This document shows positions 1 through 39,694 of a stretch of 39,694 nt of DNA, in pieces. Location of the stretch: NCBI GenBank assembly GCA_028692715.1, contig JAQUWU010000043.1:1-39694 (forward strand), given 5' to 3'. This stretch comes from Paludibacter sp. (GTDB lineage Bacteria > Bacteroidota > Bacteroidia > Bacteroidales > Paludibacteraceae). Below the pieces are notes generated by a model. It saw nothing but the letters and a program-made list of their open reading frames with translations. It had not been told where the DNA came from and did not search any database. The stretch's first letter is position 1, and each line of letters starts with the position of its first letter. The position numbers were made by a program, and so were the translations under genes.

Positions 1-43
1 TGATATAGTATTCAAGACCAGAGAAATTATTCGTCCAGGAAGA

Positions 44-68
44 TCGGTCGAGAGAAATCATCGACCGA
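44..68. repeat. Perfect 8-bp inverted repeat
   Basis: TCGGTCGA at 44-51 pairs with TCGACCGA at 61-68 across a 9-nt loop, with an A-run on the + side. It lies just downstream of the shortened oxidoreductase gene on the minus strand. The T-run precedes the stem in that direction, so it is not a standard terminator for that gene. Confidence 0.5.
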
Positions 69-105
69 AAAAACTTTACTCAATGAATTACAAGAGATTA
101 TAACA

Positions 106-579
106 TTACACTAACTTAACGACATTGCATCGTAATTTACTATTGGCAATTCTTTTTTCGTTGTCACTATGATCGGCAAGTGGAACTCTCAACAATAAAT
201 CAGCAATAATAAATCTACCCGGTTGAGGCATAATAAGTCGACTTTCGCCTGCACCAATACTCGAAAGATAGATTAATCTGCTAACTCCTTCCTTTTCCAT
301 TGTGTTAATTACGCTATCAATTCCATTTGTGAAATCGTCCGATCTTTTTGTTATTGAATTTCCTCCCAAAGCTGATATACATGCATCTGTACCCGAAATT
401 GCATCTCTGAGTTTTAGCTTTTCGTTTAAATTTCCGACAGTAATTTTCAGGTTCGGATGATCAATCATTAATGATCCCGGAGTTCTGATAAATCCAATTA
501 CCTCATGTCCTTTCTCGAGTGCTTGTTTAACTATTTGCAATCCCGTTTTACCGTTTGCACCAAAAACCACTATTTTCAT
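106..579 (-). CDS. NAD(P)-binding (NmrA/SDR-like) oxidoreductase, C-terminally shortened
   Basis: The N-terminus has the Rossmann nucleotide-binding pattern GANGKTG (residues 8-14) after a beta-strand (MKIVVF). Further matches are a DACISALGG segment near 65-73 and a YLSSIGAG strand near 104-111. This is the layout of atypical SDR / NmrA-like NAD(P)H-binding proteins, which are usually about 200-215 residues. Here the frame stops after 157 residues, just past the NEKRIANSKL helix where the family normally continues with a 'WTIVRP'-type strand and about 50 more residues. I could not find the missing end in another frame between 1 and 105. It may be a decayed gene or a truncated but folded core. 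Substrate unknown. No clear promoter is visible upstream. Confidence 0.6.
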   Translation of the reverse strand: MKIVVFGANGKTGLQIVKQALEKGHEVIGFIRTPGSLMIDHPNLKITVGNLNEKLKLRDAISGTDACISALGGNSITKRSDDFTNGIDSVINTMEKEGVSRLIYLSSIGAGESRLIMPQPGRFIIADLLLRVPLADHSDNEKRIANSKLRCNVVKLV

Positions 580-677
580 AAACTCAATTTTTTATAATTA
601 ACGAATACTTGTAACTTACAACATCAATTGAGTCTATTTAGTTTTTATTTTAATAAAAATACATGCTTATAAAAATG

Positions 678-715
678 TAAAAAAAAGCACCTAAAACGAA
701 ATGTATTAGGTGCTT
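678..715 (-). terminator. Rho-independent terminator of the C69 peptidase gene
   Basis: On the minus strand a 10-bp stem (arms 685-694 and 706-715, AAGCACCTAA pairing with TTAGGTGCTT) is followed by a run of eight T. It lies 24 bp beyond the stop codon of the peptidase gene. Confidence 0.85.
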
Positions 716-738
716 GTGTAAATGAAAATTAAGGGGGA

Positions 739-2388
739 TTATTTTCTGTTATTAATTTCTTCCTGAGATTTCATTCTGGTATTTGGATTCTCTTTTGCTA
801 TTTTACGTAAAAATTCTTCAGGATAACCAGCTCTTAAAATGCTCGGCGGAATTTTATATTCATTCTGAATGAATTTACCATCTTTTTCTTTTTTGATATT
901 TCCATCCATGTATTTCACTAATAAATATTCACCCAGCTTTTTCCATGCTGCAGTTGATGTTTCAGCTTGAGTACAACTGAAATTTGTCAGAAAAACACGG
1001 GCATCATTCTCATTCATACCAATTGCCACTTTATCCATTGCCGGTACCAACGAATTAAAATTTGCTTCCCATTGTGTTTGAACTTTCTTAATGTCTTGGT
1101 ACATGTAAGAGTACTTGCTATAGGCATAATTTGACACCCAATTGTAGGTCCAAAAAGCTGAGGTTGGAGAGTATTCCAGTAGACTTCCATTGTCTGCTCT
1201 GTAGCATTCCGGTACAGCTGTAATTCCACAATACACAGGCACATAAAGAGATGTAGCGGCATCATCAACCCCAAACCATAAGATGCCGCCAATATAATCG
1301 GGTAACCAATTCCGCATTTGAGCAACAAAAGTAAATCCCGTTTGTTGAGTTGCCGTTGGACGTTCGTGTCCGTACTCCACACTATCAACCGTAAAAGTCA
1401 ATGGGCTACAACGAAGTTTGCTCCCAAACGGTCCAGCAGCTACGCCTTTTGTCATATCAAATTCAGTTCCTTCATATTGGTCTCTCATATATTCTTTTAG
1501 CTTCTGAGCACTAACTTTTGCATTGGGTTTTATCCAAAGTGGCATTCGTTGAAGTGAATCACCTTTTACATATGAAATGTATTTATCCATGGTGGGATCT
1601 AGTTTGCGAAAAAAAGACCATACTCGTGCTTCACAAAATCGTAATGCTCCATAATCGAGTGGAGCATAGGTGTCAGAAAAACTAAAATCTTTATTTTTTC
1701 CTTTAAAATAACCCTTTTCCCGTGCAAAAGCAATCACATCTTCCGAATACAGGCAATTATTTTTGTCATCGTATGGGAAAGTTGTGATTCTTGCCTGATT
1801 GGCATGCGCTGAAATACAGTCATCAGGAATTCGTTGAGCCACCCAAACTGCCCCTTTGTTGTTTCTTCCTTTCCCAATCATTTCCATTATCCACACTTCA
1901 TTTGGGTCAGCAATCGAAAATGATTCTCCTTCGCTGTTGTAACCATATTCAGCCACTAAGTCAGTCATGACCTTTATTGCTTCACGCGCATTACGCGCAC
2001 GTTGTAATGCAATATATATCAAGCTTCCATAATCCATTATTCCGGTGGTATCTATTAGCTCATGTCTGCCACCATAAGTAGTTTCACCAATACTAAGTTG
2101 GTGTTCATTCATATTCCCAATGACAGAATAAGTGCTTTGAACCTGTTTAATTTTGCCAAGATATTTTCCAGTATCCCAGTCATGAATATCAAGCATTTCT
2201 CCGGGTGCATAAGTAGCTGCAGGATAATAATATAATGCACCAAAAAGAAAATACGAATCAGCATTATATGAAATTAAAGTAGAACCATCGATGGTGGCTG
2301 CTTTACCTACAAGAAAATTTGTACATGAAAAACCATTATTGCTTAACAGCAACAATAATACAATACTGAGAATCGTTTTTTTTATCAT
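739..2388 (-). CDS. C69-family dipeptidase (N-terminal-nucleophile), secreted
   Basis: The protein belongs to peptidase family C69 (PepD/dipeptidase A-like Ntn hydrolases). A signal peptide (MIKK followed by an L-rich core, then NNGFS) ends directly before Cys22 of SCTNFLVG, so signal cleavage would expose the N-terminal catalytic cysteine expected for this family. Other family segments are GSTLISYNADS, the Y-S-V-I-G-N-M-N-E-H-Q strand, GETTYGGR, and SFSIADPNEVWIMEMIGKG. The frame is open up to an ATG at 2436, but that start lies inside the promoter and would put a charged stretch before the signal peptide, so 2388 is chosen (549 residues). It probably degrades dipeptides in the periplasm or at the cell surface. 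It is monocistronic, with its own promoter and terminator. Confidence 0.85.
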   Translation of the reverse strand: MIKKTILSIVLLLLLSNNGFSCTNFLVGKAATIDGSTLISYNADSYFLFGALYYYPAATYAPGEMLDIHDWDTGKYLGKIKQVQSTYSVIGNMNEHQLSIGETTYGGRHELIDTTGIMDYGSLIYIALQRARNAREAIKVMTDLVAEYGYNSEGESFSIADPNEVWIMEMIGKGRNNKGAVWVAQRIPDDCISAHANQARITTFPYDDKNNCLYSEDVIAFAREKGYFKGKNKDFSFSDTYAPLDYGALRFCEARVWSFFRKLDPTMDKYISYVKGDSLQRMPLWIKPNAKVSAQKLKEYMRDQYEGTEFDMTKGVAAGPFGSKLRCSPLTFTVDSVEYGHERPTATQQTGFTFVAQMRNWLPDYIGGILWFGVDDAATSLYVPVYCGITAVPECYRADNGSLLEYSPTSAFWTYNWVSNYAYSKYSYMYQDIKKVQTQWEANFNSLVPAMDKVAIGMNENDARVFLTNFSCTQAETSTAAWKKLGEYLLVKYMDGNIKKEKDGKFIQNEYKIPPSILRAGYPEEFLRKIAKENPNTRMKSQEEINNRK

Positions 2389-2417
2389 TATTTTTTTGTC
2401 CTTTTTTGTAATGCTTA

Positions 2418-2448
2418 CAAAAGTACAGTAATTCATTTAAAATGCAAA
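2418..2448 (-). promoter_or_regulatory. Bacteroidota-type promoter of the C69 peptidase
   Basis: On the minus strand TTTG (2448-2445) is followed by exactly 19 bp and then TACTTTTG (2425-2418), matching the -33 TTTG / -7 TAnnTTTG consensus of Bacteroidota primary-sigma promoters. Transcription would start near 2413, giving a leader of about 25 nt to the ATG at 2388 and excluding the upstream ATG at 2436. Confidence 0.8.
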
Positions 2449-2477
2449 ATGAGATTCAATGATTTGAATCTCATTTT
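2446..2477 (-). terminator. Terminator of the glycosyltransferase/flippase operon
   Basis: A perfect 14-bp inverted repeat (arms 2446-2459 and 2464-2477, 4-nt loop) starts 11 bp beyond the stop codon of the 2488-3570 gene. The distal arm ends in TTTT and also supplies the -33 TTTG of the next promoter, so terminator and promoter overlap. Confidence 0.75.
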
Positions 2478-2487
2478 GTTAAAATAA

Positions 2488-3570
2488 CTACTTGCTTTTT
2501 TGTTTTTTTATATTTTCAACAGTAGGTTTTAAAAAAACTTTATTAATCCATCCGGGAACAATTAAAAGTCCAAGAAGAAGATATAAATAATAACTGATAA
2601 TTCTCCAAATAACAGTTATGACGAGTACTGGTCCGCTTCCCAAAGCAATATCATTATAATACTCTTTAAAGGCAAATTCACTCAGCCCACTTCCTCCGGG
2701 AGTTGGACTTATTACCATTACTATCCATAAGAGTAATTGTCTGCCAAAAATAATCAATTGATTATTGATGGGAGTAAAAGCCATAAATAAAGCATTTACA
2801 ACCAAAAAACGGGATGACCAGGATAATGCAGTTGTACCGAATGCTTTAGTCCAAAAAACCAAAGATTTTTTACTCATTTCGATGGAAGAACTTACCATAT
2901 TTTCACCAAATTGTTCAATTTGTGTTTGCCATTTTCTTAAAATCGGCAATTTGAATATCAATTGAACAAACTTAGCAATCAGATCAGGACGGCGGAAAAG
3001 CCCGATATACAAAATCAGAGTCCAAAGAACCAGAATGCCGTAAACGCTCCAGAATACGATTCCTATAGTTGCTGTAATTACCGATGAAGCATTAAATAAT
3101 TCGGAAACAGGAACCGTTAAAAAAAATACCGGACAGATTAAAATAAAAAATAATTCATCGAGAAACAAATTAGTAATCATTATTGCAGTACTGCGTCCAA
3201 CACTAATTCCTTCTTTACTGAGAAATAAAATCACAAGACTGGAACCACCTACAGCCGATGGAGTTACGGCAGATGTAAACTCATTTAAAATATTGATATT
3301 AAAAGATTGTTTCCAGGTTAGATTTTTATTAGCCATTAGTCTGAATCGCCAAATCATACCAAAATCGCGACCGAACATAAAAATAAATGCCAGCAAAATA
3401 TAACCTACACTGCTCCAGTTAAAATGGACATTGCTGAAAGAAGTTACATCGAATTCACTAAGAAACAACCAGCCAATAACTACAATGCCAATACCTACCG
3501 GTATATAAATTTGCGATAGTTTGAATGGATTTGAATTCTGTTCGGAAAAGGATTTGGTTATTTTCGCCAT
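2488..3570 (-). CDS. Flippase-like / LPG-synthase-TM-type membrane protein (UPF0104)
   Basis: A polytopic inner-membrane protein of 360 residues with about eight hydrophobic segments. It resembles the 'lysylphosphatidylglycerol synthase transmembrane region' family (UPF0104, AglD/MprF N-terminal domain). Recognisable segments are a FGRDFGMIWRFRLMA loop near residue 67, FTSAVTPSAVGGSSLVILFL near 93-115, and VISPTPGGSGLSEFAFKEYY near 285-305. The two Pro/Gly motifs (TPSAVGGS and TPGGSGLSE) are typical of the family. MprF-type members flip lipids, but for stand-alone members the substrate is unknown. The gene overlaps the upstream glycosyltransferase gene by 13 bp, so the two are surely co-transcribed. 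A role in moving the glycolipid made by that enzyme is inference. Confidence 0.75.
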   Translation of the reverse strand: MAKITKSFSEQNSNPFKLSQIYIPVGIGIVVIGWLFLSEFDVTSFSNVHFNWSSVGYILLAFIFMFGRDFGMIWRFRLMANKNLTWKQSFNINILNEFTSAVTPSAVGGSSLVILFLSKEGISVGRSTAIMITNLFLDELFFILICPVFFLTVPVSELFNASSVITATIGIVFWSVYGILVLWTLILYIGLFRRPDLIAKFVQLIFKLPILRKWQTQIEQFGENMVSSSIEMSKKSLVFWTKAFGTTALSWSSRFLVVNALFMAFTPINNQLIIFGRQLLLWIVMVISPTPGGSGLSEFAFKEYYNDIALGSGPVLVITVIWRIISYYLYLLLGLLIVPGWINKVFLKPTVENIKKQKSK

Positions 3571-4739
3571 GTTCTTTTCATTAAGTTTTGATAACGATCC
3601 AGAACCTCGTCAGTAACGCTTTCCCATGAACGTGCAATTGTTATTGAGGCATTTAATCCGTTTGTTTTAATTATTTCAGGTGCTGCCAACAGCTCTCTGA
3701 GTTTCAAGGCAAAAGATTTAACTGAATTTTCAATAAGAAATCCATTATAGTTGTCAACGATATTTTCAGCTGCTGATGAACCTCTTACTAAAATTGATGG
3801 CGTATGGAGTGCGGCTGCTTCACGCAAAACCAGAGGCGCATTGTCATAAATAGATGGAAAAAGGAATAAATCGGCTGCAGCATAATAATTTTTTAGAATT
3901 TCTCTTTCTTTAATTACGTCGATGAATTTCACTTTTGAGCTTAACCCTAAGTCTTCAGCTAAATCTATCAAATCGGGTTTTGCATATCCTGTCCCGATAA
4001 AAATCATTTTAAATGGAAGGTCGTTTATTTTTGCTAGGGATTCAACAATTAAGCGGGTGTTTTTTTCCCAGGTATGTTGACCAACAAATAATAAAATATT
4101 TTCTTTTTCAGAAAAATTGAGTTCTTCTCTGGCACGTTTTTTTATAGGTTCAATGGGTGCTGAGCTTGAAAAATCGTTGCCATTGTCAACTACTTCAACT
4201 TTACCTTTAAAACCATATTCTCTGATTGTATCTTCAACCGAGGCCTGTGGTATCCATACTTCATCAGCATTCTCGAAAAAGCGGATGATTTCATTTGTCA
4301 TTTGCCGGGCAAGAAATTTATTATGAACCGAGTGTTCAAAGTCGTCGCGGTATTTTGAATGAAATGTTGCGACAAAAGGTATCTTTTGCTTTTTTGCTAT
4401 GTTTAGTGCTAATCTCCCTGAACTAAACGGACAATGAGCATGAACCAGTTTGAACGAAATTTGTTCAAGTTCTGTTTTAAAAGATAAATCGATGTCAGGC
4501 AAACCAAAACGATAAGGTTTCCTTCCTAATATCGGGATAGACGTATAACGAAAGATTGAATAAGGTTCGTTATCACAATAATCAGGCGATTTGGGAGTGA
4601 CAACACATACAGCTTGATTTTTTTTATGTAACCAATCAGCATAATTCTTGGTTGTCAATGCTACGCCATCCATAATGGGTGGAAAACTGTCATTAAAAAT
4701 TCCGAAAAATTTCTGTTCACTTGAAGGAAAATTAGTCAT
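3558..4739 (-). CDS. GT4-family glycosyltransferase (GT-B fold)
   Basis: A 393-residue group-1 glycosyltransferase. The N-terminal domain has GIFNDSFPPIMDGVALTTKN (residues 13-32) and VHAHCPFSSGRLAL, followed by FVATFHSKYRDDF. These are typical of GT4 enzymes such as diacylglycerol glucosyltransferases and PimB-like mannosyltransferases. The C-terminal nucleotide-sugar domain has LLFVGQHTWEKN and FPSIYDNAPLVLREAAAL. In the EX7E motif of that last segment the first acidic residue is Asp rather than Glu. No signal peptide, so a cytosolic, membrane-associated enzyme is likely. It is first in a two-gene operon with the flippase-like protein, which suggests a glycolipid, but acceptor and donor cannot be read from the sequence. 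I found no convincing promoter upstream. Confidence 0.85.
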   Translation of the reverse strand: MTNFPSSEQKFFGIFNDSFPPIMDGVALTTKNYADWLHKKNQAVCVVTPKSPDYCDNEPYSIFRYTSIPILGRKPYRFGLPDIDLSFKTELEQISFKLVHAHCPFSSGRLALNIAKKQKIPFVATFHSKYRDDFEHSVHNKFLARQMTNEIIRFFENADEVWIPQASVEDTIREYGFKGKVEVVDNGNDFSSSAPIEPIKKRAREELNFSEKENILLFVGQHTWEKNTRLIVESLAKINDLPFKMIFIGTGYAKPDLIDLAEDLGLSSKVKFIDVIKEREILKNYYAAADLFLFPSIYDNAPLVLREAAALHTPSILVRGSSAAENIVDNYNGFLIENSVKSFALKLRELLAAPEIIKTNGLNASITIARSWESVTDEVLDRYQNLMKRTWRK

Positions 4740-4903
4740 GAATTTAGTTTTTTAGTTTTATTGCAAATGAAAATTTTATCTAAAAATGTGTTATTGATTT
4801 CAGCCAAAAAATAAAATATCCTCAAATTTAATAAAAATACTATTATTGTCAAACAATTTTATGAATACTGCATGATATTATTTCTCAAAATAGGTTTAAT
4901 ATC

Positions 4904-4934
4904 TTTTCGATTGATTTTTTTGATGTACTTTTGC
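4904..4934 (+). promoter_or_regulatory. Probable promoter upstream of the TonB-dependent receptor
   Basis: TACTTTTG at 4926-4933 matches the Bacteroidota -7 consensus, with TTTT at 4904-4907 at near-standard spacing. The transcript would start near 4938, some 300 nt before the receptor gene, and would run through the hairpin at 4950-4985 and the repeat copy. Confidence 0.45.
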
Positions 4935-4949
4935 CCTTGAATTTATTTT

Positions 4950-4997
4950 AGCAATTACTATACCTAAAAGAGGCATTTAATTGCTTTGACACTGTTT
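4950..4997 (+). promoter_or_regulatory. Leader hairpin with T-run (possible attenuator)
   Basis: AGCAATTA (4950-4957) pairs with TAATTGCT (4978-4985). The loop contains a further CCT/AGG pairing, and a run of six T ends the segment near 5000. It starts only about 12 nt after the predicted transcription start, so it could end transcription early or form a very short RNA. The stem is AT-rich and the call is tentative. Confidence 0.3.
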
Positions 4998-5004
4998 TTT
5001 CTTA

Positions 5005-5166
5005 TAACTACTCAGCCCCCCAACCCCCTAAAGGGGGAGTTCTGGAGCGACATTCATCATTTATGTGCTTTAATTTGGCTGCTTTTTTGTGAAAATTACA
5101 TTTTTTTTACTCTGCAATTTCCCTAAAAACGTCAAATGAAGTACTTCTTGAAGTGATGAGTAGTCA
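5005..5166. repeat. Dispersed repeat, copy 1 (short form, 162 bp)
   Basis: First of three near-identical copies in the same orientation. The ends are imperfect inverted repeats (left CTACTCAG; right TGAGTAG preceded by an extra A, giving GATGAGTAG). Near the left end is a CCCCCTAAAGGGGG palindrome, followed by a conserved segment GTTCTGGAGCGACATTCAT, then a T-rich block. Near the right end is a GAAGTACTTC palindrome. This copy lacks the extra hairpin found in copies 2 and 3. It codes for nothing. Confidence 0.9.
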
Positions 5167-5243
5167 CTTTTTATTATATATTTAATCGTTAATGTATTAA
5201 AACAGATTCTAATACAATTTATTATTTAAAAAATGATTTTATT

Positions 5244-7322
5244 ATGACAAAACTTAAACTATACTCTTTTTTATCTGTATTTATTCTGACTCAAGTGGTT
5301 CGAGCTGAAATAACTACAGATACTATTAAACCAAAACAAATAAAAGAAATAACAGTTTTAGCAAAAATCCCAACTAATCTTTCGTTTCCGATGGTTATTG
5401 TAAATGCAAATTCACTACAAAATTCTTCCTTTTTTACGCCTGCCGATGTTTTACAGCAAGAAACAGGAATCTCAATTGCCAGAGATGGAGTTTGGTCAAC
5501 CTCAATCAATGTTCGTGGTTTCTCTGAACAACGTGTATTAGAAATGGTAGATGGTGACCGTATTCAAACTGCCACCGAACATTCAGGTCCCATGTCAACT
5601 ATTGATATGAATTCTTTGGAAAGCATTGAAGTTATAAAGGGTGCAGCTTCGGTTCTATATGGTACAGGTGCAATGGGAGGTGTAGTTAACTTTATTACAA
5701 AAACTCCCGGATATACTGATACTTCTAATACAAAAGGAAATGTTGGAACAGAGTTTAATACAGTAAACAGCCTTTGGGCTAATTTTGCCAATGTTCAATT
5801 TACAACCAAACAATGGTATTTAGGTTTAAATGGGAGTTTCCGTACAGCGCAAAATACAATGACACCCGGAGGACCTTTGTTAAATAGTCAATTTCACGAT
5901 GCTTCATGGGGGGTAAAAGCTGGTATTAAGTATAGCGAAAATCAGGAATTTAAAGCTAATTATCAGCATTTTGAAGGGTGGGATATTGGAATCCCCGGTG
6001 GTCGCACTTTTCCGGAAACTGCAACGGCACGTTATATCGGAATCGCCCGAAATCAGTTAGTTGGTGAATATATAATTTCTGATATAAGTTATTATTTAAC
6101 TCAGATTAATATTAAAGCATATTCTCAAAATATAAGCAGGGACGTAGAATTGAAACCTGCAAACTCAAGTTTGACGCTTTTTCCTGGGAGCTTAAATAAA
6201 ACTTCCGGAGTAAAGATTACAACTAATTGGGAGTTCGAAAATTATCAAAAACTCATTTTAGGAGCTGAAGGTTGGGTTCGCGACGCTAAAACAATTCGAT
6301 TGACTGAAAATAATTCTGCTGAAGATGTATTAGTGGTTACTGCTGATTTACCAACACCAAATGCACAAATGTACGATGCAGGAATTTTTGCTCATTACTC
6401 ATGGGAATTTATTCCTGACAAATGGGCATTTAATGCTGGTTTGCGTCTAGATTATATACAAATAACAAATGATTCGGCATTTTATCCCCTGTATCAATTT
6501 ACGGTTGAAAATAATATTAAGACATATGCTGATAATCTTTCAAGGAGTCTCAAATATCCGGCTTCGATAAATGAGAATATTAATTATGCTGCTCATATTG
6601 ACTTGGTTTACAATGTTACAAAAGCTCAGCAACTAACTTTATCTCTTTCAAATTCATATCGATCACCTTCTATCGAAGAACTTTTCAAAAATATCGATTT
6701 GGGTGGTAATATTCATATTGGAAATTCAAATTTAAAACCGGAACAAGGAACGTTCTCAAACTTGAATTACACTATTTTAGGCTCAAATTTCAGTATAAAA
6801 ACAGATGTTTTTGCTAATTATCTGACAAATCTGATTCAGGAAGTACAAACCACTGCCACATCAAATATATATGAAAATCAAAATATAAGTAATGCAATGT
6901 TTCTTGGGGCAGAAATGGAAGGGAAATGGCTGGTAAATAGGCAATTGGATTTGTTAGTAAATGCTTCATATACCAATGCCCGGGATGTAGATTCAAAAAC
7001 GTACTTACCTCAGATTCCTCCATTACATGGATATGCAGCATTGAATTTTAAAAATAAAAATTTTGGAGCAACAGTCTCTTCGTTGTGGGCTGCAACTCAA
7101 ACCGAAATTGCAAGTACCGAAACGTCAACTCCAGGTTCTATCATTTTTAATTTCGATATACGTTCAGCGCAAATAAATTTGTCCAAAACCTTTCTGCAAA
7201 TCTATGCAGGAGTAAACAATATCCTTGACACATCTTATTTTAATCATTTATCGTCCACTCGTGGAGTTGTTAAACTTGAACCCGGAAGAAATGTCTATGC
7301 CAAAATTAAATGGGGTTGGTAA
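5244..7322 (+). CDS. TonB-dependent outer-membrane receptor
   Basis: A 692-residue receptor. A signal peptide (MTKLKLYSFLSVFILTQVVRA) leads into a TonB-box-like stretch around IKEITVLA (residues 33-42). The plug domain (about 50-155) contains ADVLQQETGISI, INVRGFSEQRVLEMVDGDRI and IEVIKGAASVLYGTGAMGGVVNFITK. The remaining 530 residues are beta-barrel with alternating aromatic residues, ending in Trp (KIKWGW), as outer-membrane barrels do. There is no N-terminal carboxypeptidase-like repeat and no adjacent SusD gene, so this is not a polysaccharide-utilisation pair. It resembles the heme/siderophore/corrinoid/metal class, but the ligand cannot be assigned. It stands alone, flanked on both sides by direct copies of the dispersed repeat. 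Confidence 0.9.
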   Translation: MTKLKLYSFLSVFILTQVVRAEITTDTIKPKQIKEITVLAKIPTNLSFPMVIVNANSLQNSSFFTPADVLQQETGISIARDGVWSTSINVRGFSEQRVLEMVDGDRIQTATEHSGPMSTIDMNSLESIEVIKGAASVLYGTGAMGGVVNFITKTPGYTDTSNTKGNVGTEFNTVNSLWANFANVQFTTKQWYLGLNGSFRTAQNTMTPGGPLLNSQFHDASWGVKAGIKYSENQEFKANYQHFEGWDIGIPGGRTFPETATARYIGIARNQLVGEYIISDISYYLTQINIKAYSQNISRDVELKPANSSLTLFPGSLNKTSGVKITTNWEFENYQKLILGAEGWVRDAKTIRLTENNSAEDVLVVTADLPTPNAQMYDAGIFAHYSWEFIPDKWAFNAGLRLDYIQITNDSAFYPLYQFTVENNIKTYADNLSRSLKYPASINENINYAAHIDLVYNVTKAQQLTLSLSNSYRSPSIEELFKNIDLGGNIHIGNSNLKPEQGTFSNLNYTILGSNFSIKTDVFANYLTNLIQEVQTTATSNIYENQNISNAMFLGAEMEGKWLVNRQLDLLVNASYTNARDVDSKTYLPQIPPLHGYAALNFKNKNFGATVSSLWAATQTEIASTETSTPGSIIFNFDIRSAQINLSKTFLQIYAGVNNILDTSYFNHLSSTRGVVKLEPGRNVYAKIKWGW

Positions 7323-7331
7323 AAATATATG

Positions 7332-7520
7332 TAACTACTCAGCCCCCCAACCCCTCCCTCCTACGTCAGGAGGTAAACACCTAAAGGGGGAGTTCTGGAG
7401 CGACATTCATCATTTATGCGCTTTAATTTGGCTGCTTTTTTATGAAAATTTCATTTTTTTTACTCTGCAATTTCCCTAAAAACGTCAAATGAAGTACTTT
7501 TTGAAGTGCTGAGTAGTCAC
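7332..7520. repeat. Dispersed repeat, copy 2 (long form, 189 bp)
   Basis: Same sequence family and orientation as the copies at 5005 and 31654. The termini GTAACTACTCAG and CTGAGTAGTCAC are inverted repeats with one mismatch. This copy carries an extra hairpin, CCTCCT-acgtc-AGGAGG, that copy 1 lacks and copy 3 has in a changed but still pairable form. It begins 10 bp after the stop codon of the TonB receptor. Confidence 0.9.
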
Positions 7521-7664
7521 AAATATATTTACAATTTATTTAGTTGACATTTATATTTTGATCTAATTAATAAATGATTTTTTGTTAAATGAAATATGTT
7601 ATTGAATATCAGATAATAGGGTGTCCCCGAAAAGTTATTTTTGAATCTACCTGATGGCAGACTG

Positions 7665-7687
7665 GTGCAAATAACTCAAATTTGCAC
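7665..7687. repeat. 8-bp inverted repeat
   Basis: GTGCAAAT (7665-7672) and ATTTGCAC (7680-7687) pair around a 7-nt loop. There is no T-run, so it may be an operator or a fossil of a mobile element rather than a terminator. Confidence 0.4.
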
Positions 7688-7802
7688 AAAAATGAATTTT
7701 GATATTGTATTGATTTATAGGTATTTACATATTTGCTCCTGCCTGTTGAAAAGCCTGTAAAAAAAATATTTTATTATGAACTGATGTTAATTGAATTATT
7801 AA

Positions 7803-7811
7803 TATCTTTGC
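7803..7811 (+). promoter_or_regulatory. Possible -7 element of the menaquinone operon promoter
   Basis: TATCTTTGC matches TAnnTTTG plus C, 38 bp before the menI start. A matching TTTG at the -33 position is not visible, so only the -7 element is called. Confidence 0.4.
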
Positions 7812-7848
7812 ATCCTTTGTTTTTATTCTTAAGAATTTATTTTTAAAC

Positions 7849-8268
7849 ATGAAATATACTCCCGAAACAATAAATGATTTGTGTAAAAACACAATGATTG
7901 AGCATCTTGGAATAGAATTTATTGAATTCACAGATGCTAAAATTGTAGCAAAAATGCCTGCTGACGAACGTACTTTTCAACCTGCAAGACGATTACATGG
8001 TGGAGCTTCAGCTGCTTTAGCTGAAACTGTTGGTAGCGTTGGTTCGTTTTTATTGGTTGATAGTTCAAAGTTTCATGTGTTGGGAGTTGAAATTAGTGCG
8101 AGTCATGTTGCCACAACATCCGAAAGTGAGGTTTTTGGTATAGGTACTATAATACATCAAGGCAAAACTTCGCATGTATGGGAGATTCGTATTGAAGATA
8201 AGAATGGAAAACTTATTTCAGTTGCTAGATTAACGAACAGAATCGTAGCAATAAAATCTGTAAAATAA
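7849..8268 (+). CDS. menI: Hotdog-fold thioesterase, probable DHNA-CoA thioesterase
   Basis: A 139-residue PaaI/YdiI-type hotdog thioesterase. The segment RRLHGGASAALAETVGSVGS (47-66) carries the conserved His-Gly-Gly (H50) and the acidic catalytic residue E59. GVEISASHVATT and the SVARLTN C-terminus complete the pattern of E. coli MenI, which hydrolyses 1,4-dihydroxy-2-naphthoyl-CoA to free 1,4-dihydroxy-2-naphthoate. Hotdog thioesterases vary in substrate, so the assignment rests on its position as first gene of a run with menF, menD and menB, all of the same pathway. The length is normal for the family. Confidence 0.8.
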   Translation: MKYTPETINDLCKNTMIEHLGIEFIEFTDAKIVAKMPADERTFQPARRLHGGASAALAETVGSVGSFLLVDSSKFHVLGVEISASHVATTSESEVFGIGTIIHQGKTSHVWEIRIEDKNGKLISVARLTNRIVAIKSVK

Positions 8269-8312
8269 TTAATAGATACTCTAATTGTTAAAACGATAAT
8301 TCATTGAGAAGT

Positions 8313-9320
8313 ATGCAACCGCCAATAAGGTATAAGTTTCGCTTTTTACTCACCGAAAAAATCACGTTTGTATATTTTATAATAACTTTACTAATAGTAT
8401 TGTTGTTTAATATTCCTTTTGCCGAAAAGTTGCCAATAATAGCTACACGAATTTATGTGACTTTGATCATCCTATTTTTAACCTATTTGTCAACTTTTTC
8501 AAATTCGACCATAATTGTATTTGTTCGACAAGTATTTCTTGGCTATTTGCTTTCGATATGGTATCCTGAGACATTTGATTTTAATCGATATTTTCCAAAC
8601 AAAGATTATTTAATTGCTGGATTTGAACAAAAAGTGTTTGGAATGCAACCGGCACTTGCTTTTCATAAGCTTCTCCCTCAAAATTGGTTCAGCGAGATAA
8701 TGAATTTTGGATATCTGGCATATTATCCAATAATGATATTAAGCGGAATGTATTTTTATATTACTGATCGAAAACAATTTAAGTATTTTTACTTCATTGT
8801 TTTGTTCTCGTTTTATATCTATTATATTATTTATATTTTATTTCCTACAGCCGGACCTCAATATTATTATTGTACAATAGGGGCTGAAAATATACAAAAT
8901 GGCTTTTTCCCCAGAATAAATGAATATTTTAATTTCCAATCGCACTTGAATTGTGTACAGGATAATCAAGGCTTTTTTTTAAATTTGGTAGAAAAAACGC
9001 AATTGGCGGGAGAAAGACCTACTGCCGCTTTCCCCAGCTCTCACGTTGGCATTACAACATTAATTCTATTTGTTTTTTTAGAAAAAAGAAAATATTTTAT
9101 TTTTGCTTTATTACTCCCAGTTTATGCGGCATTAGTAGCTGCAACGGTTTATATACAAGCACATTACCTAATAGACGTAATGGCAGGACTTCTTTCATCA
9201 ACTTTATTTTATTTTTCAGGAAAATATATTTATAAAAAATTTCTACTAAATTTGGAAGATAATTCTGATGAGTCAGATTTAAAATTAATAAATTGTATTA
9301 AAGCGAATAATAAAATATGA
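8313..9320 (+). CDS. PAP2-superfamily integral membrane phosphatase/transferase
   Basis: A 335-residue membrane protein with about eight hydrophobic segments. The C-terminal third has the PAP2 active-site motifs: GERPTAAFPSSHVG (the PSSH motif, with the preceding ERP as the R-P of motif 1) and YIQAHYLIDVMAGL (His and Asp of motif 3). The overall shape resembles the Aur1/Ipt1-like PAP2_3 subfamily, whose members dephosphorylate lipids or transfer phospho-head-groups. The frame could start at a TTG (8304), but the ATG at 8313 is preferred. It overlaps menF by 4 bp (ATGA), so it is translationally coupled to a menaquinone gene. Its own role there is unknown. A polyprenyl (di)phosphate or a phospholipid substrate are possibilities. 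Confidence 0.75.
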   Translation: MQPPIRYKFRFLLTEKITFVYFIITLLIVLLFNIPFAEKLPIIATRIYVTLIILFLTYLSTFSNSTIIVFVRQVFLGYLLSIWYPETFDFNRYFPNKDYLIAGFEQKVFGMQPALAFHKLLPQNWFSEIMNFGYLAYYPIMILSGMYFYITDRKQFKYFYFIVLFSFYIYYIIYILFPTAGPQYYYCTIGAENIQNGFFPRINEYFNFQSHLNCVQDNQGFFLNLVEKTQLAGERPTAAFPSSHVGITTLILFVFLEKRKYFIFALLLPVYAALVAATVYIQAHYLIDVMAGLLSSTLFYFSGKYIYKKFLLNLEDNSDESDLKLINCIKANNKI

Positions 9321-10453
9321 ATCAGCAAAATACAAAAAACAGTAAACAGAAATTACTTCAGGAAATTTGTTTAAAACAGAATATCCCATTTGTTTCGTAC
9401 CGTCTTCCGCTCGAAACAGAAATAATTTCGTTGGTGCAGCAGCATTCTCTTCCAGAGAAACTAAAAACGCTCAATAATATTGAAAAAAATACAGGATTTG
9501 TGGTTTCACCCTTTACTGAAACGGTACAACATGGTACTTATTTTCTAAAACCGGATGATATTTTTTTTTCAAATGAAATTGAAAATATCTATCTAAAAAA
9601 ATTATCTGAAAATAATCTATTTTTATCATCAAAAGATAAGTCGGTACAAAATATCAACACTACTTTTCCTGCCGAATTTATTAGTAATGTAAATCAAGCT
9701 AAATATGCCATGCTGAATGGTAAATATAATAAAGTAGTATTGTCGAAAATACGGGTGGAAGAACTTGACGATTCATTTTCAGCTCCCGATTTCTTTGACC
9801 GATTATGCTCCAAATATCCTCATGCGTTTGTTTATCTCATGCAAATCCCTGGGGTAGGTTGTTGGATGGGTGCAACTCCCGAGCTTTTATTGATGTTGGA
9901 AAATGAAAGGGTAAATACCGTATCGTTGGCTGGAACCCAGATTTCTACCGGTGTTGACATTGAATCATATAATTGGAAACCAAAAGAAATTCAGGAACAG
10001 GGTATTGTCACTTGTTATATTGAAAAATTACTTCAATCACTTTTTATTGAAAATATCAGTAAAACCGGACCTGAAAATTATCAAGCAGGTAATTTAATAC
10101 ATTTAAAAACCGCTTTTGAATTTCCTGTAAATGAATTAAGAAACCGTTTCAGCGACTTTCTGAAAGCTTTGCATCCGACTCCTTCGGTAGGTGGTCTACC
10201 AAAAGAGGACGCCATAAGTTTTATTCTTGCAAATGAAGTGCATGACCGGGCTTATTATACTGGTTTTCTTGGACCATTAAATATAAATAAAAAAAGTTCT
10301 ATTTTTGTCAACTTACGCTGTTTACAATTGTTTGATAAGCAGTTTGTACTTTATAGTGGAGCCGGAATTACGTCATCTTCTGTTGCTGAACGTGAATGGG
10401 AGGAAACAGATCATAAAATGATGACGATGATGAATGTTATGAATAAATATTAA
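9317..10453 (+). CDS. menF: Isochorismate synthase
   Basis: A 378-residue chorismate-binding enzyme of the MenF/EntC family, converting chorismate to isochorismate at the entry to menaquinone synthesis. Family segments are AKYAMLNGKYNKVVLSK (about 129-145), GCWMGATPELLL, VNTVSLAGTQ, then ALHPTPSVGGLPKEDA and EVHDRAYYTGFLGP. The C-terminus has YSGAGITSSSVAEREWEET, with the acidic Mg-binding residues. The GTQ after SLA, rather than GTR followed by a pabB-type region, and the location before menD support isochorismate synthase over anthranilate or ADC synthase. Start at the ATG overlapping the PAP2 stop codon. Confidence 0.93.
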   Translation: MNQQNTKNSKQKLLQEICLKQNIPFVSYRLPLETEIISLVQQHSLPEKLKTLNNIEKNTGFVVSPFTETVQHGTYFLKPDDIFFSNEIENIYLKKLSENNLFLSSKDKSVQNINTTFPAEFISNVNQAKYAMLNGKYNKVVLSKIRVEELDDSFSAPDFFDRLCSKYPHAFVYLMQIPGVGCWMGATPELLLMLENERVNTVSLAGTQISTGVDIESYNWKPKEIQEQGIVTCYIEKLLQSLFIENISKTGPENYQAGNLIHLKTAFEFPVNELRNRFSDFLKALHPTPSVGGLPKEDAISFILANEVHDRAYYTGFLGPLNINKKSSIFVNLRCLQLFDKQFVLYSGAGITSSSVAEREWEETDHKMMTMMNVMNKY

Positions 10454-10560
10454 TCACAATAAATGTGCAAATTATAAACGTAATATAACCATTGAATTAA
10501 CTAGATTCTATGTTTATTTAGAGAAAATAAATTGTAAATGATTAAATAGTAAATAATCTT

Positions 10561-12264
10561 ATGTCTCATTTCCGACAAGGAATAAAAAATATACCCGAAA
10601 TTTGTGCCCGTTATGCTGTAAATAAAGTTGTTATTGCACCTGGTTCGCGCAATGCACCATTGATTTTTGCATTTACAGCTCAACTCGAAATGGAATGTTT
10701 GAGTATTACCGATGAGCGTTCGGCAGCCTATTTTGCATTGGGAATTGCTTTACAGTCCGGCGAAGCTGTGGCTTTGGTTTGCACTTCGGGGACAGCCGTT
10801 TTGAATTTTGCACCGGCAATTGCCGAAGCTTATTATCAGAATTTACCATTGCTTGTTTTTACAGCTGATCGCCCTGCCGAAATGATTGATCAGGCTGATG
10901 GTCAAACACTTCAACAAACTAATATTTACGGCAATTATATAAAAGCCTCATTTGATTTACCTCTTGAAACGTTGACAAATATTGATTTGCAGTTTTGCGA
11001 CCGACAAGTTTCTCAGGCAATTAATACAGCTGTTTTGTATCCAAAAGGTCCTGTGCAGATAAATGTTCCTTTGCGCGAACCCATTTATACAGCCTTACCG
11101 GAAACTCATAGTAATCCGAAAATAATTAAAACCATAGATACTAAGACTTTTCCAACTAATGAAAGCATTAAAATGCTAAAAGAAGTATGGACTTCGTATA
11201 AACGAAAAATGGTTGTTATTGGCGTGTTTTCAAAAAATGATGAGCTCAATCAATTGGCAAACTTACTGGCTTCAGAACCCGAAATGGTCGTTTTGTGTGA
11301 AAACCTGTCGAATGTTTCCGGGGAAAATATTATTTCACAACCAGAATCCTTGTTTGCACGATTAAATTCTGTTGAAAGTAATGATATTTTTGCTCCTGAA
11401 TTGCTTATAACTATCGGACAATCAGTCATTTGTAAGCAATTGAAAATTTTCTTGCGAAATCATAAACTAGTAGATCAATGGCAATTTGAATCCTCATTGC
11501 CTTTTATTGATACCTACAAAAGTTTGACGACCATTGTTCCGGGATCTGCAAGCGAAATATTAAAAGAAATGCCTTTTGGAAAAACGGAAAGTAATTTCTC
11601 GGAAACATACAAACGTGAATTTGAAATAGTTCAACAATTACACGATTCTTTCCTTAGCACTCCAAAAAGTAGTGACAGTGGGCTTCTTTCAGATATGAAT
11701 GCTGTATCGGCCTTGCTGGAACTTATGCCAAAAAATACGATTTTGCATTTGGCTAATAGTACATCAGTGCGCTGGACACAACTTTTTCCAATGCGACCGG
11801 ATGTAAAATATTTCTGTAATCGGGGAACTTCGGGTATAGATGGAAGTCTTTCAACAGCAGCTGGATTCGCTTTTGCCTCAAAGCAACCCACTGTTTTTCT
11901 GACGGGTGATTTGTCGTTTATATATGACTCCAATGGACTTTGGAATAATTATATTGGTGATAATCTAAAAATTGTTCTAATGAATAATAATGGTGGAAAT
12001 ATTTTTAGTTTTATTGGGGATAAAGATTTGATGAAAGATAGCTTTGATTTTTTTACAACACCCCATCACGTCAACATAAAATCGATGGTTGAAGCTTATG
12101 GCTTGAATTATATGGTTTGTGATAAAACTGAACTGTTGGATGATTGCATAATAAATTTATTTCAATCAGATAAAGCGACTGTATTGGAGATATTTACAGA
12201 TAGCGATTTAAATACTGAAAATTATAAAGGGTATTTTAAGAATATAAAAACCCCTAACCCCTAA
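10561..12264 (+). CDS. menD: 2-succinyl-5-enolpyruvyl-6-hydroxy-3-cyclohexene-1-carboxylate synthase
   Basis: A 567-residue ThDP-dependent enzyme with the usual Pyr-middle-PP domain order. It joins isochorismate and 2-oxoglutarate to give SEPHCHC. The Pyr domain has VVIAPGSRNAPLIFAF (residues 23-38), DERSAAYFALGIA with the catalytic-type Glu, and CTSGTAVLNFAPAIAEAYY. The PP domain has RGTSGIDGSLSTAAGFA and the ThDP/Mg motif GDLSFIYDSNGLWNN (D450 to the NN pair). The final codons encode KTPNP and stop. They are contributed by a REP-like repeat that begins at about 12247, so the C-terminal tail is repeat-derived. It follows menF after a 107-bp spacer without terminator. Confidence 0.95.
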   Translation: MSHFRQGIKNIPEICARYAVNKVVIAPGSRNAPLIFAFTAQLEMECLSITDERSAAYFALGIALQSGEAVALVCTSGTAVLNFAPAIAEAYYQNLPLLVFTADRPAEMIDQADGQTLQQTNIYGNYIKASFDLPLETLTNIDLQFCDRQVSQAINTAVLYPKGPVQINVPLREPIYTALPETHSNPKIIKTIDTKTFPTNESIKMLKEVWTSYKRKMVVIGVFSKNDELNQLANLLASEPEMVVLCENLSNVSGENIISQPESLFARLNSVESNDIFAPELLITIGQSVICKQLKIFLRNHKLVDQWQFESSLPFIDTYKSLTTIVPGSASEILKEMPFGKTESNFSETYKREFEIVQQLHDSFLSTPKSSDSGLLSDMNAVSALLELMPKNTILHLANSTSVRWTQLFPMRPDVKYFCNRGTSGIDGSLSTAAGFAFASKQPTVFLTGDLSFIYDSNGLWNNYIGDNLKIVLMNNNGGNIFSFIGDKDLMKDSFDFFTTPHHVNIKSMVEAYGLNYMVCDKTELLDDCIINLFQSDKATVLEIFTDSDLNTENYKGYFKNIKTPNP

Positions 12265-12346
12265 AGGGGAACTGAAATTTGTCTATTTTAGAGAAATGAA
12301 ATAAATTAGTTACTAACATCTCTTTTCCCCTTTAGGGGTTAGAGGT
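12247..12346. repeat. REP-like inverted pair in the menD-menB spacer
   Basis: Left arm 12247-12271 and right arm 12324-12346 are reverse complements with few mismatches, separated by about 52 bp of AT-rich DNA. Each arm contains its own small palindrome with the core CCCCTAAAGGGG (or its complement) and an adjacent AACCCCT. The left arm includes the menD stop codon. Such paired REP sequences often move with RAYT transposases, but no RAYT gene is present here. Confidence 0.85.
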
Positions 12347-12359
12347 CATTTGAAATTTT

Positions 12360-13175
12360 ATGAGAAACTGGACAACAATTAAAGAATTTGAAGAAATTAA
12401 GTTCGAATATTTTGAAGGAATTGCAAAAATAACGATCAATCGTCCACGTTACCGCAATGCATTTACACCCGATACCATTAAAGAAATGATGGAATCAATG
12501 GTTTTTTGTCGTGATAGTGTGGATATTTCTACTATTATTCTGACAGGTGAAGGTGACAAAGCGTTTTGTAGTGGAGGTGACATTAATGTAAAACAAATTG
12601 GTGGATACATTGGTAAAGATGGCATTCCACGTTTGAATGTGTTGGATTTGCAAAAAATGATTCGTAGTATGCCAAAACCGGTTGTGGCTATGGTAAATGG
12701 TTTTGCTATTGGCGGTGGGCATGTATTACATGTCGTTTGCGATTTATCAATTGCTTCTGAAAATGCTATATTCGGACAAACTGGTCCAAAAGTGGGTAGT
12801 TTTGATGCAGGTTTTGGGTCATCCTATTTAGCCCGGATTGTAGGTCAGAAAAAAGCCCGCGAAATTTGGTTTCTTTGCAAACAATATTCAGCCGCAGAAG
12901 CACTGGAAATGGGATTAGTTAATACTGTTGTACCCTATGATCAATTGGAAGATGAAACAGTAGCATGGTGCAAAAAAATGATGGAACACAGCCCATTAGC
13001 ATTACGCATGATTAAAGCCGGATTAAATGCTGAACTTGATGGACAAGCTGGAATTCAGGAACTGGCCGGAAATGCTACAATGCTTTATTACATGACTGAA
13101 GAAGCTCACGAAGGGAAAGATGCTTTTTTGGAAAAGCGAAAACCAGACTTTGGTAAATTTCCAAAAATGCCATAA
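12360..13175 (+). CDS. menB: 1,4-dihydroxy-2-naphthoyl-CoA synthase
   Basis: A 271-residue crotonase-fold enzyme that closes the second ring of the naphthoquinone, from o-succinylbenzoyl-CoA to DHNA-CoA. It has the oxyanion-hole segments [14 protein letters not shown] (about 62-75) and [20 protein letters not shown] (about 115-134), then [21 protein letters not shown]. The Gly in QTGPKVGS is characteristic of the bicarbonate-dependent type I MenB. The C-terminus [16 protein letters not shown] is standard. The start is an ATG 14 bp after the right REP arm. The remaining steps (menC, menE, menA) are not in this window. Confidence 0.96.
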
Positions 13176-13183
13176 TAAAAAAG

Positions 13184-13220
13184 CAACCCCTGCTACCAAA
13201 TGTAACAGGGGTTGTTTATT
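13184..13220 (+). terminator. Terminator of the menaquinone operon
   Basis: CAACCCCTG (13184-13192) pairs with CAGGGGTTG (13206-13214), then TTTATT. It starts 9 bp after the menB stop codon. Confidence 0.9.
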
Positions 13221-13270
13221 CTACTGATAACAAGTGTCTTGAAACCTGAATTAAAAATTATACCATCTGT

Positions 13271-13303
13271 ACTTATAAAATAGTCCAAAGCTATTTTATA
13301 AGT
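13271..13303 (-). terminator. 13-bp perfect hairpin downstream of dapL
   Basis: ACTTATAAAATAG (13271-13283) pairs perfectly with CTATTTTATAAGT (13291-13303) around a 7-nt loop. It lies about 95 bp past the dapL stop and lacks a T-run. It may help end transcripts from either side. Confidence 0.45.
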
Positions 13304-13397
13304 CTACTGTGGTTAATGCCGATGCATAGAAATAAATAGGATAATGAGACATTGTTAAAATTGGACTGTATTATTTCTGCAATCGGTATTATTCAGT

Positions 13398-14624
13398 TTA
13401 TTGTTTTTTCAATCGGCTCATTGCTTCAATGGTGTTTTCTCTGCTACCAAAAGCCGAAAAACGTACATATCCTTCACCGCTCGCTCCAAATCCTGCACCG
13501 GGCGTTGTAACGATGTTTTTTTCTTTCAATAAATAATCAAAATATTCCCAGCTACTTAATCCTACTGGCGCTTTTGCCCATACATAGGGTGCATTGATTC
13601 CTCCAAAAATTGTATATCCCGCAGCCAATAGACCTTCACGAATGATTTTAGCATTTTCAGTATAAATGCTGATTAACGATTTAACCTGTTTTTTACCCTC
13701 TTTGGTATAAGTAGCTTCTGCTGCACGTTGAACCACATAAGAAGTTCCGTTGAATTTAGTTGTCTGACGACGATTCCAAAGTTTATTTAAGGCAACCATA
13801 TCACCATTTTCAGAATATCCCATTAGTTGTTTTGGAACAACAGTGTAACCGCAACGTGTTCCGGTAAATCCGGCAGTTTTGGAAAAACTACGAAATTCGA
13901 TAGCAACATCTTTTGCTCCTTCAATTTCGTAAATGCTATGTGGAACATTTTTTTCTATAATAAATGCTTCGTATGCTGCATCAAATAATATAATTACATT
14001 ATTAGCTTTCGCATAATCTACCCAAACTTTCATTTGCTCTTTTGTTAATGTGGTTCCTGTTGGATTGTTTGGGTAGCATAAATAAACCAAATCAACTTTC
14101 TCGGTTGGTAGAGCCGGAACAAAATTATTTTCTGCATTGCACGGCAGATAAACGAGATTTGTCCATTCACCGCTGGCTGTTGGTTCCCCGGCACGACCTG
14201 CCATTGCATTGGTATCGACATAAACAGGGTAACTTGGATCGGTTATAGCAACTCGATTATTTTTGTCAAAAATATCACCGATATTTCCGGTATCGCTTTT
14301 TGCACCGTCACTCACAAAAATTTCATCCGCTTCAATATCAATTCCATTTGCTTTAAAATCATTTTCAACAATTGCTTCACGTAAAAAAGCATAACCTTGT
14401 TCAGGACCATATCCTCTAAAAGTTTCGATGCTACGTTGTTCTTCTGCAGCTTTTACCATCGCATCTACCGAAGCATCGGGTAGGGGAAGGCTAACGTCGC
14501 CAATACCCATACGTATAATGGGAGCTGTCGGGTTTTCTTCTTTATGTTTTGCTACTCTTTTTGCAATTTCCGAAAATAAATAAGTTGCCGGAATTTTGAT
14601 GAAATTTTCATTGATTTGAGCCAT
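13398..14624 (-). CDS. dapL: LL-diaminopimelate aminotransferase
   Basis: A 408-residue class I/II PLP aminotransferase of the DapL family. It converts tetrahydrodipicolinate directly to LL-2,6-diaminopimelate, bypassing the DapD/C/E steps. Diagnostic features are the N-terminus [45 protein letters not shown], and [19 protein letters not shown]. The Lys-containing loop [17 protein letters not shown] (about 243-259) forms the Schiff base. The C-terminus ([17 protein letters not shown]) is complete. It lies 102 bp downstream of dapF on the same strand, so the two enzymes of one pathway are together. The leader right before the ATG is an eight-unit heptamer array. Confidence 0.96.
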
Positions 14625-14633
14625 GTCTTTTTT

Positions 14634-14689
14634 AGTATGTAGTAAATAGTAAATAGTTGGTAGTAAGTAGTATGTAGTAAGTAATTGGT
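14634..14689. repeat. Eight-unit degenerate 7-bp tandem array before dapL
   Basis: Eight consecutive heptamers in strict register, consensus AGTA(A/T)(A/G)T on the + strand (units AGTATGT, AGTAAAT, AGTAAGT, AGTTGGT, AATTGGT). The array ends 9 bp before the dapL ATG, so it occupies the translation-initiation region of that gene. In the mRNA it reads as G-poor ACTTACT-type units. Confidence 0.8.
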
Positions 14690-14726
14690 AGCGAAATGTT
14701 AATTATTGGCTGAATTAAATCACTAA

Positions 14727-15566
14727 TTAATCTATTATTTCTCCTTCGAAAGAGGTTGTTGCGCTACCTGTTAAATATACATGATTGTCAAAAGCATTCC
14801 ATTCGATAATTAAGTCACCACCTAACAGTTCAACTTTTGTTTTTCGGGAAGATAAACCGTTTAATACTCCTGCAACAACTGCAGCGCAAGCACCGGTGCC
14901 GCAGGCCATCGTTTCGCCGGAACCGCGTTCCCAAACACGCATTTTCATAAGTTCTTTCGATTTAACCTCGATGTATTCAATATTCGTGCGACGAGGGAAA
15001 ATAGCTGCATTTTCAACTATCGGTCCTATTTGTGGTAGATTCAGTTTTTCAATATTTTTTGTAAAAATTACAGCATGAGGATTACCCATCGAAACCAGCG
15101 TGATATTATGCTTGGTTGAAGCAGTGAATGTTACCGGTTCGTTGATAATATTTGTCTTTTTTAAGGTTGTGGGAATGCTACTGGATTCTAAAATAGGTTC
15201 ACCCATATCCACAGTAACCGTTTCAACCAGATTTTCCTCACTTAGAAAAAGTTTTAATTTCTTAATTCCTGCTAATGTCTCAAGAGTTATATTTGTTTTG
15301 GTTGTTAAGCCTTTTTCGTAAACATATTTTCCAATACAACGTGACGCATTACCACACATTTCGGCCTCCGAACCATCGGCGTTGAACATTTGCATTCTGA
15401 AATCACAATAGGATGAAGGTAAAATTATTACCAATCCATCAGAGCCGATGCCTTTATGTCTGTCACTCCAGCGAATTGCAAATTCCGATGGATTTTCAAT
15501 ATGTTCAACAAATCCGTTTATATAAATATAATCGTTGCCTATTCCATGCATCTTGGTGAATTTCAT
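14727..15566 (-). CDS. dapF: Diaminopimelate epimerase
   Basis: A 279-residue DapF, interconverting LL- and meso-diaminopimelate for lysine and peptidoglycan synthesis. It starts MKFTKMHGIGNDYIYI, the family N-terminus. The two catalytic cysteines are in MCGNASRCIGKYVYE (about 70-84) and GETMACGTGACAAVVA (about 220-235). Substrate-binding segments NADGSEAEMCGN, MGNPHAVIF, NIEYIEV and WERGSGETMACG are all present. It is first in the dapF-dapL operon under a consensus promoter. Confidence 0.97.
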   Translation of the reverse strand: MKFTKMHGIGNDYIYINGFVEHIENPSEFAIRWSDRHKGIGSDGLVIILPSSYCDFRMQMFNADGSEAEMCGNASRCIGKYVYEKGLTTKTNITLETLAGIKKLKLFLSEENLVETVTVDMGEPILESSSIPTTLKKTNIINEPVTFTASTKHNITLVSMGNPHAVIFTKNIEKLNLPQIGPIVENAAIFPRRTNIEYIEVKSKELMKMRVWERGSGETMACGTGACAAVVAGVLNGLSSRKTKVELLGGDLIIEWNAFDNHVYLTGSATTSFEGEIID

Positions 15567-15608
15567 GTTTTTAAATCTTTTTTATATGAAGTTGGTTTTA
15601 ATTGATTA

Positions 15609-15639
15609 CAAAATTAGCACTAATGAATATGATACCAAA
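15609..15639 (-). promoter_or_regulatory. Consensus Bacteroidota promoter of dapF-dapL
   Basis: On the minus strand TTTG (15639-15636), exactly 19 bp, then TAATTTTG (15616-15609). It is a perfect -33/-7 match with a predicted leader of about 40 nt to the dapF ATG. Confidence 0.85.
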
Positions 15640-15861
15640 TTAATTAAATGGTCAGTTATTAAAAATTTCAGAATTATTATAATGTGATTTATTATGAATA
15701 AAATAATAACAAATTGAAATTAAATTAGGGGTAAATGTGTCAATAACGTATTTTGCTTCGGCTTTAAAAGTTGTAAAATGAGAGAATGTTTTTTCTTAAA
15801 AACAATTCAATAAAGGAACAATCAAATGTCTTTTTAAGTTACCAGTTGAATTGAATATTAC

Positions 15862-15901
15862 AAAAAATGGTTGATATGAATGTTTTCAAATCAACCATTT
15901 T
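15862..15901 (-). terminator. Terminator of the outer-membrane barrel gene
   Basis: A 12-bp stem (arms 15864-15875 and 15890-15901, AAAATGGTTGAT with ATCAACCATTTT) extends into TTTTTTG on the minus strand. It lies 16 bp past the stop of the 15918-16376 gene. Confidence 0.85.
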
Positions 15902-15917
15902 ATGAAATTAAAAAATA

Positions 15918-16376
15918 TTAAAAGCGATAGCGTGCGGCTAGGCAAATACCATCATAGGTTGGATTACTACCATTTAAGAAATAAAATCCGGGACGATAAT
16001 CGAGTGATAATTGGATAGGAATATTAAAATTATATTCTATTCCAACTTGACCTAAAAGACCAACATTTAATGCTCTAGAACCGTTATTGGTCTCAAAGTC
16101 AAATGATCCGACAGCTGCTCCAAATCCGGCATACCAATTAAAACCTTCGGCCAAAGTTGATAAATCCCATACCCATTGATAAACTCCACTCAAACCAAAA
16201 CCATAATGGTCAAGCCCTAAATCAAGTTCAAGACGGTTAGCATTCCCTAGGGGTTGCTGATAAGAAATTTCACCACCATAACCAAAACGAATACCGATTG
16301 CTTTACCGTCAACCTGTGCATTTACTGATCCTGCAATACTTAACAAAAGCAGGAATGCGAAAAACATTTTTTTCAT
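15918..16376 (-). CDS. Small outer-membrane beta-barrel protein
   Basis: A 152-residue secreted protein. The signal peptide MKKMFFAFLLLLSIAGSVNA is followed by about eight short amphipathic strands with alternating Gly and aromatic residues (such as AIGIRFGYGGEISYQQPLG, GFGLSGVYQWVWDL, and NWYAGFGAAVGSFDF). It ends in Phe (AARYRF), the C-terminal signature recognised by the BAM complex. Size and pattern fit an eight-stranded OmpW/OmpX-like barrel. No function can be assigned. It is monocistronic with its own terminator. No consensus promoter is visible in the 66 bp to ispG. Confidence 0.75.
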   Translation of the reverse strand: MKKMFFAFLLLLSIAGSVNAQVDGKAIGIRFGYGGEISYQQPLGNANRLELDLGLDHYGFGLSGVYQWVWDLSTLAEGFNWYAGFGAAVGSFDFETNNGSRALNVGLLGQVGIEYNFNIPIQLSLDYRPGFYFLNGSNPTYDGICLAARYRF

Positions 16377-16442
16377 ACAACAATTTTTATTTTTAAATTA
16401 CATGTTTAAACTATAAACAGAATATTGCAACATTTGTTCACA

Positions 16443-18215
16443 TTATTCGTGCCAATCTCCGTTTATCTTGATAATATCAATTAATTTTTCCACTGCCTCA
16501 TCTTCAGGAATGTTACGTTCCATGCATTCTTTTTTCTTATACAGGCTCACTTTTCCACGTCCGGCACCCACATAACCATAGTCAGCATCTGCCATTTCGC
16601 CTATTCCGTTTACAATACAACCCATAATACCAATTTTCAACCCTGTCAAATGTGAAGTGCGTGCTTTTACTTTGGCAACTACTGTTTGAAGATTGAACAT
16701 GGTACGACCGCAACTCGGACAGGAAATAAATTCTGTTTTGGTTGTTCTTACACGTGATGCTTGAAGAATTCCAAAAGCAACAGAATTGACCGCTTCAGAA
16801 GAAATAACTCCTTCATTTTCAAGCAAAATTCCATCTCCAAATCCATCAATAAATAGTATTCCTAAATCTGCTGCAGATTTTATCTGTAAATATTGTAACT
16901 CATTTTCTGAATATTTTCGACAAAGAATCACCGGCGTATTACAATCTTCATTTAAAAGAGTATGGAAAAATGCTCTTTGTTCACCAACACTGTTCTGATG
17001 ATTCGTTTCGAGTAGAATAACTATATTATTATTTTGCTTTAAAGCATCGATTGTATTTGTAGTAAGATCAGAAAACTGCATTCTTACAAAATTAATTTCA
17101 AAATTGATTTTTGCAATATCAGAAGCTGTATATATGCCGTATTTTTTACCATCAGCGCTTATTATTGTATTCCCTTCCAATATATAATCCGGAACAATAG
17201 CATGATTCCCTTTCGAAGAAACTATAATAGGAACATTTTCGCCTCCGATATTTCCCACTTTTTGGCTTTTTCGTCTACTGTATTCAAAACGAGAATATTT
17301 TGGACTTTCCATTGCTTTTATTGGAATATGATTTTTCTTTTCCGAAATATATTTTACCAATAATGCTGCCACAGGAATTTCTGCTTCCGGTTCTTCGCTC
17401 AACGAAACACGTATGGTATCACCAATTCCATCATTAAGTAATGCTCCAATGCCCACTGCCGATTTAATTCTTCCATCTTCTCCATCACCGGCTTCGGTCA
17501 CTCCTAAATGTAAAGGATAATGCATATCAACTTTTTCCATCGCTTGCACCAATAATCTAACCGTTTGCACCATCATGACTGTATTGGAAGTCTTCATTGA
17601 AATGATCAAATTATGGAAATTTTCTTCGTGACATATTTTTAAAAATTCCATACATGATTCCACCATACCAAGAGAAGTATCTCCAAATCTGTTCATCATT
17701 CTTTCGCTTAATGACCCATGATTTACGCCAATTCTTATGGCGGTGTTATGTTCTTTACAGATATTTAAAAAAGGAATAAATCGAGCTCTCACTTTCTGGT
17801 ATTCAGTTTCGAACTCTTCATCGGTATAATCCGAATTATCACCAATTTTAATACTTCCCACATAATTCCCGGGGTTTATCCGTACTTTTTCCACTTTAGT
17901 AGCTGCCACATCAGCTGCATTTGCATTAAAATGAATGTCGGCAACTAATGGTACATTGCAGTTTTGTGCCCGCAAAGCGGCATGAATTTTTCCAGCACTT
18001 TCGGCCTCTCTTATTCCCTGAGTTGTAAATCTGACAAGTTCGCCTCCGGCTTCAACGATACGTAAACATTGAGCTACAGAATTTGCAATATCGTTTGTAT
18101 CGGTACTTGCCATGGATTGTATGCGAACCGGTTGATCACCTCCTAGTAATAATTCTCCGATACAAATTTCATCGGATGGTTTGCGACTATAATTGAATTG
18201 GTTTAATTTCCACAT
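16443..18215 (-). CDS. ispG: 4-hydroxy-3-methylbut-2-enyl diphosphate synthase (long form)
   Basis: A 590-residue IspG/GcpE, the sixth enzyme of the MEP isoprenoid pathway, converting MEcPP to HMBPP with a [4Fe-4S] cluster. The N-terminal TIM barrel has GGDQPVRIQSMASTDTNDI (about 25-43), LVADIHFN, RINPGNYVG and IGVNHGSLS. The C-terminal reductase-like domain carries the cluster cysteines C499 and C502 (SCPSCGRTMFNLQ) and C533 (MGCIVNGIGEMADADYGYVG). It is longer than the roughly 370-residue E. coli enzyme. About 200 extra residues between barrel and cluster domain (roughly 280-480) are the insert also seen in plant, Chlamydia and other Bacteroidota enzymes. It supplies isoprenoids for the menaquinone side chain. 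Confidence 0.96.
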   Translation of the reverse strand: MWKLNQFNYSRKPSDEICIGELLLGGDQPVRIQSMASTDTNDIANSVAQCLRIVEAGGELVRFTTQGIREAESAGKIHAALRAQNCNVPLVADIHFNANAADVAATKVEKVRINPGNYVGSIKIGDNSDYTDEEFETEYQKVRARFIPFLNICKEHNTAIRIGVNHGSLSERMMNRFGDTSLGMVESCMEFLKICHEENFHNLIISMKTSNTVMMVQTVRLLVQAMEKVDMHYPLHLGVTEAGDGEDGRIKSAVGIGALLNDGIGDTIRVSLSEEPEAEIPVAALLVKYISEKKNHIPIKAMESPKYSRFEYSRRKSQKVGNIGGENVPIIVSSKGNHAIVPDYILEGNTIISADGKKYGIYTASDIAKINFEINFVRMQFSDLTTNTIDALKQNNNIVILLETNHQNSVGEQRAFFHTLLNEDCNTPVILCRKYSENELQYLQIKSAADLGILFIDGFGDGILLENEGVISSEAVNSVAFGILQASRVRTTKTEFISCPSCGRTMFNLQTVVAKVKARTSHLTGLKIGIMGCIVNGIGEMADADYGYVGAGRGKVSLYKKKECMERNIPEDEAVEKLIDIIKINGDWHE

Positions 18216-18288
18216 AATTATATTGTTATTGAAAAACTTAAATTTTAAAGTTAGAATGTTTTTGTATTTATGTTTAATTCTTAAAATA

Positions 18289-18319
18289 CAAAATTACACA
18301 TTTTAGAGTATGTAACGAA
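18289..18319 (-). promoter_or_regulatory. Promoter of ispG
   Basis: On the minus strand TTCG (18319-18316), 19 bp, then TAATTTTG (18296-18289). The -7 box is perfect and the -33 box has one mismatch. The predicted leader is about 68 nt. Confidence 0.7.
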
Positions 18320-18508
18320 ATTGAATCAAAAAAGTTATTTAAAAAAATAGAATAAATCTCTATTTTCTTTTATTTTGAATTGAAACCTTTTCTACTTCTA
18401 AAAAGAAAATCTCCATAAAGAATTTTCATATAATACTATATATCTGTACATTACAAATTCAAAATAAAGAAATCAAATGTTTTCTGAACAATAATTCTTA
18501 TTATTTAG

Positions 18509-18517
18509 TAATTTTGC
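18509..18517 (+). promoter_or_regulatory. -7 element of the hyf-like operon promoter
   Basis: TAATTTTGC matches TAnnTTTG plus C. Transcription would begin near 18521, only about 7 nt before the ATG at 18528 and about 19 nt before the ATG at 18540, which favours the second start. The -33 region around 18481-18490 shows no clear TTTG. Confidence 0.55.
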
Positions 18518-18539
18518 AGTTTAATAAATGAAATTTTGC

Positions 18540-20537
18540 ATGTTAGAGTTGATTTATCTGAGTTGGTTAATAGCGTTTTTTGCCATTGTCGCAGTTTTTT
18601 TTGTTTCGGTTAAAATTAAAGCCAATACGGCTGTAATTGCTGTTGTTGCTAATTCGATAGTAACAAGCTGGTTAGCGATACTAGCTCTGACAGGACAGGT
18701 GATAAGTTTTACTTTCAACGGTGGAGAAATAATGGGTGATATCATCATACGCGTTGATGAACTATCTGCCTGGTTTATACTTATTATCAACTTCACTTGT
18801 ATTACAGGCGTTTTTTATGGTTCCGGCTATTTAAAAGCCTATGACAATTCCGCAAAAAAACTCAGTTTACATTGGATCTTGTATATTCTTTTTCAATTTT
18901 CAATGATTTGGGTTTGTATGATTCAAAATGGTTTTGTATTTCTTATTGCATGGGAAGTCATGTCATTATCTTCTATGATGCTCGTTATTTTCGATGCACA
19001 TAAGCCCAAAACCTTGAAGGCAGGAATAAATTATCTGGTTCAAATGCATATCAGCGTGGTGTTTCTGACCATCGGCTTTATCTGGGTTTATTTTAAAACC
19101 GGATCCTTCAGTCTTGATGCTTTTACTACTTACTTCGGATCAAATAGTAATATCTGGCTGTTTTTGATATTCTTTGTTGGATTTGGACTGAAAGCCGGAT
19201 TTATTCCTCTTCACAGTTGGTTGCCTCATGCACATCCTGCTGCCCCTTCGCATGTTTCGGGTGTCATGTCCGGCGTAATTGTAAAACTTGGGATTTACGG
19301 AATTATCAGAGTAGCTTCTTATCTTAAAAGCGACTACCTAATTTTAGGCGAAATAATAATTACAATTTCCATCCTGTCCGGTTTGTATGGCATCTTAAAT
19401 GCAGCCGTACATCGTGATTTCAAGAAAATGCTGGCATATTGCACTATCGAGAATATTGGAATAATTGGAATTGGGATTGGGATTGGTCTAATCGGTATCG
19501 GAAATGGCATTCCGATATTATATTATTTGGGATTCGGTGGAGCTTTATTGCATGTGCTTAATCATTCACTTTTCAAATCGTTATTGTTCTATTCCGCAGG
19601 ATCGGTTTACCAACAAACCCATACACGCAACATGGAAAAACTGGGCGGATTGATTAAAAGTATGCCGCGTACTGCCATTCTTTTTTTAATCGGTGCTATT
19701 GCTATTGGCGGAATGCCTCCTTTCAACGGATTTATTTCTGAATTTCTTATATATTGTGGATTGATAAAAGGAATTCAATTGCAGGATATAGGGCAAATAA
19801 TTCTAATGGTATTAACTTTAGCAGGTATGAGTGTTATCGGAGGACTTTCGATACTGACATTTACCAAGACTTTCGGTACCATTTTTTTAGGAAATCAACG
19901 ACAACCCTTAGCACATAAACCCCACGAGGTGTCTTCACTGATGCTGATTCCGCAATATGTAATTGTTGTGGCTATGATTAGTGTTGCCATTGTTCCTCAA
20001 TTTTATCTTCAAATTATCGGCAATATACTTTCAGTGCTAACCAAAAGTGTCGTTATTCAGCAACCGATTGAATTTGCCGGTTACATATCTATTATGCAAA
20101 GTATCAGTTTATATTCTTTGCTGTTTATTAGCACAATAGCCATCTTTTGGGGAATTAGAGCGTGGGTAATACGTGGAAAGTCACAAATTGTGGGCGCCAC
20201 CTGGGGCTGTGGTTATACTGCCGGAACCAGCAAAATACAATATACAGCCAAATCATTTTCCAAATCGTTGAGCAAAACATTCAACTTTATCGTTATTGAA
20301 CGAAAACAATACGATGAATTGCAGGCGGGTGAAATTTTTCCAAAAGAAAAGAAATACACCTCCCATTATCATGATTTTTTTGAGTTTCGATTTATACATG
20401 TTGTAACCAATCGACTAATCTATTCAGCCAATTATTTCAAATTTATTCAAAACGGACGCATACAATCTTATGTACTCTATGGCGTTATTTTTATTATCGC
20501 TGTTTTTATTCTGACTATTTTTAATATCTTCTTATGA
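18540..20537 (+). CDS. hyfB: HyfB-like antiporter-type membrane subunit (first copy)
   Basis: A 665-residue proton-conducting membrane subunit of the NuoL/M/N-Mrp antiporter family, closest to hydrogenase-4 component B. There are about 14-16 membrane segments. Channel residues are intact: Glu in FLIAWEVMSLSSMML (TM5), Lys in GLKAGFIPLHSWLPHAHPAAPSHVSG with VIVKLGIYG (TM7-8), and DFKKMLAYCTIENIG, LFKSLLFYSAG and GGMPPFNGFISEF. The C-terminal extension has the hyfB-type WGCGYTAGTSKIQYTAKSF segment. The ATG at 18540 is chosen over 18528 because of the promoter position. It overlaps the next gene, a close paralogue, by 4 bp. It probably forms part of an ion-translocating membrane arm. Confidence 0.9.
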   Translation: MLELIYLSWLIAFFAIVAVFFVSVKIKANTAVIAVVANSIVTSWLAILALTGQVISFTFNGGEIMGDIIIRVDELSAWFILIINFTCITGVFYGSGYLKAYDNSAKKLSLHWILYILFQFSMIWVCMIQNGFVFLIAWEVMSLSSMMLVIFDAHKPKTLKAGINYLVQMHISVVFLTIGFIWVYFKTGSFSLDAFTTYFGSNSNIWLFLIFFVGFGLKAGFIPLHSWLPHAHPAAPSHVSGVMSGVIVKLGIYGIIRVASYLKSDYLILGEIIITISILSGLYGILNAAVHRDFKKMLAYCTIENIGIIGIGIGIGLIGIGNGIPILYYLGFGGALLHVLNHSLFKSLLFYSAGSVYQQTHTRNMEKLGGLIKSMPRTAILFLIGAIAIGGMPPFNGFISEFLIYCGLIKGIQLQDIGQIILMVLTLAGMSVIGGLSILTFTKTFGTIFLGNQRQPLAHKPHEVSSLMLIPQYVIVVAMISVAIVPQFYLQIIGNILSVLTKSVVIQQPIEFAGYISIMQSISLYSLLFISTIAIFWGIRAWVIRGKSQIVGATWGCGYTAGTSKIQYTAKSFSKSLSKTFNFIVIERKQYDELQAGEIFPKEKKYTSHYHDFFEFRFIHVVTNRLIYSANYFKFIQNGRIQSYVLYGVIFIIAVFILTIFNIFL

Positions 20538-22561
20538 ACTTCGTTTGGAGCTTTATACTTATTCCACTCATAGCAATATGCCTTATTCCTTTTCTGAAAA
20601 TGAAAGGAAAAGCCATTGCTGTTTATAGTGTTATAAGTTTTATAGCTATCCTTTTCGGTTATTTGGCCATTCAGGCTTTGAGTGGACAAAACTTTCATAT
20701 CACCTTAGCAGGAAGTTATGTCAGTGGTCCCATAAATTTAGAACTGGACTCTCTTTCAGCCTGGTTTATACTGATTATCAATTTTGGATTTATTACCGGC
20801 GGTTTCTACGGTTTGTTTTATATGAAAGCATATATTGATCAGCCAAAGAATTTGAATTTACACGGGATTTTATTTATACTACTTCAAACGTCGTTAATAG
20901 CTTTATGCGTTATACAAAATAGCATCGTTTTTCTTGTTGCCTGGGAAATCATGGCACTTTCAGCATTTCTGACAATTATTTTTGAACATGAAAAAGTGGC
21001 AACTCTCAGAGCCGGTATCAACTTTCTGATACAGGCACATATTTCGATTCTCTTTCTGATGATTGGATTTATCTGGGTGGCGAGTCAAACCGGAAGTTAT
21101 GATTTCAGTGCCATTCACAGTTATTCAATCACACATTCGGAGCCGGTCTCATTGATGCTATTTTTATTCTTTTTTATTGGTTTTGCCATTAAAGCAGGTT
21201 TTGTTCCTTTTCACACCTGGCTACCTTACGCCCATCCAGTTGCACCGGCACATATTTCCGGAATCATGTCCGGAATACTGATTAAAATTGGTATTTTCGG
21301 CATACTTCGGATGCTTTTACTTATTCAGGTAGATTACACCACGGTTGGTGGTATTATTTTAGTTGTTTCAATTATCTCGGGAATTTATGGCGTAATGCTG
21401 GCCATTCTTCAACATAACCTAAAAAAATTACTCGCCTATCATAGCATTGAGAATATTGGAATTATAGGTATCGGAATCGGATTGGGATGCATTGGATTGG
21501 GAATCAACAGTCCAGTGCTTAGTTCATTGGGATTTGCAGGTGCTTTGCTGCACACGCTCAATCACTCACTTTTCAAAACGCTCCTATTTTATACCGCCGG
21601 TAATGTTTATCAGGCAACCCACACGCTTGATATTGAAAAATTGGGCGGAATAGTCAAAAAGATGCCACAGACAAGCATTCTGTTTCTGATTGCAGCTCTT
21701 GCTATTTGCGGATTACCGCCGTTTAATGGTTTTATTTCCGAATTCATTCTTTATACAGGTCTATATCATTGGCTTCAAAACGCCCAAATGGGTTCTTTAA
21801 TCAGTATTATTTTTACGGTTACGGCATTAGCAATGATTGGCGGATTAGCTCTGATGTGTTTTACAAAAGCTTTTGGAGTCGTTTTTCTGGGAAATCCACG
21901 ACATACTTTTCAACACGAGGTTAAAGAAGTGCCGTTCCCTCAATTAATACCTTTATATGTAATTGCTGCATTTATACTGCTTATTGGATTATTTCCCAAG
22001 ATATTTCTGGATATTCTGATACAACCGGTACAACTGTTCACTGGCTTGCAGCAACTTCCTTTTGCAAATTTTCAGGGAAATGATCTCGAAGCGTTGACTT
22101 CAATCAGTCATGCAAGTTGGTATCTGATAGGAATGGTTTTGTTGCTTTTGGGAATTAAAAAATGGGTATTGCATACACGAACAGTAACTGTTTCGCCTAC
22201 CTGGAGTTGCGGATACATGGCTCCAACAGCTAAAATTCAATATACAGCGAGTTCGTTTGTAAAGACTTACAGCAAGTTGTTTGGAATATTTTTTATAATT
22301 CCCAAAAAAGAGACGGAAGTACACGGTATTTTTCCTGCCGAAGCACATCTCGAAACACACCCTTACGATAAAATTGAGAAATGGTTGATTGATTACCCTA
22401 TTGTCAATTTCAAAATTTTTATGGGGCGCTTCCGTTTCTTTCAAAACGGGAGATTGCAATTTTATATTTTGTACGGAATCATCTTTGTTATATCTATTAT
22501 TAGTATTCCACTTTTGTACGACAAAATTATTCAGTTCATTGAATTTTTAAAACAACTTTAA
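20534..22561 (+). CDS. hyfB: HyfB-like antiporter-type membrane subunit (second, tandem copy)
   Basis: A 675-residue paralogue of the preceding protein with the same organisation: LDSLSAWFILIINFGF, FLVAWEIMALSAFLT with the TM5 Glu, AIKAGFVPFHTWLPYAHPVAP with HISGIMSGILIKIGIFG, NLKKLLAYHSIENIG, LFKTLLFYTAG, and GLPPFNGFISEF. The extension WSCGYMAPTAKIQYTASSF again matches HyfB. The two proteins are similar over their whole length, so this is a tandem duplication that has diverged. The ATGA overlap with the first copy indicates translational coupling. Hydrogenase-4 operons normally carry HyfB plus HyfD and HyfF as separate antiporter-like subunits. Here the second HyfB may take the place of HyfD. 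Confidence 0.9.
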   Translation: MNFVWSFILIPLIAICLIPFLKMKGKAIAVYSVISFIAILFGYLAIQALSGQNFHITLAGSYVSGPINLELDSLSAWFILIINFGFITGGFYGLFYMKAYIDQPKNLNLHGILFILLQTSLIALCVIQNSIVFLVAWEIMALSAFLTIIFEHEKVATLRAGINFLIQAHISILFLMIGFIWVASQTGSYDFSAIHSYSITHSEPVSLMLFLFFFIGFAIKAGFVPFHTWLPYAHPVAPAHISGIMSGILIKIGIFGILRMLLLIQVDYTTVGGIILVVSIISGIYGVMLAILQHNLKKLLAYHSIENIGIIGIGIGLGCIGLGINSPVLSSLGFAGALLHTLNHSLFKTLLFYTAGNVYQATHTLDIEKLGGIVKKMPQTSILFLIAALAICGLPPFNGFISEFILYTGLYHWLQNAQMGSLISIIFTVTALAMIGGLALMCFTKAFGVVFLGNPRHTFQHEVKEVPFPQLIPLYVIAAFILLIGLFPKIFLDILIQPVQLFTGLQQLPFANFQGNDLEALTSISHASWYLIGMVLLLLGIKKWVLHTRTVTVSPTWSCGYMAPTAKIQYTASSFVKTYSKLFGIFFIIPKKETEVHGIFPAEAHLETHPYDKIEKWLIDYPIVNFKIFMGRFRFFQNGRLQFYILYGIIFVISIISIPLLYDKIIQFIEFLKQL

Positions 22562-22576
22562 AATAATTAATACCTT

Positions 22577-23482
22577 ATGTTGAGCTTAATATTAATCGTT
22601 TTAACAGCAACTTTTTTTACAGGGATTATAATCCGCACCAAAAGTATTGCATCTGGGAGAAAAGGTCCGGGTATATTTCAGCCAGTTAAAGATGTGATTC
22701 GTTTATTCAAAAAAGGGTCCGTGTATAGCGAGACATCCAGTTTTGTATTCCGCATTGCACCAACTATTTACTTTTCATCCGTTTTTGTAGCCATGCTGGT
22801 TGTACCATTCGGGCAATCGAAAGGAATAATCAGCTTTAACGGTGACTTTATTTTCTTTGCTTATGTATTGGGACTGGGCAAGTTCTTCAGTATAATCGGG
22901 GCAATGGATACAGGCAATAGCTTCGAAGGGATGGGAGCAAGTCGCGAAGCACTTTATTCTATGTTCGCAGAGCCCGCATTTTTCATTCTCATGGGCTCAC
23001 TTGCTTTATTAACAGGCTTTACTTCATTTCAGGAGATTTTTTCAGCTTTGCATCTGGGTTCACCAATAAGCTACGCGTTAGCCGTATTGGCTGCATTTGT
23101 TTTTTTAATGATTGCCATGATTGAGAACAGCCGCATGCCGATTGATGACCCTAAAACACATCTAGAACTTACCATGGTGCACGAGGTCATGATTCTCGAC
23201 AACAGCGGATTTGATTTAGGTTTGATATTGACAGCCGGATTTTTAAAATTTGCCATATACGGGACAATTATTTTTAATCTTTTTAATGGAACTATTGCCT
23301 ACGAATATGCTATTCCAATGTTTTTTGCCGTACAACTGTTTTTGGCTTTTACCGTTGGGATGATTGAATCGTTTATGGCTAGGTTCAGACTAAATCAAAA
23401 TGCACAGTTCATCGTGGTTCTTTCGTCAGTTTCATTACTTATATTTTTTGGAGCTTTACTAATCTCTGGGAAATTTATTTAA
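22577..23482 (+). CDS. hyfC: HyfC-like (NuoH-type) membrane subunit
   Basis: A 301-residue membrane protein of the respiratory-chain complex I subunit 1 family (NuoH/HycD/HyfC). This subunit links the soluble arm to the membrane arm. Family segments are GRKGPGIFQPVKDVIRLFKK (residues 28-47), AMDTGNSFEGMGASREALYSMFAEPAF (about 114-140), and ENSRMPIDDPKTHLELTMVHEVM (about 183-205), with the conserved acidic quinone/connection residues. About eight transmembrane helices. It starts 15 bp after hyfB. The sequence looks intact, so the coupling element of the complex is retained although the redox arm is altered. Confidence 0.92.
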   Translation: MLSLILIVLTATFFTGIIIRTKSIASGRKGPGIFQPVKDVIRLFKKGSVYSETSSFVFRIAPTIYFSSVFVAMLVVPFGQSKGIISFNGDFIFFAYVLGLGKFFSIIGAMDTGNSFEGMGASREALYSMFAEPAFFILMGSLALLTGFTSFQEIFSALHLGSPISYALAVLAAFVFLMIAMIENSRMPIDDPKTHLELTMVHEVMILDNSGFDLGLILTAGFLKFAIYGTIIFNLFNGTIAYEYAIPMFFAVQLFLAFTVGMIESFMARFRLNQNAQFIVVLSSVSLLIFFGALLISGKFI

Positions 23483-23483
23483 A

Positions 23484-23558
23484 ATACCTCATTATAAATT
23501 TTTTATTTCTTTGAATCACAGAAATTATTAATTCCTCATTATTAATTTTTAATTTAAA
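23484..23558. repeat. ATT-phased 7-bp periodic leader before hyfE
   Basis: Two blocks of heptamers mostly starting with ATT or ATA (23484-23511, four units; 23524-23558, five units such as ATTATTA, ATTCCTC, ATTTTTA). They are separated by a short unrelated stretch and end 4 bp before the hyfE ATG. The two blocks share CCTCATTAT followed by T-rich units. Very AT-rich, so part of the periodicity could be chance. Confidence 0.45.
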
Positions 23559-23562
23559 TCTT

Positions 23563-24195
23563 ATGTTACACGTACTGCTTATCATCTTTTTGATATCGCT
23601 CTTTTATCTGGCAATTGCCAACCGAATGTCCACTTATGTAAATATGCTGGCTTTACAAGGCGTGCTTCTATTTTTCGTCGCATTTTTAGAATTAAAGCAT
23701 ATCAATACAATAAATTTGATTTTAATTTTGTTGGAAACCATCATTTTTAAATCGGTGGCTGTGCCTGTTTTCTTGAATTATGTATTAAAAAGAAATCACA
23801 TAACCCGCGAAGCAGAGCCTTATGTCCCTAATTTTGTATCATTAATCATTACAACGATTATTGTTGTTACCACCATTATACTTTCCAATACTATGGACGA
23901 AGGGAATTTAGACAAAATGTTCTTTGTTGTGGCACTTTCAACACTTTTCACCGGACTCTATTTTATTGCATCTCGCCGAAAAATAATTACACATGTGATG
24001 GGTTATCTAATCATTGAAAACGGAGTGTTTGTATTATCGCTGGCTGTTGGTAACGAAATGCCGATGTTAGTGAATTTAGGAATTATGTTGGATATTTTTG
24101 CCAGTGTCCTTATTCTCGGCGTTTTCTTAAATAAAATCGGAGATGTATTTAAAGATATTGATGTAAATCAACTTACTAATTTAAAAGACTACTAA
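23563..24195 (+). CDS. hyfE: HyfE-like membrane subunit (NuoK-like)
   Basis: A 210-residue hydrophobic protein with about six or seven membrane segments, matching hydrogenase-4 component E. HyfE proteins carry a NuoK-like region. Here two acidic residues lie within membrane segments, in ILILLETIIFKSVAVPVFLNYVL (about 55-77) and YLIIENGVFVLSLAVG (about 148-163), as expected for a NuoK-type proton path. It sits at the HyfE position between hyfC and hyfF. The stop codon lies within the start of a REP-like repeat arm (CTAACCCCT). Confidence 0.85.
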   Translation: MLHVLLIIFLISLFYLAIANRMSTYVNMLALQGVLLFFVAFLELKHINTINLILILLETIIFKSVAVPVFLNYVLKRNHITREAEPYVPNFVSLIITTIIVVTTIILSNTMDEGNLDKMFFVVALSTLFTGLYFIASRRKIITHVMGYLIIENGVFVLSLAVGNEMPMLVNLGIMLDIFASVLILGVFLNKIGDVFKDIDVNQLTNLKDY

Positions 24196-24293
24196 CCCCT
24201 AGCCCCTAAAGGGGAATAAGACTAAGTATTTGAAAGAATAAAAAAATATACAAAATAAAACTAACCCAGTCCCCCTTTAGGGGTTAGGGGTAA
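24192..24293. repeat. REP-like inverted pair in the hyfE-hyfF spacer
   Basis: Left arm 24192-24217 and right arm 24270-24293 are near-perfect reverse complements, each with the CCCCTAAAGGGG-type core plus a flanking TAACCCC. They are separated by about 52 bp, the same spacing as the pair after menD. The left arm contains the hyfE stop codon. The right arm ends 11 bp before the hyfF ATG. Confidence 0.85.
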
Positions 24294-24304
24294 TACAACA
24301 ATTT

Positions 24305-25735
24305 ATGATATTAATATATTTAATAGGATCAATTTTAATTGGAGCGGGAGTCTTTTTCAATCGGGGAAAAAAGATAAATTACGGCTTGGTCAGCTTGTAT
24401 CTTATTTTACAAGTCGTTTTTACGGTTTATGCTTGTTGGCATTACAATCAGACAGCATCGACCTACTTTACATTCGATTCGTTGGGAATTATCATGCTGC
24501 TCACTGCTACCATTATTTCCATTCCTGCAGCTTTCCACAGTTATGTGTACATCGAAGAAAGTGAAGAAGCCACACCCGAATCGAGAGCCATTTACTTTGG
24601 GGCTTTAATACTCTTAATAACAGCTGTTAGTGCGGCTTATCTTGCAAATCATATTGCAGTGGTTTGGATTTTCGCAGAAGTAACCACGCTGAGTGCTTCA
24701 GCTCTTATCTATCATCACAGGAATAAGTTGGCTTTGGAAGGCACATGGAAATACGTTTTTATCTGTGCCATTAGCATTACTTTTGTTTTTATCGGCATTT
24801 TGTTTTTAAGTCTCTCGTTTGCCAATGTCGGTTCCGACGATTTATCCTATAAAAATTTATTGGCACATAGTTCCTTGTTGAATTCATCGTGGCTACAATT
24901 AGCTTTTTTGTTTATTTTCACCGGATTTACAGTTAAGTTAGGATTATTCCCCATGTTTACTGCCGGTGTTGATGCAAAAGACAAAGCTCCCGGTCCAGCC
25001 GCTGCTTTACTTTCGAGTGTCATCATGTGTATGGGTTTTGTCGGTATTTTCAGAATTTATATCGTTGTTGCCAATACTCCATTACTTCATTGGGCAAGTC
25101 TTGTAGTAGGTATCGCCGCTTTCATATCTTTATTTATTGCAGCGGTTTACATGGTAAAAGTAAAAAATATAAAACGAATGATGGCCTATTCAAGTGTGGA
25201 ACACATGGGTATTGTTATGCTTGGAATTGCTGCCGGTGGAATTGGTTATTATGCCGCAATACTACACATTGTGCTTCATGCATTTGTAAAATCAAGTCTT
25301 TTCTTTCAGTACAATCAAATGTATAAAGTATTTAAGACCAAGAATATTTATCAAATGGGAAATTACTTTAAATACAACACCACGGGTTCTATGGTCGTAC
25401 TTCTGGCTTTTATTAGCGTCACGGCCATGCCCCCTTCGGGAATGTTTGTGAGTGAATTTCTCGTATTTCGTTCCATGTTCGAAGCCAATCAATTGATATT
25501 ATTAATTGCCGTTTTATTGCTCCTGACATTTATTATCTGGGCATTTGCAAAAAACATCTTTAAAATTTTATTCATTCCGGTTGTAAATTTCGATGAGAGT
25601 AAAGTTCCTAGAGTTAGTCCATGGCGTTCAACCTTTCAGTTTATTTTGTTAGGAGGTTCTGCCTATTTGGGATTAAATCCACCAGCAATATTCGTAGACT
25701 TGATTAATAACAGTATTCTGCTTTTACCACATTGA
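24305..25735 (+). CDS. hyfF: HyfF-like antiporter-type membrane subunit
   Basis: A 476-residue NuoL/N-type subunit with about 13-14 membrane segments, matching hydrogenase-4 component F. It has VVWIFAEVTTLSASALIYHH (about 118-137, with the TM5 Glu), EGTWKYVFICAIS, FTVKLGLFPMFTAGVDAKDKAPGPAAALLS (about 201-230), NIKRMMAYSSVEHMGIV, HAFVKSSLFF and MPPSGMFVSEFLVF. Key Glu and Lys residues for ion conduction are retained. With the two HyfB copies this makes three antiporter-type subunits in one operon, implying several ion paths per catalytic cycle. Starts after a REP pair. Confidence 0.92.
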   Translation: MILIYLIGSILIGAGVFFNRGKKINYGLVSLYLILQVVFTVYACWHYNQTASTYFTFDSLGIIMLLTATIISIPAAFHSYVYIEESEEATPESRAIYFGALILLITAVSAAYLANHIAVVWIFAEVTTLSASALIYHHRNKLALEGTWKYVFICAISITFVFIGILFLSLSFANVGSDDLSYKNLLAHSSLLNSSWLQLAFLFIFTGFTVKLGLFPMFTAGVDAKDKAPGPAAALLSSVIMCMGFVGIFRIYIVVANTPLLHWASLVVGIAAFISLFIAAVYMVKVKNIKRMMAYSSVEHMGIVMLGIAAGGIGYYAAILHIVLHAFVKSSLFFQYNQMYKVFKTKNIYQMGNYFKYNTTGSMVVLLAFISVTAMPPSGMFVSEFLVFRSMFEANQLILLIAVLLLLTFIIWAFAKNIFKILFIPVVNFDESKVPRVSPWRSTFQFILLGGSAYLGLNPPAIFVDLINNSILLLPH

Positions 25736-25749
25736 AAAAAAAAAGATTT

Positions 25750-25805
25750 AAGAACCAAGAACCAAGAATCAAGACTCAGAACTCGTAACTAAACACTTGT
25801 AACTA
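25750..25805. repeat. Eight-unit degenerate 7-bp array before hyfG
   Basis: Eight consecutive heptamers: two AAGAACC, then AAGAATC, AAGACTC, AGAACTC, GTAACTA, AACACTT and GTAACTA. The register is exact and the array ends 3 bp before the hyfG ATG. It fills most of the 73-bp hyfF-hyfG spacer after a poly-A stretch. The units drift progressively from one end to the other. Confidence 0.75.
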
Positions 25806-25808
25806 ATT

Positions 25809-27308
25809 ATGAATTATATCAGCATAAAAAATAATCAGACCATTTTACTCTCGGATATTCCGGAAAGCAATTACGAATGGTTTTACGATAAGAATATCGA
25901 TTTAGTTTCGGGACATCCCGAGAGGCACTGCGTAAATTATTTTGGTTATAAATCGGGCAATAACATAAAACTGATTTGTTGTATTGCCGATGACTCTACG
26001 CACGAAATTTTAATTTCTACCTGCCTAGTAAATAAAGCACATAATTTGGAATCGTTTAGCAAAAAATTGTTGTGTTTTGAAAAATTTGAACGTGAGATTC
26101 ATGAAAACTTTGGCCTAAACTATATTGATCATCCGTGGTTAAAACCTGTACGTTATGCCAACAACAGATATGATAAGACTCAGGTTATTGCCAACTATCC
26201 TTTTTATTCCATTGATAGCGAAGAATTACACGAAGTCGGCGTTGGACCTATTCACGCAGGCATTATTGAACCCGGTCATTTTCGATTTATTTGTAATGGG
26301 GAGCAGATTTTACATCTTGAAATTCAATTGGGATATCAACACCGGGGCATTGAACAACTTTTTATCAAAAAGAAAAAACTACTTCAACGTGCCACTTTGG
26401 CTGAAAGTATAGCCGGTGATACAGCGGTTGGTCATAGTGTGACATTTGCACATGTTTGGGAAAGTTTATGTGATTTTCAGGCATCTAGAGATATTGAATA
26501 CTCCAGGACATTGGCGCTGGAGCTTGAACGACTGGCGATTCATGTAGGCGATCTAAGCGGTGCTTGTACCGATGTAGCCTACCAGTTAGGAAGCTCGGTA
26601 CTTGGCCGCCTGCGAACACCTATCATTAATTTTTTACAAGAATGGGGTGGAAATCGATTAGCAAAAGGATTAATCCGTCCCGGACGAAATCAGTTCCCAT
26701 TCACACCGGCATTGGCCCAACGTTTAAAAGAAGTTTTGGATATTTTTGAACCCGAGTTTAATGAAATGGTTGAAAAACTATTTTCATTGCCCAGCGCTTT
26801 GTCGCGTTTCGAACGAACCGGTGTTGTATCAAATGCTGATGCATTGTCAATTGGCGCAGTTGGTATGGCGGCGCGCATGACCAATTTAAAGAGAGATATT
26901 CGGACATCACATCCATTTAGCCTTTATGCTGAATTTGATCATCAGCCTATACTGAAACGTCACGGGGATGTTTATTCTCGTATTCAAATTCGGAAAGAAG
27001 AAGTTAAACAATCCATTTCATATATCCGAAAATTAATTTCTGAAGTAGAACCGTTAATAGAACAAGATCAAATTTTAAACACTCCAAAACCAAATTCCTT
27101 TTGTCTTTCATTAGTTGAAGGATGGCGTGGTGAAATTTGTCACTGTGCTTTAACCGATAAAAATGGAGAATTAATGCTTTACAAAATAAAAGATCCTTCG
27201 TTCCACAATTGGTTGGCTCTGGCTTTGTCCGTAAGAAATAACGAAATCTCAGATTTTCCGATTTGTAATAAAAGTTTCAATTTATCTTACTCGGGTCACG
27301 ATTTGTGA
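25809..27308 (+). CDS. hyfG: HyfG-like large subunit lacking all Ni-binding cysteines (NuoC-NuoD type)
   Basis: A 499-residue fusion of a NuoC-like N-terminal domain (1-115, ending FEREIHENFGLNYIDHPWLKP) and a NuoD/hydrogenase large-subunit domain with GPIHAGIIEPGHFRF (about 146-160) and YQHRGIEQLF. In group 4 [NiFe] hydrogenases the next motif is RxCGxC followed by H. Here the aligned segment is IAGDTAVGH, so the two cysteines are A202 and T205. The C-terminal DPCxxC motif aligns with FNLSYSGHD, giving S493 and G496. No Ni-Fe site can form, so it is not a hydrogenase. This matches the energy-converting hydrogenase-related (Ehr) type. The C-terminus is not processed-type. The true reaction is unknown. 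Confidence 0.88.
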   Translation: MNYISIKNNQTILLSDIPESNYEWFYDKNIDLVSGHPERHCVNYFGYKSGNNIKLICCIADDSTHEILISTCLVNKAHNLESFSKKLLCFEKFEREIHENFGLNYIDHPWLKPVRYANNRYDKTQVIANYPFYSIDSEELHEVGVGPIHAGIIEPGHFRFICNGEQILHLEIQLGYQHRGIEQLFIKKKKLLQRATLAESIAGDTAVGHSVTFAHVWESLCDFQASRDIEYSRTLALELERLAIHVGDLSGACTDVAYQLGSSVLGRLRTPIINFLQEWGGNRLAKGLIRPGRNQFPFTPALAQRLKEVLDIFEPEFNEMVEKLFSLPSALSRFERTGVVSNADALSIGAVGMAARMTNLKRDIRTSHPFSLYAEFDHQPILKRHGDVYSRIQIRKEEVKQSISYIRKLISEVEPLIEQDQILNTPKPNSFCLSLVEGWRGEICHCALTDKNGELMLYKIKDPSFHNWLALALSVRNNEISDFPICNKSFNLSYSGHDL

Positions 27309-27309
27309 T

Positions 27310-27405
27310 TAATGGGGTAATATGCTAATGAGGTAATATGATAATGGGGTAATATGCTAATGAGGTAATATGCTAATGGGGTGATCTGATAATGAGGTAA
27401 TCTGA
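27310..27405. repeat. Octamer-based tandem array upstream of the S23 gene
   Basis: Six perfect-length 16-bp units (27310-27405), each made of two 8-mers (TAATGRGG then TAATATGC/A or variants). Units 1, 3, 5 begin TAATGGGG and units 2, 4, 6 begin TAATGAGG, so there is a 32-bp higher-order repeat present three times. It starts 2 bp after the hyfG stop codon and ends 44 bp before the next gene. Confidence 0.9.
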
Positions 27406-27449
27406 TAATGAAAAAATAATCTAATTTACTTATATAACAATAATGATTT

Positions 27450-27797
27450 ATGGCTGGTAAAAATATAATTTTGGAGAAAAGCCTCGAATTTGCGTTAGAA
27501 ATTATTGAGTACGCAGAGATATTGGAAGCGCAACGGAAATATGTAATAAGTAATCAGTTGCTCAAATCAGGAACTTCCATCGGAGCAAATATCAATGAAG
27601 CACAATCTTGTGAAAGTCGTGCAGATTTTATCCATAAACTCAAGATTGCAGCAAAAGAAGCTCAAGAAACATCCTTTTGGTTAACCCTTTGCAACAAAGC
27701 AAACACTTATCCTTCAAACTTGTCATTACAAGAGAAATTAGAAGAAATACAAAGATTACTTTCAAGTATAATATCATCAACAAAACGTAATTCATAA
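27450..27797 (+). CDS. Four-helix-bundle protein (S23 / 23S rRNA intervening-sequence type)
   Basis: A 115-residue all-alpha protein of the TIGR02436/S23 family, known from 23S rRNA intervening sequences and related to the Avd accessory protein of diversity-generating retroelements. Diagnostic segments are LEKSLEFALEIIEYA (about 8-22), the helix-2 motif SNQLLKSGTSIGANINEAQSC (about 34-54, with S-G-x-S-I-x-A-N-I-x-E), and FIHKLKIAAKEAQETSFWL (about 60-78). Stand-alone copies are scattered in Bacteroidota genomes and their role is unknown. It interrupts an otherwise continuous hyf-like operon. It is flanked upstream by a TAATGRGG octamer array and downstream by an octamer array of opposite orientation, which suggests a mobile or formerly mobile cassette. 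Confidence 0.85.
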   Translation: MAGKNIILEKSLEFALEIIEYAEILEAQRKYVISNQLLKSGTSIGANINEAQSCESRADFIHKLKIAAKEAQETSFWLTLCNKANTYPSNLSLQEKLEEIQRLLSSIISSTKRNS

Positions 27798-27813
27798 ATA
27801 TACTCACATATCC

Positions 27814-27886
27814 CATTAGCTCATTAAAACTATTATCTTCCTCTTACATTAACACATTCTCTCATTAACCAATTAACACATTATCA
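27814..27886. repeat. CATTA-type octamer array (inverted family) before hyfI
   Basis: Octamers with consensus CATTAACA/CATTANCN: two units at 27814-27829 and five in strict register at 27847-27886, with a slipped section between. The array ends 2 bp before the hyfI ATG. CATTAACA is the reverse complement of the TAATGTGT-type unit of which the upstream TAATGRGG array is a variant, so the two arrays flank the S23 gene as inverted repeats. The 91-bp spacer has only one G. Confidence 0.75.
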
Positions 27887-27888
27887 TC

Positions 27889-28641
27889 ATGTTAGATAAT
27901 TTAAAAATAGTATACCACCAGGGAAAGCAATTTATTCCAAACCCAACAACAGTAGAAGTACCCGGTATTTTTAGGGGTCGACCTGTGATTAGTAGTGAGA
28001 AAGTGAATGAAACTGAACTGCTAAATTTATGTCCAACAGGTGCCATCACAAATAATCCAATAAAAATAGACCTTGGTAAATGCACATTTTGCGGAGAATG
28101 CGCCATGCGTTTTCCTGAAAAAATTTCTTTTACTAAAGATTACAAACTCTCCAGCAACGAACGAACCAATTTGATCGTCAAAGAAGGTGAAGATAAACCG
28201 ATTGAAGTGAATCCTGATACTGTTCGGGAAGAAATACATCGTGTTTTTGGCAGATCACTTAAACTCAGATCTATTTCAGCAGGTGGCGATAATAGCTGCG
28301 AGTGGGAATTGGGTGCAGCCAATAATGTACAATTTGATATAAGTAGATATGGGATTGATTTTGTAGCATCACCACGTCACGCCGATGGCATAGTTATTAC
28401 CGGACCCATAACAAAAAACATGACCGAAGCAATCCAAATCTGCTATGATGCGATGCCCGAACCCAAAATAATAGTACTCGTTGGTACTGATGCTATTAGC
28501 GGTGGGATATTTGCTGACAGTCCTGCCATTGATCGTAGTTTTTTGGAAAAACACAAGGTTGATCTTTATATTGCCGGTAATCCAGCACATCCACTCACTA
28601 TTATAAACGGATTTTTGAATTTAACCAGGATGGAAAAATAA
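27889..28641 (+). CDS. hyfI: HyfI-like small subunit fused to a ferredoxin domain, proximal cluster degenerate
   Basis: A 250-residue NuoB/HyfI-type subunit with an N-terminal ferredoxin domain. In the ferredoxin domain C48 (LCPTGAI) and C65, C68, C71 (CTFCGEC) are present, while the CP of the second motif is F75-P76. In two-cluster ferredoxins these four are the ligands of one cluster, so one [4Fe-4S] is kept and the other lost. The NuoB-like domain (about 120-250) aligns well (GRSLKLRSISAGG, FVASPRHADGIVITGP, AISGGIF, AHPLTIINGFL). Of the four proximal-cluster cysteines only C137 remains; the others are D134, D201 and N231. Together with the altered large subunit this indicates a non-hydrogenase function. 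Confidence 0.88.
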   Translation: MLDNLKIVYHQGKQFIPNPTTVEVPGIFRGRPVISSEKVNETELLNLCPTGAITNNPIKIDLGKCTFCGECAMRFPEKISFTKDYKLSSNERTNLIVKEGEDKPIEVNPDTVREEIHRVFGRSLKLRSISAGGDNSCEWELGAANNVQFDISRYGIDFVASPRHADGIVITGPITKNMTEAIQICYDAMPEPKIIVLVGTDAISGGIFADSPAIDRSFLEKHKVDLYIAGNPAHPLTIINGFLNLTRMEK

Positions 28642-28737
28642 TCCGGTATTTCAGGTTTTAGGATATTTGTAAATGCTAATAAAATAATTGAAGTCCGGTT
28701 TAAATAACAATAGTTTGTTATAAAATATTCAATTTCA

Positions 28738-28758
28738 CCTGTCTATTCGGCAGACAGG
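28738..28758. repeat. 7-bp hairpin downstream of hyfI
   Basis: CCTGTCT (28738-28744) pairs with AGACAGG (28752-28758). The CCTGYCNNCAG-type sequence recurs in degenerate form near 7649 and 39288, so it may be a scattered short repeat. Confidence 0.5.
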
Positions 28759-28764
28759 CACAAA

Positions 28765-28835
28765 GACGCAAAGGAAACTGTGAAGTTTTCACTACCGATA
28801 AATCGGCATGTTTCATTTGCGTCAAGTTTTTTTTT
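28765..28835 (+). terminator. Three-way-junction structure with T-run (end of hyf-like operon)
   Basis: An outer 14-bp stem with one mismatch (28765-28778 with 28810-28823) encloses two small hairpins: GTGAA/TTCAC (28780-28792) and CCGAT/ATCGG (28795-28806). A run of nine T follows at 28827-28835. It sits between the convergent ends of hyfI and ettA and is a likely terminator for the + strand operon. The branched shape is unusual for a terminator. Confidence 0.6.
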
Positions 28836-28867
28836 GAATTAGCCTCTGTTATTTGGTTTCAAATTTA

Positions 28868-30538
28868 TTAAACCATCAGTTTTTTATAGCGTATTCGTTT
28901 AGGTCCTTCGTCACCCAAGCGTATTTTCTTGTTTTCTTCGTATTCAGAATATGAACCTTCGAAAACAAAAATTTCAGAATTACCTTCGAAAGCAATAATA
29001 TGTGTGCAGATACGATCGAGAAACCAACGGTCGTGGCTGATAACAACAGCACAACCGGCAAAAGCTTCCAATCCTTCTTCCAATGCGCGCAAGGTATTAA
29101 CGTCAATGTCGTTGGTTGGTTCATCGAGCAGAAGTACATTGGCTTCAGATTTCAGCGTGAGTGCTAAGTGCAATCGGTTACGTTCACCACCCGAAAGCAC
29201 TCCGCAAAGTTTTTCCTGATCGCCACCTGCAAAGTTGAAGTGCGAAAGATAGGCTCGCGCATTGATTTCTTTTCCTCCGACACGAATAAATTCCGTTCCT
29301 CCGGAAATAACCTGATAAACAGTTTTTTCAGGATCAATATCGGCGTGGCTTTGATCTACATAACCAATTTTTACAGTTTCCCCTACTTCAAAAGTACCTT
29401 TATCGGCTTTTTCCATTTCCATCATCATGCGGAAAAGGGTTGTTTTTCCGGCGCCATTTGGTCCGATAATTCCGACAATTCCATTTGGAGGTAACATAAA
29501 GTTCAGATTTTCAAACAAAAGTTTTTCACCAAAAGCTTTCGATACATCAATTGCTTCAACTACTTTATTTCCCAAACGTGGACCGTTAGGAATAAAAAGC
29601 TCGAGTTTTTCTTCTTGCTCTTTTTGGTCGGCATTGATTAATTTATCATAAGCTTCCAAACGGGCTTTTCCTTTGGCATGACGAGCTTTTGGTGCCATCC
29701 GAACCCATTCTAACTCACGCTCGAGTGTTTTACGTCGTTTGCTGGCTTGTTTCTCTTCACCGGCCATGCGAGCTGTTTTTTGTTCGAGCCACGAAGTATA
29801 ATTTCCTTTCCATGGAATTCCTTCGCCACGGTCAAGTTCAAGAATCCAACCGGACACATTATCGAGGAAGTAACGGTCGTGGGTGATAGCAATTACTGTT
29901 CCTGCGTATTGTTGTAGGTGATGTTCTAACCATTCTACCGATTCAGCATCCAAGTGGTTTGTAGGTTCATCCAACAATAAAATGTCAGGTTGACGAAGTA
30001 ACAATCGACACAATGCTACTCGGCGAAGTTCACCTCCGGAAAGGTTTTTAATCAATGCTTCTTCAGGAGGACAACGCAAGGCATCCATTGCTCGTTCCAG
30101 TTTATTGTCCAAATTCCATGCATCAGCATGATCCAATAATTCCTGAAGTTCTCCCTGACGGGCAATCAACTTATCGAAATCAGCATCCGGCTCAGCAAAT
30201 TGTTCATTAATTTTATCGTATTCTGCTATCATGTCTACAATTTCCTGAACTCCTTCCTGAACAATTTCTTTGACCGTTTTTGTAGGGTCGAGTTTTGGAT
30301 CTTGTTCCAAATAGCCAACAGAATATCCAGGAGAAAATACAACTTCTCCATCGAATACTTTTTCAACACCGGCAATAATTTTAAGTAAAGTAGATTTACC
30401 TGAACCGTTTAACCCGATAATGCCGATTTTAGCACCGTAGAAGAATGATAAGTAGATGTTATTCAATACTTTTTTTTGAGGGGGAAAAGTCCTGCTTACA
30501 CCCACCATCGAGAAAATTACTTTTTTATCGTCAGCCAT
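28868..30538 (-). CDS. ettA: Energy-dependent translational throttle protein EttA (ABC-F)
   Basis: A 556-residue ABC-F protein with two ATP-binding cassettes and no membrane segments. Cassette 1 has Walker A GLNGSGKST (about 43-51), signature LSGGELRRVAL and Walker B LLLDEPTNHLDAESVEWLEHHL. Cassette 2 has GPNGAGKTT, LSGGERNRLHLA and LLLDEPTNDIDVNTLRALE. The linker between them has the P-site-interaction region ELEWVRMAPKARHAKGKARL. Length, the N-terminus (FSMVGVSRTFPPQKKVLNNI) and end (GPKRIRYKKLMV) match EttA rather than Uup or the resistance ABC-Fs. EttA binds the ribosomal E site and gates early elongation according to ATP/ADP. Monocistronic. Confidence 0.95.
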   Translation of the reverse strand: MADDKKVIFSMVGVSRTFPPQKKVLNNIYLSFFYGAKIGIIGLNGSGKSTLLKIIAGVEKVFDGEVVFSPGYSVGYLEQDPKLDPTKTVKEIVQEGVQEIVDMIAEYDKINEQFAEPDADFDKLIARQGELQELLDHADAWNLDNKLERAMDALRCPPEEALIKNLSGGELRRVALCRLLLRQPDILLLDEPTNHLDAESVEWLEHHLQQYAGTVIAITHDRYFLDNVSGWILELDRGEGIPWKGNYTSWLEQKTARMAGEEKQASKRRKTLERELEWVRMAPKARHAKGKARLEAYDKLINADQKEQEEKLELFIPNGPRLGNKVVEAIDVSKAFGEKLLFENLNFMLPPNGIVGIIGPNGAGKTTLFRMMMEMEKADKGTFEVGETVKIGYVDQSHADIDPEKTVYQVISGGTEFIRVGGKEINARAYLSHFNFAGGDQEKLCGVLSGGERNRLHLALTLKSEANVLLLDEPTNDIDVNTLRALEEGLEAFAGCAVVISHDRWFLDRICTHIIAFEGNSEIFVFEGSYSEYEENKKIRLGDEGPKRIRYKKLMV

Positions 30539-30540
30539 AA

Positions 30541-30582
30541 ATTCAATTCAAAATTAATAATTCATAATGCACAATTCGTAAT
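30541..30582. repeat. Six-unit 7-bp periodic array forming the ettA leader
   Basis: On the minus strand six heptamers all beginning ATT (ATTACGA, ATTGTGC, ATTATGA, ATTATTA, ATTTTGA, ATTGAAT) run to 2 bp before the ettA ATG. With transcription predicted to start near 30586 the array is essentially the whole 5' leader. Confidence 0.7.
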
Positions 30583-30590
30583 TGGAAGTG

Positions 30591-30598
30591 CAAAGATA
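30591..30598 (-). promoter_or_regulatory. -7 element of the ettA promoter
   Basis: On the minus strand TATCTTTG matches the Bacteroidota -7 consensus and is followed by C. No clear TTTG is seen about 19 bp upstream. The predicted leader is about 45 nt. Confidence 0.6.
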
Positions 30599-30649
30599 CA
30601 AAGAATGAAAGAAATTGTAAAATGGTTATGTTTATTCATTTAAACAATA

Positions 30650-30676
30650 ATAGGATGACTTTTTGGATCATCCTAT
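30650..30676 (-). terminator. Hairpin terminator of the methyltransferase gene
   Basis: ATAGGATGA (30650-30658) pairs with TCATCCTAT (30668-30676) around a 9-nt loop, 26 bp past the methyltransferase stop codon. On the minus strand it is followed by an imperfect T-rich stretch. Confidence 0.6.
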
Positions 30677-30702
30677 CAATAATAATGGTTTGAATGCTGG
30701 AA

Positions 30703-31593
30703 TTATTTTCTTTCTAACACAAAAATCATATATTTCTTTTCGTTTTCAAATTTTACAGGATCAATGGAAGCAACTTCTTTTTCAATTTTTTTATCAATTC
30801 CTTCCCGAATCTCATAGGTGAGGTAATACCAAAAACCTTGTTTGTAGCGGAATTTTTCGAAGGCAAAGTTTTTTAGCGGGAAAATAAATCTGTCGACATA
30901 CAAACGTAAAAAACGGAGCATGGGCAGAATATTGGGAGTAATGTCTTTTTGGTAAACAATTTTCCAATTCGATTGATCAATTTTTTCAATAAAATCGGTC
31001 AATAAATGCGACGACTTGTTGATGCCATCGTTATTCAGTCTGAAATAATCAGTAATTATCCATTTTGCACCCGATTCGGTAATGGCATTGATTTTCTCCA
31101 ATCCTTTTTCAAGGTTTATATATTGAAATGATTCGGAATTTATGACTGTGGAATATTTTTTTGTTTCTTCCACTTCTTCAAATTTACAATTGTGTACAGG
31201 AATGTTTTTGTATTTATTCTGTATATGTCTTATTTGATTTTTGTTAGGAGTAAGTGCTACTACATTAAATTTTTGTTCAGTCAAGATAGCCGAAAGACCA
31301 CCCATACCACAACCTACATCCAATATAAGTCCTTTTTTATCAGTGATTAAATCAATAATATTCTGAGCATACAGTATTTGTGCATCTTCTACCGATTTTA
31401 TTGAAATTGTATCCGGAGCAATGGTTGTATCCTCAAAATACCCATAATGCAGCATGTCATTTTTTAGAATTTTAGAATACAAATTCAATTCCAGATCGCT
31501 TTTGGATTTATCGTATTTGCCATTCTGCTTATTTAATTGGTGCGCTCTTATCCATTTTATAGGATTCAAAAGTTGTATGTACTTTGTTTTCAT
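30703..31593 (-). CDS. SAM-dependent methyltransferase (class I)
   Basis: A 296-residue protein. After about 85 residues it has the class I SAM-binding motif LILDVGCGMGGLSAIL (about 89-104), preceded by EDAQILYAQNIIDLI. Further Rossmann strands are VVALTPNKNQIRHI (acidic ribose residue replaced by a T-P-N loop) and the post-motif segment STVINSESFQYINLEKGLEKI. The arrangement (HYGYFEDT near 50, then motif I) resembles cyclopropane-fatty-acid-synthase-like and small-molecule methyltransferases. Substrate unknown. The C-terminal third is basic and aromatic-rich. It stands alone, separated from the gene upstream on the same strand by repeat copy 3. No consensus promoter was recognised. Confidence 0.8.
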   Translation of the reverse strand: MKTKYIQLLNPIKWIRAHQLNKQNGKYDKSKSDLELNLYSKILKNDMLHYGYFEDTTIAPDTISIKSVEDAQILYAQNIIDLITDKKGLILDVGCGMGGLSAILTEQKFNVVALTPNKNQIRHIQNKYKNIPVHNCKFEEVEETKKYSTVINSESFQYINLEKGLEKINAITESGAKWIITDYFRLNNDGINKSSHLLTDFIEKIDQSNWKIVYQKDITPNILPMLRFLRLYVDRFIFPLKNFAFEKFRYKQGFWYYLTYEIREGIDKKIEKEVASIDPVKFENEKKYMIFVLERK

Positions 31594-31653
31594 TCGAAAA
31601 ATTTGTTCAGTTTGAACTTGTATGAAGAATCCTATTATTTAGAAGTATATTTT

Positions 31654-31846
31654 GTAACTACTCAGCCCCCCCAACCCCTCCCTCGTTTCTCATGAGGTAA
31701 ACACCTAAAGGGGGAGTTCTGGAGCGACATTCATTATTTATGCGCTTTAATTTGGCTGTTTTTTTTTGTGAAAACTACATTTTTTTACTCTGCAATTTTC
31801 CCTAAAAACGTCAAATGAAGTACTTCTTGAAGTGCCGAGTAGTCAC
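31654..31846. repeat. Dispersed repeat, copy 3 (long form, 193 bp)
   Basis: Same family and orientation as the copies at 5005 and 7332, with the GTAACTACTCAG left end and the GAGTAGTCAC right end. The extra hairpin reads CCTCGT-ttctc-ATGAGG. Loop and one stem pair differ from copy 2, but six pairs (one G-T) are kept. It lies between the MscS-like gene and the methyltransferase gene and is not near any transposase. Confidence 0.9.
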
Positions 31847-31870
31847 GTTTTTTGTAATCTTTTCAAATGA

Positions 31871-32578
31871 TCAACGTTTAAGCCCAAATTTTTTATTTAT
31901 GGCTTCTTTTACATAATTAATGTGTGTATTGTTTCGAGCCTGAACATGTATCTCAAATTGATAACAAAGTTCGTTTTCTGAAATAAAGTTTACTTCAGGA
32001 TTGTTATTAATTATTAGCCAGGGTGATGCTAATAGCATTTTCCGTATGGCTGATTCCGTATTTTTTATGCTGTCGGTTTTATTTGTTTCGATGGCAAATT
32101 TACTTTCTTCAAAAGATTTTGTTTCCATTTTTTCCGAAATAACTTCAGAACTCAAGCGGGAATAGGGTATTTTGAGAAGTTTGTTCTCTTTTGTCTGAAT
32201 TAATATATGTGTCAGAAGCATTGATTCCAAATGTCCGTAGAAATTACCGAATTGAATATAATCCCCTTTTGTGAATTTATTTTGTAATCTGAATACGATA
32301 CCGGCGATGAAATCTTTCATAAAAAACCATCCTAATAAAGCACTTATTATTACAATGGTTGAGCTCATTACCAGATTATAGTAAACTTCATCCCTGAAAA
32401 GATATTTCATCGACCAAAATCCGACCACAACCCATATAATAGGAGAAATGACTGGAATTAGACGTTTTAAGTCGCTAATTAACCGATATTTTTTACTAAA
32501 TCTTTTTACTAAAATTCGGGCAAATTGAATTAAAAAGAATGTAGTTAAGACAACTATAAATACTATAATAACTTTCAT
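31871..32578 (-). CDS. MscS-family mechanosensitive channel-like protein
   Basis: A 235-residue membrane protein. Three hydrophobic segments (about 3-22, 37-60, 68-88) are followed by the MscS beta domain: MKDFIAGIVFRLQNKFTKGDYIQFGNFYGHLESMLLTH pattern at about 87-125 (split here for length), then LLKIPYSRLSSEVI. The rest is a C-terminal alpha/beta domain (about 150-235). This is the MscS pore-lining and vestibule layout, though the TM3 Gly/Ala packing is weak. It begins 21 bp after the stop codon of the 1694-residue permease-ATPase gene, so the two are very probably one operon. A role in osmotic adjustment (ion release on hypo-osmotic shock) is inferred from the family and from the neighbour. 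Confidence 0.78.
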   Translation of the reverse strand: MKVIIVFIVVLTTFFLIQFARILVKRFSKKYRLISDLKRLIPVISPIIWVVVGFWSMKYLFRDEVYYNLVMSSTIVIISALLGWFFMKDFIAGIVFRLQNKFTKGDYIQFGNFYGHLESMLLTHILIQTKENKLLKIPYSRLSSEVISEKMETKSFEESKFAIETNKTDSIKNTESAIRKMLLASPWLIINNNPEVNFISENELCYQFEIHVQARNNTHINYVKEAINKKFGLKR

Positions 32579-32599
32579 ATTTTGTTTGATTTATAATAA

Positions 32600-35500
32600 T
32601 TAATTTGTTGTTATATAGTCTGTTATGAAATTATCAATATATGGATTTATTACGAAAACGCCGGCTGATTTTTCTTTTATTAATCCGGCACGGATAAAGG
32701 CTTCTACAATGAGCACAATTTTACTTTCATTTATAAGTAAAACATTTTTCATTTTTGAAATAGTCATTCGTTTGTGTAACGAAATCTGATATAAAATAAC
32801 CTTCCAGTCATCAGGCAGATTTTCAAAAACCAATAAATTAGGTTTCTGAGGAGAACGAATTTCCAATTGGTCATTCTCAAATGATTTTACATTTGCAATC
32901 CAGGCATAGAGTGCTGCACCCGGATTCCCTTTCGAGAAGTTGAAATACTTATTGAAGAGACCGGCTAATTTTAGTTCGGAGATACCATCTTCAGGTTTGT
33001 TCTCAAAAATAAATTTCATTCCTCGCGATCTGTGACGAACCATAATCATTTCTTTTAAATCTTCCGAATTGAAAGGTTTACAGGTAATGATGCTAATAAA
33101 ACTGTTGGAGATATTTTGTGTCTTCTGAATGTGTTCGTAAGTTGCTGAATTCAGATTCACCACAAATAAGCATTTATCACTGTATTTCTTTATCAAATCG
33201 AGTAAAAGTTTGATGATTGTTAAACCTTTATCGGAAGATTCCCACCAAAGTTCAATGTCGTGAAAGAATAAAACACTATCCTCAGGTAGATTTTCGAATA
33301 TTTTATAAATGCTGCCTTCAATATTCAGGGCGTTATTTAATTCATGCTGAAAATCCGAAACAGTTACAGAGCCTTGCAGTGGCGGAAATATATTATATAC
33401 TGCCTGCTGATTGAAATGTTTTCGTGCAACATGCTGACAGAATGTGGTTTTTCCGGTATTTCTTTCTCCTGTAATTAATATTCCCCCGCGATATCCTGCC
33501 TTATAATGTTCTATTGCCTTGGCAAATTTCAATTCCTCTTCTTTTTTCTCAATCCAGAAGTCATCACTAATGCTGGATTTTCCACTAAATAAATTTTTAT
33601 AGTAGGATGGAATTGCCGTGTAAACAGTCGGATTAGGGCTTACAAGGTCAACAAGATTCAGATATGATTCGGATGAGTTAATATTGTATTCCTGTTTGTT
33701 GAGTAACCTTGCTAAAAGTATTCCTTCACTTTGCGAATACAACAAACGAACCGTTACTTTTTGAGTAATTTCTTTTATTGCATTAAAAAAACGATCTACT
33801 TTTCCTATATTCTTTTTCCCATGATATTCCCTGATAATGTGAGGTAATTCTTTGGTACTGTCCAGAATTTTATGTGAGTACAATGGTTCAAAAGCATTTT
33901 CAATACTTTTAAAAGTAGCAGATTTCAAGTTTTTTAATAGAAGTTCTATTTCCGTTTCACTTTCATTGATATTTGACAAAACATCATTAATAATAGTTTC
34001 AGCGGATTTATTTTCATTAGCGTCTTTCAGATTTTCAATTTCAAAATGCATGTAGCTAACCTGATCCTTAATTCTATAAGTAATTCTTTTTAGTTTATTG
34101 CCCAATACCTCAAAACCATCCTGCATTTCTCCTATCAAAAGTGATTCGGCAAAATGGCGTATCATTTTTTGAAGAGGTATGGTAATCAATTCATTCTCTT
34201 GTAGTTCTGCATAATTTACCCGCGTGATAGGCTGGCTGTAAATCGACACTTCTTCAGGTAGCTGTTCTATCATTTCCATGATACTTTCCTGAAATTTATT
34301 CATTATTTCGTCGGAATTATAGAATCCACTAACAATTTTTATTTCAACAATTTTATTGTTGTCATCTTTATTTCGATTAAACGTTAATAAATTGCTTTTG
34401 AAGATATCAATTTTGTTCGTCAATTCTTCGTAAATCAGGGTCTTGGTACTTGTATAATAATCAAATACCTGCCGTTGAACCCTGTTTTTTAGTTCCAGCA
34501 CTTGCAAGTCAAGCTGGAGTTTGTTTGCAACCGGTAAAATGGTTTCAAACCATTCCTTAGGGTAATTCTTGTTCTCTTCAGCCAGATCTTTGTAGAATTT
34601 ATCCGGCCTTTTTCTCTTGTCAATTGCTTTGTTAGCTTCTACTTTATCTAAATCGTAGGCTAGAAGTTGGATATTTTGCCTGAACTCCTCTAACATAGAA
34701 TTTCTGAAATGCAAATCGTATTTTGAAGTTGCTTCTTCAATGAGAGTGATCTTTTCCATCAAATCTGATTGAATACTGGACAGTGTTAATTTGTCGGAAT
34801 TATTTTCGGCAAATTCGTTACAAAAAATCTCAAGTTGGTTATCGAACACAAAAAGCCAGTTTTTAATATCAATATTAAATTGCAGACTCATGGTGTTGAG
34901 CTCCTTCAATGTGATTTTTAAATTTTGCTGGCGATTTTGTTGAATATAAAACCGGCTAAGTTTTCGTAATTCAACGTCATCCGAAATTGAGCTTTTTGCA
35001 AAAGGATTTAATAATTTTTTTAATCGTTTGTGTCTTCGAACCGATTTGCTATCAGTAGGTTGAATTCGAAATTCTGAAATTGGATAATCAATTGTTACTT
35101 TTTGTGGTATCACAAGGATTTCTTCAATCAATTGTGAATCATACCATTCGAGTCCCGATGTAAGTACAGATTTTTGAATTTCCATTTTATCTGACAAAAA
35201 CTGTTTTGTCAGTGCTAAAGCTTCACTATAAAGTTCATGTTGAATTTCATTTGTATAATGAATACAATCACCTGTAGATAATTTATTTATTGTTTTATTC
35301 AGTTTCCCGAAAATGGTGATATTTAATTTTTTTAATTCGCGTATATATTCATTTTGTTCTTTAAAATAGGGAACAAATACTTTTTTATAGAATTCCGAAA
35401 TTATTTCCAATCCTCTTTCGTCAAAATGATGAAGATGTTTATTCAGTACTTCATACTTTGTAGTGATTAATTCCGGTAAAATAATTGTGGTTGATTTGCT

Positions 35501-37684
35501 AATTTCTTTCTGAATAGTTTTTTGATCGATGCCTTTCAAACTATATTCCTTGAAATTAGCAGAAGCATTAATAAATAACATTGTTCCCATATTTTCAGTA
35601 AGGCCATTTACTTCATTATAAGTTTTTTCAACGTCTTGGAATTTTTTATCAGGAATTCCAACTATTGTTAAGTCTGTATTTCCCGATTCAAGTTTAATAA
35701 TTTCATTCCTTGTTAATTGTTCAATGCTATTATTGATAATTTTTATTTCAATTGTTATTCTATACTCTTCAAGAATAGTTGTCAGTGAATTGTAATATAT
35801 ATCAATTTTTGATGGATCGTTGCTGATGACTAATAGTCTTATCTTAGGACTATTCCACGATGTTGATGAGGTTAGGTGTCTTAAAAGATAGAGGGAAAAT
35901 GAAAGATTATTTCCCCAACCACTCCACCAAATATCAATAGAATTTGAGTTTCCTGTTTTTCTTTCAGGGTTGTAATTTAAATAGATAGAATTGAAATTGT
36001 TTTTCTCCAAACGGCTTATTAAATCTCCAAATTTTGATTTATTTTTTTCGTTTTTACTCCAGCCCATCAAAATGGTGTTCGGTTCAATGCCATTAAATCC
36101 GTAAACACGAATAATTTCATCCATTCCGGAGTATAAGTCGTGACAAGAATGATGATTTATAAAATACCCTTTTTTGCTTTTTTCAGTCATCAATTCAGAC
36201 TTTCTGGTCAAAACAGGATCGTCAGTAACTTCAAGTTCAAATCCTGTCAAAAGTCCCAATTTACCACAAATGTCTTGACCCAATTGAATCATATAAGGTC
36301 TTGATAATTCTTCGCCCGAGAACATAATAATGTTTGGACGCCAGTTGCGGTGGTTAATTGTATCTACATGAAGTTTATCTAATCCGAAGTTCACGAGTGA
36401 TGACCAGATACCTGACCATGCATCTCCCGATTCCAGTTGAATTTCTTTTCTTCTGATAAATAAATAAACTATTCCTAAGATAATTGAACCACCCAAGAGA
36501 GCCACAAAATCTAACTGAATCATTACAATTAAGCAAGCCAAAGCTCCAATGATACTTACCCAAGCCGGAGTTTTAAAGAGTGGACGAAAATCGGCACTGG
36601 TCAAACGCTCGAAAGCACAACTTAAATTCAGGAAGCCATAAGTGGTAATAAAGAAAATGGAAACAATGCGGGCAATAACATTTAAATCACCAATTAAAAT
36701 TCCTACTTCAGCAATAACAAAAGTCATTAACAATGCATTGCGTGGCTCATTGGTTTTCTTAGTTCCTTTCGCAAAAAATTTATGTGTTATTCTGTCGGTG
36801 GCAGTTGCTTGTAAAATTCTGGGAGCTCCCAAAATACTTCCCAATGCCGATGAAAGAGTTGCTCCCCAAATACCTGCAACCACTAATTCCGGAATCCAGG
36901 CTATTTTAAATAAGATGTTTGGATCGTTTGCCAACTCATTTCTGTCAACTGTATATGAAAAATAAAATGCAAGAGCTATATATACAACTAAACCTACAGC
37001 TATAGCTGATATTGCGCCCAGCGGAATTGATTTTTTTGGATCTTTTAAATCGCCTGACATCGAAACGCCTGCTTCAAAACCTGTAACCGCAGGAAAGAAA
37101 ATCCCGAATAAAACCATTATTGGAACGGCAGTTGTTGGGTCTGATACAAATGGTAACGAAGGTGCTAGGTCATGTTTTCCAAGGAAAACAGAAATCAATG
37201 AAAGAATGATAGCCGCCATAATTATATATTGAGTCTTTATGGCCAACGAAGTACTTATAAATGTGATGATGGTAACTAAAAGGAGTACAATCGTTCCGGT
37301 AAGTCGGATATTTTCAATATTGTCGGCGAATCCAAAATAATTTAGGAAACTCTCCGAGAAACCTATTAAATAAAGACTTACACTGAATGATAATCCTACA
37401 AATAATGCCAGTCCCAGTGTGCCACCAATTGGTAATCCTAAGCTTCGCGAAATCATATAATAGGTTCCACCGCCTTCTACCTTTTTGTCGGTGGCAATAG
37501 ATGATACACTTAAGCCTGTTGTTACAGAAATAAGGTGAGCTACTAAAATGATTCCTATCGAGGCGACTAAACCGGCTTGTCCAATAATCATTGGTAGCCT
37601 TAAATACATAATTACGCCTAAAATAGTAAGAATGGAAGGTGTAAACACACCACCGAAAGTTCCGAATTTATTCGATTTGGCCAT
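32600..37684 (-). CDS. Giant SLC12-like permease fused to a P-loop ATPase
   Basis: A 1694-residue fusion protein. Residues about 1-415 form a 12-helix APC-superfamily transporter of the SLC12 (cation-chloride cotransporter) type: FGGVFTPSILTILGVIMYLR (10-29), KVEGGGTYYMISRSLG, FPAVTGFEAGVSMSGDLKDP. Residues about 430-715 match the SLC12 cytosolic domain (NWRPNIIMFSG, IDIWWSGWGNNLS, TDLTIVGIPD). About 730-1350 is long helical/coiled-coil-like sequence that I do not recognise. The end is an AAA/STAND-type ATPase: Walker A G1406-ERNTG-K1412-T1413, Walker B D1476-IE, ITCKPFNSEDLKEMI, and a GNPGAAL sensor-like motif, followed by a winged-helix-like segment (about 1610-1690). No frameshift separates the parts, so it is one frame. 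It precedes an MscS-like channel gene by 21 bp. Confidence 0.88.
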   Translation of the reverse strand: MAKSNKFGTFGGVFTPSILTILGVIMYLRLPMIIGQAGLVASIGIILVAHLISVTTGLSVSSIATDKKVEGGGTYYMISRSLGLPIGGTLGLALFVGLSFSVSLYLIGFSESFLNYFGFADNIENIRLTGTIVLLLVTIITFISTSLAIKTQYIIMAAIILSLISVFLGKHDLAPSLPFVSDPTTAVPIMVLFGIFFPAVTGFEAGVSMSGDLKDPKKSIPLGAISAIAVGLVVYIALAFYFSYTVDRNELANDPNILFKIAWIPELVVAGIWGATLSSALGSILGAPRILQATATDRITHKFFAKGTKKTNEPRNALLMTFVIAEVGILIGDLNVIARIVSIFFITTYGFLNLSCAFERLTSADFRPLFKTPAWVSIIGALACLIVMIQLDFVALLGGSIILGIVYLFIRRKEIQLESGDAWSGIWSSLVNFGLDKLHVDTINHRNWRPNIIMFSGEELSRPYMIQLGQDICGKLGLLTGFELEVTDDPVLTRKSELMTEKSKKGYFINHHSCHDLYSGMDEIIRVYGFNGIEPNTILMGWSKNEKNKSKFGDLISRLEKNNFNSIYLNYNPERKTGNSNSIDIWWSGWGNNLSFSLYLLRHLTSSTSWNSPKIRLLVISNDPSKIDIYYNSLTTILEEYRITIEIKIINNSIEQLTRNEIIKLESGNTDLTIVGIPDKKFQDVEKTYNEVNGLTENMGTMLFINASANFKEYSLKGIDQKTIQKEISKSTTIILPELITTKYEVLNKHLHHFDERGLEIISEFYKKVFVPYFKEQNEYIRELKKLNITIFGKLNKTINKLSTGDCIHYTNEIQHELYSEALALTKQFLSDKMEIQKSVLTSGLEWYDSQLIEEILVIPQKVTIDYPISEFRIQPTDSKSVRRHKRLKKLLNPFAKSSISDDVELRKLSRFYIQQNRQQNLKITLKELNTMSLQFNIDIKNWLFVFDNQLEIFCNEFAENNSDKLTLSSIQSDLMEKITLIEEATSKYDLHFRNSMLEEFRQNIQLLAYDLDKVEANKAIDKRKRPDKFYKDLAEENKNYPKEWFETILPVANKLQLDLQVLELKNRVQRQVFDYYTSTKTLIYEELTNKIDIFKSNLLTFNRNKDDNNKIVEIKIVSGFYNSDEIMNKFQESIMEMIEQLPEEVSIYSQPITRVNYAELQENELITIPLQKMIRHFAESLLIGEMQDGFEVLGNKLKRITYRIKDQVSYMHFEIENLKDANENKSAETIINDVLSNINESETEIELLLKNLKSATFKSIENAFEPLYSHKILDSTKELPHIIREYHGKKNIGKVDRFFNAIKEITQKVTVRLLYSQSEGILLARLLNKQEYNINSSESYLNLVDLVSPNPTVYTAIPSYYKNLFSGKSSISDDFWIEKKEEELKFAKAIEHYKAGYRGGILITGERNTGKTTFCQHVARKHFNQQAVYNIFPPLQGSVTVSDFQHELNNALNIEGSIYKIFENLPEDSVLFFHDIELWWESSDKGLTIIKLLLDLIKKYSDKCLFVVNLNSATYEHIQKTQNISNSFISIITCKPFNSEDLKEMIMVRHRSRGMKFIFENKPEDGISELKLAGLFNKYFNFSKGNPGAALYAWIANVKSFENDQLEIRSPQKPNLLVFENLPDDWKVILYQISLHKRMTISKMKNVLLINESKIVLIVEAFIRAGLIKEKSAGVFVINPYIDNFITDYITTN

Positions 37685-37743
37685 AATTAAAGCTTTATTT
37701 ATATGGTTTTAAAATGATAGTTGAATAAAAGTACAAAATCACA

Positions 37744-37772
37744 GAAATATAAAATGATTTTATAAATACAAA
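37744..37772 (-). promoter_or_regulatory. Possible promoter of the permease-ATPase/MscS operon
   Basis: On the minus strand TTTG (37772-37769), 17 bp, then TATATTTC (37751-37744), one mismatch from TAnnTTTG and a slightly short spacer. The leader would be about 55 nt. Confidence 0.4.
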
Positions 37773-37930
37773 TGTACATTCTATTTGCAAAGGTTGTGAA
37801 ATTTAATCAATTAATCAAGCGAAAAGGAGTAAATTAATGCAGGTTTTTTGTTCAAAATTGAATTCGAGTTCTTTTTGTGAAAAAACGTAAAATCAACTGT
37901 TGGCATTTCGACTTCTTGACTTAATATTTT

Positions 37931-37965
37931 GAAAGTGTTTTTCAATTTTACATGCAACACTTTTC
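37931..37965. promoter_or_regulatory. Inverted repeat overlapping the VWA promoter (possible operator)
   Basis: GAAAGTGTT (37931-37939) and AACACTTTTC (37956-37965) form a dyad covering the -33 position of the likely rightward promoter (TTTT, 19 bp, TATTATTG at 37968-37975). Its place suggests a regulator site rather than a terminator. Confidence 0.35.
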
Positions 37966-38022
37966 CTTATTATTGCATCTTAACTTAAATCAATAAAAAA
38001 TTATATTTTAAAATTCAATCCA

Positions 38023-39192
38023 ATGAAAAGAATTTATTTTATCCCGATAACACTAATTTGTCTGTTGTTTGCTGCTTGTGATGACGGAGGGTCTTATATG
38101 TCGGAAGATGGTTCGATGAGCTTATATGACAGTGGAAGTTCCGGTAGTAGTGAAACGGGAAATGGAAATGAACTGGAACCCGGAGTAATAACAGCCGGAG
38201 AATGGAACGATTTGGATCACTGGATGTTTCTGGATAGTGTCTTGACGGATTCTGCTTATGCCAAAATGCCCGAATACTGGGGTTACTATCATAATCACCG
38301 CGTTTCGGTAAAGGTGACCAATGCTTCTGATGCTCCTGTGATTAATCAGGAAGTCGTGCTCAAACGAAACGGAACAGCTATTTGGACTGCAAAAACGGAT
38401 AATGCAGGGATGGCTGAATTGTGGGTTGATTTATTCCAAAAAAGTGAAAATATTGATACCACTCAATTGCAACTTTCAGTGGGAAGTGTAATCCTTAATC
38501 AGGTTAAAACAATATCGGCGGGAGCAAATACTCTTATTTTTAATGGAGCTTCAACACTTTCAAATAAAGTTGAATTAGCATTTATGGTAGATGCCACGGG
38601 CTCTATGAGTGATGAACTTGAATTTTTGAAAACCGAATTGCTGGATGTTATTAATAGGGCAAAAAGTGATAATCCAACGCTAAATATGCTTACAGGCTCT
38701 GTATTCTACAGAGATAAAGGAGATGATTATGTGACACGTATCTCAAATTTCAATACTAATATCACAACGACACTCAATTTCATTAAGGATCAAAAAGCAT
38801 CAGGTGGCGGCGATTTTCCGGAAGCTGTTCATACAGCGTTGGATAAGTCAATCAATGAATTACAATGGTCAACTGATTCGCGTACACGCATTTTGTTTAT
38901 GGTTTTGGACGCACCTCCCCATTATGACTCTGATATTGTATCAAATTTACATTCATTGATAACACAAGCTGCAGTAAAAGGCATTAAAATTATTCCCGTT
39001 ACTGCCAGTGGAATTGATAAGGAAACTGAATTTCTGATGCGATTTATGGCTTTAACAACAAATGGAACGTATGTATTTATTACCAACGATAGTGGGGTAG
39101 GGAATGAGCATCTTCAACCAACTATTGGTTATTATCAGGTGGAATACCTGAATGATTTAATGGTCAGATTAATAAATAAATACGTGAAATAA
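38023..39192 (+). CDS. VWA-domain lipoprotein
   Basis: A 389-residue lipoprotein. The signal MKRIYFIPITLICLLFAAC ends in a lipobox with Cys19, followed by DDGG and a Ser/Gly-rich linker to about residue 55. Residues about 85-180 form a beta-rich domain with an invertible-repeat look (SVKVTNASDAPVINQEVVLK, AKTDNAGMAELWVDL), similar to immunoglobulin-like carboxypeptidase-regulatory folds. The von Willebrand A domain begins at about 185 with the MIDAS motif D190-A-T192-G-S194-M-S196, then MLTGSVFYRDKGDDYV, FPEAVHTALDKSI and ILFMVLDAPPHY. It probably faces the periplasm or cell surface and binds a partner through a metal ion. Partner unknown. It stands alone. Confidence 0.85.
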   Translation: MKRIYFIPITLICLLFAACDDGGSYMSEDGSMSLYDSGSSGSSETGNGNELEPGVITAGEWNDLDHWMFLDSVLTDSAYAKMPEYWGYYHNHRVSVKVTNASDAPVINQEVVLKRNGTAIWTAKTDNAGMAELWVDLFQKSENIDTTQLQLSVGSVILNQVKTISAGANTLIFNGASTLSNKVELAFMVDATGSMSDELEFLKTELLDVINRAKSDNPTLNMLTGSVFYRDKGDDYVTRISNFNTNITTTLNFIKDQKASGGGDFPEAVHTALDKSINELQWSTDSRTRILFMVLDAPPHYDSDIVSNLHSLITQAAVKGIKIIPVTASGIDKETEFLMRFMALTTNGTYVFITNDSGVGNEHLQPTIGYYQVEYLNDLMVRLINKYVK

Positions 39193-39283
39193 TAATATCG
39201 TTATTTGTTTAATGATTATCCTTAATGTACACAGTTGTACTGAATTTTCAGTTGATGGGATTGACCTCATTCGGTGAGCCTGC

Positions 39284-39360
39284 CTGATGGTTGGCAGGGC
39301 GGACGTAGTCTTGACTTTTTTGCTTACTTTTTGTGTCAAGAAAAAAAGTAAGTCGGGGTT
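39284..39360. repeat. Structured intergenic element with two exclusive hairpins
   Basis: CTTGAC (39310-39315) can pair with GTCAAG (39335-39340), and CTTACTTTTT (39323-39332) can pair with AAAAAGTAAG (39343-39352). The arms interlock, so only one stem, or a pseudoknot, can form. Upstream GCCTGCCTGATGG and TTGGCAGGGC form a short partial dyad, and downstream lies GGGGTTAGGGGC, related to the REP cores. It looks like a member of a scattered Bacteroidota repeat family. Confidence 0.55.
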
Positions 39361-39409
39361 AGGGGCGGAAGTCCCTTAAAGAAAACTCGCGAAAGTTGAG
39401 TAATTTACA

Positions 39410-39694
39410 TTATTCCCCGTCAATTTTGAATATACGTGAGGGTGTATTTACTATCCAATTGGAAAATGGATCAATATAATTCCAAAAATTTTGTTTTAAA
39501 TCTTCACTAATATTGAGTTCGGAAATAGCTTCTCTGAAACATTTTAACCAGACAATCCTGCCTTCAGGAGTAATTGAAAAAGGTGCATGTCGGTTCGACA
39601 TCATTGCTTTCCCTCTGTTCTGGTTGAAATAATCAGGTCCTCCTCAAAATTGTATGAAAACATCAGCAGAATTACGTTTGACAATTTCAAAAGT
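39410..39694 (-). pseudogene. Truncated-hemoglobin-like globin, interrupted by in-frame TGA; 5' end outside window
   Basis: Reading leftward from the window edge, the frame encodes KRNSADVFIQF, then TGA at 39646-39644, then GGPDYFNQNRGKAMMSNRHA and PFSITPEGRIVWLKCFREAI, ending NWIVNTPSRIFKIDGE. The GGP-x-Y/F, RHAPF-I-P-R-W and terminal W-N-Y-x-x-x-F-S-N-W segments match Bacteroidota group II/III-type truncated hemoglobins (oxygen/NO-binding heme proteins). The reading frame and homology continue on both sides of the stop, so a single base change, rather than a new start at 39604, explains the ORF. From memory, homologues carry Cys at this site. Whether it is a pseudogene, a sequencing error or recoding cannot be settled here. 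Confidence 0.75.

Follow-up and report, generated by a model that had tools for sequence, protein, structure and literature searches.

A bacterial SLC12-type transporter fused to a helical stalk and a STAND-like ATPase, encoded beside an MscS-type channel gene: a candidate module for ion and turgor control

Human cotransporters of the NKCC and KCC groups are set by phosphorylation according to cell volume and chloride. MscS channels are usually viewed as passive tension valves, regulators of the TrkA/Ktr type are RCK rings, and STAND NTPases typically carry a superstructure-forming domain after the winged helix. The effect of TrkA on TrkH depends on the nucleotide, closing with ADP and opening with ATP, according to the part of the source drawn on here (PMC6987127). 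For NKCC1, the portions used of two articles (PMC7035313, PMC9784483) give Asn298, Ile299, Tyr383, Pro496 and Thr499 as K+ ligands, and Leu297, Trp300, Ala610, Ser613 and Ser614 as a putative Na+ site.

Here, we describe a locus found in a window of 39,694 nucleotides (the whole stretch of Paludibacter sp. DNA that was analysed), in which a single protein unites a helical stalk and an ATPase with a bacterial relative of human salt cotransporters (table 1). A literature search returned neither a description of such a system nor any regulator built into a prokaryotic SLC12 protein; within the literature searched, the preliminary description of this DNA was right that no system of this architecture has been described. 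Each part is known; what appears to be new is the family of regulators and the way it is paired with MscS and with exchangeable transporters.

Table 1. Features of the fusion gene and its partner gene, in window coordinates.
Feature	Coordinates	Strand	Basis
1694-aa fusion protein, whole ORF	32600..37684	-	single 1694-codon frame
SLC12/CCC transporter domain, residues 1-430	36395..37684	-	AA_permease (PF00324), 154 bits; KCC2 and NKCC1 structure matches
SLC12-type cytosolic domain, residues 431-715	35540..36394	-	KCC2 alignment reaching residue 652; family alignment
Predicted tandem long-helix stalk, residues 716-1345	33650..35539	-	AlphaFold2; half-to-half hhalign
Predicted stalk tip 1, residues ~863-904, with basic stretch KSVRRHKRLKKLL	34973..35098	-	AlphaFold2 model, hhalign
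Predicted stalk tip 2, residues ~1146-1169	34178..34249	-	AlphaFold2 model, hhalign
ORC/STAND-like AAA+ ATPase with winged helix, residues 1346-1694 (a start at ~1357 is also given)	32603..33649	-	fold match
Walker A, G1406-T1413	33446..33469	-	K1412 in 54/55 SLC12-type rows
Atypical Walker B, residues 1475-1478 (H-D-I-E), then WW at 1480-1481	33251..33262	-	row conservation
R1550-H1551	33032..33037	-	row conservation, all five types
Y105, counterpart of the NKCC1/KCC K+ site tyrosine	37370..37372	-	KCC2 alignment; 67/69 rows; PMC7035313 (part of article)
S278-S279 (ATLSSAL motif), counterpart of the NKCC1 Na+ site serines	36848..36853	-	phmmer; 67/69 rows; PMC7035313 (part of article)
Partner gene, predicted 235-aa MscS-type channel	31871..32578	-	PF00924

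The fusion protein and its relatives

The preliminary description had reported an unbroken frame holding an SLC12-type transporter and an SLC12-type cytosolic domain that reaches to about residue 715, and both claims are borne out. Indeed, the frame is a single ORF on the minus strand, and SLC12 homology extends over both the membrane and the cytosolic domains: human KCC2 (7d14) matches at E 1e-81 and covers residues 5-652 in two stretches, further SLC12 structures match with E-values down to that of KCC2, and the NCBIfam model TIGR00930 (K-Cl cotransporter) gives 382 bits (E 5e-114), below its curated cut-off of 953 bits. KCC2 is the best structure match overall and NKCC1 the best for the Na+-site stretch; the sequence ATLSSAL is identical between the fusion and NKCC1 in the phmmer alignment.

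When the ion sites are taken from the portions used of PMC7035313 and PMC9784483, the fusion has retained Y105 (the K+ tyrosine), P198, T201, Y349 (the Cl- tyrosine) and the Na+ site serines S278 and S279; the TM1 tryptophan of NKCC1 corresponds to L22. Among 69 distinct fusion rows (78 minus the nine duplicates L004-L009, L012, L104 and L106, the last two being taken as duplicates of L038 and L037 because their contigs and ORFs have the same lengths), Y105, T201, S278 and S279 are each conserved in 67, Y349 in 68 and P198 in all 69. The same side chains are mostly kept in the stand-alone SLC12 genes of related genomes, a set of 21 rows that includes five truncated or split fusions (L010, L011, L019, L080 and L120). 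Judging from these residues, the SLC12 part is most likely a Na+-coupled K+/Cl- cotransporter able to load the cell with salt. Two fusions, L041 (6967-12006) and L042 (66-5024), have lost the K+ and Na+ site residues and retain the stalk, the ATPase and the MscS gene; they may be pseudo-transporters acting as sensors, with transport perhaps lost.

Two genes joined by an assembly error, the case in which the preliminary description would have failed, are ruled out by 68 further uncut fusions from several phyla. Ten more full-length fusions, besides that of Paludibacter sp. and 22-37 per cent identical to it, occur in 100 related genomes. A pattern scan with the ATPase alignment, run across 84,980 named species, each represented by one genome, confirmed 132 relatives, and the loci of 80 of these were examined; by record names, the carriers among these 80 belong to the Bacteroidetes/Bacteroidales, Ignavibacteriaceae, Calditrichaeota, Latescibacterota, Delongbacteria and Deltaproteobacteria, together with the myxobacteria Enhygromyxa and Plesiocystis and MAGs labelled Proteobacteria. 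As for homologues that keep all parts in one protein, an SLC12 domain lies in the same frame as the ATPase in 73 of 90 ATPase frames (two from duplicate contigs). Among the 17 frames without a visible SLC12 domain, 13 are cut by the contig start and L080 and L120 look frame-split; L141 and L152 lack the domain. Uncut fusions measure 1625-1836 aa from stop to stop, the partial frame of L111 being left out.

Within the genus group of the source genome, the distribution of the fusion is patchy: it is present in four of 48 genomes, the source genome counted, with a contig-edge fragment in one more (G013). Cultured carriers include Plesiocystis pacifica SIR-1, Enhygromyxa salina and Plebeiobacterium sediminum. 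Several of the named carriers, the first two among them, were isolated from marine or saline settings, with which osmotic control would fit.

Elsewhere in the window, positions 18528-28641 of the plus strand encode two Proton_antipo_M subunits, a 49-kDa-type subunit and an Oxidored_q6 subunit, which resemble a membrane-bound hydrogenase or Mrp-like complex, and the divergent neighbour of the fusion gene (38023-39192, plus strand) encodes a lipoprotein-like protein with a VWA_4 domain.

Stalk and ATPase

The region between the cytosolic domain and the ATPase is predicted by AlphaFold2 as two copies of a unit made of long helices, a two-strand tip and long helices (residues 716-1345; pLDDT 87.6, pTM 0.80). 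The first and second halves match each other with an hhalign probability of 95.1 over 106 columns, and no scanned family reaches its cut-off in this region. This predicted tandem stalk lends support to the earlier suggestion that the helical middle region would serve as a scaffold. Stalk alignments between types I, III and II (defined below) extend over more than 500 columns with hhalign values of 99.3 and 99.0 per cent, which long-helix comparisons can inflate and in which a coiled-coil bias is possible. A profile built from type I stalks detects the type III protein L054, unused in its building (19.9 bits, E 1e-5), and weakly detects L171, the one type IV locus tried (20.9 bits, E 7e-6); with positive controls responding, it found nothing in L166, the one type V locus tried, nor in the short type III loci L159 and L160. 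Comparison with a dynamin-like stalk (5oxf/5owv) scored below the level at which helical bundles are called related.

By fold comparison of the model, the C-terminus of the fusion consists of an AAA+ core followed by a winged helix. The match to archaeal ORC2 extends to the final residue (989 of the model), so that no superstructure domain of the STAND kind follows the winged helix, and the helical stalk precedes the ATPase; in the model of the middle region plus ATPase, the pTM is only 0.50 and domain placement is unsure. The best Pfam match of the ATPase part, AAA_22, reaches 20.8 bits, below its cut-off of 27, and NCBIfam gave sub-cut-off matches only for the stalk-ATPase part in the four members scanned. 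Taken together, fold and profile evidence supports a STAND-like C-terminal NTPase with a winged-helix-like end, as had been proposed with correct motif positions.

In SLC12-type (type I) rows, Walker A is canonical in 54 of 55, D1476 is likewise present in 54, and W1480 and W1481 in all 55. The Walker B stretch of the Paludibacter sp. fusion reads H-D-I-E against the canonical hhhhD(D/E), and D or E stands at position 1475 in 21 of the 55 rows. Across all five types, R1550 is found in 94 of 94 rows and H1551 in 84. Outside type I, a canonical Walker A is kept in 4 of 8 type II rows, 12 of 17 type III rows and none of 9 type IV rows; none of the 34 rows of these three types has D1476, and 32 carry an acid one place earlier. 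Given these departures from canonical Walker motifs outside type I, it is unlikely that all types work by ATP hydrolysis.

An ATPase family and its MscS partner

Profile searches detected the ATPase in 74 of 395 genomes of the phylum (E 1e-5) and in 73 of 393 genomes of the order (E 1e-10), many of them without SLC12. Architectures were read from 26 other 4-kb loci and 40 chosen longer stretches, selected proteins being scanned with Pfam and NCBIfam and the rest probed with phmmer; types were assigned by reading the loci, so that the counts given here partly define the types. In type I, SLC12 is fused to the ATPase and MscS follows. In type II (7 of 7 loci), a CPA2-type antiporter is fused instead (about 1500 aa), preceded by a membrane protein of about 417 aa and followed by MscS, then TrkH. 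Type III comprises a stalk-ATPase of about 930-1050 aa, or an ATPase of about 450 aa, then MscS (all 26 loci L050-L075 and nine longer stretches). The order is inverted in type IV, where MscS comes first and an ATPase frame of about 1025-1580 aa second (9 of 9 loci). Type V ATPases (about 750-830 aa) have a separate CPA exchanger in 5 of 5 loci, a detectable MscS in three and a small ORF in the MscS slot in the other two. No type could be given to seven of the 40 longer stretches, of which L184 and L185 are short contigs and L191-L195, in which no MscS was seen, hold weak, partial ATPase matches. Thus, the preliminary description gave the architecture correctly and was too narrow in its overall reading, since the ATPase is not specific to SLC12: other cation transporters occur fused to its relatives or encoded next to them.

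Several loci deserve mention in their own right. The gene order of a membrane protein of about 417 aa, CPA2-stalk-ATPase fusion, MscS and TrkH is kept in L161-L163 and L176-L179, and may constitute a self-contained K+ control operon; the TrkH gene of L162 is split over two frames. In the variant L164, labelled type II in the ATPase tree, TrkH lies upstream and MscS downstream of a 1466-aa relative (6062-10462, minus strand) with about ten hydrophobic N-terminal segments, a membrane part in which no Pfam family was found at E 0.01; an ammonium transporter gene lies further downstream. L159 (7899-10188) and L160 (5161-7504) show a reduced ATPase of about 450 aa with MscS, in a genus where seven of eight genomes have the ATPase.

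The preliminary description recognized the fusion itself and missed its most constant partner, the MscS-type channel gene, which begins 21 bases beyond the stop of the fusion gene. The MscS beta-domain (PF00924) scores 44.2 bits in its 235-aa product, above the cut-off of 20.2. Ten downstream genes of relatives are 18-23 per cent identical to this product, and among the nine scanned for PF00924, eight exceed the cut-off and one contig-cut copy falls below it. The partner is a predicted MscS-type channel, which would be gated by membrane tension.

Of 89 ATPase frames that leave at least 500 bases of room, 79 have an MscS gene on their own strand no more than 1.5 kb away (78 of 87 once two duplicate contigs are set aside); none of 16 stand-alone SLC12 genes has one in flanks of about 1.5 kb. 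Most fusion/ATPase-MscS pairs stand end to end, overlaps being overstated as frames run from stop to stop. The genome of the source contig has six MscS-domain genes, and at six per genome chance does not explain the adjacency. Frames without MscS despite sufficient room represent nine distinct loci or fragments, namely L038 (with its duplicate L104), L076, L105, L112, L126, L127, L128, L141 and L146; L076 is the closest relative of the Paludibacter sp. fusion. Upstream of the fusion gene and in opposite orientation to it, L130, L132, L133, L147, L150, L151 and L154 carry a second, longer MscS-like frame (563-640 aa).

Trees of both proteins follow these architectures. In the ATPase tree (94 rows; SLC12-type rows randomly thinned to 55, type III loci included only in part, L141 left out), the five types need four changes, which is the minimum, against a shuffled mean of 36.5. 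SLC12-type rows fall on one side of a branch with support 93; type I here includes several contig-cut fragments whose SLC12 part is unseen, and L152, which has none in frame. In the MscS tree of 107 proteins, the 87 partners sort by type with seven changes (minimum 5, shuffled mean 52.2), and the partners separate from 20 other MscS proteins with three (shuffled 18.7). As the partners sort by ATPase type and apart from other MscS proteins, the channels seem to have travelled with the ATPases. Since the ATPase also occurs without SLC12, and both trees sort by architecture, the core of the system is the ATPase, usually on a stalk, together with MscS; this is the constant part, and the monovalent-ion transporter is the variable and exchangeable one.

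Proposed function and its rivals

The transporters and MscS all move turgor-relevant ions, and TrkA-TrkH provides a precedent, which leads us to propose a nucleotide-responsive switch. From gene context and homology, we give somewhat better than even chances to the two genes forming an ion- and turgor-control module, in which the stalk-ATPase would switch uptake and mechanosensitive release in response to nucleotide. The SLC12 part would load the cell with salt through Na+-coupled K+/Cl- uptake, the downstream MscS-type channel would be the release arm, and the stalk-ATPase, fused to the transporter and encoded beside the channel, would be the switch. The stalk would change with bound nucleotide and with the condition of the membrane or cytoplasm; in its changed form it would allow uptake and hold back release, or vice versa, and so keep the two arms from opposing each other. 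Co-transcription, a physical complex, nucleotide control, the direction of transport and the signal sensed are what we infer here; the earlier suggestion of an NTPase that acts as a switch controlling ion flux is plausible. On a broader and more tentative reading, whose chances we place a little short of even, an unrecognised regulator family (ORC/STAND-like ATPase, usually a tandem stalk, and a dedicated MscS) would have been attached in evolution to unrelated SLC12, CPA2 and TrkH proteins and would serve as a general nucleotide-responsive turgor controller of bacteria.

Other roles can be imagined for the same parts. The AAA+ part could help to assemble membrane ion-transport complexes, the MscS channel included, or control their quality, rather than act as a gate, as its fold and its being encoded beside several unrelated membrane proteins might suggest. 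However, the non-canonical Walker motifs in most type II-IV rows are easier to reconcile with a switch or scaffold than with a remodelling machine, and the transporter is covalently tied to the ATPase in types I and II, which makes such a role unlikely. It also seems improbable that the transporter is mainly a sensor (a transceptor) whose regulated output is the MscS channel: ion-site residues are kept in 67 of 69 distinct fusion rows, even though L041 and L042 combine degenerate ion sites with a retained stalk, ATPase and MscS, and though one genus has the family reduced to an ATPase of about 450 aa and MscS, with the stalk undetected at the two loci tried.

A STAND-type defence or programmed-death device, with ion transporters and MscS as membrane effectors, would be consistent with the STAND-like AAA+ and winged helix, the patchy presence of the fusion in the genus group of the source genome, a sub-threshold nSTAND1 match in the relative L164 and one weak PADLOC match (mad8, E 2e-4) for L161. 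Nevertheless, neither the fusion nor the MscS protein was matched by PADLOC, nor were three of the four other relatives scanned, and no relative was confirmed when viral contigs were scanned with a single pattern. The ATPase is moreover present in 10 of 10 genomes of one genus, though in only 47 of 92 of that family, the nearest scanned neighbours on the contig match methyltransferase, ABC-transporter ATPase and VWA families, and the ion sites are conserved; we thus regard a defence role as quite unlikely. That the ATPase energises the transporter, making it a primary active salt pump, is suggested by the covalent fusion of the two and is very improbable, given that catalytic residues are altered in most sister types, that the NKCC-like Na+ site argues for secondary coupling and that ORC/STAND-like AAA+ domains are not known to serve as pump motors.

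If the proposed control of uptake and release by the stalk-ATPase is true, one bacterial nucleotide-responsive regulator would tie salt uptake to pressure release and would have been reused with at least three transporter families, and MscS-type channels would come under a dedicated ATPase. The module would then offer a simple system for studying how cells keep loading and release from cancelling out, and a role would be suggested for a large family whose stalk-ATPase part has only sub-cut-off NCBIfam matches in the four members scanned.

Among the closest described systems, MscS channels have the beta-domain in common with the partner, in which it scores above the curated cut-off, but the partner is short (235 aa) and divergent, and groups with the other ATPase partners. 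Whereas the bacterial dynamin-like protein (5oxf/5owv) has a GTPase domain, no match to one is found here, and two stalk modules stand in tandem. Unlike ORC/Cdc6 and STAND-like ATPases (archaeal ORC2, 2qen, MalT), the ATPase is fused to a membrane transporter, has an unusual Walker B with WW and has nothing after its winged helix. SLC12 proteins (NKCC1, KCCs) have a homologous transporter and cytosolic domain, with K+ and Cl- site residues in common and Na+ site residues as in NKCC1, but the fusion has almost no N-terminus ahead of the membrane domain, about 980 extra residues (stalk and ATPase) and an MscS partner gene. Finally, in TrkH-TrkA and KtrAB a cytosolic nucleotide-binding part, here a predicted one, is likewise tied to a monovalent-cation transporter, and TrkH itself is present in type II loci; the regulator described here is, however, AAA+/STAND-like on a helical stalk rather than an RCK ring, and an MscS-type channel is encoded alongside it.
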